In this document: positions 1 through 64,000 of the stretch, one piece after another | How the letters are laid out: each line of letters starts with the position of its first letter | Numbering within the stretch: position 1 is the stretch's first letter | Source of the DNA: Ideonella livida | GTDB taxonomy: Bacteria; Pseudomonadota; Gammaproteobacteria; Burkholderiales; Burkholderiaceae_C | Assembly: GCF_010499455.1 (NCBI RefSeq) | Contig: NZ_JAAGOH010000014.1 | Span: 1 to 64,000, forward strand | Reading direction: 5' to 3' | DNA: 64,000 nt | Translations under genes and position numbers: made by a program | The notes under the pieces: generated by a model | What the model saw: the letters and a program-made list of their open reading frames with translations, nothing else | Databases searched by the model: none | What the model was told of the DNA's origin: nothing

Positions 1-151
1 GGACGGGTCATGCAGAGTCTCCTAGGGTGATGAACGCCGGGTCATGGCCCGGCTGGGCGAGGGCGGCAGCAGCGGGCTGTCGCCGTGGGTTCTCCCTGGC
101 CGCCGGCGGCAGCCATGGGAAAGGGGAAGGGGTGGAGGGCCGGCGGGGCGG
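1..151. other. Non-coding stretch downstream of iolB
   Basis: No supportable gene. A short hairpin with 6-bp arms GCCGGG/CCCGGC lies at 36-41 and 48-53 with a 6-nt loop. It could end the minus-strand iol operon, but no T-tract follows it, so it is not called a terminator. Confidence 0.3.
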
Positions 152-994
152 TCAGCGCTTCAGGGGCGCGGGCGGGTTGTGCAGCATCCACTCGTGCTGC
201 GGGTCGTTCTTGAACACCCACAGCCGCTGCGGGCCGGCCATGACGTTGAGGTAGTACAGGTCGTAGCCGTGCGGGGCCACCACCGGGTGGTAGCCGCGCG
301 GCACCATCACCACGTCGTGGTCTTCCACGGCGCAGGCTTCGTCCAGGCTGCGGTCGTCGGTGTAGACGCGCTGGAAGGCAAAACCTTGCGGTGGGTTCAG
401 GCGGTGGTAGTAGGTTTCCTCCAGCAGGGTTTCGGTGGGCGGGGTCTGCTGGTCGTGCTTGTGCGGCGGGTAGCTGCTGCTGTGGCCGGCGGGGGTGATG
501 ACCTCCACCACCAGCAGGCTGGCGGCCTGCGGGTCGTCGTGCGGCAGGATGTCGCAGACGTGGCGGGTGTTGGCGCCCTGGCCACGCACGCTGCGGCGCA
601 TGGTGGCGGGATCGATGGCGCGCAGCGGGTGCTGCTGGCCGTGGCCCGGTGCGGTGCACAGGGCCACCTCGGCGTCGCGCTCGGCGGTGATGCTGAGCTG
701 GTGGCCGGGGGGCACGTACACGGCGGCCGGCGGCAGGTTGTCAAAGACGCTGTCGCGCTGGCCCAGGCCAAACCACTCGGCAGCCGGGCCTTCGCCGTCA
801 GGCTGGGCACTCACCCGCACGGTGCCGGTGAGGACCACCAGGCACAGTTCCAGGGCGCCAGTGGCTAGGGTTTCCAGCTCGCCAGCGGCCAGGCGCAGGG
901 CGCGAAAGCCCACGTGCTGCCAGCCGGCGCGCTCGGGGGTGACGTCACAGATCTCGCGGCCAGCGCTGGCCTTGACGAGGAGGGGACTGGGCAT
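152..994 (-). CDS. iolB: 5-deoxy-glucuronate isomerase IolB
   Basis: IolB is a cytoplasmic bicupin that isomerises 5-deoxy-D-glucuronate to 5-dehydro-2-deoxy-D-gluconate (DKG), after IolD and before IolC. The 280-aa product has the family's usual length. Its C-terminal half carries the cupin metal-ligand pattern: an HKHD motif near residue 178, a downstream Glu cluster (ETLLEETYYHR), and a conserved MVPRGYHPV block. It is the last gene of the minus-strand order iolC-iolD-iolE-iolB, 57 bp after iolE. The ATG at 994 lacks a clear Shine-Dalgarno sequence, so translation may depend on upstream genes. Family assignment is firm; the substrate follows from the family and the operon. Confidence 0.95.
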   Translation of the reverse strand: MPSPLLVKASAGREICDVTPERAGWQHVGFRALRLAAGELETLATGALELCLVVLTGTVRVSAQPDGEGPAAEWFGLGQRDSVFDNLPPAAVYVPPGHQLSITAERDAEVALCTAPGHGQQHPLRAIDPATMRRSVRGQGANTRHVCDILPHDDPQAASLLVVEVITPAGHSSSYPPHKHDQQTPPTETLLEETYYHRLNPPQGFAFQRVYTDDRSLDEACAVEDHDVVMVPRGYHPVVAPHGYDLYYLNVMAGPQRLWVFKNDPQHEWMLHNPPAPLKR

Positions 995-1051
995 GGTGGG
1001 GTGGGGCGAAGGGTAGGGCGTGAAGCCGGGTCAGCGCGATGGGCGCAAGTC

Positions 1052-1960
1052 TTACTGGGCGCTCAGGCGGTCCACGATGGCGCGCAGGGTGCGGTAGCCC
1101 TTCTGGGCGTACTCGTAGCTGGGGGCCACGGCCGGGTCTTGCTCGGCCTCCACCACCAGCCAGCCCTGGTAGCCGGCGGCATGCAGGGTGCTGAGCACCT
1201 CGTCGTAGTTCAGGGCGCCGTCACCGGGCACGGTGAAGGTGCCGGCCAGCACGCCCTTCAAGAAACTCCACGCGTCGTTGCGGGCGGTGGCGATGACGGC
1301 GGTGCGAACGTCCTTGCAGTGCACATGCACCACCCGCGTCACATGCTTCTTGAGCAGGGCCACCGGGTCGGCGGCGCCACCAAAGTAGGCGTGGCCGGTG
1401 TCAAACAGCAGGCCCACATAGGCGGGGTTCGTCAGGGCCATCAGCTTGTCCACGTCCTCGGGCGACTCCACGTAGGCGCCCATGTGGTGGTGGTAGGCCA
1501 GTTGGATGCCGTACCGGGCCAGCAGGTGCTCGCCAAAAGCGTTCAGGCGCTGGGCGTAGCCTTGCCAGGCGGCCTCATCGGCAAACTTGGGGCGGCGCGA
1601 GACGGGGGTGTCCATCTGGCCCTGCACGGTGCCGGCGCACTCGCCGTACACCACCACCTTCACGCCGTTGTACTGCAGCTTGGCCATGTGGTCGTGGCAG
1701 CGCTCGATCTCGTCTTCCAGCGTGCCTTCGGCCAGGAAGCCGGAATACCAGCCTGACACGCAGGCCAGGCCGAATTCGTCGAGCTTGGCTTTCAGGCCCG
1801 GGCCGTCCTTGGGGAACTTGTTGCCCAGCTCAAAGCCTTCGTAGCCGATCTCCTTGCCTTCGGCCAGGGCCTTCTCCAGCGGGGTCTCGCCCCCCAGGGA
1901 AGGCAGGTCGTCGTTCATCCAGGACAGGGGGTTGATGCCGATGCGGACGTTCCAGGTCAT
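1052..1960 (-). CDS. iolE: Myo-inosose-2 dehydratase IolE
   Basis: IolE dehydrates 2-keto-myo-inositol (inosose) to the trihydroxycyclohexane-dione used by IolD. It is a metal-dependent xylose-isomerase-like TIM barrel of 302 aa, the usual length. The N-terminus (IGINPLSWMNDD) is characteristic. Metal-site regions are visible as AYHHHMGAYVE, LLFDTGHAYFGG, HVHCKD and a C-terminal VVEAEQDPA. It lies 48 bp after iolD in the same orientation. The gap contains TTTCTAGAAA at 1970-1979, which shares the CTAG core with motifs in the iolC promoter region. A second, more distant barrel of this type lies at 50.7-51.6 kb. Confidence 0.95.
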   Translation of the reverse strand: MTWNVRIGINPLSWMNDDLPSLGGETPLEKALAEGKEIGYEGFELGNKFPKDGPGLKAKLDEFGLACVSGWYSGFLAEGTLEDEIERCHDHMAKLQYNGVKVVVYGECAGTVQGQMDTPVSRRPKFADEAAWQGYAQRLNAFGEHLLARYGIQLAYHHHMGAYVESPEDVDKLMALTNPAYVGLLFDTGHAYFGGAADPVALLKKHVTRVVHVHCKDVRTAVIATARNDAWSFLKGVLAGTFTVPGDGALNYDEVLSTLHAAGYQGWLVVEAEQDPAVAPSYEYAQKGYRTLRAIVDRLSAQ

Positions 1961-2008
1961 GTTGAGGTCTTTCTAGAAATGGAAGAGGAGGGGTGGGGCC
2001 GCCGCGCC

Positions 2009-3886
2009 TCACAGGCGCTGGCGCCCCTTCTGGTCGAGGTAGTGGGCGTGGGCGGCGCGTACTTCAGGGCGTTGGCTCACTTCGGGGATGGCCACTTCCC
2101 ACCAGGCGCCACCGTCGCCGGTGGTGCGGTGGTGGGTGGTGTCGATCACCACCACCTGGCTGCGCCGAGCGGCGCGGGCGGCCTGCATGGCGGCCTTGAG
2201 CTCGGTCACGTTGGCGGCCTTGACGGCGTCGGCACCCAGGCCACGGGCGTGCAGCACAAAGTCCACGCGCGAGGGTTCGCCGCCCTCGGGAATGCAGTCG
2301 GCCAGCATGTTGTTGAAGCTGGCGCCACCGCTCTTGACCTGCAGGCGCTCGATGCAGCCATAGCCCCGGTTGTCCAGCACCACGACGATGATCTTCTTCC
2401 CCAGCATCACCGAGGTGGCCAGCTCGGAGTTCATCATCAGGTAGGAGCCGTCGCCCACCATCACGATGACCTCGGCCTCAGGCCGGGCGAACTTGGCGCC
2501 CAGCGCGCCGGCGATCTCGTAGCCCATGCACGAGTAGCCGTAGTCCATGTGGTAGTTGCCCGGCTGGCTGCTGCGCCAGAGCTTGTGCAGCTCGGCCGGC
2601 AGGGTGCCGGCGGCACAGACCACCACGTCCGAGGCCGGGGAGTCCGGGGCCGAGTCGCGCACCGCGCCAATCACTTCGGCGTCATAGGGCAAGGCGCCGG
2701 CCGGGGTGGCGGTGGTGGTCAGCGCGGTCACGCGCTCGCGCCAGGCCTGGGCGTGCTGCCGGGCCTGCTGGGTCCAGGCGGTGTCGGCGGCCCAGTGGGC
2801 GGCGCCCGGGCCCAGGCCTTGGCTCAAGCGCTCCAGGCCCAGGCGGGCGTCGGCCACCAGGGCCTGGCCGTGCCATTTGTGGGCGTCAAAGGCCTGCACG
2901 TTCAGGCCCAGCAGCCGGGCCTGGCCGTAGAGGGCGTGCGAGGCGGTGTTGAAGTCCTGCAGGCGGGTGCCCACGGCCAGGATCACATCGGCCTCGCGCG
3001 CCATGGCGTTGGCGCCGGGTGAGCCGCACACGCCGATGGCGCCCAGGTTGAGGGCGTGGTCCCAGGCCAGCGCGCTCTTGCCACCTTGGGTTTCCACCAC
3101 CGGGATGCCGTGGGTGCTGGCAAAGGCGGCCAGGGCCTGGGACGCGCCGGCGTACAGCACGCCGCCGCCGGCCACGATCAGCGGTTGGCGGGCGGTCTTC
3201 AGCAAGGCCAGGGCGTCGGCCAGCTCGCGCTCGTCCGGTGCCGGGCGGCGGATGCGCAGCACGGCGGGCTGGAAAAATTCTTCGGGGTAGTCAAAGGCCT
3301 CGGCCTGCACGTCTTGCGGCAGCGCCAGGCAGGCCGGGCCGCAGGTGGCCGGGTCGGTCATCACCTGGATGGCGCGTGGCAGGGCATACAGCAGCTGCTC
3401 GGGGCGGGTGAGGCGGTCAAAGTAGCGCACCACCGGGCGGAAGCAGTCGTTGGCCGAGACGTCGCCGGCCTCAAAACTCTCGATCTGCTGCAGCACCGGG
3501 TCCGGGGCGCGGGTGGCGAAGATGTCGCCCGGCAGGATCAGCACCGGCAGGCGGTTCACATGCGCCATGGCGGCGGCCGTGACCACATTGGTGGCGCCGG
3601 GGCCGATGCTGGTGGTCACCGCCATGATGCGTTGGCGGAAGTTGGCCTTGGCGTAGGCCACGGCGGCCAGGGCCATGCCCTGCTCGTTGTGGGCGCGGTA
3701 GGTCGGCAGCGCCTCGCGCTCGGCCCAGAGGGCTTCGCCCAGGCCGGCCACGTTGCCGTGGCCAAAGATGCTCCACACGCCGGCGCAGTAGGGCACCACG
3801 CGGCCGTCGTCGAGTTCGATGCGCAGCGCGGCCAGGTAGCGCACCAGGGCTTGCGCCATCGTCAGGCGGATCGTTGTTGGGCTCAT
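2009..3886 (-). CDS. iolD: 3D-(3,5/4)-trihydroxycyclohexane-1,2-dione hydrolase IolD
   Basis: IolD is a thiamine-diphosphate (ThDP) enzyme that opens the cyclohexane-dione ring to 5-deoxy-glucuronate. The 625-aa product has the acetolactate-synthase-like three-domain layout. The N-terminal domain has the activating Glu in the stretch AHNEQGMALAAVAYAKA. The C-terminal ThDP/Mg site reads GDGSYLMMNSE, followed by VLDN. It is second in the iol operon, 47 bp after iolC. The ATG at 3886 is the natural start. No damage is seen. Confidence 0.95.
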   Translation of the reverse strand: MSPTTIRLTMAQALVRYLAALRIELDDGRVVPYCAGVWSIFGHGNVAGLGEALWAEREALPTYRAHNEQGMALAAVAYAKANFRQRIMAVTTSIGPGATNVVTAAAMAHVNRLPVLILPGDIFATRAPDPVLQQIESFEAGDVSANDCFRPVVRYFDRLTRPEQLLYALPRAIQVMTDPATCGPACLALPQDVQAEAFDYPEEFFQPAVLRIRRPAPDERELADALALLKTARQPLIVAGGGVLYAGASQALAAFASTHGIPVVETQGGKSALAWDHALNLGAIGVCGSPGANAMAREADVILAVGTRLQDFNTASHALYGQARLLGLNVQAFDAHKWHGQALVADARLGLERLSQGLGPGAAHWAADTAWTQQARQHAQAWRERVTALTTTATPAGALPYDAEVIGAVRDSAPDSPASDVVVCAAGTLPAELHKLWRSSQPGNYHMDYGYSCMGYEIAGALGAKFARPEAEVIVMVGDGSYLMMNSELATSVMLGKKIIVVVLDNRGYGCIERLQVKSGGASFNNMLADCIPEGGEPSRVDFVLHARGLGADAVKAANVTELKAAMQAARAARRSQVVVIDTTHHRTTGDGGAWWEVAIPEVSQRPEVRAAHAHYLDQKGRQRL

Positions 3887-3933
3887 GTCAGAGGGGGTCA
3901 GAGGTGTCTGGGGTCAGGAGGTGGGGCCGGGGC

Positions 3934-5874
3934 TCAGCGGCGGCTGGCACGCCAGGCATCCACCAGGGTGCTGAAGTTGCCGGCCACGGTGGCCACCAGG
4001 CCGGCGTCGTCCAGCCGGCCTTGCAGCCAGGCCAGGCTGGGCTCGGCCCAGAGGGTGCGGCCCACCATGAAGCCCTTGACGATGGGGTGCGTGGCTTGCT
4101 TGAAGCCTTCGGCCAGCACGGCCATCGGCTGGCTCAGGCCCAGGATGACGGCGCCACGGCACCAGGGGTCACGCTCGGCCACCAGCTCGGCCAGGGCCTG
4201 CCAGCCCTCGGCCTGCATGGGCGAGAGCTTCCACCACTCGGGCTTGAGGCCCAGGTTGTAGAGGCGCTTGACGCTGCGCAGCACGGCCTCGTCCTCGGTG
4301 CCGGCGGGGGTCACGGCCTTGGGCGGGATCACCTCCAGCAGCAGCTCATGGCCGCTGGTGCGGGTGGCCTCCCACAGCTCCATCAGGCGTTGTTCCTGTT
4401 CCAGGCGCAGGTCGGCGCGGTCGTCGGGGTGGTAGTGCACCAGGCACTTGACCACCTGCTCGCGCGGCCAGCTCAGCAGCGCGCTGCCCACGGACTGGGT
4501 CTGGTCAAAGCGCAGCGGGCGCGAGCTGGGCAGCTCGATGGGGCGGCCCACCCACCAGCCGCGGCCGGTGGCGTCGCACAGGGCGTCGTGGCCGTAGCCG
4601 CCGCCGTCAATCAGCACGCCGGTGCGGCCTTGCAGGTCGCGCGCGGCCTCCACCTGCTCGGCGGCACGCACCAGCAGCTTTTTCAGGGCGGGGATGCGGG
4701 TCTCCGGCGCGCCGGCCTGGCGGCACAGGTCGTAGAACTGGGCGCGGTGGTCAAAGGCGATGACGTTCAGCTCCGGCCACTGCACACGCGCTGCACTGGC
4801 GCGGTGCAGGTGGTTGAGCGTGGGGTCGGCATCGGGTTTGGGGTGGCGGTGGCCGCTGAACCAGTGGGCCAGCTCAGCCGGCGTGGGCATGGCCGGCGCG
4901 CAGGCGTGGCGCGACACCACGATGGCCCCGCAGGCGTTGGCAATGGCCGCTGCGCCGTGGAAGTCCTTGCCGGTGAGAAAGCCGGTGAGCAGGCCCGAGG
5001 CGAAGGCGTCACCCGCGCCCAGCACGTTGAGCACCTCCACCCGCTCGCCCTGCGCGGTGGGCGCCTGGCTCAGATCGGCCGGGATGGGCTGGCCGGCGGC
5101 AATGAAGCAGCAGCCCTTGGCGCCCAGCTTGACCACCAGCGCCGCCGGGGTGACGGCGCGCACCGCACGCAGTGAGCCCGGCAGGTCATGCGCCACGCCG
5201 CCGGCGATGAGGAACTCCTCCTCGGTGCCGATCAGCAGGTCAAACTGCGGCAGCACGGCCTGCAGGCGCTGGCTGACGGCGGCGTCGGGCACGTAGCGGT
5301 TGGCGCCTTCGCCGCGGGCGGTCAGGCCCCACAGCACGGGGCGGTAGTCGATGTCCAGCACGCGCAGGGTGCCGGCCTCACCGGCGGCCTTCAAGGCGGC
5401 CAGCGAGGCGGCCCGGGTGCCGTCGGTGGAGAGGTGGGTGCCGGTGATGAGCAGGGCGCGGCAGTCGGCAATGAAGGCCGGGTCGATGCCGGCGGCGTCC
5501 AGCGCCATGTCGGCGCAGTTCTCGCGGTAGAACAGCAGCGGGAAGGTGTCGCGGTCCTTCAGGCCCAGCAATACCAGGCCGGTCAGGCGCTGCGGATCGG
5601 TCTGCACCTGGGTGGTGTCGCAGCCTTCGCGCTGCAGCGTCTCCACCAGGAAGCGGCCCATCTGCTCATCGCCCACACGGGAGATCATGGCGGCGCGCAG
5701 GCCCAGGCGGGCCGCGCCAAAGGCGATGTTGGCCGAGCTGCCGCCCAGGTACTTGGCAAAGCTGGCCACGTCTTCCAGGCGCGAGCCCACCTGCTGGGCG
5801 TAGAGGTCCACCGCCAGGCGGCCCAGGCAGGCCAGGTCGAAGCGGCGGCCGGTGGGAATCGAGAGTGTGGTCAT
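3934..5874 (-). CDS. iolC: Bifunctional 5-dehydro-2-deoxygluconokinase / DUF2090 (IolC-IolJ-like fusion)
   Basis: Residues 1 to about 330 are a PfkB-family sugar kinase with the signature NVLGAGDAF near residue 285; it phosphorylates DKG to DKGP. Residues from about 335 to 646 form a DUF2090 domain, a TIM-barrel fold found fused to IolC in many Proteobacteria and proposed to act as the DKGP aldolase that gives dihydroxyacetone phosphate and malonate semialdehyde. At 646 aa it is about twice the length of stand-alone Bacillus IolC. No separate iolJ is present nearby, which fits the fusion supplying both steps. First gene of the minus-strand operon; the ATG at 5874 faces the divergent control region. 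Aldolase activity is inferred from the family. Confidence 0.93.
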   Translation of the reverse strand: MTTLSIPTGRRFDLACLGRLAVDLYAQQVGSRLEDVASFAKYLGGSSANIAFGAARLGLRAAMISRVGDEQMGRFLVETLQREGCDTTQVQTDPQRLTGLVLLGLKDRDTFPLLFYRENCADMALDAAGIDPAFIADCRALLITGTHLSTDGTRAASLAALKAAGEAGTLRVLDIDYRPVLWGLTARGEGANRYVPDAAVSQRLQAVLPQFDLLIGTEEEFLIAGGVAHDLPGSLRAVRAVTPAALVVKLGAKGCCFIAAGQPIPADLSQAPTAQGERVEVLNVLGAGDAFASGLLTGFLTGKDFHGAAAIANACGAIVVSRHACAPAMPTPAELAHWFSGHRHPKPDADPTLNHLHRASAARVQWPELNVIAFDHRAQFYDLCRQAGAPETRIPALKKLLVRAAEQVEAARDLQGRTGVLIDGGGYGHDALCDATGRGWWVGRPIELPSSRPLRFDQTQSVGSALLSWPREQVVKCLVHYHPDDRADLRLEQEQRLMELWEATRTSGHELLLEVIPPKAVTPAGTEDEAVLRSVKRLYNLGLKPEWWKLSPMQAEGWQALAELVAERDPWCRGAVILGLSQPMAVLAEGFKQATHPIVKGFMVGRTLWAEPSLAWLQGRLDDAGLVATVAGNFSTLVDAWRASRR

Positions 5875-6165
5875 CCGGTGTCAGGGGCGTCAGACGCCCC
5901 CGTTCAGGTTTCTGTGTGGGGGGGAGCCGGGCCAGCGTGGGGGGGCGTCGCTCCCCATCGGCCGCGGTTGTCGGCATGGCGTGCAGTCTAGGAATTTGGA
6001 AACTGACTTTCTCTAGGTGCATTTACCTAGAAAGTTTTTTCCAAAAATTCGGGCCCGCTGGCTACAGTGGCGCCGTGCCGCAGAGAACGTCCCGCCTTCA
6101 GCAGGGGCCGCGGCGCGAGTGATTCCACCGGACATCCACCACAGACCACGTAGGAGACAAGGACC
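5875..6165. promoter_or_regulatory. Divergent iol / inositol-transporter control region
   Basis: This 291-bp gap separates iolC (minus) from the binding-protein gene (plus). Between 5987 and 6050 it is AT-rich and symmetric. GGAA-ACTGAC-TTTC at 5998-6011 and AGAA-AGTTTT-TTCC at 6029-6042 are each one base off the GGAA-N6-TTCC motif reported for RpiR-type IolR regulators in rhizobia. Between them lies a perfect inverted repeat, TCTAGGT (6012-6018) and ACCTAGA (6025-6031). TCTAGG also occurs at 5987-5992. The plus-strand gene has AGGAG at 6152-6156. This is the likely operator for the RpiR regulator at 12 kb. Confidence 0.65.
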
Positions 6166-7098
6166 ATGATGAAGAAGCTGCTGTTGGCCGCCGCTGCCGC
6201 CGCCACCCTGGGCGCCATGCCCGCCCATGCGCAGAAGATCGGCGTGTCCATGGCGCTGTTCGACGACACCTTCCTGACCATCCTGCGCAATGGCATCACC
6301 GAGGCCGGCAAGAAGGCCGGCGCCACCGTGCAGATCGAGGATGGCCGCAACGACGTGGGCACCCAGCTCAGCCAGGTCCAGAACATGATCGCCCAGAAGG
6401 TGGACGCGATCATCGTCAACCCGGTGGATACCGACGTGACCCCCAAGATCACCAAGATGGTGGCCGCCGCGGGCATCCCGCTGGTCTATGTGAACCGCAA
6501 GCCCACGGACTTTGCCCAGCTGCCGGCGGGTGTGGCCTTCGTGGCCTCTGACGAGAAGGTCTCGGGCACCCTGCAGACCCAGCACATCTGCAAGCTGCTC
6601 AAGGGCAAGGGCAACATCCTGGTGCTGATGGGCGAGCTCTCCAACGAGGCCGCGCGCACCCGCACCAAGGACATCGAGGACGTGGTGGCCACCAAGGAAT
6701 GCTCGGGCATGAAGATCGTCGACAAGCGCGAGGGCAAGTGGAGCCGCACCAACGCACAGGACATCACCACCAACTGGCTGACCTCGGGTGTGAAGTTCGA
6801 CGCCATCATCGCCAACAACGACGAGATGGCCCTGGGCGCCATCAATGCCCTGAAGGCCGCCAAGAAGTGGACCCCGGCCTCCATCGTCGGCGGCATCGAC
6901 GCCACCCCCGACGCCCTGGCCTCCATGAAGGCCGGTGACCTGAAGGTCACGGTGTTCCAGAACGCCGCCGGCCAGGGCGCGGGCTCGGTGGAGGCGGCCA
7001 TCAAGCTGATCAAGAAGCAGCCGGTGGACCGTTTCGTCAACGTGCCCTTCGAGCTGGTCACCCCGGAGAACCTGAGCAAGTACGCCGGCAAGAACTGA
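6166..7098 (+). CDS. Sugar (probable inositol) ABC transporter periplasmic binding protein
   Basis: This is a periplasmic-binding-protein type 1 (RbsB-like) solute receptor of 310 aa. A Sec signal peptide covers about residues 1-23, with cleavage likely after AHA in MPAHAQ. The mature N-terminus [13 protein letters not shown] and the motifs [14 protein letters not shown] and GGIDATPDA are typical of sugar and inositol receptors (IbpA/InoB-like). AGGAG at 6152-6156 supports the ATG at 6166. It begins the plus-strand transporter operon facing iolCDEB, which is the main reason for proposing inositol as ligand. A hairpin follows the stop codon. Confidence 0.85.
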
Positions 7099-7116
7099 TT
7101 CCCGGCTTCTCTGAGC

Positions 7117-7139
7117 GGGGGCGTGCCTGGCATGCCCCC
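7117..7139 (+). other. Intercistronic hairpin after the binding-protein gene
   Basis: A near-perfect 23-nt palindrome has arms GGGGGCGTGCC and GGCATGCCCCC with one G-U-type mismatch. It sits 18 nt past the binding-protein stop and is not followed by a T-run. Such hairpins often stabilise the upstream binding-protein message relative to the rest of a transporter operon; that role is inferred. Confidence 0.5.
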
Positions 7140-7193
7140 GGCCTTCGGGCCGCCTTGGGTGGCGACCCGACGCATTCCTTCCGCGAGCGATCC

Positions 7194-8729
7194 ATGTCCG
7201 ACACCCTCACCGCCGAGCGCGGCCCTCTGGCCAGCGCCACCGCCCCCGCGCCCTTGCTGGAGATCGAAGGCATCCGCAAGGCCTTTCCCGGCGTGGTGGC
7301 CCTGGACAACGTGCGCTTTGCGCTGCGTGCGGGCACGGTGCACGCCCTGATGGGCGAGAACGGCGCCGGCAAGTCCACGCTGATGAAGATCATCGCCGGC
7401 GTCTACACCCCCGATGCCGGGGAGATCCGCCTCAAGGGCGAGCCCGTCACCCTCCACGGCCCGCTCGACGCCCTCAACCACGGCATTGCCATGATCCATC
7501 AGGAGCTCAACCTGATGCCTTTCATGACCGTGGCCGAGAACATCTGGATCCGCCGCGAGCCCAAGAACCGCTTCGGCTTGGTGGACCACGCCGAGCTGCG
7601 CCTGCGCACCCAGCGCCTGTTCAACCGCCTGTCCATCGACATCGACCCCGAGACCGAGGTGCGCTACCTGTCGGTGGCCAACCGTCAGATGGTGGAGATC
7701 GCCAAGGCCGTCTCCTTCGACTCGGACGTGCTCATCATGGACGAGCCCACCTCGGCGCTGACCGAGCGCGAGGTGGCCCACCTGTTCCGCATCATCCGGC
7801 AGCTGCGCGAGCAGGGCAAAGGCATCGTCTACATCACCCACAAGATGAACGAGCTGTTCGAGATCGCCGACGAGTTCTCGGTGTTCCGCGACGGCAAGTA
7901 CATCGGCACCCACGCCTCTCAAGACGTGACCCGCGACGACATCATCCGCATGATGGTGGGCCGCGAAATCACCCAGATGTTCCCCAAGGAGACCGTGCCC
8001 ATCGGCGACGTGGTGCTCTCGGTCCAGGACCTGGGCGTGGAGGGCGTGTTCAGCGGCGTGAGCTTTGAGCTGCGCGCCGGCGAGATCCTGGGCCTGGCCG
8101 GCCTGGTGGGCTCTGGCCGCTCCAACGTGGCCGAGGCACTGTTTGGCGTGGTGCCCGCCACCCAGGGCGAGATCCGCCTGAACGGCGAGGTGGTGCACAT
8201 CCGCCAGCCGGCCGACGCCCTGCGCCACGGCATGGCCTTCCTCACCGAAGACCGCAAGGACACCGGCTGTTTCCTCATCCTGGACATCCTCTCCAACATG
8301 GAGACCGCCGTGCTGCACGACCGCTACGTGCGCTGGGGCTTTGTCCAGCAGAAGCAGCTGCAGGCTGACTGCGAGGCCATGTCGCGCACCCTGCGCGTCA
8401 AGACCCCGGGCCTGGACGAGGTGATCCAGAACCTCTCCGGCGGCAACCAGCAGAAGGTGCTGATCGGCCGCTGGCTGCTCACCAAACCCCGCATCCTCAT
8501 CCTGGACGAGCCCACCCGCGGCATTGACGTGGGCGCCAAGGCCGAGATCCACCGCCTGGTCAGCCGCCTGGCCGGCGAGGGCGTGGCCGTGCTGATGATC
8601 AGCTCGGAAATGCCCGAGGTGCTGGGCATGAGCGACCGCGTGATGGTGATGCACGAGGGCCACATGACCGGCATCCTCGACCGCAGCGAGGCCGACCAGG
8701 TCCGCGTGATGGAGCTGGCCTCACGCTGA
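7194..8729 (+). CDS. Sugar ABC transporter ATP-binding protein (duplicated ATPase)
   Basis: This is the cytoplasmic ATPase of a carbohydrate-uptake-2 (RbsA/MglA-like) transporter, 511 aa, with two ABC domains in tandem. The first has Walker [10 protein letters not shown] (about residue 55), Walker [11 protein letters not shown] and a degenerate signature SVANRQ. The second has the altered P-loop usual in this family (GLVGSGRSN), the signature LSGGNQQK and Walker [11 protein letters not shown]. The ATG at 7194 (MSDTLT) is preferred over an upstream in-frame TTG at 7155. It pairs with the permease 59 bp downstream, which would act as a homodimer. Confidence 0.92.
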
Positions 8730-8788
8730 GGCCCGCCCACCCGACACAGACAGACAACCCCGAACAAGACGACACGGAGACCGCAGCG

Positions 8789-9814
8789 ATGTCCCTCTTC
8801 AACCAGACCCTGGGCGCCGAGTCCATGACCTTCAAGCCCCCGCGGCGCAAGCTCCCGCCCGAGGCCAGCATCTTTGCCGTGCTGGTGGGCATCAGCCTGC
8901 TGTTCGAGGCCCTGGGCTGGTGGGTCAACGGCCAGAGCTTCCTCTTCAACGTCGACCGCCTGCAGATCATCATCCTGCAGATGGCCGTCATCGGCATCAT
9001 CGCCGTGGGCGTCAACCTGGTGATCATCACCAGTGGCATCGACCTGTCCTCGGGCTCGGTGGTGGCGGCGGCGGCGGTGGTCTCGGCCAGCCTGGCGCAG
9101 GTCTCGGACTTCCCCCGCGCCGTCTTTCCGCAACTGACCGACCTGCCCATCATCTGGCCGGTGCTGGCCGGGGCGGTGGTGGGCTTGCTGGTGGGCCTGG
9201 TCAATGGCTCACTCATCGCCTTCACCGCCATCCCGCCCTTCATCGCCACGCTGGGCACCATGGTGGCCGCCCGCGGCTTTGCCAAGTGGTTCACCAACGG
9301 CATGCCGGTGTCCATGCTCACCGATGACTTCGCCTGGATCGGCTCCGGGGCCAACCCGGTCATCATCTTCCTGGTGATCGCCGCCATCTTCCATGTGGTG
9401 CTGCGCTACACCCGCTTTGGCAAGTTCACCTACGCCATCGGCGCCAACCGCCAGGCGGCCATCGTCTCGGGCATCAACGTCAACCGCCACCTGATCTGGG
9501 TCTACACCATCGCCGGCCTGCTGGCGGGCATCGCCGGCACCGTCACCGCCTCGCGTGCCATCTCCGGCCAGAGCGGCATGGGCGTGATGTACGAGTTGGA
9601 CGCCATTGCCGCGGTGGTCATCGGTGGCACCTCGCTCAACGGGGGCCTGGGCCGCGTCACCGGCACCGTCATCGGCGTGCTCATCCTGGGTGTCATGACC
9701 TCGGGCTTCACCTTCATCCGCATCGACGCGTACTACCAGGAGATGGTCAAGGGCGCCATCATCGTGGCCGCCGTGGTGGCCGACCAGTACCGCCAGCGCA
9801 ACAAGGGCCGTTGA
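8789..9814 (+). CDS. Sugar ABC transporter permease
   Basis: This inner-membrane permease of the RbsC/AraH type has 341 aa and about 8-10 hydrophobic segments. Family motifs include NLVIITSGIDLSSGSVV near the second or third segment, ANRQAAIVSGINV in a cytoplasmic loop, and ISGQSGMGVMYELDAIAAVVIGG-type sequence towards the C-terminus. It follows the ATPase and precedes a second binding protein. An alternative ATG lies 12 codons in at 8825; the first ATG is kept. Substrate is assigned from the operon context only. Confidence 0.92.
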   Translation: MSLFNQTLGAESMTFKPPRRKLPPEASIFAVLVGISLLFEALGWWVNGQSFLFNVDRLQIIILQMAVIGIIAVGVNLVIITSGIDLSSGSVVAAAAVVSASLAQVSDFPRAVFPQLTDLPIIWPVLAGAVVGLLVGLVNGSLIAFTAIPPFIATLGTMVAARGFAKWFTNGMPVSMLTDDFAWIGSGANPVIIFLVIAAIFHVVLRYTRFGKFTYAIGANRQAAIVSGINVNRHLIWVYTIAGLLAGIAGTVTASRAISGQSGMGVMYELDAIAAVVIGGTSLNGGLGRVTGTVIGVLILGVMTSGFTFIRIDAYYQEMVKGAIIVAAVVADQYRQRNKGR

Positions 9815-9873
9815 GCCGCAATGCCCCCGGGCACTGCCGCCGACCCTGCCACCGCCACCACGAGGAGTCCGCC

Positions 9874-11010
9874 ATGCGCCGCGCTCATCGCCCTGCCACC
9901 GGCCTGATGGGGTGGCCGCAGGCCGCCCGTCGGGTCATCTGCCTGATCGGTGCGGCCGTTGCGGCCGCCGTCCTGGCCTGGAGCCCGGGCCCCGCGCAGG
10001 CCGCCGCCACCCCGGGGCAGCCCACCGCCGCCGCGGCCGGTGCCCGCCCGCTGCGCATCGCCTTCGTCAGCCATGCCCCCAACAGCGACACCTGGTGGAA
10101 CGTCATCCGCAACGCCCTGAAGGACGGCGCGGCCGACTTCAACGCCCAGGTGGACTACCTCAACCCGGCCGACGGCAGCATCGACGCCATGGCCGAGATC
10201 ATCAGCAAGCTCGGCCCCGACCGCTACGACGCCGTGGCCGCCACCGTGGCCGACCTGGGCAAGCTCAAGGGCCCGCTCTCGGCGCTGGCCGCCCGCGGCC
10301 TGCCGCTGGTCACCGTCAACTCCGGCACCACCGACGACAGCGTGGCCGTCAAGGCCCTGCTGCACATCGGTCAGCCCGAATACCTGGCCGGCCTGCAGGC
10401 CGGCCAGCGCGCCGCCAAGGCCGGGCACAAGAAGTTCGTCTGCCTGAACCACTTCTCCAGCGTGCAGGCCTCGCATGAGCGCTGCGCCGGCTTCCACAAG
10501 GGCCTGACCGGGCAGGACAGTGGCGTGCAGGAGCTGGTCCTGGACGGCTCGCCGGAGGCCATGCGCAGCACCATCGACGCCCTGCTGCAGGGCAGCAACG
10601 TGCCCACCGCCTTGCTGGCGCTGGGCACCACCTCCGCCCTGCCGGCCATGGCCGCACTGCGCGCCCTGCCAGCCGGGCAGGCCGTGCCCATGCTCTACAC
10701 CTTCGACCTCTCCGCCGAGATCACCGAGGGCATCCGCAAAGGCTTGGTGGGCTTTGCCATCGACCAGCAGCCCTACGCCCAGGGCTACCTCTCGGTGGCC
10801 TACCTGGCCGAGTACCTGCGCATGGGCCGCCCGGCCAACATCAACACGCCCAAGTACCAGCTCTACACCCTGTACCCGCTGCACCAGCGCATGGGCCGCT
10901 ACGGCATCGAGCTCAAGCCCTCCAACGGCCGCGACATCCAGTCCGGCCCCGGCTTTGTCACTCGTCTCAACCTGGATAAGGTGGAGCGCTACAGCGGCAG
11001 CTACCGCTGA
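9874..11010 (+). CDS. Second sugar-type periplasmic binding protein (unusual family member)
   Basis: A periplasmic-binding-protein type 1 solute receptor of 378 aa. Its long N-terminus carries a hydrophobic signal segment (about residues 18-43) ending in a QAAA-type site. The mature protein begins RIAFVSHAPNSDTWWNV, a pattern I associate with MocB/MotA-like receptors of rhizopine loci as well as ordinary sugar receptors; that resemblance is from memory, not a search. The ATG at 9874 follows GAGGAG and is preferred to an in-frame TTG at 9811 that overlaps the permease end. As a second receptor in a one-transporter operon it could widen substrate range or act as a sensor. Confidence 0.75.
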   Translation: MRRAHRPATGLMGWPQAARRVICLIGAAVAAAVLAWSPGPAQAAATPGQPTAAAAGARPLRIAFVSHAPNSDTWWNVIRNALKDGAADFNAQVDYLNPADGSIDAMAEIISKLGPDRYDAVAATVADLGKLKGPLSALAARGLPLVTVNSGTTDDSVAVKALLHIGQPEYLAGLQAGQRAAKAGHKKFVCLNHFSSVQASHERCAGFHKGLTGQDSGVQELVLDGSPEAMRSTIDALLQGSNVPTALLALGTTSALPAMAALRALPAGQAVPMLYTFDLSAEITEGIRKGLVGFAIDQQPYAQGYLSVAYLAEYLRMGRPANINTPKYQLYTLYPLHQRMGRYGIELKPSNGRDIQSGPGFVTRLNLDKVERYSGSYR

Positions 11011-11058
11011 TCGGCGCTGCCGCTCTGGCCCGCTCTGGCGGGTGACGGCCAGTCTGCT

Positions 11059-11913
11059 ATGTTGGCGCCTATGCCCGCCGCCAGGCTGCGTCCAATGCCC
11101 AAGCTGCCCGTTCACCCGCGCCACACACCTCGCTACCCTTCGCACGACCCAGCACGTCGGTGCCTTGCCGGGCTGGCGCTGGCTGCCGCCTGCGGCCTGA
11201 GCGGCTGTGGTGTGATCGACAGCGCGCGCATCTGGTTCCCGCAGGCTTCGGGCCTGGAGGCCGTCAACCCCCGGCTTTACGTGGAGCCGGCCATGACGGC
11301 CGAGCAGCGGCAGGAACTTCAGCGGCAGATCGAGCAGGGCCGCGCCGTCGTGGCTGCCTTCTACGGTGAACTCACGTCACAGCCCTACGTCGTGGCCTGC
11401 CTCACCAGCGCCTGCGACCACCGCTTCGGCTCCTATGGCCAGCCAGCGGCGGCCTATGGCGACATGGCGATCCGGCTCTCCTACAGGGGCCGGGTCGCGC
11501 CGCTGATCGCCCACGAGTGGTCGCATGCCGAGCTGTATCGCCGAGCTGGCGGCTGGTGGCACGCCCGCCAGATTCCGCGGTGGTTCGATGAAGGGGTGGC
11601 GGTGGTGGTGGCCGACGAGCCCCGTCATTCGGAAGACAACTGGCGCGCGATCCAGGGCCGCGGCCTGCCCACCCCGACGCTGGACGAACTGCGATCCTTC
11701 AGTGACTGGGGCACCGCCTTGCGCCGGTATGGCGAGACGTCAGGCGACGTCCCCGACAACCTGCGGCGGGTCTACACCACCGCCGGCCACGAGGTGCGCG
11801 GCTTCCTGCGCTGCACAGGGCCAGAGGGTGTACAGGCCGTGCTTGACGCGGTGCGCGCTGGCGCCACCTTTGACCAGGCCTACTCGGGTGCGCGGGCCGC
11901 TTGCGTCGATTGA
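11059..11913 (+). CDS. Putative lipoprotein with gluzincin-like HExxH motif
   Basis: A 284-aa protein if started at the first ATG; ATGs at 11071 and 11095 are equally possible. A hydrophobic segment ends in the lipobox-like LSGC, suggesting lipidation. The middle has HEWSH near residue 152, followed about 25 residues later by WFDEGVAVVVADE. That HExxH plus downstream Glu arrangement is that of gluzincin (peptidase MA-like) metalloproteases. It sits 48 bp after the second binding-protein gene but has no obvious link to inositol. No known family beyond the motif is recognised, and catalysis is untested. Confidence 0.65.
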   Translation: MLAPMPAARLRPMPKLPVHPRHTPRYPSHDPARRCLAGLALAAACGLSGCGVIDSARIWFPQASGLEAVNPRLYVEPAMTAEQRQELQRQIEQGRAVVAAFYGELTSQPYVVACLTSACDHRFGSYGQPAAAYGDMAIRLSYRGRVAPLIAHEWSHAELYRRAGGWWHARQIPRWFDEGVAVVVADEPRHSEDNWRAIQGRGLPTPTLDELRSFSDWGTALRRYGETSGDVPDNLRRVYTTAGHEVRGFLRCTGPEGVQAVLDAVRAGATFDQAYSGARAACVD

Positions 11914-11970
11914 GCGGCGGTCGAAACTCCGCCCGCCCACCCATGCCCACGGGGGCATGGCATCATCGGC

Positions 11971-11996
11971 CGGCTTGGAAATTCATTTCCAAGCCG
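11971..11996. promoter_or_regulatory. Perfect palindromic operator with GGAA-N6-TTCC core
   Basis: The arms CGGCTTGGAAAT (11971-11982) and ATTTCCAAGCCG (11985-11996) are perfect reverse complements around a 2-bp centre. The core is GGAA-ATTCAT-TTCC, matching the GGAA-N6-TTCC motif described for RpiR-type IolR of rhizobia. It lies about 50 bp before the RpiR gene, so autoregulation is likely. Related imperfect copies sit between iolC and the transporter operon. Confidence 0.75.
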
Positions 11997-12044
11997 TTCT
12001 ATTCGGGAAATCCTTAGGCGAGAGTGCCCCCGCTTGCGGCCACC

Positions 12045-12953
12045 ATGCCAGAGTCCCCCCGCCGTCGCTCCGCCATGAATGCCGCTCCCCAGCCGCCCGC
12101 CACCGTTGACGCTTTTCTGCAGGCCATCTCCCAGCAGTACGAAGACCTGAGCAAGCAGCTCAAGGTCATCGCCCGGCATGTGGAGGCGCACCGCGACCAC
12201 CTGGGCCTGGACGGCATCCAGACCGTGGCCGAGCAGTGCGGCGTGCAGCCCTCGGCCGTGGTGCGCTTTGCCAAGCACTTCGGGTTCTCCGGCTTCTCGG
12301 AGATGCAGAAGGTGTTCCGCGCCGGCCTGTCGCAGCAGATCGCCCCCGGCCGTTCCTACCACCTGCGGGTGCGAGAGGTGATCGAGTCGGGCAGCAGCGC
12401 TTTGCAGCCCACGCAGATCGCTGACGAGTTCCTGGGGGGCAGCATCGCCGGCATGCAGGAGCTGCGCCACGGCCTGGACCAGGCCGCCTTCACCCGCGCC
12501 GTGGACCTGCTGGCCGACACCACCGCCATCTGGATCGCCGGCTCGCGCCGCTCCTTCCCCGTGGCCGCGTACCTGGACTACGCGCTGCAGCACACCGACA
12601 AGCGCATCGGCCTGTTCAGCGGCCTGGGCAGCATGCAGACCGGCCAGACCCGCTCCATCCGCCCGGGTGACGTGCTCATCAGCATCTCTTTTGCGCCCTA
12701 TGCCGAGGAGACGGTGGAGGTGAGCCAGCGTGCCGTGCAGCAGGGCGCGCGCGTCATCGCCATCACCGACAGCCGCATGAGCCCCTTGGCCCGCGATGCC
12801 GAGGCTGCCCTCATCGTGCAGGACAGCGCCACCCTGGGCTTTCGCGCCCTCACCGCCAGCATGGGCCTGGCCCAAGCGCTGTTTGTGGCCCTGGCCTACC
12901 GGCTGGAGCTGGAGTATGTGCCCTCTGCGGCGCGGGCACCGGTGTTGACCTGA
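12045..12953 (+). CDS. MurR/RpiR-family transcriptional regulator (probable IolR)
   Basis: An RpiR-type regulator of about 302 aa with an N-terminal HTH_6 domain (roughly residues 15-90; HLGLDGIQTVAEQCGVQPSAV-like sequence) and a C-terminal SIS sugar-phosphate-binding domain (about 130-285; WIAGSRRSFPVA, ISISFAPYAEETV). It probably represses the iol and transporter genes until an inositol catabolite binds the SIS domain, as in rhizobial IolR. The start is uncertain: ATG at 12045, ATG at 12075 or GTG at 12024, none with a strong ribosome site. The perfect palindrome upstream supports self-control. Family is firm; the regulon is inferred. Confidence 0.85.
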   Translation: MPESPRRRSAMNAAPQPPATVDAFLQAISQQYEDLSKQLKVIARHVEAHRDHLGLDGIQTVAEQCGVQPSAVVRFAKHFGFSGFSEMQKVFRAGLSQQIAPGRSYHLRVREVIESGSSALQPTQIADEFLGGSIAGMQELRHGLDQAAFTRAVDLLADTTAIWIAGSRRSFPVAAYLDYALQHTDKRIGLFSGLGSMQTGQTRSIRPGDVLISISFAPYAEETVEVSQRAVQQGARVIAITDSRMSPLARDAEAALIVQDSATLGFRALTASMGLAQALFVALAYRLELEYVPSAARAPVLT

Positions 12954-12975
12954 GGGGGCTCGGGGGGCGCTCCGC

Positions 12976-13899
12976 TCATTCCACCGCCTTTGACGCGTCT
13001 TCTCCAAACAGCTCGAACACGATCCCCCGCAGCCATTGGTGTACCGGTGAGCGATGCACCTTGCCATGCCAAAACACATTGATCGCCACCTCGGGCAAAT
13101 CGACCGGATGGGCACGGAAACTCAGGTCAAAGGGCTGGGCCAGGCTCTGGGCCAGCCGTTCGGTGACCGTGGCCACCATGTCTGAGCGCTGCAGGATGTG
13201 GCCCACGCTGACAAAGTGCGGCACGGTCAGGCGCGTGCTGCGCTCAATGCCGGCACGCTGGATCAGCTCGTCCACCCGGCCATGGCCGGTGCCGGCCGAC
13301 ACGATCACCAGGTGTTCGGCAGCTTTGAAGTCGGCCAGTGACAGGCTCGCGCGGTCCAGCGCATGGCCTTTGCGGAACAGGCACACATAGCGCTGGCGGA
13401 ACAGGCGCCGCTGGAAGAAGCCAGCCTTCAACTGCGGCAGCGGGCCGATGGCCAGATCGACCTTGCCGGCCTCCATGTCGTCGCGCAGTGTGGTCGCTGT
13501 GGTGCGCACCGTGGCCAGGGTGATGCCCGGTGCCTCTTGGCGCAGGCGTTCGACCAAGGCGGGCAGGAAGACGATCTCGCCGATGTCGGTCATGCCCACG
13601 GTGAGCGTGCGCTTCACGCTGGCGGGCTCAAAGCGGCTGTGCTGGTTCAACCCGCTGTGGATCATGCCCAGGGCATAGCCGATCGGTTCGGCCAGCTGTT
13701 CGGCAAAGGGGGTGGGCACCATGCCCGCAGCGGTGCGCACAAACAGGTCGTCGCCGAACTGGCGTCGCAGCTTGGCCAGCGTGTTGCTGACCGCCGGTTG
13801 GGTCAGGCCCAGGTTCTCGGCCACTTTTGAGACGCGCCGCTCCACCATCAGCTGCTGAAAAAGCACCAACTGGTTCAGGTCAATGTCGGTCAGTTCCAT
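12976..13899 (-). CDS. nagR: LysR-type regulator, NagR/NahR-like
   Basis: A LysR-family activator of 307 aa from the ATG at 13899, which follows AGAGGTG; an in-frame GTG lies at 13917. The N-terminal winged helix-turn-helix reads ENLGLTQPAVSNTLAKLR. The effector domain shares diagnostic stretches with NahR/NagR, notably MTDIGEI, GFFQRRLF, AGTGHGRVDE, VPHFVSVGHILQR and a C-terminal INVFWHGK. NahR-type proteins activate aromatic-degradation operons in response to salicylate. It is divergent from nagAaGHAb with two inverted repeats in the gap, so it is the expected activator. Confidence 0.85.
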   Translation of the reverse strand: MELTDIDLNQLVLFQQLMVERRVSKVAENLGLTQPAVSNTLAKLRRQFGDDLFVRTAAGMVPTPFAEQLAEPIGYALGMIHSGLNQHSRFEPASVKRTLTVGMTDIGEIVFLPALVERLRQEAPGITLATVRTTATTLRDDMEAGKVDLAIGPLPQLKAGFFQRRLFRQRYVCLFRKGHALDRASLSLADFKAAEHLVIVSAGTGHGRVDELIQRAGIERSTRLTVPHFVSVGHILQRSDMVATVTERLAQSLAQPFDLSFRAHPVDLPEVAINVFWHGKVHRSPVHQWLRGIVFELFGEDASKAVE

Positions 13900-13997
13900 G
13901 GCACCTCTATCACGCACAGTGATAAATCACATTCACGTGATTCTATTTGCCGAATGAACGGGCCGAGGAATGATGCCGGCAGCCACCAAGCCCCGAC
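13900..13997. promoter_or_regulatory. nagR-nagAa divergent promoter with two LysR-type boxes
   Basis: Two inverted repeats fit LysR (T-N11-A) sites: ATCAC-GCACA-GTGAT at 13909-13923 and AATCAC-ATTCAC-GTGATT at 13925-13942. They are adjacent, share the ATCAC/GTGAT arm, and lie just upstream of nagR and about 55-90 bp before nagAa, the usual arrangement for a recognition and an activation site. Confidence 0.7.
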
Positions 13998-14984
13998 ATG
14001 GACATCCTCGTACAACCGCTCAACCGCATCCTCCAGGCCGAGCCTGGCGCCAACCTGCTCGAGGTCCTTTTGCGGGCCCAGGTGCCAATGTCCTACTCCT
14101 GCATGTCGGGCCGGTGCGGCACCTGCCGCTGCCGGGTGGTCGAGGGCGACGTGCTGGCCAGTGGTGGCCTGGAGCAGCGCCCGCTGGACGCGCAGGACAC
14201 CGAGGTGCTGGCCTGCCAGACCTATGTCACCGAGCCGTGCACCATCCGGATTCCGGAGCCGGACGAGGTGGTGGTGCACCCCGCCAAGATCGTCAAGGCC
14301 AGCGTCGTGGCCATCGAGGACCTGACGCACGACATCAAGCGACTCCTGCTCAAGCCGGCCAAGCCGATCGAGTTCTCGCCGGGTCAGTATGTGCAGCTTC
14401 AGTTCGGGCCGGAGCTGAGTCGCCCCTACTCCATGGCCGGCCTGGCCAGTGACGCGCTCTTCGAGTTCCATGTCCGCCTGGTGCCCGGTGGCCGTGTGAC
14501 GGGCTACATCGCCGAGCAATTGAAGGTGGGGGACGCCGTCAAGGTCAGCGGTCCGCTCGGGTCGGCCTACCTGCGCCGCAAGCATGAAGGGCCCCTGTTG
14601 TGTGTGGCCGGCGGCACCGGACTGGCGCCGATCCTGTCCATCCTTCGGGGCATCGCTGCGGAGAATCTGCAGAGCGACATCCATTGCTACTTGGGCGTCC
14701 GCTCGCCGCGCGACCTCTACGGCCTGACGTGGCTCCAAGCGCTGCAGGCCCAGAACCCGAGGCTTCGCGTGCACGTCGTGGTCAGCTCCGGCGGTGACCC
14801 CAAGCTGCACCGCTGCGGCCTGGTCACCCAGGCCATCGAAGCAGACCACCCGGACCTGACGGGGTGGCGCGCCTACTTGTGCGGCTCCCCGCCAATGGTC
14901 GAGGCCGCCACGCAGCTGGCCCGCCAGCGCGGTATGGCCCCCGACCATGTCTACGCCGACGCCTTCTACAGCCAAGGCACCTGA
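13998..14984 (+). CDS. nagAa: Ferredoxin reductase of ring hydroxylase, NagAa-like
   Basis: This reductase passes electrons from NAD(P)H to the Rieske ferredoxin of the hydroxylase. The 328-aa chain has an N-terminal plant-type 2Fe-2S domain with cysteines at about 35, 40, 43 and 73, then an FAD domain (RPYSMAGL) and an NAD domain (GGTGLAPILSIL and a C-terminal CGSPPMVEAA). This domain order is the one found in naphthalene dioxygenase reductases. It is first in the reductase-alpha-beta-ferredoxin order that matches the start of the nag operon known from Ralstonia sp. U2. No recognisable Shine-Dalgarno sequence precedes the ATG. Confidence 0.88.
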   Translation: MDILVQPLNRILQAEPGANLLEVLLRAQVPMSYSCMSGRCGTCRCRVVEGDVLASGGLEQRPLDAQDTEVLACQTYVTEPCTIRIPEPDEVVVHPAKIVKASVVAIEDLTHDIKRLLLKPAKPIEFSPGQYVQLQFGPELSRPYSMAGLASDALFEFHVRLVPGGRVTGYIAEQLKVGDAVKVSGPLGSAYLRRKHEGPLLCVAGGTGLAPILSILRGIAAENLQSDIHCYLGVRSPRDLYGLTWLQALQAQNPRLRVHVVVSSGGDPKLHRCGLVTQAIEADHPDLTGWRAYLCGSPPMVEAATQLARQRGMAPDHVYADAFYSQGT

Positions 14985-15013
14985 CCAAGAACAGTTCCAT
15001 CCAGGAGACTTCC

Positions 15014-16273
15014 ATGAGCGAGACATTGACCGTCTTCCCCGAAAAGCCCCAGTGGGAAACTGACGGCACCCACCGCATTCCCTTTGCCGCCTACACCGAT
15101 GAGCAGGTGTACCAGCGCGAACTGGAGCGCTTCTTCTACAAGGGCCACTGGTGCTACGTGGGCCTGGAGGCCGAGGTGCCTAACCCGGGCGATTTCAAGC
15201 GCACCGTGGTGGGCGAGCGTTCGGTCGTGATGGTGCGGGATGCCGATGGTCAGATCAACGTGGTCGAGAACGTCTGTGCCCACCGCGGCATGCGCTTCTG
15301 CCGCGAACGCCACGGCAACCGCAAGGACCTGGTCTGCCCCTACCACCAGTGGAGCTACACCCTCAAGGGCGACCTCCAAGGCGTGCCGTTTCGTCGCGGC
15401 GTCAAGCAGGACGGCCAGGTACATGGCGGCATGCCCGGCGACTTCCGCACCGAGGACCACGGCTTGACCAAGCTGAAGGTGGCCGCTCGCGGTGGGGTGG
15501 TTTTTGCCTCCTTCGACCATGAGGTGGAGTCGTTCGAGGACTATCTCGGCCCGACGATCCTGGGCTACTTCGATCGCCTGTTCAACGGTCGCAAGCTCAA
15601 GGTGCTGGGCTACAACCGCCAGCGCATCCCCGGCAACTGGAAGCTGATGCAGGAGAACATCAAGGACCCGTACCACCCGGGCCTGCTGCACACCTGGTTC
15701 GTCACCTTTGGTCTCTGGCGTGCGGACAACAAGTCGCAGCTGCGCATGGACGACAAGCACCGCCACGCCGCGATGATCAGCACGCGCGGCCAGGGCGGCA
15801 AGTCCGACCAGGTCACCAGCGTGTCCTCCTTCAAGGAGAGCATGAAGCTCAACGACCCGAGCTTCCTGGACATCGTGCCCGAGGCGTGGTGGCAAGGGCC
15901 CACGGCGGTGATGACCACCATCTTCCCGTCGGTGATCCTGCAGCAGCAGGTCAACAGCGTGTCCACCCGCCACATCCAGCCCAATGGCAACGGCAGCTTC
16001 GACTTCGTCTGGACGCACTTCGGCTTTGAGGACGACAGCGAAGAGATGACCCAGCGCCGGCTGCGCCAGGCCAACCTGTTCGGCCCGGCCGGCTTTGTGT
16101 CGGCGGACGACGGGGAGGTGATCGAGTTTTCTCAGGAAGGTTTCGAGAGCAAGCCCTTCCACCGCGCCGTGGCCGAACTGGGCGGCAAGGGGGTGGAGGA
16201 CACCGAGCACATGGTCACCGAGACGCTGATTCGCGGCATGTACCGCTACTGGCGCGACGTGATGGAAGCCTGA
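15014..16273 (+). CDS. nagG: Salicylate 5-hydroxylase, large (alpha) subunit NagG-like
   Basis: A Rieske non-heme-iron oxygenase alpha subunit of 419 aa. The Rieske ligands are C88, H90, C108 and H111. The catalytic iron site lies in [13 protein letters not shown] with H221 and H226, and D218 as the likely bridging Asp. Long blocks match NagG as I recall it, such as [36 protein letters not shown] and [16 protein letters not shown]. NagG/NagH convert salicylate to gentisate. CAGGAG upstream supports the ATG at 15014. Genes for gentisate cleavage are not in this window. Confidence 0.88.
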
Positions 16274-16290
16274 GGCACAAGGATCAAGCC

Positions 16291-16773
16291 ATGCATACCC
16301 CACTGAGCTTTCAAGACTGGCTGGAACTGAACCAGCTCTATGCCGACTACGCCGCCGCCGTCGATTCGGGCGACTGGGCCCTGTGGCCGGAGTTCTTCAC
16401 CGAAGACTGCGTCTACCGTCTTCAGCCGCGCGAGAACTTCGATCGAGGCTTCCCGCTGGCCACGCTGGCCTTCACCAGCAAAGGCATGCTGAAGGACCGC
16501 GTCTACGGCATCACCGAGACCATCTTCCACGACCCGTACTACCAGCGCCATGTCGTGGGCGCACCGCGGGTGCGTGCAGTGGTCGATGGGCGCATCGAGA
16601 GTGAGGCCAACTATGCGGTGTTCCGCACCAAGCTGTCGCAGGAGTCCACCGTCTTCAACGTCGGGCGCTACATCGACACGGTGGTCCGCACGCCCGACGG
16701 TCTGAAGTTCGCCTCGCGCCAGTGCATTTACGACAGCGAGATGATCCCCAACTCCATCATTTACCCGATCTGA
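16291..16773 (+). CDS. nagH: Salicylate 5-hydroxylase, small (beta) subunit NagH-like
   Basis: This 160-aa beta subunit has the SnoaL-like/NTF2 fold and packs with NagG in a hexamer without holding a cofactor. The sequence [15 protein letters not shown], the run [17 protein letters not shown] and the ending [11 protein letters not shown] are characteristic. It follows nagG by 17 bp and precedes the ferredoxin gene by 7 bp, so the three are almost certainly co-translated. Length is normal and no defect is seen. Confidence 0.88.
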
Positions 16774-16780
16774 GGTGAGC

Positions 16781-17098
16781 ATGAGTCAAGCCGAATGGAC
16801 CGATGTGCTCGCCGCCAGCGAGTTGCCCGCCGATGACGTGATCGGCGTCGAGGTGGCAGGACGCGACATTGCCCTGTACACCGTGGGCGAGGCCGTCTAC
16901 GCCACCGACAACCTGTGCTCGCACGGCAACGCCCGCCTGTGTGATGGGTTCCTCGATGGCCACGAGATCGAGTGCCCGCTTCACCAGGGCAAGTTCGATG
17001 TGCGAACCGGTGCGCCCACCTGTGCCCCGGTGACCGAGCCGGTCGTCAGCTACCCCGTGCGCATCGAGAACGGACGGGTCTGGCTCGCCCTGGGCTGA
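16781..17098 (+). CDS. nagAb: Rieske ferredoxin NagAb-like
   Basis: A 105-aa soluble Rieske [2Fe-2S] ferredoxin that shuttles electrons from NagAa to NagG/NagH. Ligands are C46, H48, C65 and H68 (CSHG and CPLH motifs). The start is ATG at 16781 with GAGGTGAG just before it; a GTG two codons upstream is less likely. It is the last gene of the hydroxylase operon. The following 127 bp to chrA are non-coding, with no clear terminator. Confidence 0.88.
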
Positions 17099-17225
17099 GT
17101 CACCCGGGGCCCTTGCGGCTCTGCGTTGGCACAGCAGCCCCCAGACCAGCCCAGTCTAGGCACAGCTTCCATGCGGGGGGTGAGGAAACAGGGGGCGGCC
17201 CAGCGCTTCCTCATGATGCCCCTGC

Positions 17226-18593
17226 TCAGCCCCTCAGCAGGTGCACCACCAGGCCCAGCACGGCGCTGGCGGCGATTACCTCGATCACGCCGCGCTTGAA
17301 GCGCAGCAGGGCCAGGGCGGCGGCCACGGCGATGAGCGCTGAGGGCCATTCCAGCGTGCCGGCAAAGCCTTGGGGCCACAGTACGTGGTAGCCGAAGAAC
17401 AGCGCCAGGTTGAGCACCACGCCCACCACGGCGGCGGTGATGGCGGTGAGTGGGGCGGTGAACTTCAGGTCGTTGTGGGTGGACTCCACCAGCGGGCCGC
17501 CGGCCAGGATGAAGACGAAAGACGGCAGGAAGGTGAACCAGGTCACCAGGCAGGCGGCCACGGCGCCGGCCAGGAACAGCGACTCGGGCCCGAACAGCGC
17601 CTTGACGTAGCCGCCCACAAAGCCCACAAAGGCCACCACCATGATGAGCGGGCCGGGTGTGGTCTCGCCCAGGGCCAGGCCGTCGATCATCTGCGTGGGG
17701 GTGAGCCAGCCGTAGTGGCCCACGGCGCCCTGGTAAACATAGGGCAGCACCGCGTAGGCACCGCCAAAGGTCAGCAGCGCGGCCTTGGTGAAGAACCAGC
17801 CCATCTGGGTGAGGGTGTGGTTCCAGCCCAGGCTGGCGGTGAGCAGGCCCATGGGCAGCACCCACAGCACGGCCCCGGCGGCCAGCACGGCGGCCAGCCG
17901 GCCCCAGGCAAAGCGGGCATGGGCCGGGGTGGGCGTGGCATCGTCAATCAGCGCCGGGCCAAACGAGGCCTTGGCCTTGCCGTGGCCGCCACCGGCCTGG
18001 AACTGGGCCGGCGCGACGCGCCCGCCCACATAGCCGATCAGGGCCGCCGCCAGCACGATGGCCGGGAAGGGCACGCCCAGCGCAAAGATGGCCACAAACG
18101 CCGCTGCGGCAATGCCCCAGAGCGTGTTGTTCTTGAGGGCCCGCGAGCCAATGCGGTGGGCCGCCTGCACCACGATGGCCGTCACCGCCGGCTTGATGCC
18201 GTAGAACAGGCCGGCCACCAGCGGCTGCTCGCCCCAGGCGATGTAGACCCAGGACAGGCCGATGAGGATGGCCAGCGAGGGCAGCACAAACAGCGCCCCG
18301 GCCACGATGCCGCCGGCGGTGCGGTGCATCAGCCAGCCGATGTAGGTGGCCAGCTGCTGCGCCTCGGGCCCGGGCAGCACCATGCAGTAGTTCAGCGCAT
18401 GCAGAAAGCGCTTCTCTGAAATCCAGCGCCGGCGCTCCACCAGCTCGGTGTGCATGATGGCGATCTGCCCGGCCGGGCCGCCAAAGCTGATGAAACCCAG
18501 CTTGAGCCAGAAGGCGAAGGCCTGCCAGAAGCTGACGGGCGGCGGCGCGGCGGTGGCGTCGTCGGGTGCTGTGGATGGGGCCGGTGGGGTCAT
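17226..18593 (-). CDS. chrA: Chromate efflux transporter ChrA
   Basis: ChrA is a CHR-family inner-membrane transporter that exports chromate. The 455-aa chain has two homologous halves of hydrophobic segments, as in long-chain CHR proteins. Each half has the family motif: [12 protein letters not shown] and the block [16 protein letters not shown] in the first, [14 protein letters not shown] and [10 protein letters not shown] in the second. It is downstream of chrB in the same orientation, separated by 57 bp containing the palindrome GGGGCCGCGGCCCC at 18627-18640. Confidence 0.93.
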
Positions 18594-18650
18594 GGTGGGG
18601 CGTGTGGGGTCAGGAAATGCGGGGCAGGGGCCGCGGCCCCCGGGGCGGAT

Positions 18651-19613
18651 TCAGGCGGCGTCTTCTGCCGCCTCGGCACCGGCCTGCAGCAGGCCGTCAA
18701 ACACCGGGCTGGCGGCGGCCAGCAGGGCGTTGTCATCGCTCAGGGCGGTGCGCAGGCCGGCCAGCACCCGTTCCACGCCGGTGGCTTCGGGCGGACGCGG
18801 GCCGCCCACGTCCAGCGCATGCACCAGGCGGCACAGGGCGGGCAGGCCGGGGTGGTCCAGGCCAAAGCTGGCCACCAGCACCTCAAAGGTGACGCGCTGG
18901 GCGGTGTGGCTGAAGCGGGCGCCGTCAAAGTCATAGCCCAGCGCGCCGGCGGGCAGGTCTTGCGGCGCGGCCAACCACAACAAGGTGGGCTGCGCGTCAA
19001 TGAAGCGGCCAATCAGCCAGGCACTGGCCAGCCGGTCCACCCAGGGGCGGCGGCGCGTGGCCCAGGTGCGGCCCTGAAAGTCGGCCCGGTCCAGGGCCTG
19101 CAGGGCGGTGTCGGCGGGCGCGGGCTCGCCGGGGTGCAGTGCGCGGGCGCAGGCCTGCTCCAGCGCGTGCCAATGCTGCAGCGCCTGGGCCTGGGCCGGG
19201 CCGGGAAAGAAGTCCACCGCCTGCAGCGCCTGCAGCCGGCGGCGCAGCTTGCGCAGCTGGCGCTGCAGCGCCGCCGCACCCGGTGCCGTGGCGGCGGCGG
19301 CCGCGTCCACCGTGCCCAGTTCGGCCTGCCACTCGGCCTGCAGGGTGGCCCAGTCGGGGGTGCGGTCAAACAGGGGGGTGAAGTCCGCGCCTTCAGGCGT
19401 GGGCGCCTCCAGCAGCCAGGCGCTGCCGCCATGGGCGGACACGTCGGCCGCCACCGGGGCCAGGGCCTCGCGGCAAGCGGCCTGGGCCGGCAGCAGGTAG
19501 ACCCCGTCGCGCAACACGGCCGCGCCGCAGGCCTTGAGCGCCCGCCAGGCCCGCATGCGGGCGGTGGCGTTCTCCGTGGGCAGGCTGGTGACCAGGACGA
19601 GCCAGGTTTGCAT
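18651..19613 (-). CDS. chrB: Chromate resistance protein ChrB
   Basis: A 320-aa ChrB-family protein. In Ochrobactrum and Cupriavidus, ChrB is needed for chromate-induced expression of chrA and is proposed to sense chromate. The N-terminal part (WLVLVTSLPTENATARMRAWRAL, split over the first 24 residues) and the C-terminal part (RRRPWVDRLASAWLIGRF, YDFDGARFSH, FEVLVASFG) match both ChrB domains. The start codon at 19611-19613 lies only 2 nt from a long palindrome, so the regulator probably binds over its own ribosome site and promoter. Confidence 0.9.
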   Translation of the reverse strand: MQTWLVLVTSLPTENATARMRAWRALKACGAAVLRDGVYLLPAQAACREALAPVAADVSAHGGSAWLLEAPTPEGADFTPLFDRTPDWATLQAEWQAELGTVDAAAAATAPGAAALQRQLRKLRRRLQALQAVDFFPGPAQAQALQHWHALEQACARALHPGEPAPADTALQALDRADFQGRTWATRRRPWVDRLASAWLIGRFIDAQPTLLWLAAPQDLPAGALGYDFDGARFSHTAQRVTFEVLVASFGLDHPGLPALCRLVHALDVGGPRPPEATGVERVLAGLRTALSDDNALLAAASPVFDGLLQAGAEAAEDAA

Positions 19614-19615
19614 AG

Positions 19616-19641
19616 TGATCTCTACAAAGTTGTAGAGATCA
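19616..19641. promoter_or_regulatory. chrBA operator: 12-bp-arm palindrome abutting the chrB start
   Basis: The arms TGATCTCTACAA (19616-19627) and TTGTAGAGATCA (19630-19641) are perfect reverse complements around a 2-bp centre. The element begins 2 nt upstream of the chrB ATG and contains its only plausible ribosome-binding purines (GTAGAG). Binding here would block transcription start or translation start of chrBA. Confidence 0.75.
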
Positions 19642-19758
19642 TTGCATAAATTTGCTGCCGGGCGGCGGGTCAGCCCTTGGCGGTGTGGCGCTTACCGGTG
19701 CAGCGCTTTCCGGTCTAGCCCGTGTGGGCGTTGGCGCGGGGGCTGAGCCCAGGGCCCT

Positions 19759-20679
19759 TCAAATGCCCTTGGCCGCCGGGTTGGCCAATGCCGCCTTGAG
19801 GGCAGCCGGCATGGGGTAAGCCAGGTTCACGCCACTGGGCGGCACCGGGCGGGTGAACCACTTGGCGTACAGCTCGGCGGCCTCGCCGTTTTTGAAGACG
19901 CGGGTCAGGGTCTCGTCCACCAGGGCCTTGAAGGCGGTGTCGCCCTTGCGCAGCATGAAGGCGTAGGGCTCGTCGCGCAGGCGCTCTTCCAAGATCAGGA
20001 AGTCGGTGGGTGCGGCAGAGCGCGCGATGAGCCCGGCCAGCTGCACGTCTTCCAAGATCATGGCCTGAGCGCGGCCCGTGCTCAGCAGCAAAAAGGTCTC
20101 GGCGGTGTCTTTGCCGGAGACCTCGCCAAATTGCACCTGCTCGTTACGCCGCCAGGCGCGCAGCAGCTGGATGGAGGTGCTGCCGGTCACGGTGGCCACG
20201 GTCTTGCCGTCCAGGTGGGCCATCTGCAGTACACCGGTGTTGCGCCGCGTGGCCGCCGCAATGCTGGCCACAAAGTGCGTGGGCGCAAAGTCCACCTGCT
20301 GGGCGCGGGCCAGGGTGTGGGTGGTGGTGCTGCACTCCAGGTCGATGGTGCCGTTCTGCAGCAAAGCGATGCGGTTGGCTGGGGTGACGATGGTGTACTC
20401 CACCTTCAGCTGCGGCAGGTTCAGCTTGGTTTTGACGGCGTCCACCACCTTTTGGCACAGGTCGGCCGAGTAGCCGATGGGCGCGCCTTCGGCGCCCACC
20501 TTGTACGAGAACGGAAAGCTCGCGTCGCGCCCACCCAGGGCGATCACGCCGGTCTCGCGGATCTTCTGCAGCGTGTCGCGGGTCTGGCTCCAGGCCGTGG
20601 CGGGCTGGCCCAGGGCCAGCAGCGCGGCGGTGGCCAGCGCAGAGGCCAAGGTGCGGCGAAGGTGGGACGAGGAAGTCAT
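19759..20679 (-). CDS. Amino-acid-type ABC transporter periplasmic binding protein (GltI-like)
   Basis: A periplasmic-binding-protein type 2 receptor of 306 aa resembling the glutamate/aspartate group. The Sec signal peptide ends near TAWSQ (about residue 29). Typical stretches are IALGGRDASFPFSY, NRIALLQNGTIDLECSTTTHT and GEVSGKDTAETFLLLSTGRAQAM-like sequence. The ATG at 20679 is chosen because it gives a clean signal peptide. No permease or ATPase gene accompanies it here. It is the last of four minus-strand genes with the ThDP decarboxylase and aldehyde dehydrogenase, so it may deliver that pathway's substrate. Confidence 0.8.
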   Translation of the reverse strand: MTSSSHLRRTLASALATAALLALGQPATAWSQTRDTLQKIRETGVIALGGRDASFPFSYKVGAEGAPIGYSADLCQKVVDAVKTKLNLPQLKVEYTIVTPANRIALLQNGTIDLECSTTTHTLARAQQVDFAPTHFVASIAAATRRNTGVLQMAHLDGKTVATVTGSTSIQLLRAWRRNEQVQFGEVSGKDTAETFLLLSTGRAQAMILEDVQLAGLIARSAAPTDFLILEERLRDEPYAFMLRKGDTAFKALVDETLTRVFKNGEAAELYAKWFTRPVPPSGVNLAYPMPAALKAALANPAAKGI

Positions 20680-20762
20680 GCACAGGCTCCTGCAGGGGAA
20701 GGGAGTAGAAAGTCGGGGCCGCACCGCCGGCGGCCCCGCCGCCTGTGCCGCCGGGAAGGGTT

Positions 20763-22283
20763 TCAGCGCAGCACGAAGGGGTTGCCCGCCACCGCGCCGG
20801 TGTTGAGCCACACGGTCTTGGTCTGCAGGTACTCACGCACCGCGTCTTGGCCGTTCTCGCGGCCCAGGCCCGAGTCCTTCACGCCGCCAAAGGGCGCCAT
20901 GAAGCTGACGGCGCGGTAGGTGTTGACCCACACCGTGCCGGCCTGCAGCCGCTCGCTCATGCGGATGGCGCGGCCGATGTCGCGTGTCCATACCGCCGCC
21001 GCCAGGCCAAAGCGCACGCCGTTGGCGATGCGCAGCGCGTCGGCCTCGTCCTTGAAGCGGATCACCGAGAGCACCGGGCCGAACACCTCCTCCTGCGCGA
21101 TGCGCATCTCGGGCTGCACGCCGGTGAACACCGTGGGCTGCACAAACCAGCCCTGGCCGGCCGGGCCGCCGCCGCAGCCCGGCGCGTGGCCGGCCTCGCC
21201 GCCCAGCACGGCGGTGGCGCCTTCGGCGCGTCCGATGTCCAGGTACTCCAGCACCTTGCGGTACTGCGGCGGCGTGGTCACCGGGCCCACCTGGGTGCCC
21301 GGGTCCATCGGGTCGCCCAGGCGGGCGGTGCGGGCCACCGCCAGCAGGCGCTCCACAAAGGCGTCGTGGATCGAGTCCTGCACCAGCAGGCGCGAGCCGG
21401 CAATGCAGGTCTGCCCCGTGGCGGCAAAGATGCCGGAGATGGCGCCAAACACCGCCTGCTCCAGGTCGGCGTCGTCGAACACGATGTTGGGCGACTTGCC
21501 GCCCAGCTCCATGGCGGTGTGCTTGAGCAGGCGGGCGGCCTGGGCGTTGATGTGGCGCCCGGTGGCGTCCGAGCCGGTGAAGCTCACCTTGGCCACCAGC
21601 GGGTGCTCCACCAGGGGCGAGCCCACCTCGGGCCCAAAGCCGGTGACCACGTTCACCACCCCCGGCGGAAAGCCCGCCTCGTCAAACAGCGCCGCCAGCG
21701 CCAGGGTGGAGACCGAGGTGAACTCCGAGGGCTTGATGACCACCGTGCAGCCCGCCGCCAGCGCCGGGGCGATCTTCCAGGTGGCCAGCAGCAGCGGCGA
21801 GTTCCAGGGCGTGATGGCCGCCACCACGCCCACCGGCTCATGCCGGGTGAAGGCGAAGTAGCCCGGCTTGTCCAGCGGCAGGGTGCTGCCCTGAATCTTG
21901 TCGGCCAGGCCGCCGTAGTAGCGGAACCACTGCGGGATGTAGTTCAGCTGGCCCAGCATCTCGGCGTAGAGCTTGCCGTTGTCGCGCACCTCCAGCGCGG
22001 CCAGCGCGGCGGCGTCGCGGGCAATCAGGTCGGCCACGCGCAGCATCAGCGCGCCGCGCTGGGTGGCGCTCATCGTGGCCCAGGGCCCGGTGGTGAGCGC
22101 GGCGTGGGCCGACTGCACGGCGGCGTCCACGTCGCGGGCATCCCCGCGCGCCACCTCGGCCCAGTCTTCGCCGGTGAAGGGGTTCTGCGTGGTGAACCAC
22201 TGGCCGCCGGCGGGCGGGCGGTCTTGGCCGTGGATGCGCAGGGCGTGGCGGGGCAGGGCGGGGCGCAGGTCAGATGCGGGCAT
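20763..22283 (-). CDS. NAD(P)-dependent aldehyde dehydrogenase
   Basis: A 506-aa member of the aldehyde dehydrogenase superfamily that oxidises an aldehyde to its acid. Catalytic features are ELGGKSPNIVF, with the general-base Glu, and the nucleophilic Cys in ATGQTCIAGSR. The fold's TPWNSPLL, KPSEFTS and FTGSDATGR segments are present. It lacks the features of CoA-acylating methylmalonate-semialdehyde dehydrogenase, so it is not a convincing iolA. It follows the ThDP beta subunit by 12 bp, suggesting that it oxidises the aldehyde released by that decarboxylase. Confidence 0.88.
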   Translation of the reverse strand: MPASDLRPALPRHALRIHGQDRPPAGGQWFTTQNPFTGEDWAEVARGDARDVDAAVQSAHAALTTGPWATMSATQRGALMLRVADLIARDAAALAALEVRDNGKLYAEMLGQLNYIPQWFRYYGGLADKIQGSTLPLDKPGYFAFTRHEPVGVVAAITPWNSPLLLATWKIAPALAAGCTVVIKPSEFTSVSTLALAALFDEAGFPPGVVNVVTGFGPEVGSPLVEHPLVAKVSFTGSDATGRHINAQAARLLKHTAMELGGKSPNIVFDDADLEQAVFGAISGIFAATGQTCIAGSRLLVQDSIHDAFVERLLAVARTARLGDPMDPGTQVGPVTTPPQYRKVLEYLDIGRAEGATAVLGGEAGHAPGCGGGPAGQGWFVQPTVFTGVQPEMRIAQEEVFGPVLSVIRFKDEADALRIANGVRFGLAAAVWTRDIGRAIRMSERLQAGTVWVNTYRAVSFMAPFGGVKDSGLGRENGQDAVREYLQTKTVWLNTGAVAGNPFVLR

Positions 22284-22295
22284 GGCGCGGCCTCC

Positions 22296-22931
22296 TCAGA
22301 ATGGCTTCAGGCCCAGGGCGGCGCGGAAGCGGTTCTTGATGAAGGGGCCGTCACGCGGGGGCAGGGCACGCGGGGGCTCGGTGGCCTCAATGAACACCTG
22401 CACAAAGCCGGTGCCGGCGCGGGCATTCACCTGGGCGGCCACGCCCTCCACGTCTTCCGCGTGGCGCACGCTGCGGGCCCCGCTCAGGCCAAAGCCCCGG
22501 GCCACGGCGCACAGGTCGGCGCCCAGGCTGCTGTGGCTGCGCTGCATGCCGGTCTCGCCAAAGTGGCCGTTGTCCAGCATCACCACGGTCAGGTTGGGCG
22601 GCTGCTGCACGGCGATGGAACCCAGGGCGCCAATGCCCATGAGCTGCTCGCCGTCGCCGGTGATCACCAGCACCGGGCGCTGCGGCTGGGCCAGCGCCAG
22701 GCCCAGGCCCAGGGCAGAGGCGCCCCCCATGGCGCCCCACAGGTAGTAGTTCTGGTCACGGTCGCCGGCGGCGTACACGTCGTAGGCTGCCGAGCCCAGG
22801 CCGGTGACGACCAGGGTCTCGGGCGAGACGGCCTGCAGCAGGGCCTTGACGAAGGCGCGGCGTTCCACGCGGGGGCCGTCGGGCAGCGCGGGCTGGCCGG
22901 TGCGTGGGGCAAGGAGGGCGGGGGAGGACAT
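22296..22931 (-). CDS. ThDP-dependent decarboxylase, beta (C-terminal-type) subunit
   Basis: This 211-aa polypeptide corresponds to the C-terminal ThDP-binding half of decarboxylases such as sulfopyruvate decarboxylase ComE or phosphonopyruvate decarboxylase. The ThDP/Mg motif reads GDGEQLMG with the matching Asn in MLDNGHFGETG. The start ATG at 22931 is used; the frame stays open far upstream but only as antiparallel reading through the alpha gene. It lies 80 bp after the alpha subunit. The two together rebuild one active site at their interface. Substrate (sulfopyruvate, phosphonopyruvate or another 2-oxoacid) cannot be decided. Confidence 0.82.
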   Translation of the reverse strand: MSSPALLAPRTGQPALPDGPRVERRAFVKALLQAVSPETLVVTGLGSAAYDVYAAGDRDQNYYLWGAMGGASALGLGLALAQPQRPVLVITGDGEQLMGIGALGSIAVQQPPNLTVVMLDNGHFGETGMQRSHSSLGADLCAVARGFGLSGARSVRHAEDVEGVAAQVNARAGTGFVQVFIEATEPPRALPPRDGPFIKNRFRAALGLKPF

Positions 22932-23011
22932 GGCGAAGGTTCCGGAAGCGGCGGTGGGGGTGGTGGCAGGGGTGGCGGGTTCGGTGGGGTGGCTTGGGGG
23001 CTCGGCGCGCG

Positions 23012-23548
23012 TCACTTGCGCTCCCACTTCTTGCGGCCAATCAGGTCCTGGCCCAGCAGGACGGCCACCTTCTCGCCGGCCTCGAAGGCGGCGTCCAGGC
23101 CGGCGCTCACGATCTCCTCCACCTCCTCGGGACGGTGCACGCGCAGCACATGCAGGCCCATCAGCTCCAGCGCCGCCTGCGTGGCCTTGCCCATCGGGCC
23201 CTGCCAGGGGTTGAACTCGGCGTACTCGCCGCGCATGGTCACCAGCGTCAGGAACGGGAAGTCCGCCGCCTGCAGCAGCGAAAACATGTTCACGCAGTTG
23301 CCCACGCCGCTGCTTTGCATCAGCACCGCGCAGCGCTGGCCGCCCAGCCACGCGCCGCAGGAGACGGCCACGCCCTCCTCCTCGGTGGTGAGCACCACGT
23401 CGTGGATCTCGGGGTCGGCAATGGCGCTGCGGATCACCTGGGCGTGGCCGGCGTCGGGCACATAGGCGATTTGCTGGATGCCGCCGGCCTTGAGGGCGCG
23501 GAACACCGCGGCCTGCCAGGCCGGGGCTTCAGAGGGGGTGGGGTGCAT
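23012..23548 (-). CDS. ThDP-dependent decarboxylase, alpha (N-terminal-type) subunit
   Basis: A 178-aa protein equal to the N-terminal pyrimidine-binding domain of ThDP decarboxylases, ComD-like. The activating Glu is in VLTTEEEGVAVSCGA, preceded by IAYVPDAGH. Later blocks LMQSSGVGNCVNMFSLL and VTMRGEYAEFNPWQGPMG match sulfopyruvate/phosphonopyruvate decarboxylase alpha chains. The ATG at 23548 is preferred over an upstream in-frame extension that runs into the promoter. First gene of the four-gene minus-strand operon, divergent from a LysR gene. Confidence 0.82.
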   Translation of the reverse strand: MHPTPSEAPAWQAAVFRALKAGGIQQIAYVPDAGHAQVIRSAIADPEIHDVVLTTEEEGVAVSCGAWLGGQRCAVLMQSSGVGNCVNMFSLLQAADFPFLTLVTMRGEYAEFNPWQGPMGKATQAALELMGLHVLRVHRPEEVEEIVSAGLDAAFEAGEKVAVLLGQDLIGRKKWERK

Positions 23549-23616
23549 GGGGTTTGTCTCCGTGGAACGGGCTGAAGGGCGATGAGAAGAATCATAGAAT
23601 TTGATGCCTGAGCTTC

Positions 23617-23645
23617 TGAAATAGAAAATCAGCATCCTTCCATCA
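23617..23645. promoter_or_regulatory. 29-bp element shared with the promoter at 32.1 kb
   Basis: This stretch begins TGAAATAGA and ends CTTCCATCA. It matches 24 of 29 bases of 32096-32124. It lies between the ThDP decarboxylase operon and its LysR gene. Nearby are GATGC/GCATC arms (23603-23607 and 23632-23636) and a direct repeat AGCTTCTG (23611-23618 and 23645-23652). Likely a regulator-binding or promoter element. Confidence 0.55.
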
Positions 23646-23682
23646 GCTTCTGCAATGGCCCGCCGGGCCGGAGACCTCTGCC

Positions 23683-24645
23683 GTGGACCTCAAGCAGCTC
23701 AAGGCCTTTCTCACCGTGGCCGAAACTGGCAACGTCACCCGCGCTGCCGAGGTGCTGCACCTGGTGCAGCCCGCCGTTTCGCGCCAGATCCGCCTGCTGG
23801 AAGAAGACGTGGGCGCCCCGCTGTTCCAGCGCGAGCGCCACGGCATGGTGCTGACCGAAGCCGGCCACGCCCTGAGCGCCTACGCCCGCCGCGCCCTGCT
23901 GGAGCTGGAGCGCGCCCGCGCCGAAATCGACGCCAGCGCCCGCGCCGCCCAGGCCGTGGGCGGCTTGGTGACACTGGGCCTGCTGCCCAGCACCATCGAC
24001 CTGCTGGCCAGCCCGCTGGTGAGCGCGCTGGCCGCGCAGTACCCCGGCATCCGCGTGCGGCTGGCCATGGGCTACGGCGGCACCCTGCAGCGCTGGCTCA
24101 CCAGCGGCGAGGTGGACGCAGCCCTGCTCTACGGTCCCACGGGCAGCCCGGCCACCCACCCCGGTACCCATCCAGACGTGCAGGCCGAGCCCCTGGTGGA
24201 CGAGCCGCTGTGGGCCATTGCCCCAGCCGCCGCCGGCCTCTCACCCCAGGCCCCAGTGAGCCTGCAAACCCTGGCCGCCCAGCCCCTGGTGCTGCCCAAC
24301 GCCCCCCACGGCATCCGCGCCGTGGTGGACCACGCCTGCGCCGTGCGCCAGCTCAGCCTGCAGGTGGCGGTAGAGACCAACGCCCTGAGCGTGCAGCGCG
24401 CCCTGGTGCTGGGCGGCCACGGCTGGACCGTGCTGCCCCCCATCGCCGTGGCCGAAGAGCTGCGCCAAGGCGCCCTCAGCGGCGCCCCGCTGACCGATCC
24501 CGACCTGCGCCGCACCCTGGTGCTGGCCCTGCCCACCGAACGCCCCACCGCCCGCCACGTGCGCTGCGCCACCCAGGTGCTGGCCGGCTGCGTGCAGCAG
24601 GCCCTGGCGGACGGGCGCTGGGCGCAGGGGGTGTGGGTGGGGTGA
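23683..24645 (+). CDS. LysR-family transcriptional regulator of the decarboxylase operon
   Basis: A LysR-type regulator of 320 aa starting with GTG at 23683 (VDLKQLKAFL), preceded by GGAGA. The winged helix-turn-helix (ETGNVTRAAEVLHLVQPAVS) occupies residues 1-60, and the rest is a periplasmic-binding-protein-like effector domain. It diverges from the ThDP decarboxylase/aldehyde dehydrogenase operon across 134 bp and probably controls it. The effector is unknown. Confidence 0.88.
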   Translation: MDLKQLKAFLTVAETGNVTRAAEVLHLVQPAVSRQIRLLEEDVGAPLFQRERHGMVLTEAGHALSAYARRALLELERARAEIDASARAAQAVGGLVTLGLLPSTIDLLASPLVSALAAQYPGIRVRLAMGYGGTLQRWLTSGEVDAALLYGPTGSPATHPGTHPDVQAEPLVDEPLWAIAPAAAGLSPQAPVSLQTLAAQPLVLPNAPHGIRAVVDHACAVRQLSLQVAVETNALSVQRALVLGGHGWTVLPPIAVAEELRQGALSGAPLTDPDLRRTLVLALPTERPTARHVRCATQVLAGCVQQALADGRWAQGVWVG

Positions 24646-25009
24646 GGGGCGGGCCGCCCGGCGTGTGGTTGCCAGGGGGTTGGCGCTGATCAAGACCGGC
24701 GCGCCATGGCCTGTGCCTTGCCCTGGTTTCAACGTTTTCGGCTGGGGTTGGACTGTGCTGTTTTGGCATTGGCTGCCTCAGACTGGTCAGAGTCATTCGG
24801 TCTTGTTCTCCGAGCGTCTGCTGGCACCACAACCTGCCGCTTGATCTGTGCGATGGCGGAAGACCGCCAAACCACAGATTTCGGCCACTCGACTTCGACG
24901 CGCTGCGGTGTCGAACGAATGGCGGCTTTTGGCCGACCGCCGCTGGTAGTGCCGGCCCAGGCCTTCCTTCCGTTCTAGCGAAACAGCATGCCGGCCTGCT
25001 ACGGTGCCG
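24646..25009. other. Non-coding region, 364 bp, between convergent genes
   Basis: No convincing gene. A 90-codon open frame at 24706-24978 has no recognisable similarity and an odd composition. The stretch is visibly less GC-rich than its left neighbour. It contains a segment near 24908-24945 (GAATGGCGGCTTTTGGCCGA) that resembles a segment near 29370 on the other side of the reductase cassette. No terminator was identified. Confidence 0.4.
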
Positions 25010-26011
<1,002 letters not shown>

Positions 26012-26542
26012 TTACTGGCCCGGTTGCAACAGCTCGCCGAAGGTGGACTGCAGTTCGGCGAGCTTGTCATCCCTCAGGCCCATGGCACCCAAGAATGCCA
26101 GCGGCTTGCGGTACGTCATTCCCACGTAGAGCGCAGAGGCCTTCATGGGTGTCAGCACGTCTTCGATCGTGCTTTGAATGAGCCCCTGAGGCGCGTAGAG
26201 GTGATCGGTTGCGCCGGCCGTCACCACCACCTGCATGGCTTTGCCTTTCAGCGCCGCGCCGCCAGGGCCGAACGCCCAGCCGTAGCCCCAAACCTGGTTC
26301 AGGTAGCCCTTGAGCATCGGGGTGAGGTTGAACCAGTGGATGGGGAAAAGGAAGACGATGCGGTCGGCCGCCTCGCTGGCTTTTTGCTCTGCCGCGACAT
26401 CAAACGCGAACGTGTCGTGGCCGTAGAGGGTTTCGAGGTTGCGAACTTCGACGCCTTCGACCTGTCGTGCGGCTTGCTCCAGCGCCTGGATGGCTTTGGA
26501 TTGTTCGGGGTAGGGGTGGGAAACGATGACCAGTGTTTTCAT
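26012..26542 (-). CDS. NAD(P)H:quinone oxidoreductase-like flavoprotein
   Basis: A 176-aa flavodoxin-fold protein of the NQO/KefF/YwrO group that reduces quinones or similar electrophiles using FMN or FAD. Visible features are the N-terminal KTLVIVSHPYP phosphate loop, the substrate/flavin segment LFPIHWFNLTPMLKGYLNQV and a conserved VTAGATDHLY. It is 18 bp upstream of the aldo/keto reductase gene. Length is normal. Likely part of an electrophile-stress operon under the divergent LysR gene. Confidence 0.88.
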   Translation of the reverse strand: MKTLVIVSHPYPEQSKAIQALEQAARQVEGVEVRNLETLYGHDTFAFDVAAEQKASEAADRIVFLFPIHWFNLTPMLKGYLNQVWGYGWAFGPGGAALKGKAMQVVVTAGATDHLYAPQGLIQSTIEDVLTPMKASALYVGMTYRKPLAFLGAMGLRDDKLAELQSTFGELLQPGQ

Positions 26543-26559
26543 GGTGGTGATGGAGTTGC

Positions 26560-26871
26560 TCAGGCAATGCCTTCAACGAAGTAGGCGCGGCTCTCTGCCG
26601 ACGCCAAACGATGGCCAAGAATGGCCTGATAGGGCTCGGATGCGTGCCAGGCATGCGCCTGTGCCAGGCTGGGAAAGCGCAGGATCACGATGACACCTGA
26701 TGGTGGCGTGCCCTCCAAAGGCTCAGGGGCTCCACCCGCGACGACGCGTACGCCCCCGTAGGCTTGGTAGGTCGCCTCGACCTGTGCTTGGTAGGGGCAG
26801 ATGCCCTGCGGGTCGGTGACCTTGGCCTCGATCACGAAGTAGGCCGGACGGAGCGGGACGGCCGCCTTCAC
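26560..26871 (-). CDS. DUF1330 family protein
   Basis: A small 103-aa dimeric alpha+beta-barrel protein of the DUF1330 family. Family cues are AYFVIEAKVTDP, YGGVRVVAGG, VIVILRFPSLAQAHAWHAS and YQAILGHRL. The start is GTG at 26871, which overlaps the stop of the upstream alcohol dehydrogenase gene (GTGA), so translation is coupled. Biochemical role is unknown for the family; here it travels with reductases. Confidence 0.85.
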   Translation of the reverse strand: MKAAVPLRPAYFVIEAKVTDPQGICPYQAQVEATYQAYGGVRVVAGGAPEPLEGTPPSGVIVILRFPSLAQAHAWHASEPYQAILGHRLASAESRAYFVEGIA

Positions 26872-28025
26872 AGCGCGGCCTCATAGACCAGGCGGGCTTG
26901 ATCAGGCGTCACGTCGCCGTGCTCACCCAGGCGGGTCATGCCGTGTGCGGTCAGGGCCTCGACCAGGGGGGCGATGACCTCGGGCCCGAGCCCGTACCCG
27001 GACAGTCTCGTTCGGACGCCGAGGGACTCGAAGAAGTCCTGCGTCCGCTGGATGGCCTGTTCGATGCGGTCATCATCAGTGCCGTCGCGGAGCTGCCAGA
27101 CGCGCTCGGCGAACTGCAACAGCTTGGCGCGTTTGTTGTCGCGCCGCAGGCGCAGCATGGGCGGCAGGACGACGGCCAGGGTGCAGCCGTGATCCAGCCC
27201 ATGCAGTGCCGTGAGTTCATGCCCCACCAAGTGGGTGGCCCAGTCCTGCGGGACACCCGTGGCGATCAGGCCATTCAGCGCCATCGTGGCCGACCACATC
27301 AGCGTGGCCCGGCTGTCGTAGTCGGCCGGCCCGTTGACCACCTTCGGTCCGATCTCGATCAGGGTCTGCAGCAGCCCTTCCGCGAAGCGATCCTGAACAA
27401 GGGCCGCGGCCGGGTAGGTCAGGTACTGCTCCATGACGTGCACGAAGGCGTCCACCACGCCGTTGGCGAGTTGGCGGGCAGGCAGCGTGTAGGTCTTGGT
27501 CGGGTCCAGGATCGAGAACTGTGGGTAGACCTTGGGCGAGGCGAAGAAGGCCTTGGTGTGGGTGGTCTGCCGCGTCACCACCGCGGACGGGTTCATTTCG
27601 GAGCCGGTGGCCGGCAAGGTCAGCACCGCCGCCAGTGGCAGGGCTTCCTGCACAACGCTGCCAAAGCTCTCCAGGATGGCCCAGGCATCACCTGAATAGG
27701 GTGCGGCGGCCGCCACGAACTTGGTGCCGTCGATCACCGAGCCGCCGCCCACGGCCAGCAGGAAATCCAGACGCTCGGCTCGGACGAGGGCCACGGCGCG
27801 CATCAGCGTCTCGAAGGTGGGATTGGCTTCAATGCCCCCGAACTCGGAGCGGACGCGGGGGCCCAGCGCGGCGCGAACTTCCGCGAGGGTTCCGGCGCGC
27901 TCTGCGCTCTGACCGCCGTAGAGGATCAGCACCCGTGCGTCCGCGGGCACCAGCTTGTCCAACGAGGGCACCGTGCCCTGACCAAAAACGATACGGGTGG
28001 GGTTCTGAAATTCAAAGTTCTGCAT
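26868..28025 (-). CDS. YqhD-like iron-containing alcohol dehydrogenase
   Basis: An NADP-dependent, metal-containing alcohol dehydrogenase of 385 aa similar to YqhD/BDH, which reduces toxic short-chain aldehydes. The nucleotide-binding stretch is GGGSVIDGTKFV. Metal ligands lie in GVVDAFVHVMEQY and HLVGHELTALHGLDHGC. The ATG at 28025 follows AGGAG and is preferred to a GTG at 28055. It is first in the minus-strand reductase operon and divergent from a LysR gene, as yqhD is from its own regulator in E. coli, although that one is AraC-type. Confidence 0.9.
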   Translation of the reverse strand: MQNFEFQNPTRIVFGQGTVPSLDKLVPADARVLILYGGQSAERAGTLAEVRAALGPRVRSEFGGIEANPTFETLMRAVALVRAERLDFLLAVGGGSVIDGTKFVAAAAPYSGDAWAILESFGSVVQEALPLAAVLTLPATGSEMNPSAVVTRQTTHTKAFFASPKVYPQFSILDPTKTYTLPARQLANGVVDAFVHVMEQYLTYPAAALVQDRFAEGLLQTLIEIGPKVVNGPADYDSRATLMWSATMALNGLIATGVPQDWATHLVGHELTALHGLDHGCTLAVVLPPMLRLRRDNKRAKLLQFAERVWQLRDGTDDDRIEQAIQRTQDFFESLGVRTRLSGYGLGPEVIAPLVEALTAHGMTRLGEHGDVTPDQARLVYEAAL

Positions 28026-28080
28026 GGCTGCCAGCGGCTCCTGATGTCGATGCACTCATTCTGGGAAGCGGCATTGATGG

Positions 28081-28124
28081 TGTGAATTGCATGTATGGTT
28101 GATGTATTCACAACCTTAAGTTGT
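28081..28124. promoter_or_regulatory. Divergent yqhD-like / LysR control sites
   Basis: A 7-bp inverted repeat TGTGAAT (28081-28087) and ATTCACA (28106-28112) spans the gap. Next to it is ACAAC-CTTAA-GTTGT (28110-28124), which fits a LysR T-N11-A box. Both lie between the two start codons at 28025 and 28151. Confidence 0.55.
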
Positions 28125-28150
28125 CAAATCAACCGCTCTGGCGAACCTCC

Positions 28151-29104
28151 ATGGACTCTTCTCAGCGTGTGCGCGCCATCCTTTCCTTCATCCATGTGGC
28201 CGATGCGGGCAGCTTTGCGGGCGGCGCCAGGTCACTGGGCATTTCCGCTGCGGCGGTCAGCAAGAACATCGCCGGGCTGGAGGCAGCCTTGGGCCTTCGA
28301 TTGATGAACCGCACCACCCGCACCCTCAGCCTCACCGAAGAGGGACAGGCGTACTTGCGACACGCCCGGATTGCGCTGGAGGCGCTGGACGCCGCCGCCG
28401 AAGTCGCCATGGCCCACCGTGCAACACCGACGGGCAAGGTCCGAATCTCCACGAGCATGGGCTTTGGCAAGGAGCAACTGGGGCCTGCTTTGCCGGGGCT
28501 GCTGGATCGTTACCCTGGCCTGTCCGTGGAGGTGGACTTTGATGACCGCCTCGTCGACCTGATTCACGACGGCTACGACATGGCACTGCGTGGCGGTCGC
28601 ATCGTGGATTCGTCGCTGGTGTCGCGCACCGTCTGCCAGTTCCACCTGGTCCTGGTGGCCTCGCCCGCCTACCTCGCACGCCACGGCATTCCGAGATCAC
28701 CCGATGATCTTGGCCGACACCGCCTGCTCACCCGCCGCTTTCTCGGGGGGCGGGTTCAGGCCTGGAGCTTTCGGGCCAACGATGGCAGTCTGCTGACCCT
28801 GAACACCGATGGCGCCGTGATGACCTTGTCCTCTCCCGAGTCCCTGACCGATGCCGCCGTGGCCGGTACGGGCATAGCCGAGGTGGGTGTGCACCACGCG
28901 TGGAAGCACCTACAGGCCGGCCGCTTGAGGCTGCTGCTGCTGGGTGCGCATCACCCCGGTCAGTTCGAGATGACCTTGCAATACCCCCACCGCGCGCTGG
29001 TGGCCCCTCGGGTCAGGGCCACGGTGGACCACCTGCTGGACCACTTTTCGAAGCTCGAGGAGCTGCACGTTCCTCTTGGTGAACTCCAGGCGCATGGGGC
29101 GTAG
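28151..29104 (+). CDS. LysR-family regulator of the reductase operon
   Basis: A LysR-type regulator of 317 aa with the N-terminal helix-turn-helix GGARSLGISAAAVSKNIAGLE and a central effector domain of the group that regulates YqhD-like or quinone reductase genes (GFGKEQLGPALPGLLDRYP, DLIHDGYDMALRGG). The ATG at 28151 is used; an upstream TTG at 28121 is less likely. It diverges from the YqhD-like operon, its probable target. Confidence 0.88.
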   Translation: MDSSQRVRAILSFIHVADAGSFAGGARSLGISAAAVSKNIAGLEAALGLRLMNRTTRTLSLTEEGQAYLRHARIALEALDAAAEVAMAHRATPTGKVRISTSMGFGKEQLGPALPGLLDRYPGLSVEVDFDDRLVDLIHDGYDMALRGGRIVDSSLVSRTVCQFHLVLVASPAYLARHGIPRSPDDLGRHRLLTRRFLGGRVQAWSFRANDGSLLTLNTDGAVMTLSSPESLTDAAVAGTGIAEVGVHHAWKHLQAGRLRLLLLGAHHPGQFEMTLQYPHRALVAPRVRATVDHLLDHFSKLEELHVPLGELQAHGA

Positions 29105-29513
29105 CTGCCCGGTGGCCTCGGCGCGACTCCGCTTCGCCGGCGGGAACCGGTCGTTCATGGTGTGACGCCACTGCCGGGCAACACGAACGGTCAACATCCA
29201 ACCGTACAGCGACGCGCAGCGTGGCGCTGGTCACTGTGGTCAACGTCGGCTTGATTTCGAACAGCGTGCGTCCGGCCGACCGGCTCGACCATCTGCTCAC
29301 GCTGCAAAGCTGCCCACCTGATTTCAACCGGCAGCTTCAGACTGGGGACGGTCGTTCGCCGTTCTAAAGCGAATGTCAGCGGCTGCCGGAACCGGTCATT
29401 GACCCTCCTCGTGCGAAGCGATTCCCCTCGCCGCCGACAACTTTCAGTCGGAATCTGTCGTCAGCCAGGTCGGCTCAAGAGGGAATGACCTTGGTCTTCG
29501 TGACCTGCTCCCC
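29105..29513. other. Non-coding region, 409 bp, between convergent genes
   Basis: No gene supported. It is less GC-rich than the flanking oxidase gene and rich in short degenerate repeats such as GGTCGTTC (29148 and 29350 areas) and CGGTCA-type blocks. The segment GTTCTAAAGCGAATGTCAGC near 29361 resembles one near 24975 and 24915 in the other flank of the reductase cassette. It may be a remnant of an insertion or a degraded intergenic repeat. Confidence 0.4.
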
Positions 29514-30983
29514 TCACTCCCGAAAAATCTTCCCCGGATTCATCACCCCCGCCGGGTCAAACGCGGCCTTGAGCTGGCGCATCAGCGCCAAGTCCAGCGC
29601 GGGCTTTGAGCGCTCCAGCCGGGCCACGTGCATCAGGCCGATGCCGTGTTCGGCGCTGATGCTGCCGCCCAGGGCCACGCTGGCTTCGTGGACGATGCGG
29701 TTGACCTGGGCGGCGGCGGCTTCGCAGGCCTCGGGTGTGGCGTAAACCTCGCGCGCGAGCACGCCGATGACGTGGATGTTGCCGTCGCCAATGTGGCCGG
29801 CGTGGCAGACGGTGATGCCGGGCACCTCGCCTTCCAGCTGGGCGGTGACCTGGGCGATGAACTCGGGCAGGCGGCCCACGGGCACCGAGGTGTCGTTGGA
29901 GACGGTGAAGCCGGCGCGTTTGTTGGCCTCAGAGATGTGGTGGCGCAGGTCCCACAGGCGCTGGGCCTTGGCCAGGTCGGTGGCCAGCGCGGCGTCTTCT
30001 GCCAGGCCGGCTTCCAGCGCGTGGCCCAGGGCGGCTTCCAGGGCGGCGCCGGCGTCCCAGCCGGCGTCGGGGGCGGCCACTTCCACCAGCAGCAGGTAGG
30101 GGTGAGAGGCCGCCAGCGGGCTGCACAGGCCGGGCACCTGCGTTTGCACCAGGTGCACCTGGCTGCGCGAGAGGATTTCAAAGGCCTCGATGCGCTCGCC
30201 CAGGTGGTCTTGCAGCAGGCGCAGCAGGTCTACGGCGGCTTGCACGCTGGCCAGGCCCACGCCGGCGCTGGCACTTTGGCGCAGCGGGGGGTGCAGGGCC
30301 AGCACGGCGGCGGTGATCACACCCAGCGTGCCCTCGGCGCCAATGAAGAGCTGCTTGAGGTCGTAGCCGGCGTTGTCTTTGCGCAGGGCGCGCAGGCCGT
30401 TCCACACCTGGCCGTCGGGCAGCACCACCTCCAGGCCCAGCACCAATTGGCGCATGTTGCCGTAGCGCAGCACCCCGGTGCCGCCGGCGTTGGTGGAGAC
30501 CAGCCCGCCCACCTGGCAGCTGCCCACGCTGCCCAGCAGCAGGGGGAACTGGCGGCCGGCGCTGGCGGCGGCTTCACGCACGGTGGCCAGCACGCAGCCG
30601 GCCTCGGCGGTGAGGGTGTTGTTGGCCGGGTCCACCGTGCGGATGCGGTTCAGGCGGCTGAGGTTGAGCAGCACGGCCGGGCGCCCGGGCAGGGCCACGG
30701 CGCCGCCGGTCAGCCCGGTGTTGCCGCCCTGCGGCACCACGGCCACACCGTGGGCAGCGCACAGGGCCACCACGGCGGCCACCTCGGCGGTGTTGCCGGG
30801 CTGCAGCACGGCCAGGGCCTGGCCTTGGTAGCGGCCGCGCCAGTCTTGCTGGAAGGCGGCGGTGTCGGCGGGCTGGGTCAGCACCCGGCGCGCGCCGATG
30901 TGCTGCGCGGCCTGGGCCAGAAAGGCGGCGGCATCCACCACCGGCGTGGCGGGCGGGCTGACGACGGATTGAGGGAGGGACAT
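29514..30983 (-). CDS. GlcD-like FAD-linked oxidase (2-hydroxyacid dehydrogenase)
   Basis: A 489-aa flavoprotein of the GlcD/D-lactate/D-2-hydroxyglutarate dehydrogenase family. The FAD-binding PCMH domain covers about residues 40-220 (VVPQGGNTGLTGGAV, LGSVGSCQVGGLVSTNAGG, GAEGTLGVIT). The C-terminal oxidase domain ends with HAGHIGDGNIHV and SISAEHGIGLMH, where the metal and substrate His residues sit. It lies 10 bp downstream of a Bug binding-protein gene, so the oxidised hydroxyacid is probably the imported substrate or a derivative of it. Confidence 0.88.
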   Translation of the reverse strand: MSLPQSVVSPPATPVVDAAAFLAQAAQHIGARRVLTQPADTAAFQQDWRGRYQGQALAVLQPGNTAEVAAVVALCAAHGVAVVPQGGNTGLTGGAVALPGRPAVLLNLSRLNRIRTVDPANNTLTAEAGCVLATVREAAASAGRQFPLLLGSVGSCQVGGLVSTNAGGTGVLRYGNMRQLVLGLEVVLPDGQVWNGLRALRKDNAGYDLKQLFIGAEGTLGVITAAVLALHPPLRQSASAGVGLASVQAAVDLLRLLQDHLGERIEAFEILSRSQVHLVQTQVPGLCSPLAASHPYLLLVEVAAPDAGWDAGAALEAALGHALEAGLAEDAALATDLAKAQRLWDLRHHISEANKRAGFTVSNDTSVPVGRLPEFIAQVTAQLEGEVPGITVCHAGHIGDGNIHVIGVLAREVYATPEACEAAAAQVNRIVHEASVALGGSISAEHGIGLMHVARLERSKPALDLALMRQLKAAFDPAGVMNPGKIFRE

Positions 30984-30993
30984 GGCGCCGCCC

Positions 30994-32001
30994 TCAGTCG
31001 TATTTCAGGCCGCCAATGGCCTTGATGACCGGGCCCCACTTGGCCAGCTCGGCCTTGACCTGCGCGGCCAGGGCCTCGGGGCCGCTGCCCACGGGGTTGG
31101 CGCTCAGGTCTTTGAGCTTGGCCTGCACCTCGGGGTCGGCCACCACGGCCTGCAGCTCCTTGGCCAGCAGGGCAGCCTGCGCGGCGGGCAGGCCGGCGGG
31201 GGCGAACACCGCGTTCCAGGTGTAGGTCTCGTAGCCGGGCAGGCCGGATTCGGCCACGGTGGGCACATCGGGGAACGAGGGTGAGCGCTTGGCGGTGGTG
31301 ACGGCGATGGCGCGTGCCGCGCCGCTGCGGATGTGCGAGGCCGCGCCGGTCAGCACGTCGAACAGGATGGGGATCTGCCCGCCGATCAGGTCGGCCATGG
31401 CGGGGCCACCGCCGCGGTAGGGCACATGGGGGATGTCCACATGGGCCATTTGCTTGAACAGCTCGCCCGAGAGGTGCGGCGGGGTGCCCACGCCCGAGCT
31501 GCCGTAGCTGAAGCGTTCGGGGGCGGCCTTGATCAGGGCGATCAGCTCGGCCAGGTTCTGCGCTTTGACCGACGGGTGCACCAGCACCACGTTGGGCACG
31601 GTGGCCAGCAGTGCAATGGGGGTGAAGTCTTTCACCGGGTCATAGGGCGGCTTGGTTTGGGCCAGCGGGTTGATGGCGTGTGTGGCCACCGTGCCCATCA
31701 GCAGGGTGTTGCCGTCAGCAGCGGCCCGGGCCACCTTGGTGGCGCCCACCATGCCACCGCCGCCGCCCACGTTTTCCACGATCAGGGTGCGGCCCAGGCG
31801 CTCGCCCAGCTTTTTGGCCACCAGGCGGCTCACCACGTCGGTGGCGCCACCGGCGGCAAAGGGCACCACCAGGGTGATGGGGCCTTTGCCGCTTTGCGCC
31901 CAGCTGGGGGCGGTGGCGGTCAAGCCGGTCAGGCTGGCCAGGCCCAGGCCGCTGTGGGCCAGCCAGGTGCGGCGGGTGAGGGTGGGGATGCGGGGGGCCA
32001 T
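30994..32001 (-). CDS. Bug-family (TctC-like) periplasmic binding protein
   Basis: A 335-aa extracytoplasmic receptor of the tripartite tricarboxylate transporter (Bug) family. The N-terminus has RRTWLAHSG followed by a hydrophobic signal ending at SWAQS. Typical motifs are ITLVVPFAAGGATDVVSR, VGATKVARAAADG, PYRGGGPAMADLIGGQI and PAGLPAAQAALL. ATG at 32001 is chosen for the signal peptide. Many Bug receptors in Burkholderiales are orphans; no TctA or TctB membrane partner is seen in the window. Operonic with the GlcD-like oxidase. Confidence 0.9.
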   Translation of the reverse strand: MAPRIPTLTRRTWLAHSGLGLASLTGLTATAPSWAQSGKGPITLVVPFAAGGATDVVSRLVAKKLGERLGRTLIVENVGGGGGMVGATKVARAAADGNTLLMGTVATHAINPLAQTKPPYDPVKDFTPIALLATVPNVVLVHPSVKAQNLAELIALIKAAPERFSYGSSGVGTPPHLSGELFKQMAHVDIPHVPYRGGGPAMADLIGGQIPILFDVLTGAASHIRSGAARAIAVTTAKRSPSFPDVPTVAESGLPGYETYTWNAVFAPAGLPAAQAALLAKELQAVVADPEVQAKLKDLSANPVGSGPEALAAQVKAELAKWGPVIKAIGGLKYD

Positions 32002-32095
32002 GGCATGTCTCCAAAGAAGAGGGTGGTTCCGGGCTCGTGGAGCAGGCGCCACATGGCCCGGTTGCGGGCATCCTATTTGGTGATGGCTGGCGACG

Positions 32096-32124
32096 TGAAA
32101 TAGAGAATCGTGATGCTTCCATCA
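32096..32124. promoter_or_regulatory. 29-bp element shared with the promoter at 23.6 kb
   Basis: This begins TGAAATAGA, ends GCTTCCATCA, and matches 24 of 29 bases of 23617-23645. It lies 95 bp before the Bug receptor gene at 32001, in the same orientation relative to the minus-strand operon as the first copy has to the ThDP decarboxylase operon. Confidence 0.55.
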
Positions 32125-32174
32125 TCCGCCGGCATGCCCGGGGAGAAACCCGCAGTGCCCTGCAGGCGGGTGGC

Positions 32175-33110
32175 TCAAGCCCCAATCCAGCGGGCCGGCC
32201 ATTCGCCTTGGGCCACCATGCGCTGGATGACCTCCACCACCAGGGCCTGCACGGCATGGGTGGCAGCGGTGCCGGGCCGGGCCACATGGGTGGCGCACAC
32301 CACACGCCGGCGGATGCCGGGCTGGGTGAGGCGGGCGGCCTGCAGGCGGCCGGCGGCCACCTCGGCCGCCACCGAGCCGGGCGGCAAGATGGTGGCGCCC
32401 AGGCCGGCCTCCACCGCACGCTTCACGCTGGCCAGGGCTTCGATCTCGGCCACCACGTCCAGGGTCACGTCCAGCGGGGCGCAGGCCTCGTCGATCACGC
32501 GGCGCAGGCCGTGCTCGCGCCCCGGCAGCACCAGGGGCCAATGCGCCAGCGCGGCCAGGGGCAGTTCGGCCGGCAGCGGGTGGGGGCGTGCGGGGTCGGC
32601 GGCGGTCACCAGCACCAGCTGCTCCTCCAGCAGGGGCAGCTTGGCCAGGCCGGGCTCGGGGGCGTCGCCCAGCAGCACGCCCACGTCCAGCCGGCCGGCC
32701 AGCAGCCATTCACGCAGAAAGCCGCTGTAGGCCTCCACCAGCTTGAGCCGCACCTGCGGAAAGCGCGCCCGGCAGGCCTGCAGGATGGGCAGGGTGGCGG
32801 CCATGGCCAGGGTGGTGGGCAGGCCCACGGCCACCTCGCCGCGCAGCACGGTGCCTTCGTCGCGCACGGCCATGCGGGCGCGTTCTACATCGGCCAGCAC
32901 CACGCGGGCGTGCTCCAGAAACACCTGGCCGGCCGGGGTGAGGCTGACCCCACGGGAGCTGCGCAGCAAGAGGCGGGCGCCCAGCTCTTGCTCCAGCGCG
33001 GCGAGCTGCTGGCTCAAGGAGGGTTGGGCCACATGCAGGCGGGTGGCGGCCTTGAGCAGGCTGCCGGCCTCGCTGATGCCGACGAAATAACGCAGCTGGC
33101 GCAGGTCCAT
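32175..33110 (-). CDS. LysR-family transcriptional regulator
   Basis: A LysR-type regulator of 311 aa. Its N-terminus (MDLRQLRYFVGISEAGSLL, AATRLHVAQPSLSQQLAAL) resembles the Nac/CynR-like subgroup. The effector domain contains PLVLPGREHGLRRVIDEAC. It diverges from the MaoC-type hydratase gene across 136 bp and lies upstream of the Bug receptor/GlcD operon, so it may control either or both. The intergenic gap carries LysR-like repeats. Confidence 0.88.
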   Translation of the reverse strand: MDLRQLRYFVGISEAGSLLKAATRLHVAQPSLSQQLAALEQELGARLLLRSSRGVSLTPAGQVFLEHARVVLADVERARMAVRDEGTVLRGEVAVGLPTTLAMAATLPILQACRARFPQVRLKLVEAYSGFLREWLLAGRLDVGVLLGDAPEPGLAKLPLLEEQLVLVTAADPARPHPLPAELPLAALAHWPLVLPGREHGLRRVIDEACAPLDVTLDVVAEIEALASVKRAVEAGLGATILPPGSVAAEVAAGRLQAARLTQPGIRRRVVCATHVARPGTAATHAVQALVVEVIQRMVAQGEWPARWIGA

Positions 33111-33112
33111 GG

Positions 33113-33147
33113 GTATAGGCTGGAGTTATACAAACTAGCTATACAAA
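33113..33147. promoter_or_regulatory. LysR-type sites upstream of the hydratase operon
   Basis: GTATA (33113-33117) and TATAC (33127-33131) form a 5-bp-arm inverted repeat over 19 bp. TATACAAA is directly repeated at 33127-33134 and 33140-33147, 13 bp apart. The sites are 3-37 bp upstream of the LysR start and about 100 bp before the divergent gene. Confidence 0.5.
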
Positions 33148-33246
33148 GTATTTCACAGATACCTTGGGGCTCCGCAGAATGCCGCCACGGCCTCTGCAAC
33201 AGGGGTCAAGCCAAGCCCCACACGCCCTCTGCCGGACCTTTGCCCT

Positions 33247-34137
33247 ATGACCGCCACGCCCCCGCTGGACCTGCCCCACTTGCAGACCTGGATCGGCCGC
33301 ACCGAGACGCTGGCTGACACCCTGACCGCCGCCCCGCTGCACGCCCTGACCGCCACGCTGGACCGCACCGACCCGCCGGTGGGCCCGCACGACAGCCTGC
33401 CCCCGGCCTGGCATTGGCTGTACTTTTTGCCCGCGCACCGGCAAAGCGAGATTGGGCCCGACGGCCATGCGCAGCGCGGCGGCTTTTTGCCCCCGGTGCC
33501 GCTGCCGCGCCGCATGTGGGCCGGCAGCCGGCTGCAGTTTCTGGCGCCCATGCGGGTGGGGCAGGCGCTGCAGCGCGTCTCGCGCATCACCGATGTGCAG
33601 GCCAAAGACGGGCGCACCGGCCCGCTGGTGTTTGTGAAGGTGCGCCACGAGGTGTCGGCCGACGGCGTGCTGGCGGTGGTGGACGCGCACGACATCGTCT
33701 ACCGCGGCCTGCCCGCACCGGGTGAGGCGCCACCGGCGCCGGTGGCCGCCCCCGGCGGGGCCCTGGACGGCGCGGCAGGTGCCGAAACCTGGCAGCGCAC
33801 CGTGGTGCCCGATGACGTGGCGCTGTTTCGCTACTCGGCGCTCACCTTCAACGGCCACCGCATCCACTACGACCGCCGCTATGTGACCCAGGTGGAGGGC
33901 TACCCCGGCCTGATCGTGCACGGCCCGCTGATCGCCACCCTGCTGCTGGACCTGCTGCGCCGCGAGCGCCCGCAGGCCCGGGTGACGGGCTTCCAGTTCA
34001 AGGCCGTCTCGCCCGTGTTTGATGTGGCGCCCTTCACCCTGCACGGCCGCCCCTTGGCCGATGGCCGGGTGAGCCTGTGGGCCTGCACCCCCGGCGGCCA
34101 CCTGGCCATGCAGGCCGAGGCCACGCTGGCGCCTTGA
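33247..34137 (+). CDS. MaoC-type enoyl-CoA hydratase (mesaconyl/itaconyl-CoA hydratase-like)
   Basis: A 296-aa protein with two hot-dog domains: an N-terminal FAS1-like dehydratase domain and a C-terminal MaoC domain. The hydratase motif is visible as YSALTFNGHRIHYDRRYV, and VHGPLIATLLLDLL is typical of the fungal HTD2/mesaconyl-C4-CoA hydratase group. Such enzymes hydrate mesaconyl-C4-CoA or itaconyl-CoA to citramalyl-CoA. In this cluster, with a CaiB transferase and a CitE-like lyase, that role is the best fit. The reaction is inferred, not shown. Confidence 0.8.
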   Translation: MTATPPLDLPHLQTWIGRTETLADTLTAAPLHALTATLDRTDPPVGPHDSLPPAWHWLYFLPAHRQSEIGPDGHAQRGGFLPPVPLPRRMWAGSRLQFLAPMRVGQALQRVSRITDVQAKDGRTGPLVFVKVRHEVSADGVLAVVDAHDIVYRGLPAPGEAPPAPVAAPGGALDGAAGAETWQRTVVPDDVALFRYSALTFNGHRIHYDRRYVTQVEGYPGLIVHGPLIATLLLDLLRRERPQARVTGFQFKAVSPVFDVAPFTLHGRPLADGRVSLWACTPGGHLAMQAEATLAP

Positions 34138-34221
34138 GCCAAGGCGGCGCACGGGGCTGACCGCCTTCGCCGCCCTGGCCACCCTGGCCGCCCCCCCCTG
34201 AATCCGCTTGTGGTGTTCTGT

Positions 34222-34245
34222 GGCCACGGCTGACTTGCCGTGGCC
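34222..34245 (+). other. Hairpin between hydratase and acyl-CoA dehydrogenase genes
   Basis: Perfect 9-bp arms GGCCACGGC (34222-34230) and GCCGTGGCC (34237-34245) flank a 6-nt loop, with no T-run. The 177-bp gap holds nothing else. It could be an mRNA processing or attenuation structure. Confidence 0.4.
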
Positions 34246-34314
34246 GGGACGGCCTGCGCCTGCGCGGGCGGCCCGCACCTACCGCTCTGTCCATTCCGCT
34301 TTGACCTGACCGCC

Positions 34315-35472
34315 ATGCACACCCCTGACGACCACACCGAAATCCGTGACGCCGTGCGCCAACTCTGCCGCCAGTTCCCCGACGAGTACCACCGCCGCGT
34401 GGACGAGCAGCGCGCCTACCCCGAGGACTTCGTCACCGCCCTCACCGAGGCGGGCTGGATGTCGGCGCTGATCCCGCAGGAATACGGCGGCGCCGGCCTG
34501 TCCATGGCCGAGGCCAGCGTCATCATGGAAGAGATCAACCGCTCGGGCGGCAACTCCGGCGCCTGCCACGGGCAGATGTACGTGATGAACGCCATCGTGC
34601 GCAGCGGCTCGGCGGCGCAAAAGCAGCGCTACCTGCCCGCCATTGCCGCAGGACAGCTGCGGGTGCAGGCCATGGGCGTGACCGAGCCCACCACCGGCAG
34701 CGACACCACCAAGCTCAAGACCACCGCCGTGAAGAAGGACGGCCGCTGGGTCATCAACGGCCAGAAGGTGTGGATCTCCCGCGTGCAACACAGCGATCTG
34801 ATGATCCTGCTGGCGCGCACCACGCCGCTGGCCGAGGTGCAGAAAAAGACCGAGGGCCTGAGCTGCTTCCTGATCGATCTGAAAGAGGCCGTGGGCCACG
34901 GCCTGACGGTGCGGCCCATCGCCAACATGGTCAACCACGAGACCAATGAGCTGTTCTTCGACCACCTGGAGATCCCCGAAGAGAACCTGCTGGGCGAGCT
35001 GGGCAAGGGATTCCGCACCATCCTGGACGGGCTCAATGCCGAGCGCACGCTGATCGCCGCCGAGTGCATTGGCGACGGCTACTGGTTCATTGAGCGCGCC
35101 ACCCGCTACGCCAACGAGCGCAGCGTGTTTGGCCGCAAGATCGGCCAGAACCAGGGCGTGCAGTTCCCCATTGCCGATGCCTACATCGAGCTGGAGGCCG
35201 CCAACCTGATGCGCTGGAAGGCCTGCCAGAAGATCGACGCCCACCAGAACGCCGGTGCCGAGGCCAACATGGCCAAGTACCTGGCCGCCAAGGCCAGCTG
35301 GGAGGCGGCCAACGTCTGCCTGCAAACGCACGGCGGCTTTGGCTTTGCCTGCGAATACGACGTGGAGCGCAAGTTCCGCGAGACCCGGCTCTACCAGGTG
35401 GCGCCCATCTCCACCAACATGATCTTCAGCTACGTGGCCGAGCACGTGCTGGGTCTGCCCAAGTCTTATTGA
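34315..35472 (+). CDS. Acyl-CoA dehydrogenase family protein
   Basis: An FAD-dependent acyl-CoA dehydrogenase of 385 aa that passes electrons to EtfAB, encoded nearby. FAD-binding motifs are MGVTEPTTGSDTTK and WISRVQHSD, with QTHGGFGFACEYDVERKF in the C-terminal domain. Where short- and medium-chain enzymes have the catalytic Glu in a Y-E-G-T motif, this protein reads YQVAPIS, so the base, if present, must lie elsewhere, as in the isovaleryl-CoA and long-chain groups. The ATG at 34315 is preferred to an earlier in-frame start. Substrate is unknown; methylsuccinyl-CoA or a related dicarboxyl-CoA is possible from context. Confidence 0.88.
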   Translation: MHTPDDHTEIRDAVRQLCRQFPDEYHRRVDEQRAYPEDFVTALTEAGWMSALIPQEYGGAGLSMAEASVIMEEINRSGGNSGACHGQMYVMNAIVRSGSAAQKQRYLPAIAAGQLRVQAMGVTEPTTGSDTTKLKTTAVKKDGRWVINGQKVWISRVQHSDLMILLARTTPLAEVQKKTEGLSCFLIDLKEAVGHGLTVRPIANMVNHETNELFFDHLEIPEENLLGELGKGFRTILDGLNAERTLIAAECIGDGYWFIERATRYANERSVFGRKIGQNQGVQFPIADAYIELEAANLMRWKACQKIDAHQNAGAEANMAKYLAAKASWEAANVCLQTHGGFGFACEYDVERKFRETRLYQVAPISTNMIFSYVAEHVLGLPKSY

Positions 35473-35490
35473 CTGTTTGCCCCCGGCCCG

Positions 35491-35563
35491 CCGCCCTGCG
35501 GTCGTCTGGCCACCCCCCGAGGGGGTCTCAAGAAGCCTTGGGGCGGCCCGGCGGCTTCTTGAG
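35491..35563. repeat. Dispersed hairpin repeat, copy 1
   Basis: This carries CCCCCGAGGGGGT followed by a perfect 11-bp inverted repeat, CTCAAGAAGCC (35527-35537) and GGCTTCTTGAG (35553-35563), with GGGGCGGCCC in the loop. A second, inverted copy is at 49375-49443. It fills the gap between the acyl-CoA dehydrogenase and CoA-transferase genes and may form a strong RNA hairpin. Confidence 0.75.
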
Positions 35564-35590
35564 TGCCGCCTCTTCACAGGAGTCTCAATC

Positions 35591-36793
35591 GTGGAACGCC
35601 CCTTGGATGGCCTCACCGTGCTCTCGCTGGAGCATGCGGTGGCCGCCCCCTTGTGCACCCGCCAGCTGGCCGACTTGGGCGCCCGGGTCATCAAGATCGA
35701 GCGCCCTGACAGCGGCGACTTTGCCCGCGGCTACGACCGCCGCGTGCACGGCCAGTCGTCCTACTTTGTGTGGCTCAACCGTGGCAAAGAAAGCCTGGCG
35801 CTGGACCTGAAGCACCCGCGCGCCGCCGCCACCCTGGCCGCGCTGCTGGCGCAGGCCGACGTGCTGGTGCAAAACCTGGCGCCCGGCGCCGCCGCCCGCA
35901 TGGGGCTGGACTTCGACAGCCTGCAGGCCCGTCATCCCCGGCTCATCGTCTGCGACATCTCAGGCTATGGCGACGACCCGCAGCGCCCCGGCCCCTACCG
36001 TGACAAAAAGGCCTACGACCTGCTGATCCAGAGCGAGTCGGGCTTTCTTTCGGTGACGGGCACGCCCGAGGCGCCGGCCAAGGCGGGGGCCTCCATTGCC
36101 GACATCGCCGCCGGCATGCACGCCTACAGCGCCGTGCTGGCGGCCCTGCTGCAGCGCGGCCGCACGGGGCAGGGCAGCCGCATCGACGTGTCGATGCTGG
36201 AATGCATGACCGAGTGGATGGGCAACCCGCTGTACTACAGCTTTGAGGGGGCCGAGCCGCCGCCGCGCGCCGGCGCGGCCCATGCCAGCATCTACCCCTA
36301 TGGCCCCTTCCGGGCGGGCGATGGCCGCACCGTGATGCTGGGCCTGCAGAACGAGCGCGAGTGGGTGGGGTTCTGCCGCGAGGTGCTGCGCCAGCCCGAG
36401 CTGGCCAGCGACGAGCGCTTTGCCAGCAACCCCCTGCGCTCGCGCCACCGTGAGGCGCTGCGCGGCCTGATCGAGGCCGCCTTCGCCACGCTGGACGCCG
36501 ACGAGGTGGGCCGCCGGCTGGACACCGCCCAGATTGCCAACGCCCAGGTGCGCGACATGCACGCGGTGTGGGCCCACCCGCAGCTGCAGGCGCGCCAGCG
36601 CTGGACCACGGTCAACACCCCGGCCGGCCCCGTGCCCGCCCTGCTGCCGCCGGCCAGCCAGAGCAGCTTTGCCCCGCGCATGGACGCCGTGCCCGCCCTG
36701 GGCCAGCACACCGCCGCCCTGCTGGCCGAGCTGGGCCTGAGCGCCCAGGACATCGCCGCGCTGCAGGCCGATGGCGCCATTCGGCTGGGCTGA
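35591..36793 (+). CDS. CaiB/BaiF family (class III) CoA-transferase
   Basis: A 400-aa CoA-transferase that moves CoA between a donor acyl-CoA and a carboxylic acid, activating the pathway substrate. Family motifs are VLSLEHAVAAPLCTRQLADLGA, GYDRRVHGQSSYFVWLNRGKE (in two segments), VLVQNLAPGAAARMGLD and YDLLIQSESGFLSVTG. The start is GTG at 35591 with CAGGAG 11 nt upstream. Nearest functional analogues in such clusters are succinyl-CoA:mesaconate/itaconate/citramalate CoA-transferases. Substrate is not provable from sequence. Confidence 0.88.
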   Translation: MERPLDGLTVLSLEHAVAAPLCTRQLADLGARVIKIERPDSGDFARGYDRRVHGQSSYFVWLNRGKESLALDLKHPRAAATLAALLAQADVLVQNLAPGAAARMGLDFDSLQARHPRLIVCDISGYGDDPQRPGPYRDKKAYDLLIQSESGFLSVTGTPEAPAKAGASIADIAAGMHAYSAVLAALLQRGRTGQGSRIDVSMLECMTEWMGNPLYYSFEGAEPPPRAGAAHASIYPYGPFRAGDGRTVMLGLQNEREWVGFCREVLRQPELASDERFASNPLRSRHREALRGLIEAAFATLDADEVGRRLDTAQIANAQVRDMHAVWAHPQLQARQRWTTVNTPAGPVPALLPPASQSSFAPRMDAVPALGQHTAALLAELGLSAQDIAALQADGAIRLG

Positions 36794-36841
36794 ACGCCCG
36801 CCGCGGCCTTCCTCACCCCACCACAAGACCGGAGACTTCCC

Positions 36842-37837
36842 ATGACCTTTCTGCCCTGGCGCCGCCGCGCCCTCACCCTGGCTTTGGGCGCCGCCGCCCT
36901 GGCCGCGCCCGCCCTGAGCTGGGCGCAGGCTGCCTTTCCCAGCAAGCCGCTGACGCTGGTGGTGCCCTTTTCCGCCGGCGGGCCCACCGACGTGGTCTCG
37001 CGCCTGCTGGGGGCGGCCATGGGCCGGCACCTGGGCCAGAGTGTGGTGGTGGAAAACCGGGTGGGCGCCGGTGGCACGCTGGCCGCCGCCTCGGTGGCGC
37101 GGGCCCAGCCCGACGGCTACACCTTCCTCATCCACCACAACGGCATGGGCACCGCGCCGGCGCTCTACCGCAAGTTGCCCTACAAGCCGCTGGCGGACTT
37201 CGAGTACATCGGTCAGGTGCTGGACGTGCCCATGACCCTGGTGGGCCGCAAAGACCTGCCCGCCCGGGACGGTAAGGCGCTGCTGGCCTACCTCAAGGCC
37301 CAGGGCGACAAGACCAACATCGCCCACGCCGGGCTGGGCGCCGTGTCGCACCTGTGCAGCATGCTGCTGCGCCAGGCCCTGGGGGTGGACATGACCACCG
37401 TGCCCTACCAGGGCACCGCCCCGGCCATGAATGCGCTGATGGGCGGGCAGGTGGACCTGCTGTGCGACCAGACCACCTCCACCACGCCCTTCATCAAGGC
37501 TGGCTCGGTCAAGCTCTATGGCGTGACCACGGCCCAGCGCCTGAAGACCTTGCCCGACACGCCCACCCTGGCCGAGCAGGGCTTGCCCGGCTTCCAGGTG
37601 GTGGTGTGGCACGGCTTGTACGCACCCAAGGGCACGCCGGCGGCGGCGGTGCAGCGGCTCACCGCCGCGCTGCAGGCGGCCCTGAAAGAGCCGGCCGTGG
37701 TGGCCCGGCTGCACGAGCTGGGTGCCGTGATCCCGGCCGAAGACAAGCAAACCCCCGCCGGCCTGCGCGACTGGCTGGCCGAAGAAACCCACCGCTACGG
37801 CCCCCTCATCCAGGCCGCCGGCCAGTTTGCCGACTGA
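36842..37837 (+). CDS. Bug-family (TctC-like) periplasmic binding protein
   Basis: A 331-aa Bug receptor with a clear Sec/Tat-like N-terminus ([10 protein letters not shown] then a hydrophobic run ending SWAQA). Typical motifs: [50 protein letters not shown] and a C-terminal [17 protein letters not shown]. These receptors bind carboxylates such as citrate, itaconate-like dicarboxylates or aromatic acids. It lies inside the acyl-CoA operon, 48 bp after the CoA-transferase, so its ligand is probably the pathway substrate. Confidence 0.9.
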
Positions 37838-37863
37838 CCGGCCCCCCACCCAGGAGACACAGC

Positions 37864-38613
37864 ATGAAGGCACTGGTCGCGGTCAAACGCGTGGTGGACT
37901 ACAACGTGAAGGTTCGCGTGAAGTCTGATGGCACGGGGGTGGACACCGCCAACGTGAAGATGAGCATGAACCCCTTTGACGAGATTGCCGTGGAAGAAGC
38001 GGTGAGGCTCAAGGAGAAGGGCACGGTGAGCGAGGTGGTGGTGGTGTCGTGCGGCGTGGCGCAATGTCAAGAGACGCTGCGCACGGCCATGGCCATTGGG
38101 GCTGACCGTGGCATCTTGGTTGAAACCGCCGAAGCGCTGCAGCCGCTGGCGGTGGCCAAGCTGCTCAAGGCCTTGGTGGACAAAGAGCAGCCGGCGCTGG
38201 TGCTGCTGGGCAAGCAAGCGATTGACGATGACTGCAACCAGACGGGCCAAATGCTGGCCGCGCTGCTGGATGCACCGCAAGCCACGTTTGCCAGCCAAGT
38301 GAGTGTGGCCGACGGCACCGCCACCGTGACGCGAGAAGTCGATGGCGGCTTGGAAACCGTGCAGCTCTCGCTGCCGGCCGTGATCACCACCGACCTGCGG
38401 CTGAACGAGCCGCGTTATGTGACGCTGCCCAACATCATGAAGGCCAAGAAGAAGCCGCTGGAAACCACCCAGCCGGCCGAGCTGGGTGTCGATGTGGCCC
38501 CGCGCATCAAGACCTTGAAGATGGCAGAGCCCGCACAGCGCGGCGCCGGGGTGAAGGTGGCCGACGTGGCCGCCTTGGTGGAAAAACTCAAGAACGAAGC
38601 CAAGGTGATCTGA
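37864..38613 (+). CDS. etfB: Electron transfer flavoprotein beta subunit
   Basis: EtfB, 249 aa, pairs with EtfA to take electrons from acyl-CoA dehydrogenases to ETF:quinone oxidoreductase. It has the normal length and motifs: [35 protein letters not shown], the AMP-site block [18 protein letters not shown], and a C-terminal recognition segment with [10 protein letters not shown]. Its ATG at 37864 follows AGGAGAC. It is 2 bp from etfA. Codon choice is a little less GC-biased than its neighbours, as expected for a well-expressed gene. Confidence 0.97.
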
Positions 38614-38615
38614 AC

Positions 38616-39545
38616 ATGGCCATCCTCGTCATTGCTGAACACGACAACGCCACCCTCAAGGGCGCCACGCTCAACACCGTGACCGCTGCAGCCGCCTGCG
38701 GTGGCGACATCCACGTGCTGGTGGCCGGCGCAGGGGCCCAAGCGGCGGCGGCCGCCGCGGCCCAAGTGGCCGGCGTGGCCAAGGTGCTGCTGGCCGACGC
38801 CCCGACGCTGGCCGACGGCTTGGCAGAAAACCTGGCCGCCCAGGTGCTGGCCCTGGCCCCGGGCTACAGCCACATCCTGTTTGCGGCCACGGCCAGCGGC
38901 AAGAACGTGGCCCCGCGCGTGGCCGCCAAGCTCGACGTGGCTCAGCTCTCCGACATCACCCGGGTGTTGAGCGCCGACACCTTCGAGCGCCCGGTGTACG
39001 CCGGCAATGCCATCGCCACCGTGCAAAGCGCCGATGCCGTGAAGGTCATCACCGTGCGCACCACGGGCTTTGAGGCCGCCGCCAGCGGTGGCGCTGCGGC
39101 CGTGGAAAGCATCGCGGCCGTGGCTGACGCGGGCAAGAGCCGCTTGGTGAGCCGAGCGCTCAGCAAGAGCGACCGCCCCGAACTGACCGCCGCCAAGGTC
39201 ATCGTCTCCGGTGGTCGCGCCCTGGGCAGCCCCTCGAAGTTTGCTGAGGTGCTGACGCCGCTGGCCGACAAGCTCGGCGCGGCGATTGGCGCCAGCCGTG
39301 CGGCGGTCGATGCGGGCTACGCCCCCAACGACCTGCAGGTGGGCCAGACCGGCAAGATCGTGGCGCCGCAGTTGTACGTGGCCTGCGGCATCTCGGGGGC
39401 CATTCAGCATTTGGCGGGCATGAAGGACTCCAAGGTGGTCGTGGCGATCAACAAAGACCCGGAGGCGCCCATCTTCAGCGTGGCCGACTACGGGCTGGAG
39501 GCCGACCTGTTCACCGCCGTGCCGGCCCTGGTGCAGGCCTTGTGA
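38616..39545 (+). CDS. etfA: Electron transfer flavoprotein alpha subunit
   Basis: EtfA, 309 aa, holds the FAD of the heterodimer. The conserved C-terminal FAD-binding part is intact: VSGGRALGSPSKFAEV, GASRAAVDAGYAPNDLQVGQTGK, LYVACGISGAIQHLAGMKDS and INKDPEAPIF. It starts 2 bp after etfB. The pair serves the acyl-CoA dehydrogenase upstream and probably all other acyl-CoA oxidation in the cell. Confidence 0.97.
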   Translation: MAILVIAEHDNATLKGATLNTVTAAAACGGDIHVLVAGAGAQAAAAAAAQVAGVAKVLLADAPTLADGLAENLAAQVLALAPGYSHILFAATASGKNVAPRVAAKLDVAQLSDITRVLSADTFERPVYAGNAIATVQSADAVKVITVRTTGFEAAASGGAAAVESIAAVADAGKSRLVSRALSKSDRPELTAAKVIVSGGRALGSPSKFAEVLTPLADKLGAAIGASRAAVDAGYAPNDLQVGQTGKIVAPQLYVACGISGAIQHLAGMKDSKVVVAINKDPEAPIFSVADYGLEADLFTAVPALVQAL

Positions 39546-39583
39546 GCGCACCGGGCAGCGCCGCCAGCAGGGACACTGTTCCC

Positions 39584-40279
39584 ATGACACATTCTTTGAT
39601 TTCTCCTGAAGCGCTGTGGCAGGCGCCTGCCGGTGCGGCCCTGGTGGCCAGCGCCCACGGTGCTCTCGAAGTCATCGTGGACCGCCCTGAACCCGCCAGT
39701 GCCGCGCCCTGCGGCTTGGCGTTGGTGGCCCACCCTCAACCCCTGTTGGGTGGCAGCGCCCGCCACAAGGTGCCCCAGGTGCTGGCACGCGGCCTGGCCG
39801 AGGCCGGGTGGCTGGCGCTGCGCCCCAACTTCCGTGGCGTGGGCCGCAGCACCGGCGCCCATGCCGGTGGCGAGGGCGAGGCCGAAGACCTGCTTGCCTT
39901 GGCCCAGGCCCTGCGGGCCGCCGGGCCGGGGGCGCCACTGGCGCTGGTGGGCTTCTCGTTTGGCGCGCATGTCACCGCCCGGGTGGCCGCCGCCCTGGCG
40001 GCTGGCGGCCAGGCCGCGCAGGCCGTGGTGCTGGCTGGCATGCCCGACGGGGTGGTGCCCGCCGGCCGGGCCTATGACAGCCCCGGCAGCTTTGACGGTG
40101 AGCTGGTGCTGCATGGTGCTGCCGACGAGGTGGTGCCCCTGCCCCTTGCCCTGGCCTGGGCCCGCCGCCACGACAAGGCCGTGACCGTGCTGCCCGAGGC
40201 GGACCACTTCTTTGCCGGCCAGCTGCCGCTGTTGCGGCGCCTGGTGGTGCGGCATGTGGCCGCCGCCGTGCCGCCTTGA
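39584..40279 (+). CDS. Alpha/beta hydrolase
   Basis: An alpha/beta-hydrolase-fold protein of 231 aa from the ATG at 39584; a GTG at 39542 overlapping the etfA stop would add 14 residues. The family is the YsgA/dienelactone-hydrolase-like group with LVAHPQPLLGGSARHKVPQ at the N-terminus, NFRGVGRSTG, nucleophile elbow GFSFGAHV (Ser), the acid in LHGAADEVVPL, and a C-terminal His in PEADHFFAG. The catalytic triad appears complete. Likely an esterase or thioesterase; the substrate is unknown. Confidence 0.82.
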   Translation: MTHSLISPEALWQAPAGAALVASAHGALEVIVDRPEPASAAPCGLALVAHPQPLLGGSARHKVPQVLARGLAEAGWLALRPNFRGVGRSTGAHAGGEGEAEDLLALAQALRAAGPGAPLALVGFSFGAHVTARVAAALAAGGQAAQAVVLAGMPDGVVPAGRAYDSPGSFDGELVLHGAADEVVPLPLALAWARRHDKAVTVLPEADHFFAGQLPLLRRLVVRHVAAAVPP

Positions 40280-40340
40280 CCCCAACCCATGCGGGCGCGC
40301 CGCGTCCGGTTTTTCACCCTTGTGCCGCCAGGCCCTGCCC

Positions 40341-41210
40341 ATGACCTTTTCTGCCCCTGAACGGGCCGCCCGCCTGGGCGCCGCCCGCAGCTTGCTGTTT
40401 GTGCCCGGCCACCGGCCCGAGCGCTTTGCCAAGGCCGCCGCCAGCGGTGCCGATGCCTTGGTGCTGGACCTGGAGGATGCCGTGGCCCCGGCCGAAAAGC
40501 CGGCCGCCCGCGCGGCGGTGCAGGCCGCATGGCCGGGGCTGGCGGCGCTGGGCCTGCCGGTGGTGCTGCGCCTGAACGCCCGGGGCAGCGCCGCCGGGGT
40601 GGACGACGCCACTTGGTTGTCTGCCTGGTGTCAAGGCGCCCAGGCGCCGGTGGGCCTGGCGCTGATGGTGGCCAAGGCCGAGACCCCTGCGGACCTGCAG
40701 GCGGCCCAGGCGGCGGCCGGCAGCGGTAGGGTGCCCGTGGTCCCGCTGGTGGAAAGTGCAGCCGGCTGGGCCGGCTTGGCGGCCTTGAGCGTTCACCCCG
40801 GGGTGCTGCGCCTGGCCCTGGGCCACATCGACTTTCTGGCCGACACAGGCTTGGCCCCCGGCCCGGACGAGCGCGAGCTGGACCCGCTGCGTTTTGCCAT
40901 GGCCCTGCACACCCGCCTGGCCGGCCTGGCCCCGGCGGTGGATGGCGTGACCACGGCCCTGGATGACGCCCAGGCCCTGACGGCGGACGCGCACCGTGCC
41001 CTGCGCTTTGGCTTTGGCGGCAAGTTGTGCATCCACCCCCGGCAGATTGCGCCGCTGCATGCCGCCCTGGCCCCCACCGAGGCCGAGCGGGCCTGGGCCC
41101 TGCGTGTGGTGGCCGCCGACCAGGCCGCCGGCGGCGCGGCCGTGCAGCTGGATGGCCGCATGGTGGACCGCCCGGTGGTGCTGCGCGCGCAGCGTCTGCT
41201 GGCGCGCTGA
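40341..41210 (+). CDS. CitE-like (HpcH/HpaI family) acyl-CoA lyase
   Basis: A 289-aa Mg-dependent lyase of the CitE/citramalyl-CoA/malyl-CoA group. It shows RSLLFVPGHRPERFAKA, the Asp/Glu metal site DLEDAVAPAEK, a substrate Arg in VLRLNARGSAAG, VPLVESAAGW with the Glu ligand, LGHIDFLADTG with the Asp ligand, and FGFGGKLCIHPRQI. In a cluster with a CoA-transferase and MaoC hydratase it would split (S)-citramalyl-CoA into pyruvate and acetyl-CoA. It ends the plus-strand cluster, 11 bp from a convergent gene. Other beta-hydroxyacyl-CoA substrates are possible. Confidence 0.82.
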   Translation: MTFSAPERAARLGAARSLLFVPGHRPERFAKAAASGADALVLDLEDAVAPAEKPAARAAVQAAWPGLAALGLPVVLRLNARGSAAGVDDATWLSAWCQGAQAPVGLALMVAKAETPADLQAAQAAAGSGRVPVVPLVESAAGWAGLAALSVHPGVLRLALGHIDFLADTGLAPGPDERELDPLRFAMALHTRLAGLAPAVDGVTTALDDAQALTADAHRALRFGFGGKLCIHPRQIAPLHAALAPTEAERAWALRVVAADQAAGGAAVQLDGRMVDRPVVLRAQRLLAR

Positions 41211-41221
41211 GGCCGTGCGAA

Positions 41222-41767
41222 TCAGCCGCCGGGGGCTGGCGACGAGGCCGGTGCCACCGGGCGCCGCATCGTCAGGCTGGTGATGCGGTCATAGCCCGGG
41301 TGGGCCGTGCGGGCCACGGTCTCAAAGCCCAGGGCGGCAAAGGTGGCCTGGTTCTCGACCAGCTCCACACGGGTCTGCAGTTCCAGGTGGGGGCGGCCGT
41401 GCTGGCGGGCCAGGGTGTCGGCTGCGGCGCACAGGGCGCGGGCCACCCCCTGGCCACGCGCAGCGGCGTCCACCGCCAGCTTGCCCACATAGACCACCTC
41501 CGGCCGCAGGTCGGCAAAGGCGCAACCGATCAAGCGGCCTTGGGCGTTGGTGGCCGTCAACAAGGTCTCGTGCCGGGCTTTGTCGGCCAGGGCGGCGGCA
41601 TCCAGCCGGTGCAGGGAAGAGGGCGGGTCAATGCGCCCCTCCATGTAGGCAAAGCTGGCCTGCAGCAGGGCCAGCAGGCCGGTCCAGTCGGCAAAGTCGG
41701 CGGGGGCGGTGTGCAGGGTCAGGGCGCTGGCGCTGGCGCTGGCGCTGGGGTGGGCGAGGGGCGGCAT
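41222..41767 (-). CDS. GNAT family N-acetyltransferase
   Basis: A 181-aa GNAT acetyltransferase. The acetyl-CoA loop reads KLAVDAAARGQGVARALC, preceded by the strand GCAFADLRPEVVYVG and followed by LGFETVARTAHPGYD. The N-terminus contains an Ala-Ser repeat encoded by a GGCGCT tandem repeat. The ATG at 41767 is used; the frame is open much further upstream, but that part is an antisense reading of the transporter gene. Acceptor substrate unknown. Confidence 0.85.
   Translation of the reverse strand: MPPLAHPSASASASALTLHTAPADFADWTGLLALLQASFAYMEGRIDPPSSLHRLDAAALADKARHETLLTATNAQGRLIGCAFADLRPEVVYVGKLAVDAAARGQGVARALCAAADTLARQHGRPHLELQTRVELVENQATFAALGFETVARTAHPGYDRITSLTMRRPVAPASSPAPGG
41723..41746. 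repeat. Tandem hexamer repeat (GGCGCT)4 in the acetyltransferase N-terminus
   Basis: Four exact GGCGCT units encode Ser-Ala pairs on the minus strand, about residues 8-15 of the acetyltransferase. Six-base units keep the frame, so copy-number slippage would lengthen or shorten the linker without disrupting the gene. Confidence 0.85.
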
Positions 41768-41823
41768 GGGGGGCTCCGGTGGGCCTGGGCTGGGGGGCAC
41801 AGCAGGTCGGCGATCTGGCCTGT

Positions 41824-42822
41824 TCAGTCCCCGGTGCGGCGGCGCCACAGGGGCCAGCGGCCCACCAGCAGGGCCAGCAGGATCAGCCCGCAGCCGGCCC
41901 ACTGCCAGGGGCCGAGCTGCTCGTGCTTCCAGACCAGCACCATCAGCGTGGCCCACACCGGCTCCAGCGACAGGATGAGCGCGGCATGGCTCAGGCTGGT
42001 GCGGCCCTGGCCGCGCACCTGCAGGTAAAAGCGCAGCGTGGTGGACAGCAGGGCGCTGGCCAGCAACCAGCCCCAGGCGCTGGCCGGCAGCTGGGCAGGC
42101 CAGTCTTCCAGCGCCATGGACAGGCCGGTGCACACCGCGCCAGCCACCGCCATCTGCACCGCGGTCAGGGGCAGCGGGTCTTGGCGGCTGGCGTAGCGGC
42201 TGTTGAGCGTGAATTGCAGCGAGCCCAGGGCGGCGGTGGCCAGGAACAGCCCGTCTGAGAGGGACAGCCCGCCGCCGGCATGGCCCATCAGGCAGACCAG
42301 GCCCAAGGCCGCCAGGCCCATGCCCCACCAGGTGGCCGGGGCCAGGGGCACGCCCAGCACCCAGCGCCCGGTGAGGGGCGCGAACACCACCCCCAGGGCG
42401 CACAAGAAGGCGCCCACGCCCAGGTGCTCGGCATGGGCCAGGCCCAGCACCCAGCTCACCATGGCCAGGGCGAACACGCCGCCGGTGCGCAGGGCGGGGC
42501 CGCTGCGCCCTTCGCGCGCCATGGCCAGCAGGGCCGGGCCGCCCCACAGCCCAAGCAGCAGTGCCGCGCCCAGAAAACGCATGCCCATGAACCCCAGAGG
42601 CGGCAGCCAGCGCAGCGCCTCGAAGGAGAAGACCCACCCGGCCGCCGCCAGCCAGGACACGAGCAACAGGGTCAGCTCGCCATCGTGGCGGGCCAGCAGG
42701 GAAGGGGATCTCACGGGGGGAGGGCCGCCGTGCGCAGGGCCGGGGGAGGACCGGCACGGGGCTGAAGTCAGGGAAAACGCCAGCATAACCGCGCCCCAGG
42801 CCCCCTGCGTGGGGTCGGACAT
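41824..42822 (-). CDS. EamA/DMT-superfamily transporter
   Basis: An inner-membrane drug/metabolite transporter of up to 332 aa with about ten hydrophobic segments in two EamA repeats (RWLPPLGFMGMRFLGAALLL in the first; SLSHAALILSLEPVWATLM in the second, with the typical LEPV motif). The start is uncertain: ATG at 42822 or ATG at 42786; the first 45 or so residues are proline-rich and unlike the family, so a later start is possible. Substrate unknown. It precedes the acetyltransferase gene in the same orientation by 56 bp. Confidence 0.82.
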   Translation of the reverse strand: MSDPTQGAWGAVMLAFSLTSAPCRSSPGPAHGGPPPVRSPSLLARHDGELTLLLVSWLAAAGWVFSFEALRWLPPLGFMGMRFLGAALLLGLWGGPALLAMAREGRSGPALRTGGVFALAMVSWVLGLAHAEHLGVGAFLCALGVVFAPLTGRWVLGVPLAPATWWGMGLAALGLVCLMGHAGGGLSLSDGLFLATAALGSLQFTLNSRYASRQDPLPLTAVQMAVAGAVCTGLSMALEDWPAQLPASAWGWLLASALLSTTLRFYLQVRGQGRTSLSHAALILSLEPVWATLMVLVWKHEQLGPWQWAGCGLILLALLVGRWPLWRRRTGD

Positions 42823-42834
42823 GCGCGGCGCGCG

Positions 42835-43941
42835 CTACAGGTTCTCGGCCGTGGTCAGGTGCAGCGGCAGGATCCACTGGGCGGCGCAGGCGCGCTCGGC
42901 CGCGGGCTGGCTCAGGCATGCCATCATGGCCTGGACCACCTGGGCGGCGATCTGGGCGGGCGGGGTGTCCAGCACCACGTCCACCACGCCATCGGCCAGG
43001 GCGGTGCGGTGGTCGGCGGTCAGGCCGTTGGCCACCACCACCACATGGCCGCCGGGGTGGCCGGGCGGGCGCTCGGTCCGCAGCGCGCGCAGGGTGCCGG
43101 CCATGCCACCGCCGCCGGCGTCGTACAGCCCCACCAGATCGGGGTGGCGCTGCAGCAGGTTCAGCGTCATCTCGTGCGCCACCTGCGGGTCCTCCAGGTT
43201 CACCAGCGTGTCCAGCACGGTAAAGCCGGGCGCATGTTCACGCAGGTAGGCCCGAAAACTCATCTCGCAGGCCTCATGCCCCAGGTAGCGGTGGCTGCCC
43301 ACGGCCACGCACACCGGGCCGGGCCGGCGGGCCAGCCGGCTCACCGCCCAGGCGGCTTGGCGGCCGCAGCGGCGCGGGTCCATGCCCACATAGCCGGCGC
43401 GCAGCGGCGCGCTCAGGTCTGAGAGCAGCGCCCACACCGGCTTGCCGGCCTCGTGCAGCTCGGCCACCGCCGCGCTCACATGCGGATGGTCCATGGCCAC
43501 CACGCCCAGGGCGTCCACCTCCTGGCCCAGGCTGCGCATGCGGGTGGCCACGGCGGCAGGGTCCAGGTCGTCCACATAGTCGATCACGGCCAGGCAAACG
43601 TCACGCCCCTGGGCCTGGGCGGCGGCGCTGAGTTGCTGGCCAAAGGCCCGGTAGAAGGCCTCGTGGCAGCGCAGCAGCAGAAAACCCAGGGTCCGGATCT
43701 GGCGCTCGCCCCGCTCCTGCAGCCGCGCGCGCATGAGCGAGGCGCCGTGGTAGCCCAGCCGTTCGGCCGCCTCGATCACCCGCAGGGCGGTGCCCTCACG
43801 CACCGGCAAGCGGCTGTTGAGCACGCGGTCCACCGTGGCGCTGCCCACGCCCGCGGCCTGCGCCACGTCGGCCAGGGTGGGGCGGCGGCTCACGGCTGGT
43901 GCCCTCCGCTGCGGGATTTCCCGTGGTGGCATGCCAGCCAT
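42835..43941 (-). CDS. LacI-family regulator 1 of the moc-like locus
   Basis: A LacI-type regulator of 368 aa from the ATG at 43941. The N-terminal helix-turn-helix is TLADVAQAAGVGSATVDRVLNSR with the hinge region to about residue 75; the rest is a periplasmic-binding-protein type 1 sugar-binding domain. It shares the rare block EMSFRAYLREHAPGF with the second LacI at 51.9 kb, so the two are paralogues. It diverges from the oxygenase operon at 44.1 kb, its likely target. The binding domain suggests a sugar or cyclitol effector. Confidence 0.9.
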   Translation of the reverse strand: MAGMPPREIPQRRAPAVSRRPTLADVAQAAGVGSATVDRVLNSRLPVREGTALRVIEAAERLGYHGASLMRARLQERGERQIRTLGFLLLRCHEAFYRAFGQQLSAAAQAQGRDVCLAVIDYVDDLDPAAVATRMRSLGQEVDALGVVAMDHPHVSAAVAELHEAGKPVWALLSDLSAPLRAGYVGMDPRRCGRQAAWAVSRLARRPGPVCVAVGSHRYLGHEACEMSFRAYLREHAPGFTVLDTLVNLEDPQVAHEMTLNLLQRHPDLVGLYDAGGGGMAGTLRALRTERPPGHPGGHVVVVANGLTADHRTALADGVVDVVLDTPPAQIAAQVVQAMMACLSQPAAERACAAQWILPLHLTTAENL

Positions 43942-44077
43942 GATGTAAATGATGGATTCATCGCCATGGTGTTTGATCGCCTTTGATGGCAAATGATGGA
44001 CTTCCATTGTCCATCTTGAACGTGGTTCCTAGCATCCGCTCCCATTCCTTCACCCAGAACGAATCAGGAGACACCCC
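43942..44077. promoter_or_regulatory. Divergent LacI1 / oxygenase operon control region
   Basis: An inverted repeat GATGGAC (43995-44001) and GTCCATC (44009-44015) with a 7-bp centre lies about 65 bp before the oxygenase ATG. GATGG recurs in the same 70 bp (near 43952 and 43985). CAGGAG at 44068-44073 is the oxygenase ribosome-binding site. The palindrome is the best candidate operator. Confidence 0.6.
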
Positions 44078-45235
44078 ATGCCCGACCTGTCCCCGCCGCC
44101 GCAGCCCCCGCGCGAAAGCCGCGGCGAATACGACCTGCTCACCGGCTGGGGCCCTCAGGCCCAGGCCGCTGGGTTGGTGGGCGCCCGCTGGTACCAAAGC
44201 CCCGTGCCGCGCGCGCAGCTCAAGGCCTTGATGCAGCGCCAAGACGGCCCGGCCCTGCGCGACACCGCCCTGTGGCTGGCCCTGGTGGGGGCAGCCGGCG
44301 TGGCCATGGCCGCCACCTGGGGCGGCCCGTGGTTCGCCCTGGCCTTCTTGGTCTACGCCACGCTGTTCACCGGCGCGGCCGACTCGCGCTGGCATGAAAG
44401 CAGCCACGGCACCGCCTTCAAGACCCGCTGGATGAACGACGCGCTCTACCAGCTGGCCAGCTTCATGGCCCTGCGCCGGCCCACCCGCTGGCGCTGGAGC
44501 CACGCCCGCCACCACAGCGACACCCTGGTCACCGGCCGCGACCCCGAGGTCAACGCCGTGCTGCCGCTGCCGCTGGGCACCTTGCTGCTCAACGTCTTTG
44601 CCCTGCGCTACGCCCCGGGGGAATACGCCCGCGTGCTGGCCAATGCCCTGGGCCGCATCAGCCCGCAGGAGAAGAGCTACGTGCCCGAGAGCGAATGGCC
44701 GCGCATGGTGCGCGAGGCCCGCGCCTGGGTGGCGGTGTATGCGGCCGTGGTGGCCCTGGCGGTGGGGCAAGGCAGTGCGCTGCCGCTGTTCTTCGTGGGC
44801 CTGCCCGCCTTTGTGGGGGCCTGGGTGCACACCTTCTTTGGTCTGACCCAGCACGCCGGCCTGCCCGAGAACGTGCTGGACCACCGCCTGAACTGCCGCA
44901 CGGTGGTGATGAACCCGGTGTTCCGCTTTCTGTACTGGAACATGAACTACCACGTGGAGCACCACATGGTGCCCATGGTGCCGTACCACGCCCTGCCGGC
45001 GCTGCATGCCGCCATCCGCGCCGACTGCCCGCCGCCTTACCCCAGCCTGGCCGCCGCCTATGCCGAGATCCTGCCCGCCCTGTGGCGCCAGCGGCAGGAC
45101 CCGCACTGGGCCGTGCGGCGGCCGCTGCCTGATGCGGCCGGTGTTGCGGCGGCCGCACCCCCCGCACCCCCCGGGGCCACCGTGCTGCCCCATCCCGCCA
45201 CCCCCTCCCCCTTGACCCCTGGAGCCCAACCATGA
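44078..45235 (+). CDS. mocD: Membrane di-iron oxygenase, MocD-like (fatty-acid-desaturase superfamily)
   Basis: A 385-aa integral membrane protein with the three histidine boxes of the desaturase/hydroxylase superfamily: HESSH (106-110), HARHH (142-146) and NYHVEHH (290-296), with an extra His in TQHAGL (259). Hydrophobic segments flank the boxes. MocD of rhizopine loci belongs to this superfamily and, with the MocE ferredoxin and MocF reductase, is required to demethylate 3-O-methyl-scyllo-inosamine. The same partners follow here with 4-nt overlaps. A lipid role is unlikely given the dedicated Rieske partner and the inositol-type neighbours. The last 30 or so residues are a proline-rich tail. 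Confidence 0.75.
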   Translation: MPDLSPPPQPPRESRGEYDLLTGWGPQAQAAGLVGARWYQSPVPRAQLKALMQRQDGPALRDTALWLALVGAAGVAMAATWGGPWFALAFLVYATLFTGAADSRWHESSHGTAFKTRWMNDALYQLASFMALRRPTRWRWSHARHHSDTLVTGRDPEVNAVLPLPLGTLLLNVFALRYAPGEYARVLANALGRISPQEKSYVPESEWPRMVREARAWVAVYAAVVALAVGQGSALPLFFVGLPAFVGAWVHTFFGLTQHAGLPENVLDHRLNCRTVVMNPVFRFLYWNMNYHVEHHMVPMVPYHALPALHAAIRADCPPPYPSLAAAYAEILPALWRQRQDPHWAVRRPLPDAAGVAAAAPPAPPGATVLPHPATPSPLTPGAQP

Positions 45236-45555
45236 GCCGCTGGATCGACGCCTGCGCCCTGGACGACATCGACGACGAGGACGTCCGCCCCTTTGAGCAC
45301 CAAGGCCACGCCTACGCCCTGTACCGGGTGGACGGCCAGGTCTATGCCACCGACGGCCTGTGCACCCACGAGCGCGTGGCCCTGTGCGACGGCCTGGTGA
45401 TGGACCACGTCATCGAATGCCCCAAGCACAACGGCCGCTTTGACATCCGCACCGGCCGTGCGCTGGGCGCGCCGGTGTGCGTGAACCTGCGCACCTACCC
45501 CGCCAAGGCCGACGGTGGCCGCGTGTTCATCCAGATCCACACGGAGCCCGCATGA
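45232..45555 (+). CDS. mocE: Rieske ferredoxin, MocE-like
   Basis: A 107-aa soluble Rieske [2Fe-2S] ferredoxin with ligands C44, H46, C63 and H66 (LCTHERVALC and ECPKHNGRF). It probably feeds electrons from the reductase to the di-iron oxygenase. Its ATG overlaps the oxygenase stop (ATGA), and its stop overlaps the reductase start in the same way, so the three are translationally coupled. It is distinct from the nagAb ferredoxin at 16.8 kb but has the same fold. Confidence 0.8.
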   Translation: MSRWIDACALDDIDDEDVRPFEHQGHAYALYRVDGQVYATDGLCTHERVALCDGLVMDHVIECPKHNGRFDIRTGRALGAPVCVNLRTYPAKADGGRVFIQIHTEPA

Positions 45556-46853
45556 ACCTGCCGCCCCCCGCCATGGTGATCGTGGGCGGCGGCCATGTGG
45601 GTGGCCGCGCCGCCCAGGCCCTGCGTGAAGGCGGCTGGACCGGCCCCATCGTGCGCATCGGGGCCGAGGCCCATCCGCCCTACGAGCGCCCGCCGCTGTC
45701 CAAGGGCCTGCTGGCCGGCCAGCAAACCGCCGCCGACTGTGCCCTGCGCCCGCCGGCTGTTGAAGCGGCCGAAGGCATCCAGGCCCTGGAAGCCTGGGCC
45801 GAGGGCCTGGACCTGGCCCGGCGCGAGGTGCTGGTGGTGGGCGGCCCGCAACGGGTGCGCCGCCGCATCCGTTTTGCCGGCCTGCTGCTGGCCACCGGCG
45901 GCCACCCGCGCCGCCTGGACGTGCCCGGGGCCGACGCCGCCGGCCTGCTGAGCCTGCGCACCTTGGACGACGCCACGGCCTTGGCGCAACGGCTGCGGGC
46001 ACCGCGCCCGGCCGGCGCCGGGCCGCTGCGCCTGGTGGTGGTGGGCGGTGGTTTCATTGGCCTGGAGGTGGCCGCCACCGCCCGCGCCCTGGGCGCCGAG
46101 GTGACGCTGCTCGAAGGCGCCCCGCGCCTGCTGGGCCGCAGCCTGCCGGCGGCCATGGCCGATCAGGTGGCCGCACTGCACCGCCGCCATGGCGTGGACC
46201 TGCGCCTGGGCTGCCCGCCGCTGGCCTTTGCCCGCCAGCCTGACGGCCGCACCCGGGTGACGCTGCCTGAAGGCGAGGCCCTGCTGGCTGATGCGGTGGT
46301 GGTGGGCATTGGCATCACCCCGGCCACCGAGCTGGCCCAGCAGGCCGGCCTGACCCTGGGACCCGGCGGCGGCATTCAGGTGGATGCCCAGTTGCAGACC
46401 AGTGCCCCCGGCATCTACGCCGCCGGCGATGTGGCCGAGTTCCCCAGCCCCTTGAGCGGCGCGCTCATCCGCCAGGAGACCTGGCTGAACGCCGACACCC
46501 AGGCCCGTGTGGCGGCGGCCAACCTGCTGGGCCAGGGCCTGCGTTATGAGCAGCCGGCCGGGTTCTGGTCAGACCAGTACGGCCACCAGGTGCAGGTGGC
46601 CGGCGAGCCGGCCTTGGGTGTGCGCACCGTGCGCCGCCTGCTGCGCGGTGCTGACCCGCTGGCCGACCCGCTGGGCGCGCAGATCGACTTCCACCTCAAT
46701 GCCGCCGGCCAGCTGGTGGGCGCCAGCGGCTTTGGCCCCGTGGCCGATTTGGCCAAGGAGTTCAAGCTCGCCCGCCTGTTGGTGGAGCGCCGCCGCCAGC
46801 CCCCGCCCGAGGCCCTGGCCGACCCCACCCTCAAGCTCAAGAGCCTGGCATGA
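45552..46853 (+). CDS. mocF: FAD-dependent ferredoxin reductase, MocF-like
   Basis: A 433-aa NAD(P)H:ferredoxin reductase of the BphA4/PdR type. The N-terminal FAD loop is VGGGHVGG, followed by PPYERPPLSKGLLAG. The NAD(P) loop is VVVGGGFIGLEVAATARALG (around residues 160-180). The second FAD motif is APGIYAAGDVAEF, and the C-terminal domain begins near WSDQYGHQVQVAG. It overlaps both neighbours by 4 nt (ATGA). It completes the reductase-ferredoxin-oxygenase chain. Confidence 0.82.
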   Translation: MNLPPPAMVIVGGGHVGGRAAQALREGGWTGPIVRIGAEAHPPYERPPLSKGLLAGQQTAADCALRPPAVEAAEGIQALEAWAEGLDLARREVLVVGGPQRVRRRIRFAGLLLATGGHPRRLDVPGADAAGLLSLRTLDDATALAQRLRAPRPAGAGPLRLVVVGGGFIGLEVAATARALGAEVTLLEGAPRLLGRSLPAAMADQVAALHRRHGVDLRLGCPPLAFARQPDGRTRVTLPEGEALLADAVVVGIGITPATELAQQAGLTLGPGGGIQVDAQLQTSAPGIYAAGDVAEFPSPLSGALIRQETWLNADTQARVAAANLLGQGLRYEQPAGFWSDQYGHQVQVAGEPALGVRTVRRLLRGADPLADPLGAQIDFHLNAAGQLVGASGFGPVADLAKEFKLARLLVERRRQPPPEALADPTLKLKSLA

Positions 46854-47881
46854 CGCCCGCCACCCCATCCTCCACGCCCCCAGCCACCCCGGCCACCCCC
46901 CGCCCCCTGCCCGTGGGCATCAACCTCGACGGCGTGCTGCGGCACGACGGCCTGCCCACCCCCACCGCCGGCGAGCGCTTGGCCTGGGTTGCCCGCAGCG
47001 GCGCCTTTGACTATGTGGAGAAGAACCTCGACCCGCGCGAGGACTTCAGCCCCTATCCCGCGCTGGCCGAGCAGCATGGCCTGCCCCTGGGCGTGATGGG
47101 CGGCATCTTCTGCGTGGGGCGTGATGAGGTGTTCATGCGTTGGGGCATCGCCCTGGCCGGTCGTCTGGGCGCGCGCCTGTTCAACATGCAGGTCTTTGCC
47201 CGCCATGCCGATGGCCACACCCTGAGCGACGAGGAGCTGATGGCCTTCTACCTGGACGCGCTGGACCACGGCACCCGCGCCGGCTGCCTGCCCAGCCTGG
47301 AGGTGCATGTGGACATGTGGAACGAGCGCTTCCGCCGCGTGGCCGCTGTGGGCGAGCGGCTGGCGCAGCGCCACCTGCCCCTGCGCCTGACGCTGGACCA
47401 CTCGCACCTGATCTTCAAGCTGGGCCAGGCGGCCGAACTGGCCGCCAGCGGCCTGGCCGACGCGCCCGACGGCGGCCACGCCCTGCTGGCGCCCGACGGG
47501 GCAGCCACCCTCTACCGCGACTTGCTGCGTGAGGGCTGGGTGGTGCACGCCCACGCCCGCAGCGTGGCCCCCGGCGTGGCGTGCAACCCGGTGCAGCAGC
47601 GTGCCCCGGGCGTGCCCGGCCGCGCCATCCAGTACCCCTTCATCGAGCCGCCGCCCGGCAGCTTCCACACCGACTGGCAGGCCCAGCGGCTGGAACCCTG
47701 GAAGCAGGCCGTGCGCGACCTGCTGCACTGGATGCGCACCGAGCCCCACCGCGCCCCGCAACAGATCTCCTGCGAGTTCATCCCCTTCCCCGACTACGGC
47801 GGCGGCGCCCGCTACGACATCATGGGTCAGAACATCGCCTGCGCCCATTGGCTGCGGCAGCACTGGGCCGCGTTGCATTGA
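46850..47881 (+). CDS. TIM-barrel protein of the xylose-isomerase-like superfamily
   Basis: A 343-aa barrel protein, fourth gene of the oxygenase operon, overlapping the reductase stop by 4 nt. A proline/threonine-rich leader of about 18 residues precedes the barrel, which begins VGINLDGVLRHDG. Potential metal or substrate residues occur in EVHVDMW, LTLDHSHLIFK, VVHAHARSV and SCEFIPFPDYGG. The sequence is divergent from IolE, IolH and IolI. An isomerase, epimerase or dehydratase acting on the demethylated cyclitol is a reasonable guess, but no specific family was recognised. Confidence 0.7.
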   Translation: MTPATPSSTPPATPATPRPLPVGINLDGVLRHDGLPTPTAGERLAWVARSGAFDYVEKNLDPREDFSPYPALAEQHGLPLGVMGGIFCVGRDEVFMRWGIALAGRLGARLFNMQVFARHADGHTLSDEELMAFYLDALDHGTRAGCLPSLEVHVDMWNERFRRVAAVGERLAQRHLPLRLTLDHSHLIFKLGQAAELAASGLADAPDGGHALLAPDGAATLYRDLLREGWVVHAHARSVAPGVACNPVQQRAPGVPGRAIQYPFIEPPPGSFHTDWQAQRLEPWKQAVRDLLHWMRTEPHRAPQQISCEFIPFPDYGGGARYDIMGQNIACAHWLRQHWAALH

Positions 47882-47914
47882 GGCGCGCCGCGCCGCTCGG
47901 TGCGGTCGGTCCGG

Positions 47915-48388
47915 TCAGTCCGGCCCGCCCCGGTGCAAGCCGTCGGCGGCCGGGCCGCCCGGGGGCGGGCAGGGCGATTCGGCGGCGCCGGGGGCGCCGT
48001 GGCTCAGCCGCTCCAGGATGCCGCAGTGGGCCACATCGCCATGGGCGGCGGCGCAGGCCTGGCGCAGGGCCAGCAACTGGGCTTCCAGCGCCTGCAGCTC
48101 GGCAATGCGCCGCGCCACATGGCCGATGTGCGCGTCCAGCAGGGTGTTGACCTCGGCGCAGTCGGCCTGGGGTTGATCCTTCAGTTGCAGCAGCTGGCGG
48201 ATCTCGTCCAGGTTCATGCCCAGCGCCCGCCCCCGGCGGACAAAGGCCAGGCGCTCGGCATGCGCCTCACCGTACAGGCGGTAATTGCTGCCGGTGCGCG
48301 GCGGCGCGGGCAGCAGGCCCTGGCGCTCGTAGTAGCGGATGGTTTCCACCGGGGTGCCGGTACGCTGGGCCAAATCTCCAATCTTCAT
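47915..48388 (-). CDS. MerR-family metal-responsive regulator (CadR/PbrR-like)
   Basis: A 157-aa MerR protein with the N-terminal winged helix (MKIGDLAQRTGTPVETIRYYE) and dimerisation helix. Cysteines at 77, 112 and 122 resemble the metal-binding Cys set of Cd(II)/Pb(II)-responsive CadR/PbrR (77, 112, about 119). The C-terminal tail has a further Cys and is proline/glycine-rich. No efflux pump or metallochaperone gene is next to it; it sits convergent with the oxygenase operon. Regulator class is firm; metal identity is tentative. Confidence 0.8.
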   Translation of the reverse strand: MKIGDLAQRTGTPVETIRYYERQGLLPAPPRTGSNYRLYGEAHAERLAFVRRGRALGMNLDEIRQLLQLKDQPQADCAEVNTLLDAHIGHVARRIAELQALEAQLLALRQACAAAHGDVAHCGILERLSHGAPGAAESPCPPPGGPAADGLHRGGPD

Positions 48389-48425
48389 GCCCCGATTCTG
48401 CGGCCTGGGGGCCGCAGGTCGGGCG

Positions 48426-49343
48426 TCAGCCCAGGTGGCGGTTCACCAGCGCCTGGAGCTGATCGCGCATGAAGCGGCTGGAATCCGCCGCGCGGTCTTC
48501 CCAGGCGAAGACGCAGGCCGAGATCAAGCCGTCAAAGCCCACCTCACCCAGGGTCTTGAACAGGGTCTCGAAGTCCACCTCACCCTGGCCGATGTCCAGG
48601 TGCTGGTGCACGCGGACCTGGCTGCTGCCAGGCGGGTTGACGATGTAGCGCAGCTGGCTGCTCTTCTTGTGGTTGAAGGTGTCGGCCACGCGCACATGGG
48701 CCAGCAAGTCGCCGGCTTCGCGCACCATCGCGGCCACATCTTCTCCGTAATAGAAGGTGTGCGGGGCGATGAAACTGAGCTTCAGGGCCTGGGAGCCGAG
48801 GTTGCGCACGATGTCGCAGGCGGGCTGGTAGGTCTCGATCCAGTCTTCGGGGTGCGGCTCCACGCTCAGCGTGATGCCTTCGCGCTCCAAGATCGGCAGC
48901 AACTCGTCCATGGAGCGGAACCAGGCGGCTTCGCAGGCTTCCTTGGTGTTGAGGTTCAAGGCGGTGCCGGCGGTGGCGGCCACGCTGCGCTCGGGCGAGG
49001 CACCGCGGCCGAATTCGCTGACCATGAGGCGGCAGTCCATCTCCACCGCCACTTCAATGGCCTTCTTCCAGCAGCGCACGGCCCACTGGCGCTCGTCTTC
49101 AAACGGGCTGGCCCAGCGGTACATGGGCTGCAGGCTGGCCAGGCCCACGCCGGCTGAGCGCATGGCGGCCTTGAAGGCGGCCATGCGCGGTGCGGTGGCG
49201 CGGGGCATGACCCACCAGTCCAGAAAGTCGCTGCGGGGCGAGAGTTCGATCTGGTCATAGCCCAGCTCGGCCACCGCGCCGGGCAGTTCGCTCAGGCTCA
49301 GGTGGCGGATCATGTAGGGATCCAGCGCGATCTGCATGCTCAT
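48426..49343 (-). CDS. IolH-like sugar phosphate isomerase/epimerase (TIM barrel)
   Basis: A 305-aa xylose-isomerase-like barrel. The N-terminus, IALDPYMIRHLSLSELPGAVAELGYDQIELSPRSDF, in two stretches, resembles IolH proteins from inositol operons. Putative metal ligands are in LMVSEFGRG, LSVEPHPEDWIE, SFIAPHTFYYG and HQHLDIGQGEVDF. It is the last gene of the minus-strand operon with a MocA-like dehydrogenase and MocC-like barrel, and a hairpin repeat separates it from the dehydrogenase. Exact reaction unknown even for the family. Confidence 0.78.
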   Translation of the reverse strand: MSMQIALDPYMIRHLSLSELPGAVAELGYDQIELSPRSDFLDWWVMPRATAPRMAAFKAAMRSAGVGLASLQPMYRWASPFEDERQWAVRCWKKAIEVAVEMDCRLMVSEFGRGASPERSVAATAGTALNLNTKEACEAAWFRSMDELLPILEREGITLSVEPHPEDWIETYQPACDIVRNLGSQALKLSFIAPHTFYYGEDVAAMVREAGDLLAHVRVADTFNHKKSSQLRYIVNPPGSSQVRVHQHLDIGQGEVDFETLFKTLGEVGFDGLISACVFAWEDRAADSSRFMRDQLQALVNRHLG

Positions 49344-49374
49344 GGTGCTTGCTCCTCAGTCCAAAGTTCACGGT

Positions 49375-49443
49375 CTCAAGAAAGCGCAGGGCCGCCCCGA
49401 GCTTTCTTGACCCCCTCGGGGGGCCTGACGTCCGAAGGGCGGC
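49375..49443. repeat. Dispersed hairpin repeat, copy 2 (inverted relative to copy 1)
   Basis: The reverse complement of 35491-35563 with a few changes. Arms TCAAGAAAGC (49376-49385) and GCTTTCTTGA (49401-49410) enclose GGGCCGCCCC, next to CCCCCTCGGGGGG. It overlaps the last 20 or so codons of the dehydrogenase gene and supplies its stop codon. Confidence 0.75.
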
Positions 49444-50626
49444 AGGTTTGGGGGTCGTCATATCGCACCCACACGCCGCCCTGGTCGGCGGAACGCACGC
49501 AGTGCTCCACCCAGCGCACCCCCTGCACGCCGGCGTGCACGTCGGGGTAGCGCAGGCGGGCCAAGCGGGCGGTGTCGCCCCGGTCGGTGGCGTCCATGGC
49601 CAGGGCAAAACGGCGGTAGAGATTGCTCCAGGCCTCGAACAGGCCTTCGGGGTGACCGCCGCCAATGCGGTCATCGGCCAGCGCCGCCGGGTGCAGGTAG
49701 CCCATGCCGCGCTCCAAGATGCGCACCGGCTCGCCCTGCACCTCCAGGCGCAGCTGGTTGGGCTGCTCGTCCCACCATTCCAGGCTGGCCCGGCTGCCGA
49801 TCACACGGATCTTCTGCCCGTGCATGGAGCCCGCGTTGACCGCGCTGGACCACACCGTGCCCACCGCGCCGCCGTGGTACTTCATCAGGGTGAAGGCGTT
49901 GTCTTCCAGCGGCGCGCGGCTGGCCACAAAACTCTGGCGCGTGCACAGCAGGGATTCAATCTTCAGCTCCGGCAGCATCACCTCAGACAGGTACAGCGGG
50001 TGCGTGCCCACGTCGCCCAGCACGTAGCTGGGGCCGGCCATGGCCGGGTCCACCCGCCAGCGGGTGGCGGGGTTGTCGGCCTCGGCCGCCGCGCTGTGAA
50101 AGCCGTGGGCAAACTGCATCTGCACGATGCGGATCTCGCCCAGCGCGCCGGCAGCAATCAGCTCACGCGCCTCTTCAATCAGCTGGTGGCCGGCGTAGCC
50201 GTAGGTCACGCCCAGCACCTTGCGCTGCTGCTCGCTCAAGGCTTGCAGCTCCAGCGCCTGGGCGGTGGTGAAGCACAGGGGCTTCTCGCACACCACATGC
50301 AGGCCGGCCAGCAAGGCGGCCCTGCAGATGGCGTAGTGCGTGCCATTGGGCGTGGCCACCGAGACGGCCTGAATGCCATCGGGACGCTGCGCCTCGGCGG
50401 CGAACATCTCGGCATAGGTGGCGTAGCAGCGCTCGGGCGCCAGGCCCAGGCGGGTGCCAAAGGCGCGGCCGGCGGCCGGGTCCAGGTCAAAGGCGCCGGC
50501 CTGCAGGGCGAAATGGCCGTCGCGCAGGGCGGCCGAGCGGTGGATGTAGCCAATCTGGCTGCTCTTGCCACCGCCTACCATGCCCCAGCGCAGCGGGGCG
50601 GCCAGTTCTTGTTCACCGTTGATCAT
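49376..50626 (-). CDS. Gfo/Idh/MocA-family dehydrogenase (inositol/inosamine dehydrogenase-like)
   Basis: An NAD(P)-dependent oxidoreductase of 416 aa. The Rossmann domain (GMVGGGKSSQIGYIHRSAAL; VSVATPNGTHYAICRAALLAGLHV in segments; CEKPLCFT with the conserved Lys) is followed by the catalytic region with DVGTHPLYL. It is related to MocA/IolG/IolW enzymes that oxidise inositols to inososes. The ATG at 50626 follows GGAG. The last residues (about 397-416, RPSDVRPPEGVKKARG) are encoded by a dispersed repeat and are probably a non-native tail. It is the only candidate here for the first step missing from the iolCDEB operon. Confidence 0.85.
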   Translation of the reverse strand: MINGEQELAAPLRWGMVGGGKSSQIGYIHRSAALRDGHFALQAGAFDLDPAAGRAFGTRLGLAPERCYATYAEMFAAEAQRPDGIQAVSVATPNGTHYAICRAALLAGLHVVCEKPLCFTTAQALELQALSEQQRKVLGVTYGYAGHQLIEEARELIAAGALGEIRIVQMQFAHGFHSAAAEADNPATRWRVDPAMAGPSYVLGDVGTHPLYLSEVMLPELKIESLLCTRQSFVASRAPLEDNAFTLMKYHGGAVGTVWSSAVNAGSMHGQKIRVIGSRASLEWWDEQPNQLRLEVQGEPVRILERGMGYLHPAALADDRIGGGHPEGLFEAWSNLYRRFALAMDATDRGDTARLARLRYPDVHAGVQGVRWVEHCVRSADQGGVWVRYDDPQTCRPSDVRPPEGVKKARGGPALS

Positions 50627-50695
50627 GTGTCTTGTCTCCGTGGTGTGTGGGGTGGCCGCGTGGAGGGCGGCGCAATGCAATGCGGGGCAAAGGGG

Positions 50696-51625
50696 TCACG
50701 CAAACCCGATGCCGCGCAGGTACTCGCGGCTGGCGCGCACATCGCGCAGGCTGGTGTCGGCGTGGCGCGGGTCGCGTTCTTGCTCCACGGTGATGGCGCC
50801 TTGGTAGCCGATGTCCAGCAGCGTCTGGCGGATGGCGGGGTAATCCAGCGCGCCCTGGCCCATGGGGCACATCACCCCCTGGGCACAGGCATCAAAAAAG
50901 CGCACCGGCTCGCCCGCCAGGATCCGCGCCAGGCGCTCGGCGTTCACATCCTTGAAGTGCACATAGTCCAGCCGGGCGGCGTGCTCGCGCAGCCAGGCCT
51001 GAGGGTTCATGCCGGAATAGAACAGGTGGCCGGTGTCCAGGCACAGGCCGGCCTCGTCGTGCGGCACCTCGGCCACCAGCCGGCGAATCTCGTCGTCAAA
51101 CTCGATGAAGCCCCCGGCATGCGGGTGGATGACGGCGCGCACGCCGTGGCGGTCGCGCGCCAGCCGGGCCAAGGTGCGGATGTGTTCCACCATGCGGCGC
51201 CAGTCGGCTTCAGCCAGTCGCGGCGCCTGGGCACTGCGGCCGGCGGCCAGGTCACGCGCCAGGCTGCCCCAGTCGATCAGCACCAGATAGGGCGCCGGGT
51301 GGGCCTTGCCCGCATCGGCCGGCGGGGCGGGCAGCTGCTTGAGCAAGGCGCAGATCTGGTCGGCCTGGGTCCGCAGCTTCTCCAAGTTCTCGGGGCTCAC
51401 CAGATCGTCAAAGATCGTGCCGGCCACGATGTGCAGGCCACGCTGGCGCAACTCGGCGCCCAGGCGGGTGGGGTCCTGGGGCAGGTAGCCCCAGGGGCCC
51501 AGCTCCAGCCCGGCGTAGCCCGCGGCGGCGGCTTCGTCCAGCACCTTGGTCCAGGGGGGCAGGTGGGGGTTGCGCACGTCGTCCACCCCCCAGCAGCAGG
51601 GGGCGCTTGTGATGCGTTGGGTCAT
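50696..51625 (-). CDS. IolE/MocC-like TIM-barrel protein
   Basis: A 309-aa xylose-isomerase-like barrel of the IolE/MocC group. Its N-terminus (SAPCCWGVDDVRNPHLPPW) and LELGPWGYLPQDP match proteins annotated as rhizopine catabolism MocC. Metal-site segments are IHPHAGGFIE, LCLDTGHLFYSG, YVHFKDVN and a C-terminal ITVEQERDP. It begins the minus-strand operon and diverges from the second LacI gene. A dehydratase or isomerase acting on an inosose or keto-inosamine is likely; it differs enough from iolE to suggest another substrate. Confidence 0.78.
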   Translation of the reverse strand: MTQRITSAPCCWGVDDVRNPHLPPWTKVLDEAAAAGYAGLELGPWGYLPQDPTRLGAELRQRGLHIVAGTIFDDLVSPENLEKLRTQADQICALLKQLPAPPADAGKAHPAPYLVLIDWGSLARDLAAGRSAQAPRLAEADWRRMVEHIRTLARLARDRHGVRAVIHPHAGGFIEFDDEIRRLVAEVPHDEAGLCLDTGHLFYSGMNPQAWLREHAARLDYVHFKDVNAERLARILAGEPVRFFDACAQGVMCPMGQGALDYPAIRQTLLDIGYQGAITVEQERDPRHADTSLRDVRASREYLRGIGFA

Positions 51626-51697
51626 GGTGTGTGTTGACAGGTCAGAAGGGAGGCCTCACCCCGCAACGCTGCGGAGTGGCTGGCCGCCATGCTAAAA

Positions 51698-51772
51698 ATG
51701 AAAAATGGCTTTCATGTCATGGCTCACTTGAAACCTGTCATAAGCTGTCAAACCGCCATGAAGGGTTGACAG
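51698..51772. promoter_or_regulatory. Divergent MocC-like / LacI2 control region with two palindromes
   Basis: A perfect repeat ATGAAA-AATGGC-TTTCAT is at 51698-51715. A second, CTGTCAAACC (51745-51754) and GGGTTGACAG (51763-51772), has one mismatch across an 8-bp centre. TTGACAGG also occurs at about 51635. The 253-bp gap between start codons holds nothing else recognised. Either palindrome could be the LacI2 operator. Confidence 0.55.
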
Positions 51773-51878
51773 GCTCGGGCCCGGGTTCTCCCGCGCGCTG
51801 CCGTGGTGCCCGGTGGCACCCATGCCCCGTTGGCCCCAGCCATCGCTGCCGATCACTCACCCTCCACCCCTGCCCGCC

Positions 51879-53042
51879 ATGTGCCCCGATTTGCCGATGG
51901 ATCCCCTCGACACCGCGTCGGTTGACGCCGCCGCCGAACTGGCTGAACCGGCTGACGGCGCCCCCACCCGCCGCCGCCTGGGCCGCGCCACACTGGAAGA
52001 CATTGCCCAGGCCGCCGGCGTGAGCCTGTCCACCGTGGACCGCCTGCTCAATGCCCGCGCCCCGGTGCGAGGTGACACGGCCGAGCGGGTGCGCGCTGCG
52101 GCCGAGCGCCTGGGTTTTCGCGCCAGCGGGGTGATTGCCCAGCGGGTGAACCAGCAGCGGCCGCGCCGGCGTTTGGGCTTTTTGCTGCAGCGCCCGGCCT
52201 CGGGCTTCTACCGGGCCCTGGGCCGGGCCCTGACCGACGCCGTGGAGCAGGCCCCCGACATCCGCGGCCAAGCCCACATCGCCTACCTGGACGACCTCTC
52301 GGCCGAGGCCGTGGCCGAGCGCATGCTGGCCTTGGGCGCCGAGGTGGACGCCCTGGCCGTGGTGGCGGCCGACCACCCCCGGGTGCACGCCGCCATGGCC
52401 AGCCTGCAGGCGCGCGGCGTGCCGGTGTTTGCGCTGGTTTCTGAGCTGAGCAGCCCGCTGTGCGCCGGCTTTGTGGGGCCCGATTCACGCAAGGTGGGCC
52501 GCAGCGCCGCGTGGTTCATCGCCGGCCTGGCGCGCACCCCGGGGCCGGTGGCCATTTTTGTGGGCACGCACCGGTTTCAGTGCCAAGAGCTCAGTGAAAT
52601 GAGCTTTCGCTCCTACATGCGCGAGCACGCCCCCGGCTTTGAGGTGCTGGAGCCGGTGATGACGCTGGACAGCCCCACGATGGCCGAAGAAGCCATGCGA
52701 TCCCTGCTGCTGCGCCACCCCGACCTGCGCGGTTTTTATGTGGACGGCGGCGGCATTGAAGGCGTGCTGCGCGCCTTGCCCGCCGCCCGCGCCGAGGGCC
52801 TGCTGGCCGAGCAGACCGAACCGCTCATTGGCGTGGCCCACGACCTCACCCCCGACACCCTGGCCGGCCTGCAGACCGGGGCCCTGCACGCCGTGCTCTC
52901 TATGCCCCGCCCCCAACTGGCCCAGGGCCTGGTGCGCGGCATGGTGGACGCCCTGGCCAGCGCCGAATCGGCCACCGGCCCCAGCCACCGCCCGCTGCGG
53001 CTCATCTTGCCGCTGGAGACGTGGACGCCCGAGAGCGTGTGA
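51879..53042 (+). CDS. LacI-family regulator 2 of the moc-like locus
   Basis: A LacI-type regulator of 387 aa from ATG 51879; ATG 51897 is also possible and neither has a good ribosome site. An acidic/Pro-rich leader precedes the helix-turn-helix TLEDIAQAAGVSLSTVDRLLNAR. The effector domain shares EMSFRSYMREHAPGF, FVG-D and DAxGG-type stretches with LacI 1 at 42.8 kb. It diverges from the MocC-like/MocA-like/IolH-like operon and probably regulates it. Confidence 0.88.
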   Translation: MCPDLPMDPLDTASVDAAAELAEPADGAPTRRRLGRATLEDIAQAAGVSLSTVDRLLNARAPVRGDTAERVRAAAERLGFRASGVIAQRVNQQRPRRRLGFLLQRPASGFYRALGRALTDAVEQAPDIRGQAHIAYLDDLSAEAVAERMLALGAEVDALAVVAADHPRVHAAMASLQARGVPVFALVSELSSPLCAGFVGPDSRKVGRSAAWFIAGLARTPGPVAIFVGTHRFQCQELSEMSFRSYMREHAPGFEVLEPVMTLDSPTMAEEAMRSLLLRHPDLRGFYVDGGGIEGVLRALPAARAEGLLAEQTEPLIGVAHDLTPDTLAGLQTGALHAVLSMPRPQLAQGLVRGMVDALASAESATGPSHRPLRLILPLETWTPESV

Positions 53043-53046
53043 GCGC

Positions 53047-53478
53047 ATGACAGCACTCAGGCCTACACCCCCGCGCGACGCCAGACCGGCGGACCCCTGG
53101 CAGCCCTATCGCCGCCTGCAGCGCCGCGCCATGGCCGGCCTGCTGCTGGGCCTCCCACTCACCATTGCCGGCATGGCGGGGCTCAAGGCCGTGGGCGCCT
53201 TGGCGGTGTTGCCCCTAGCGCCCGCCGTTCAGTTGCTGCTGGCCGTGTTGCTGTGGGCCCTGGGCTGGGGTCGCAGCGTTTGGCGTCTGCTGCATTGGCC
53301 CTGCCCCCGCTGCGGCCGTGCCTGGCTGGCCCCGCAAAGCCCCCAGTTCCACGCCGGCTGCTTGTCACCGCGTTGCTGCGGGCACTGCGGGCTGGCGCTG
53401 TGGGCGGTAGCGGGGCCGGAAGTCCCGAGAGGCGCAGTACATTTGCAGCACAAGACCAAATGGGGTGCTCGGCCATGA
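53047..53478 (+). CDS. Small membrane protein with zinc-ribbon-like cysteines
   Basis: A 143-aa protein of unknown family. Two hydrophobic segments (about residues 30-50 and 55-75) are followed by CPRCG, then CCGHCG, a four-Cys zinc-ribbon-like pair. It starts 4 bp after the LacI gene. The last 25 or so residues (from GPEVPRG on) are low in similarity to any pattern and run into the start of the defence island, where its TGA overlaps the next ATG. The natural C-terminus may have been replaced at the island junction. Confidence 0.55.
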   Translation: MTALRPTPPRDARPADPWQPYRRLQRRAMAGLLLGLPLTIAGMAGLKAVGALAVLPLAPAVQLLLAVLLWALGWGRSVWRLLHWPCPRCGRAWLAPQSPQFHAGCLSPRCCGHCGLALWAVAGPEVPRGAVHLQHKTKWGARP

Positions 53479-53684
53479 AGCAACTGAAGGACGAGACTTT
53501 GTCGATCCGTACGTCAGCGAACATCAAACTTTTGCTGAAGCGCGCTGCGGTGAAAGAACACCGTTCTGTCGCTTCCATGGTTGAGGTGCTCGTATTGGCC
53601 TACGCGAAACAGCACGGCCTGGAGGAAGCGCAGAGCGCGGAGGACAACACAGGGGAGCGACAAGAACATCATGGAATTGATTGA
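53475..53684 (+). CDS. Small ribbon-helix-helix-like protein opening the defence island
   Basis: A 69-aa basic/helical protein whose first 45 residues (DETLSIRTSANIKLLLKRAA, then EHRSVASMVEVLVLAYAK) look like an Arc/MetJ ribbon-helix-helix or a short DNA-binding antitoxin. It overlaps the previous stop by 4 nt and the helicase start by 14 nt. It probably regulates the island or acts as a small DNA-binding partner. No toxin gene was identified next to it. Confidence 0.65.
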   Translation: MKQLKDETLSIRTSANIKLLLKRAAVKEHRSVASMVEVLVLAYAKQHGLEEAQSAEDNTGERQEHHGID

Positions 53685-56600
53685 CAACATCACCCGGTTG
53701 CTGGGTGACGACCTCAAAGCGACGCTGAAGCCCAAGTCGCGGCTGAAGATCGCCGCTTCGTGCTTCTCGATGTACGCCTTCGAGGCCTTGAAGGCCGAGT
53801 TGGAGAAGATCGACGACCTCAGCTTCATCTTCACCTCGCCCACCTTCACGGCCAGCGAGGTCACCGACAAGATTCGCAAAGAGCGCAAGGAATTCCACAT
53901 TCCCAAGCTCGACCGCGAGCGCAGCCTGTACGGCAGCGAGTTCGAGATTCAGCTGCGCAACAAGCTGACCCAGCGTGCCATCGCCAAAGAATGCGCCGAC
54001 TGGATGCGCAGCAAGGCCCGGTTCAAGAGCAACCGCACCAAGGCACCCATGCAGCCTTTTGCCGTGGTCCAGGCCAATGGCGCAGACACCGCCTACATGC
54101 CGCTCCACGGCTTCACGGCGGTGGACCTCGGCTACCAGCAAGGCAACGCCGTGTCCAACCTCGTCAACAAGATGGACGAGCCCGCCTTTGCTGCCACCTA
54201 CCTCAGCCTGTTCGACCAGATTTGGAACGATCCCGAGAAGCTGGAGGATGTGACGGCGCAGATTTGCGAACACATCGCCTCGGTGTACCAGGAGAACTCG
54301 CCGGAGAGCATCTACTTCCTGATGCTCTACAACATCTTCAACGAGTTCCTGGACGAGATCGATGAGGACGTGTTGCCCAATGAGCGTCTCGGGCATCAAG
54401 ACACGCTGGTTTGGCGCAAGCTCTTCAACTACCAGCGCGATGCGGCCAACGGCATCATCAACAAGCTGGAGACGTACGGGGGCTGCATCCTGGCCGACAG
54501 TGTGGGCCTGGGTAAGACCTTCACTGCGCTGGCGGTCGTCAAGTACTACGAGTTGCGCAACAAGTCTGTCTTGGTGCTGTGCCCCAAGAAGCTGGCGGGC
54601 AATTGGCTGACCTACAACAGTCCGCTCAAGACGAACATCTTTGCAGCCGACCGCTTCAACTACCGCGTTCTGTGCCACACAGACCTGGGCCGGACGCGAG
54701 GGGAGTCTTTCGGCCTGCCCCTGAAGAACGTGGAGTGGGGACGGTTTGACCTTGTGGTCATCGACGAGTCCCACAACTTCCGCAACAACGACGCCTACAA
54801 GGACAAGGAGACGCGCTATCAGAAGCTGATGAACAAGGTCATCAAGGAGGGCGTGAAGACCAAGGTGCTGATGTTGTCAGCCACCCCAGTCAACAACCGC
54901 TTTGCCGACTTGCGCAATCAGCTGGCGCTGGCCTACGAGGGTGACTCTGAAATCCTCAGCAAGAAGCTCAAAGCGGGCAAGAGCGTCGAAGAAATCTTCC
55001 GTGGCGCGCAGACCGCGTTCAACAACTGGGCCAAGCTGCCACCCGAGGAGCGCACCGCACGCGCCATCCTTGACTCCCTGGACTTTGACTTCTTCGAGTT
55101 GCTGGACAGCGTAACCATTGCACGTTCGCGCAAGCACATCCAGACCTTCTACGACACCAAGGACATCGGCCAATTCCCCGAGCGCCGCAAACCTTTGACC
55201 TACCACTGCCCGCTGACGGCTCGCACGGACGTGATGGGCTTCAACGACATCTTTGCCCAGCTTTCTTTGCTGAAGCTGGCGGTGTACGCACCGATCAGCT
55301 ACATCCTGCCCAGCCGGCTCAAGAAGTACGAAGAGGCCTATGACACCAATGTGGGTGTCAAAGGCACCCTCAAGCAAGCCGACCGCGAGAAGAGCCTCCA
55401 GGCCCTGATGACCGTCAACTTGCTCAAGCGGCTGGAAAGCTCGGTCGAATCATTCCGGCTGACTTTGAACGCCTTGCGTCGCAATCACCAAGGCACGCTG
55501 GCGAAGATCGCCGCCTTCAACCAGTCAGGCGCGTCGGCCAGCGTGGGGGACCTGACCGAGGTTCTGGCCAACCTCGAAGGCGAAGACGACGAACTGCCGA
55601 TCCTCGACGACGACACCGGCGACGCATCGGGCCACATCGGTGGCAAGGTCAAGATCAGCCTCGGCGACATGGACCTGCCCTCATGGGAGCACGACCTGAA
55701 GGGCGACCTCGAACTCATCGACACCCTGCTGGCCTCGATGAACAAGATCACGCCCGAGGACGACGCCAAGCTCCGACACCTCAAAGCGCACCTGCTGGAA
55801 AAGATCGCCCACCCGATCAACCCCGGCAACAAGAAGGTGCTGATCTTCACCGCCTTTGCGGACACGGCGGACTACCTCTATGCCAACCTCGCCCCCGCGC
55901 TGCAAGAAGCCCATGGTTTGCATACCGCCAAGGTGACGGGCAAGGGCGCGCCAAAGTCCACGCTGAAAAAGGGCTACGACTTCCAGGAGCTGCTGACGCT
56001 GTTCTCCCCGCGCTCCAAGGAGAAGGCCGTGGTGCTGCCCGGCGAGCCCGCCGAGGTCGATTTGCTGATCGGTACGGACTGCATCTCTGAAGGCCAGAAC
56101 CTTCAAGACTGCGACTACCTCATCAACTACGACATCCACTGGAACCCCGTCCGCATCATCCAGCGGTTTGGCCGCGTGGACCGTATTGGTTCGCCCAACA
56201 CCAGCATCCAGCTGGTCAACTACTGGCCCGACATCACCCTCGACGAGTACATCAACCTCAAGGACCGGGTGGAGAGCCGCATGATGATTGCGGACGTGAC
56301 GGCCACGGGCGACGACAACGTGCTGTCCGCTCAAGCCAACGACGTGTCGTACCGCAAGGAGCAGCTGCGCCGCCTGCAAGAAGAAGTCATTGAGCTGGAA
56401 GACCTGAAGACCGGCGTGTCCATCACCGACCTCGGCCTCAACGACTTCCGCATGGACTTGCTCAACTACGTCAAAGCGCATGGCGAGCTGCGCAACGTGC
56501 CCAACGGCATGCACGCCGTGGTGCCCGCCAAGCCCGCCATGGGCCTGCGCCCCGGCGTCATCTTCACGCTGCGCAACCGCAACCCGGGCATCAGCGGCAG

Positions 56601-56970
56601 CCAGCACAACCCCAGCCACAACCGCCTTCACCCGTATTACCTCGTCTACATCGACCGGGCCGGCCATGTGGTGCACGACCACACCGAGGTGAAGCGCCTG
56701 CTGGACTTGGCTCGCACCTGCTGCAAGGGCCAAGACAAGCCGATCCCGAACGCAACCCAGCTCTTCAATGAAGAGACGGCCGAAGGGCGACAGATGCAGG
56801 TCTACTCCGACCTGCTGGGCAAGGCCATCCGCTCCATGATCGAGGTGAAGGAAGAGAAGGACTTGGACAGCCTGTTCACCGGCGGCAAGACCACGGCACT
56901 GACCCACACCATCTCTGGCTTGGACGACTTCGAGCTCATCACCTTTCTGGTGATCCAGGAGGCGGCGTGA
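53671..56970 (+). CDS. SNF2-family helicase of a type III restriction-modification island
   Basis: A 1,099-aa SNF2/superfamily 2 DNA translocase. Motif I (ADSVGLGKTFTAL) is near residue 280, the DExH-type box VIDESHNF near 363, LSATPVNN near 400, and motif VI (QRFGRVDRIGS) near 830. The N-terminal 250 residues, with SSANIAF-free sequence and FTSPTFTASEVTDK, look like a PLD-like or specificity region; the C-terminal 250 residues are unassigned. ATG at 53671 follows AGGGGAG. It overlaps the small protein upstream and the DUF4391 gene downstream (GTGA). Likely role: ATP-driven DNA or protein remodelling in phage defence. Confidence 0.88.
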   Translation: MELIDNITRLLGDDLKATLKPKSRLKIAASCFSMYAFEALKAELEKIDDLSFIFTSPTFTASEVTDKIRKERKEFHIPKLDRERSLYGSEFEIQLRNKLTQRAIAKECADWMRSKARFKSNRTKAPMQPFAVVQANGADTAYMPLHGFTAVDLGYQQGNAVSNLVNKMDEPAFAATYLSLFDQIWNDPEKLEDVTAQICEHIASVYQENSPESIYFLMLYNIFNEFLDEIDEDVLPNERLGHQDTLVWRKLFNYQRDAANGIINKLETYGGCILADSVGLGKTFTALAVVKYYELRNKSVLVLCPKKLAGNWLTYNSPLKTNIFAADRFNYRVLCHTDLGRTRGESFGLPLKNVEWGRFDLVVIDESHNFRNNDAYKDKETRYQKLMNKVIKEGVKTKVLMLSATPVNNRFADLRNQLALAYEGDSEILSKKLKAGKSVEEIFRGAQTAFNNWAKLPPEERTARAILDSLDFDFFELLDSVTIARSRKHIQTFYDTKDIGQFPERRKPLTYHCPLTARTDVMGFNDIFAQLSLLKLAVYAPISYILPSRLKKYEEAYDTNVGVKGTLKQADREKSLQALMTVNLLKRLESSVESFRLTLNALRRNHQGTLAKIAAFNQSGASASVGDLTEVLANLEGEDDELPILDDDTGDASGHIGGKVKISLGDMDLPSWEHDLKGDLELIDTLLASMNKITPEDDAKLRHLKAHLLEKIAHPINPGNKKVLIFTAFADTADYLYANLAPALQEAHGLHTAKVTGKGAPKSTLKKGYDFQELLTLFSPRSKEKAVVLPGEPAEVDLLIGTDCISEGQNLQDCDYLINYDIHWNPVRIIQRFGRVDRIGSPNTSIQLVNYWPDITLDEYINLKDRVESRMMIADVTATGDDNVLSAQANDVSYRKEQLRRLQEEVIELEDLKTGVSITDLGLNDFRMDLLNYVKAHGELRNVPNGMHAVVPAKPAMGLRPGVIFTLRNRNPGISGSQHNPSHNRLHPYYLVYIDRAGHVVHDHTEVKRLLDLARTCCKGQDKPIPNATQLFNEETAEGRQMQVYSDLLGKAIRSMIEVKEEKDLDSLFTGGKTTALTHTISGLDDFELITFLVIQEAA

Positions 56971-57653
56971 GTTCATTGCCTGGCGCCTTGTTCGCCTACC
57001 CCAAGCAAGCGGAGTTTGGCCGCGTCCTGCCCAAGAACAAGATTTATGAGCACAGCGGCGCCAACACCCGCTTAAAAGATTTGTTCGTGGAGCAGGTGGA
57101 GCAGATCGTCTGGCGCTACAAGCTGGCACCCGAGACGATCAACCTGGCCGCAAAGCCGGGTGTGCCGGAGATTCAGGTCTTCGCCATCCAGCTGAAGACC
57201 CCCGAGTTGCACCACGACGTGCTCCTTTGCATCGACGGCGCAGTGCAGTTTCCCATCATCTTTGAAGTCACGCAGGGCCAAGGAGCCGAGGCCAAGACAC
57301 AAGTGGTCGCTGCGTACAAGCGGCCCACCGAAGCCGATGCGATCAAATGGGTTTGCTCCGAGTACTTCGAGTCAGGATGGATGCCCGCCACCGCCGAGCG
57401 TGTGCCGCTGCCTCTCGCCCTCGACCTTGCTGGACTCTATGAGCAGTTGCTGCACCGACTTGTGCCGATAGCCCCGAGAACTCAAGAGCCTTTGTGTGAC
57501 TTGATCGCGCGGACAGAGGCAGCGATGACGAAGGCCAAAGAGGTTGCAAAGACCGAGGCAAGTCTGGCCAAAGAGAAGCAATTCAATCGCAAGGTGGAGA
57601 TCAATTCCATCCTGCGCCAACTTAAAGCTGAACTTGAACAACTGAGCCGCTGA
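56967..57653 (+). CDS. DUF4391 family protein
   Basis: A 228-aa protein of the DUF4391 family, recognised from the pattern PKQAEFGRVLPKNKIYE, FVEQVEQIVWRYKLAP and EVTQGQGAEAKTQVVAAYKR. The C-terminal third is a lysine-rich coiled coil ending in LRQLKAELEQLSR. The GTG start at 56967 overlaps the helicase stop. DUF4391 genes typically sit between SNF2 helicase and type III Mod genes; their biochemical role is not established. Confidence 0.82.
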   Translation: MSSLPGALFAYPKQAEFGRVLPKNKIYEHSGANTRLKDLFVEQVEQIVWRYKLAPETINLAAKPGVPEIQVFAIQLKTPELHHDVLLCIDGAVQFPIIFEVTQGQGAEAKTQVVAAYKRPTEADAIKWVCSEYFESGWMPATAERVPLPLALDLAGLYEQLLHRLVPIAPRTQEPLCDLIARTEAAMTKAKEVAKTEASLAKEKQFNRKVEINSILRQLKAELEQLSR

Positions 57654-57686
57654 AGCAGCGCGAACACAGCGATCAGAGGAAAGAAT

Positions 57687-59687
57687 ATGAAAAAACTAAA
57701 TATGCACTCGCCTAATCTGACTCAAGAGAACATCAGCCGCTTGCGCCAAATGTTTCCCGGTTGCGTGACGGAGGGTAGGAGCGAAGGTGGGTATATCCAA
57801 CTTTCGGTGGATTTCGACCAACTCCGGCAAGAACTCTCGGAGTCGATTGTTGAAGGGCCACAAGAGCGATATCACCTCAATTGGCCGGGAAAGCGTGAGG
57901 CGCTGCTTGCGTCCAACGCGCCTATTGCAAAGACGCTACGACCCTACCGAAATGAGAGCGTGGACTTCGATGGAACCAAAAACCTATTCATCGAGGGTGA
58001 CAATCTCGATGCGCTAAAGCTACTGCAAGAGACGTATCTCGGCAAGGTCAAGCTGATCTACATGGATCCGCCGTATAACCGCAAGAAAGGTAACAACTTA
58101 GTCTATCGGGATGACTTTATTGGGAATACGTTTGAGTATTTGACTCTAAGCAATCAGACAGATGAGCAAGGCAACCGACTCGTCGCCAATACCGAGTCAA
58201 ATGGTCGTTTTCACTCCGACTGGCTGGGGATGATGTATCAACGGCTGCGTGTAGCGCGAAATCTCATGGCCCCCGCTGGAGTCATTGCGATCTCAATTGA
58301 CGATGCAGAATCCGCCAATGTATTGCATCTGTGTTACGAGGTCTTTGGCGAAACCAACTATCTCGGAACACTGATCTGGAAAAACGCCACTGACAACAAC
58401 CCGAGCAATATCGCTGTCGAGCACGAAAGTATTCACGTCTTCGCAAGAAGCAAGACAGACTTGGAGGGGGTCTGGAAGAGTTCTGTCTCAGACGTCAAGG
58501 AAGTTCTCATCAAGGTTGGCAATGAACTCATTGCCAAGTACCCAAATGATGCCGAACAACTGCAGGCCGCATACACCGACTGGTTTCGGGAAAATAAAGA
58601 TCAGCTTGGACCCTTGGCGGATTACAAGTTCATTGACGGGTCAGGTGTTTATGCAGGCAGCCGCAGCGTCCACAACCCTGGCAAGGAAGGATATCGGTAT
58701 GACGTGATGCATCCGATAACCAAGAAGCCATGCAAACAGCCGCTCATGGGATATCGTTTTCCTGAGACGACCATGAAGCGCCTTCTCAATGAGAAGAAGA
58801 TTTTGTTTGGAGATGATGAAAGCAAGTTGATTGAATTGAAGGTGTATGCCTTCGAGTTCGAGGACAAGATGTCAAGCGTTTTCGACCTTGACGGGAGATC
58901 TGGTGCATACGACCTGAAGACGCTTTTCCCGGAAGGGAAGAAGGTCTTCTCGAATCCCAAGCCAGTTCTTTTGATGGAGCGTCTTGTATCGTTTATGACG
59001 CAGCCGAAAGATATCTGCCTCGATCTTTTTGCAGGCTCTTCCACTTTGGCGCATGCAACGATGGAAATAAGTCGACGCGACGGCAGTAATCGCCGATTCA
59101 TAAGCGTGCAATTCCCAGAGGAAATCGGACAAGACAGCAAGGATGCAAAAGAGGCATTCCAGTTTTGCACGCAAGTCGGACTGAAACCGCACATTTCGGA
59201 GATATCGAAGGAACGCATCCGGCGGGCAGGCGCGGCAATTCTCAAGAAAGAGGCTGTGCAGACTTGGAATCGCGACATTGGTTTTCGTGTCCTCAAGATT
59301 GACACGTCGAACATGGCCGACATCTACTACGCGCCCGATGCGTTGGAGAAGCCTAACCTCGACATGTTTGTCGACAACATCAAGCCCGACCGCACGCCCG
59401 AAGACCTGCTGTTCCAAGTGATGCTCGATTGGGGTGTCGACCTTGCGCTGCCCATCGCCAAGCAGGCCATTCAAGGCAAGGACGTGTTCCTGGTGGACGG
59501 CAATGCACTTGCCGCCTGCTTCGACGGCCACGGCGGCGTCGATGAGGCCTTCGTGAAAGAGCTGGCCAAGGTGCAGCCGCTGCGCGTGGTGTTCCGCGAT
59601 GCGGGCTTCAAAGACAGCTCGGTCAAGATCAACGTGGAGCAAATATTCAAGCTGCTGTCGCCGGCCACCGAAGTGAAGTGCATTTGA
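57687..59687 (+). CDS. mod: Type III restriction-modification methyltransferase (Mod)
   Basis: A 666-aa beta-class adenine-N6 methyltransferase. The catalytic motif IV is MDPPYN at about residues 126-131, before the AdoMet motif LDLFAGSSTLA at about 445-455, as in beta-class enzymes. The central region (about 170-430) holds the target-recognition domain. It both modifies the host and gives the Res subunit its sequence specificity. ATG at 57687 follows GAGGAAAG. Roughly 57.7-59.3 kb is visibly AT-richer than the flanks and the 3' end, so the recognition part has probably been exchanged. Confidence 0.92.
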   Translation: MKKLNMHSPNLTQENISRLRQMFPGCVTEGRSEGGYIQLSVDFDQLRQELSESIVEGPQERYHLNWPGKREALLASNAPIAKTLRPYRNESVDFDGTKNLFIEGDNLDALKLLQETYLGKVKLIYMDPPYNRKKGNNLVYRDDFIGNTFEYLTLSNQTDEQGNRLVANTESNGRFHSDWLGMMYQRLRVARNLMAPAGVIAISIDDAESANVLHLCYEVFGETNYLGTLIWKNATDNNPSNIAVEHESIHVFARSKTDLEGVWKSSVSDVKEVLIKVGNELIAKYPNDAEQLQAAYTDWFRENKDQLGPLADYKFIDGSGVYAGSRSVHNPGKEGYRYDVMHPITKKPCKQPLMGYRFPETTMKRLLNEKKILFGDDESKLIELKVYAFEFEDKMSSVFDLDGRSGAYDLKTLFPEGKKVFSNPKPVLLMERLVSFMTQPKDICLDLFAGSSTLAHATMEISRRDGSNRRFISVQFPEEIGQDSKDAKEAFQFCTQVGLKPHISEISKERIRRAGAAILKKEAVQTWNRDIGFRVLKIDTSNMADIYYAPDALEKPNLDMFVDNIKPDRTPEDLLFQVMLDWGVDLALPIAKQAIQGKDVFLVDGNALAACFDGHGGVDEAFVKELAKVQPLRVVFRDAGFKDSSVKINVEQIFKLLSPATEVKCI

Positions 59688-59698
59688 GGGGTGCCGCC

Positions 59699-60775
59699 AT
59701 GAGCGATACATCACACCCCGCATCGCTTGTAGCGGCCCCTGGCGGATACACGGAATGGCTGGCTGAGCTCAAGCAGCGCATTCACGCATCACAGCAGCGT
59801 GCCACGCTGGCGGTGAACCAAGAACTGGTGTTGCTGTACTGGCAGATTGGTCAGGGCATTCTGGAGCGCCAAGCCCAACAGGGCTGGGGCAGCAAGGTGG
59901 TGGACAAACTGGCCCACGACCTGCGCAAGGCGTTTCCAAGCATGCAGGGTTTTTCGCCGCGTAATCTGAAGTACATGCGGGCGTTTGCCCTGGCCTGGCC
60001 CGATGCCGACTTTGTGCAAGCGGTGCTTGCACGATTGCCGTGGTATCACCAACTGGCGCTGTTGGACAAGCTGCAAGCCCCCGACCAACGGCGCTGGTAT
60101 GCCGAGCAGGCCATTGAAAACGGCTGGTCGCGCAATGTGTTGGTGATGCAGATTGAAACCCGTTTGCATGAGCGCGTGGGCCAAGCGGTGAGCAACTTCA
60201 GCCTGCGCCTGCCGCAGCCGCAGTCCGACCTGGCCCGCGAATCACTCAAAGACCCGTATCGCTTGGACTTTTTGGGCCTGGGCACCGAGGCGCTTGAGCG
60301 CTCGATTGAGGATGCGCTGGTTCAACATGTCACCCAGTTCTTGTTGGAGCTGGGGGCGGGCTTTGCCTTTGTGGGGCGGCAGGTGCACCTGCAAGTGGGC
60401 GAGAAAGACTTTTACCTCGACCTGCTTTTCTATCACCTCAAGCTGCGCTGCTATGTGGTGGTGGAGCTGAAGGCGGGGGAGTTTCAGCCAGAGCACGCGG
60501 GCAAGCTCAACTTCTACCTGAGCGCCGTGGACAGCCAGCTCAAACACCCGACCGACCAGCCCAGCCTGGGGCTGCTGCTGTGCAAGAGCCGCGACAAGGT
60601 GGTGGCCGAGTACGCGCTGCGCGACATGAACAAGCCCATTGGCGTGGCGGAGTACCAGCTGGTTCAGTCGCTGCCGGATGCTTTGCAAACCGATTTGCCA
60701 CGCATAGAAGACATTGAGCGCGAGCTGCAAGACGTGCAAGACGCAGACAACGCGCCCACAGGGAACAACGCATGA
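59699..60775 (+). CDS. DUF1016/YhcG-family PD-(D/E)XK nuclease
   Basis: A 358-aa YhcG-type protein. The N-terminal DUF1016 helical domain contains [16 protein letters not shown] and [14 protein letters not shown]. The C-terminal nuclease domain (about residues 190-345) has the PD-(D/E)XK pattern [22 protein letters not shown]. It starts 11 bp after the Mod gene and overlaps the Res gene (ATGA). Such proteins are recurrent members of defence islands; the nucleic-acid target is unknown. Confidence 0.88.
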
Positions 60776-63700
60776 AACTCAAGTTCAAGACCCAGGCCTA
60801 CCAGTCTGCTGCCGTGCAAGCCGTGGTGGATTGCTTCAAGGGCCAGCCGCCCGCATCGGTGGAGGCCATCACCTATCGCATCGACCCCGGCCAAGCCAAG
60901 AAGGGCACGGAAGACCTGTTTTCGGATTCCGGCTTCAAGAACGCAGACCTGGCACTGACCGACCTGGCTTTGCTGGACAACATCCAGCAGGTGCAACGCG
61001 GCCAGAACCTGCCCATGTCTGAAACGCTGGTGAAGACCAAGGTCGCCCGCGTCAACCTCGACGTGGAGATGGAAACGGGCACGGGCAAGACCTACTGCTA
61101 CATCAAGACGATTTTCGAACTGAACCGCCGCTATGGTTGGAGCAAGTTCATCATCGTGGTGCCCAGCATCGCCATTCGTGAGGGCGTGGCCAAATCGCTG
61201 GAGATCACCGCCGAGCACTTCCTGGAGACCTACCAGAAGAAGGCGCGCTTTTTCATCTACAACTCCAAGCAGCTGCACCACCTGGAGAGCTTTTCTTCGG
61301 ATGCGGGCATCAACGTGATGGTCATCAACGTGCAGGCTTTTGCCGCCCGTGGTGCCGACAACCGCCGCATCTACGAGGTGCTGGACGACTTCCAGTCGCG
61401 ACGCCCGATTGACGTCATCAGCGCGAACCGGCCCATCCTGATCCTGGACGAGCCACAGAAGATGGAAGGCGCGGCGACATTGAAGTCCTTGGAGGAGTTC
61501 AAGGCCTTGATGGTGCTGCGCTACTCGGCCACGCACAAGACGACGCACAACAAGATTCACCGCCTGGACGCGCTGGACGCCTACAACCAGAAGCTGGTGA
61601 AGAAGATCGCCGTGCGCGGCATCGCGGTGAAGGGCCTGGCGGGCACCGCGGGCTACCTCTACCTGCAATCCATCGAGATTTCGAGCAAGAAGCCGCCTGA
61701 AGCCCGCGTTGAGTTCGAGCAGAAGCTGGCGGGCGGCAACATCAAGCGCGTGCTCAGAAAGCTGTGCAAAGGCGACAACCTGTACGACCTGTCCAACGGC
61801 TTGGACCAGTACCGCGACGGCTTTGTGGTGTCGGACATCAACGCCAACGCCGACACCCTGAGCTTCACCAACGGGGTGCTGTTGACGGTGGGTGATGCCA
61901 TCGGCGATGTGACCGAGGCGGCACTGCGCCGCATCCAGATTCGCGAGGCGATCAAGGCCCACTTCGACAAGGAGCAGGCCCTGTTCCAGCAGGGCGTGAA
62001 GGTACTGACGCTGTTCTTCATCGACGAAGTGGCCAAGTACCGCGACTACTCGCAGCCGGACGAAAGAGGCGAATACGCCCGGGTTTTCGAAGAGGAATAC
62101 AACTCGTACCTCAACGAGGTGCTGGACCTGATTGAAACGCCCTACGTCAAGTACCTCAAGGGCATCACCGCCGATAAGACCCACAGCGGCTACTTCTCCA
62201 TCGACAAGAAAACCAAGCGTGACGTTGACCCGGACATCGAGAAGCGCGGCGAGAACGCTGGCCTGTCCAACGATGTGGAAGCGTACGACCTCATCCTGAA
62301 GAACAAGGAACGCCTGCTTTCGTTGGATGAGCCGGTGCGCTTCATCTTTTCGCACTCGGCCCTGCGCGAAGGCTGGGACAACCCGAACGTGTTCGTCATC
62401 TGTGCGCTCAAGCACAGCGACAACACCATCTCGCGCCGCCAGGAAGTCGGCCGGGGCCTGCGCCTGTCCGTCAACCAGCACGGCGACCGCATGGACCATC
62501 CGGCCATCGTCCATGACGTGAACGTGCTCACCGTGGTGGCCAGCGAGAGCTACAAGGACTTCGTCGCTGCGCTGCAAAGGGACATCAGCGAATCGCTGTC
62601 TGCCCGTCCGAAGGTGGCGGATGAAGCCTTCTTCACTGGCAAGGTGCTTAAGACGGCCACCGGCGACGTGGAAGTCACCCCGCAGCTGGCCAAGCAGATC
62701 TACAAGTACCTGCTCAAGAACGACTACACCGACGATGCCGACCGCATCTCTGGTGCCTATCACGACGCCAAGAAGGCCGAGACATTAGCCGAGCTTCCGC
62801 CTGAACTGAAGCCCTATGCGGCCCAGGTCTACCAGCTGATCGACAGCGTGTTCAGTGCCAGCCAGTTGCCAGAGATCGGCGACGACCGCCGCCCCAAGAA
62901 GAACCCGCTGAACGCCAACTTCGACAAGCAGGAGTTCAAGGCCCTGTGGAACCGCATCAACCGCAAGGCGGCGTACAGCGTCAGCTTCGAGGAGGCTGAA
63001 CTGATCGAAAAGGCCGTGGCGGCGCTGAACAACACGCATGCCGGCCTTCGAGTGACTCCGCTGCAATACACGGTCCAGCGCGGTGAACAGGTTGAAGGTG
63101 CCACTTACGAAGACATGAAAGCCGGCGAGGCCTTCAAGCTGCAGGCCACAGAAACCGAGGTCAACCGCTTGTCGGTGCACTCGGCCGTCAAGTACGACCT
63201 GATTGGCAAGCTGGCCGAAGGCACGCAACTCACCCGCCGCACGATTGCTGAAATCCTGAAGGGCATGAACGTCGCGGTCTTCGCGCAGTTCAAGACCAAC
63301 CCCGAGAGCTTCATCGCCGAAGCCATCCGCTTGATCAACGAGCAGAAGGCCACGGTCATCATCGAGCACCTGGCCTATGACCCGGTGGAGGACAAGTTCG
63401 ACCTCGACATCTTCACGGCCGGCCAGACCAAGCAGGACTTCAGCAAGGCCGGTGACAAGCTGAAACGCCACATCTACGACTACGTGCTGACCGACTCCAA
63501 CATCGAACGCCAGTTCGTGAAGGAGCTGGACACCAGCGGCGATGTCGTGGTCTACGCCAAGCTGCCGCGCGGATTCCTGATCCCTACGCCAGTGGGCGAC
63601 TACAACCCCGACTGGGCCATCTCGTTCAAGGAAGGCGCGGTCAAACACGTCTACTTCGTGGCCGAGACAAAGGGCTCGATGTCCAGCATGGAACTACGTG

Positions 63701-63828
63701 AGATCGAGAAAACCAAGATCAAGTGCGCCCGAAAGTTCTTCGACGACATCAACGAGAAGTTCGCGCCAGAAGCCGTCAAGTACGACGTGGTGGACAGCTT
63801 TGGCAAGCTGATGGAATTGGTCAAGTAG
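60772..63828 (+). CDS. res: Type III restriction endonuclease subunit (Res)
   Basis: A 1,018-aa Res subunit. Superfamily 2 helicase motifs: Walker [10 protein letters not shown] near residue 100, Walker [11 protein letters not shown] near 226, and [11 protein letters not shown] near 555-565. The C-terminal PD-(D/E)XK nuclease shows NPDWAIS (about 945) and FVAETKGSM (about 965). It forms the Mod2Res complex that cleaves DNA carrying unmodified sites. The ATG overlaps the YhcG stop. The gene looks intact and ends the island. Confidence 0.93.
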
Positions 63829-63857
63829 TTCGCATCCACCCGAGTCGCGGCCCCGCC

Positions 63858-64000
63858 TCACCCCTCCACCGGATCCTGCGGCGTGTCCAGCAGCAGCTGG
63901 TAGAAAGCCAGGTCCAGCCAACGGCCGAACTTGAAGCCGACCTGGGGCAGGGTCCCCACGGGCTGGAAGCCCAGCTGGGTGTGCAGGGCGATGCTGCCGG
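63858..64000 (-). CDS. GNAT acetyltransferase, phosphinothricin-acetyltransferase-like (partial)
   Basis: The C-terminal 47 codons of a minus-strand gene that continues past the right edge. The translation (SIALHTQLGFQPVGTLPQVG, then FKFGRWLDLAFYQ) matches the end of Pat/YncA-type N-acetyltransferases. Its stop is at 63858-63860. It is convergent with res across 29 bp and marks the right boundary of the defence island. Confidence 0.75.
   Translation of the reverse strand, partial: GSIALHTQLGFQPVGTLPQVGFKFGRWLDLAFYQLLLDTPQDPVEG

Follow-up and report, generated by a model that had tools for sequence, protein, structure and literature searches.

Rhizopine catabolism is encoded by mocCABRDEF in Sinorhizobium meliloti L5-30 and Rhizobium leguminosarum. 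Also in rhizobia, an excerpt of a published study (PMC3538637) describes a LacI regulator divergent to mocDEF together with a pfam01261 barrel, from which its authors infer the catabolism of an inositol derivative; the link of LacI–mocDEF–barrel clusters to inositol derivatives is thus, to go by that excerpt, already published for rhizobia. Methylated cyclitols account for a major carbohydrate share in many plant species, according to an excerpt of PMC5889025, and none of the open-access titles and abstract openings listed names a bacterial demethylase for pinitol or methyl-inositols.

We analysed a 64,000-nt stretch of Ideonella livida (NZ_JAAGOH010000014.1, positions 1 to 64,000, forward strand; hereafter the window), in which an earlier note had described a membrane di-iron oxygenase, a Rieske ferredoxin, a reductase and a TIM barrel, joined by ATGA overlaps, as a MocDEF-type rhizopine locus tied to inositol genes. 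The open reading frames were found where that note had placed them, and the four-gene operon (44078–47881; Table 1) was confirmed by the frames, by profile scores and by the junctions, all three of which (45232, 45552 and 46850) carry ATGA exactly. The MocD-like oxygenase scored 134.4 bits against its Pfam family (cut-off 29.7), and H106, H110, H142, H145, H146, H259, H292, H295 and H296, which make up the three His boxes plus one extra histidine, showed no variation across all 17 aligned rows, one of which is the window's protein. The ferredoxin model was matched at 146.5 bits, above its cut-off of 136.15, and the reductase gave 213.5 bits with Pyr_redox_2 and 46.3 bits with Reductase_C in Pfam. 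In the tree, the window MocD lay inside a MocD clade (SH-aLRT 99) that also holds MocD of the rhizobial moc cluster. The assignment to the MocDEF type was accordingly upheld by the intact His boxes, by the ferredoxin model, by the clade and by the adjacent FAD ferredoxin reductase. As for the likeness to rhizobial MocD, MocE and MocF, the part that stood comprises this MocE score and identities of 52, 64 and 42%, respectively, to a reference cluster picked by gene order, which is not the experimentally tested strain. The O-demethylating activity of MocDEF is putative.

Table 1. Positions of the oxygenase operon, the adjoining operon, the regulators and the inositol and transport genes in the window.
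Feature	Position	Strand	Basis
iolB	152..994	-	TIGR04378 320.2 bits, cut-off 205
iolE (true)	1052..1960	-	TIGR04379 390.2 bits, cut-off 290
iolD	2009..3886	-	TIGR04377 898.6 bits, cut-off 715
iolC (kinase/aldolase fusion)	3934..5874	-	NF047869 990.3 bits, cut-off 600
Sugar/inositol-type ABC substrate-binding protein	6166..7098	+	RbsB-type models, below cut-offs
Sugar-type ABC ATPase	7155..8729	+	MglA/RbsA-type models 585-588 bits, below cut-off
LacI-type regulator 1, divergent from MocD	42835..44007	-	Homologs beside MocD
MocD-like membrane di-iron oxygenase	44078..45235	+	PF00487, His boxes, MocD clade
MocE-family Rieske ferredoxin	45232..45555	+	TIGR02377
MocF-like FAD ferredoxin reductase	45552..46853	+	Pyr_redox_2 + Reductase_C
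P0004, xylose-isomerase-like TIM barrel, no curated family	46850..47881	+	Predicted fold, neighbourhood
P0005, IolH-like sugar/inosose isomerase-type TIM barrel	48426..49343	-	PF01261 159 bits
P0006, inositol-dehydrogenase-type Gfo/Idh/MocA protein	49376..50626	-	GFO_IDH_MocA, 7d5m
P0007, IolE-like TIM barrel, not true IolE	50696..51625	-	PF01261
LacI-type regulator 2, divergent from dehydrogenase operon	51813..53042	+	Sphaerotilus homolog

The genome holds an inositol pathway, with iolB, iolC, iolD and iolE all above their curated cut-offs about 40 kb from the oxygenase locus. Further along the contig (C14:70–76 kb), two iolG-type genes scored 405 and 285.5 bits (cut-off 355), and a third reached 501.8 bits with the myo/D-chiro model (cut-off 540). 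Because this D-chiro-inositol-type dehydrogenase homolog, albeit below its cut-off, lies ~18 kb beyond the locus, pinitol is one candidate substrate among several. The order of the ABC genes after iolC is the same in a genome of the same family (G462, locus L138), where ~19 kb comprise iolD–iolC, an ABC transporter, regulator 1, MocDEF, the barrel and iolG, the last at 397 bits (cut-off 355).

Neighbourhoods were compared across the best 80 of the 581 MocD relatives found. In 77 of these 80 loci, MocD had a MocE-type ferredoxin no more than 1.5 kb away, a pairing more frequent than expected by chance. Core iol genes, called at more than 150 bits to the window's own iol proteins, were located within about 10 kb of MocD in six of the 80, namely in Burkholderiales (L004, L005 and L020), Acidiphilium, Lichenicoccus and a Hyphomicrobiales MAG. 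MocDEF of B. cenocepacia adjoins iolG, a TIM barrel and a P0004 homolog, and MocDE of Marivivens lies near an ABC transporter, iolG and iolC. Since some relatives have iolC/iolD/iolE, an ABC transporter and iolG next to MocDEF, the link to inositol catabolism proposed in the earlier note is real. Within 8 kb of MocD, a reach available on both sides in only 56 of the 80 loci, a PF01261-type profile match was found in 25 loci and a Gfo/Idh match likewise in 25; neither occurred in the nine Caballeronia loci (L007, L009, L011–L015, L018 and L022), and just four of 19 Verrucomicrobiota loci had one or the other. Against a cyclitol as substrate, it must be said that inositol-type neighbours are not universal among the 80 loci and that the window's iol genes are ~40 kb away. 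In Sphaerotilus (L005), as in the rhizobial moc cluster, MocDEF is followed by PanB- and PurU-type genes, which hint at C1 metabolism; none was seen adjoining the window's oxygenase operon.

Drawing on the gene identities, the clade, the conserved neighbourhoods, the predicted barrel fold and a relative of P0006 solved with myo-inositol, we read the locus, with a probability of roughly 0.6, as a module for the O-demethylation of a methylated cyclitol, namely an O-methyl inositol, that is linked to inositol catabolism. MocF would pass electrons from NADH to MocE and thence to MocD, which with O2 would hydroxylate the O-methyl group, the hemiacetal then collapsing to formaldehyde and free inositol. 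P0006 or the iolG-type enzymes near 70–76 kb of the contig would turn inositol into an inosose, one or more of the isomerase-type barrels P0004, P0005 and P0007 may convert this into the stereoisomer accepted by IolE, and IolE–IolD–IolB–IolC would complete the breakdown.

The fourth gene, P0004, proved as hard to place as had been claimed, with zero matches in Pfam and NCBIfam at E ≤ 0.001, and it is a recurrent partner of MocD, close homologs being found near MocD in other loci. Among 16 members of its family, five matched PF01261 at E ≤ 1 (best 1.9e-5). Structure prediction with AF2 gave a barrel (pLDDT 89.2), and a Foldseek search with this predicted model retrieved xylose-isomerase-like folds at E-values down to 2.9e-9 and a TMq of about 0.5, including Art22, L-ribulose 3-epimerase, UlaE, IolE and C-glycoside deglycosidases. 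In the family alignment, all 16 rows have D183 and H186, 15 have E151 and 11 have H235, the other five having glutamine there, and the position of E309 is Glu or Asp in every row as judged by eye; these residues may form a metal site, as its putative ligands. More tentatively, the four-gene operon could be a dedicated entry for plant O-methyl inositols, such as pinitol, in non-rhizobial Burkholderiales, with P0004 founding an uncurated xylose-isomerase-like family with a step of its own, which might be, for example, isomerisation of the inositol in its keto form, either demethylated or with the methyl group still on.

The alternative that fares best, which we consider unlikely, has MocDEF acting on an O-methyl sugar instead of a cyclitol, with the sugar product entering metabolism via the isomerase-type barrels. 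A methylated sugar would better suit Gemmobacter, where MocD has a 4-base overlap with an aldose 1-epimerase gene and is preceded by an ABC transporter, and the same view is favoured by the sugar epimerases among the fold neighbours of P0004 and by the presence of MocD in Verrucomicrobiota, Chloroflexota and Bacteroidota, in whose fetched stretches no core iol gene was found. However, MocDEF adjoins iolC/iolD/iolE or iolG in some Burkholderiales, and the neighbouring P0006 is of the inositol dehydrogenase type.

This P0006, whose likely start is the ATG at 50626, belongs to the adjoining P0007–P0006–P0005 operon, the genes of which are on the reverse strand and therefore converge tail to tail with the oxygenase operon. 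It matched 7d5m at 684 bits in phmmer and is 72–74% identical to 7d5m/7d5n, an inositol dehydrogenase homolog from Azotobacter vinelandii known from structure titles only, these titles and identities being all that was taken from the Foldseek list of a poor predicted model (pLDDT 41.8). The 7d5n structure contains NADH and myo-inositol; a literature search for both structures found only 3dty named. A levoglucosan-type pathway had been considered, the best NCBIfam match of P0006 being levoglucosan dehydrogenase at 68.4 bits (cut-off 650), and was dropped in view of the 7d5m match. P0007 gave 152 bits with TIGR04379, below the cut-off of 290. The neighbours that had been described as IolH-like, MocA-like and IolE/MocC-like thus hold as two PF01261 proteins and one GFO_IDH_MocA protein, but orthology to MocA is not supported and that to MocC is doubtful: in local alignments, P0006 shares 27–30% identity with both Gfo/Idh/MocA proteins of the rhizobial moc cluster, and the reference MocC is 33% identical to P0007 versus 45% to the window's true IolE.

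Each operon has its own LacI-type regulator, probably a cyclitol sensor, and the two are 48% identical. Homologs (54–68%) of regulator 1, the real start of which may lie further in, stand divergent beside MocD in L001, L003, L004, L005, L008, L138 and L141, where L003 and L140 are one contig and G371, the genome of L003, was counted once. Regulator 2 shares 70% identity with the regulator annotated as LacI-family in the corresponding operon of Sphaerotilus (L103). A search for an operator shared by both regulator regions found no common 16-mer with at least 13 matches and a single imperfect palindrome.

It is quite improbable that the two operons are merely neighbours, with MocDEF and the barrel serving one task and the P0007–P0006–P0005 inositol operon another. 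Such independence would agree with their convergence, which means that they do not form one transcript, with the occurrence of P0007–P0006–P0005 without MocDEF in Sphaerotilus, Pantoea and Agrobacterium plasmid stretches (13–19 kb each), and with the lack of its members from the majority of the 80 loci. It is countered by the relatedness of both regulators and by the recurrence of the three proteins near MocD in other orders: homologs of P0006 and P0007 (79% and 62%) occur in the MocDEF locus of Malikia granosa (L008), which has the barrel as well, while in L001 a P0005 homolog (81%) separates MocE from the barrel and in G337 one lies ~1 kb away from a MocE.

Catabolism of rhizopine (3-O-methyl-scyllo-inosamine) as in rhizobia, one of the substrates proposed in the earlier note, is very improbable here despite the identities of MocD, MocE and MocF to the rhizobial cluster. 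In the whole genome, the best match to the model of the rhizopine binding protein MocB (NF052284) reached 310.7 bits, below the cut-off of 420, which makes this substrate unlikely; the best match to MocA of the reference cluster was 91.6 bits at 29% identity; and the best genome match to MocR, 45% identical, is on a different contig (C28) from mocD. Moreover, a MocD whose 19-kb stretch carries no other annotated moc gene is 84% identical to the reference MocD. Of the interpretation in the earlier note, the MocDEF type, the inositol link and the barrel therefore survive; MocA orthology and rhizopine are not supported, and MocC orthology is doubtful. Least credible of all is the view, which the Pfam name FA_desaturase might suggest, that MocD desaturates lipids or hydroxylates hydrocarbons and uses a MocE-type ferredoxin by chance. 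The DesA, DesB, CrtR and GntB models gave 20–35 bits against cut-offs of 380–500 and, among the rows of the tree, which had no labelled AlkB row, the other PF00487 rows fell outside the MocD clade except for two in or adjoining it.

Compared with rhizobial mocCABRDEF, the window has the same order of MocD, MocE and MocF, inositol-type genes nearby and a tie to the iol pathway; it differs in having a LacI-type regulator instead of MocR, no MocA, MocB or MocR orthologs at the levels tested, and an additional barrel gene joined by overlap. With the rhizobial fixV/LacI–mocDEF–msi119 arrangement, as given in the excerpt of PMC3538637, it shares the divergent LacI regulator, the xylose-isomerase-like barrel and an inferred inositol derivative, but it is from Burkholderiales, its barrel is without a curated family, and an inositol-dehydrogenase operon adjoins it. 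It likewise resembles the locus of woody-host Pseudomonas syringae, in which mocDEF occurs without mocCABR and adjoins an isomerase-type gene, xylA2, called an alternative xylose isomerase (PMC5132102) and likened here to P0004 by description, not sequence. Alongside these systems, the locus represents a four-gene candidate for methyl-inositol demethylation and points to a far broader family of cyclitol- or sugar-demethylating enzymes, from which the rhizopine demethylase would be one recruit.

We read the locus, with a probability of roughly 0.6, as serving the O-demethylation of an O-methyl cyclitol, the product of which would enter the iol pathway. Its features are collected in the table below. 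The two LacI-type regulators are 48% identical to each other, and the MerR-type regulator is one that, judging from sequence resemblance, may be metal-responsive.

Features of the Ideonella livida locus and of related stretches (window positions unless prefixed; G000, own genome; L, fetched stretches; C, contigs)
Feature	Position	Strand	Remarks
Four-gene operon	44078-47881	+	ATGA overlaps at 45232, 45552 and 46850
First gene, fatty-acid-desaturase-superfamily protein (MocD)			His boxes intact
Second gene, MocE-family Rieske ferredoxin			above curated cut-off
Third gene, FAD ferredoxin reductase (MocF)
Fourth gene, barrel P0004	46850-47881	+
PF01261 barrel, Gfo/Idh/MocA protein, second PF01261 barrel	48426-51625	-	convergent with the four-gene operon
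Two LacI-type regulators	42835-44007; 51813-53042		one divergent to each operon
iolB, iolE, iolD, iolC	152-5874		each above curated cut-off
Sugar-type ABC binding protein and ATPase			after the iolB/iolE/iolD/iolC block
MerR-type regulator	47915-48388	-	between P0004 and the IolH-like gene
Chromate efflux transporter	17226-18593	-	TIGR00937, 222.6 bits (cut-off 171.7)
IolH-like copies	48426-49343; G000:C14:69427-70338 (L097:7427-8338); G000:C46:15156-16079 (L098:9156-10079)
Long MocD frames	L027:4159-6543; L030:9944-12235; L045:2407-4692; L069:9953-12022; L072:9878-12262
PanB-type and PurU-type genes	L005:12664-14336; L093:11678-13414		Sphaerotilus; Rhizobium moc cluster

The MocDEF-type identity of the oxygenase, claimed in the earlier note, was supported by the MocE score, by the position of MocD in a supported clade, and by identities of 52, 64 and 42% for MocD, MocE and MocF to their counterparts on a Rhizobium indicum plasmid, a reference picked by gene order rather than the experimentally tested strain. 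The order there (iolE-like, Gfo/MocA, binding protein, PLP-dependent aminotransferase-family protein, MocD, MocE, MocF) fits the published moc set, the aminotransferase-family protein being read as the MocR-type regulator. The MocD tree comprised 79 rows (the window protein, 45 of 92 extracted MocD-like rows and all 33 others) and was computed by a quick search with SH-aLRT support only and a long-branch warning. The branch of the MocD clade received a support of 99, relative to outsiders that carry no curated function labels: L147-L150 were found with the GntB model (best 302.5 bits, cut-off 380), L151-L154 with the DesB model (best 44 bits, cut-off 500), and most of the remainder were weak matches to the window MocD in same-family genomes. 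L154, counted beforehand as an outsider, sits within the clade, and L153 neighbours it with a support of 90. The row nearest to the window MocD was that of Malikia granosa (L008; support 94, slightly below the starred level). In some Verrucomicrobiota and Chloroflexota loci, the MocD-covering open frame is about twice the usual length (roughly 690-795 residues), which would fit a fusion to its ferredoxin and further sequence. The same-family genome G337 (L141, L142, L143, L166) holds three MocD copies with repeated MocE and IolH-like genes, contig ends among them.

Genomic context was assessed in the best 80 of 581 MocD relatives found, 77 of which carry a MocE-type ferredoxin within 1.5 kb. 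The claimed link to inositol genes was upheld by core iol genes no more than about 10 kb from MocD in 6/80 loci (L004, L005, L020, L035, L046, L058) and by a rough enrichment of PF01261-type and Gfo/Idh-type genes. Background densities came from 20 genomes (about 135.8 million bases summed; 188 PF01261 and 138 PF02894 matches), from which 0.57 and 0.42 genes would be expected over all 20 loci, against 16 and 15 found with our own profiles (in 13/20 and 12/20 loci), a comparison in which detectors differ, the profiles drew in part on loci of this kind, and genomes are related. Each profile matched within 8 kb in only 25/80 loci, just 56 of the 80 extending that far on both sides; neither matched within this distance in nine Caballeronia loci, and 4/19 Verrucomicrobiota loci had a match to either. 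A stretch of about 19 kb in G462 (L138), a genome of the same family, holds iolD-iolC, an ABC transporter, regulator 1 (the LacI-type regulator divergent from MocD), MocDEF, the barrel P0004 and an iolG that scores over its cut-off. In Sphaerotilus L005, PanB-type and PurU-type genes, which may handle the released one-carbon unit, come after a stretch with iolE-iolD-iolC, genes of an ABC transporter, regulator 1 and MocDEF.

The neighbouring operon P0007-P0006-P0005 (IolE-like barrel, inositol-dehydrogenase-type protein, IolH-like barrel) occurs with a LacI regulator and without MocDEF in stretches from Sphaerotilus, Pantoea and an Agrobacterium plasmid, and is therefore an independent module. 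In these three, the closing gene shares 85, 37 and 59% identity with P0005, respectively, and the Sphaerotilus version has an extra Gfo/Idh gene ahead of the P0005 counterpart. Members recur near MocD, namely P0006 and P0007 homologs in L008 and a P0005 homolog in L001 and G337. P0006 shares 72-74% identity with a homolog of inositol dehydrogenase from Azotobacter vinelandii, whose structures contain NAD+ (7d5m) or NADH plus myo-inositol (7d5n); this structure list came from a poor predicted model, and its titles and identities alone were used. Three iolG-type genes lie at about 70-76 kb of the same contig, scoring 405 bits (cut-off 355), 285.5 (below 355) and 501.8 to the myo/D-chiro-inositol model (cut-off 540). 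The IolH-like gene is present in three copies in the genome, the other two being 97.8-98.5% identical in DNA to that in the window; identity stops near the ORF ends and the flanks seem unrelated, a pattern that gene conversion or duplication of the single gene would leave.

The fourth-gene barrel P0004 (343 residues), which the earlier note could not place, indeed matched nothing in Pfam or NCBIfam at E<=0.001 and recurs near MocD. Its model, predicted from 15 aligned sequences (pLDDT 89.2, pTM 0.88), had Art22, L-ribulose 3-epimerase, UlaE, C-glycoside deglycosidases and IolE as Foldseek neighbours, with E-values of about 1e-7 to 1e-9, yet TM-scores of only about 0.5; by its predicted fold, P0004 groups with xylose-isomerase-like enzymes. 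All 16 aligned rows share D183 and H186, while E151 is kept in 15/16 and H235 in 11/16, and position 309 (E309) is Glu or Asp in every row by eye; these residues lie where such enzymes would be expected to have their usual metal site, and may act as its ligands. Homologs with 53-68% identity lie near MocD in L001, L008, L017, L019, L024, L025, L026, L028, L088 and L138, and in G337 (L166) one of 57% adjoins MocF where a contig ends. Among 200 same-family genomes, own included, a strong MocD (at least 64%) was found in five and a close barrel (at least 53%) in four, all within those five, the barrel of G371 (the genome of L003) being just a fragment near a contig end. With the own genome excluded, 3/3 barrel genomes fell among four MocD genomes of 199, a chance of 3.1e-6 that presumes independence of genomes that are in fact relatives. 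In G409, MocD is accompanied only by a distant barrel (30%), and G342, G368 and G478 have distant barrels (35-38%) without a strong MocD. In an order-level sample, P0004 matched in 7/300 genomes, all except the own at 30-38%. The two same-genus genomes in the family-level sample of 200 matched neither MocD nor P0004. Distant P0004 homologs (29%) are frequent on plasmids of Acinetobacter, which make up 38/53 matching plasmid records, and one of them lies beside an isopenicillin-N-synthase-family oxygenase (L107:4968-6044).

The rhizopine route proposed earlier was not borne out, as its marks are missing from the genome: the MocB model reached 310.7 at best against a cut-off of 420, the best MocA match had 29% identity, and the best MocR match (45%) lies on another contig.

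Comparable systems have been described. Rhizobial LacI/FixV homologs are reported to lie divergently from mocDEF, accompanied by a pfam01261 barrel, in clusters for which the authors infer an inositol derivative (PMC3538637). Woody-host P. syringae carries mocDEF with xylA2 and without mocCABR (PMC5132102); in R. mesoamericanum, root exudate raises mocDEF-like and inositol genes together (PMC5789663); and a cyanobacterial 'mocD' is listed as a rhizopine oxygenase converting 3-O-methyl-scyllo-inosamine to scyllo-inosamine (PMC2593844), which is a demethylation. The mocDEF-type locus itself is therefore already of known type, and Sphaerotilus L005 shares the PanB-type and PurU-type genes after MocDEF with the rhizobial cluster. 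New relative to these systems are the way the genes are arranged in Burkholderiales, the frequent company of a barrel that belongs to no curated family and, in relatives, the iol genes lying alongside.
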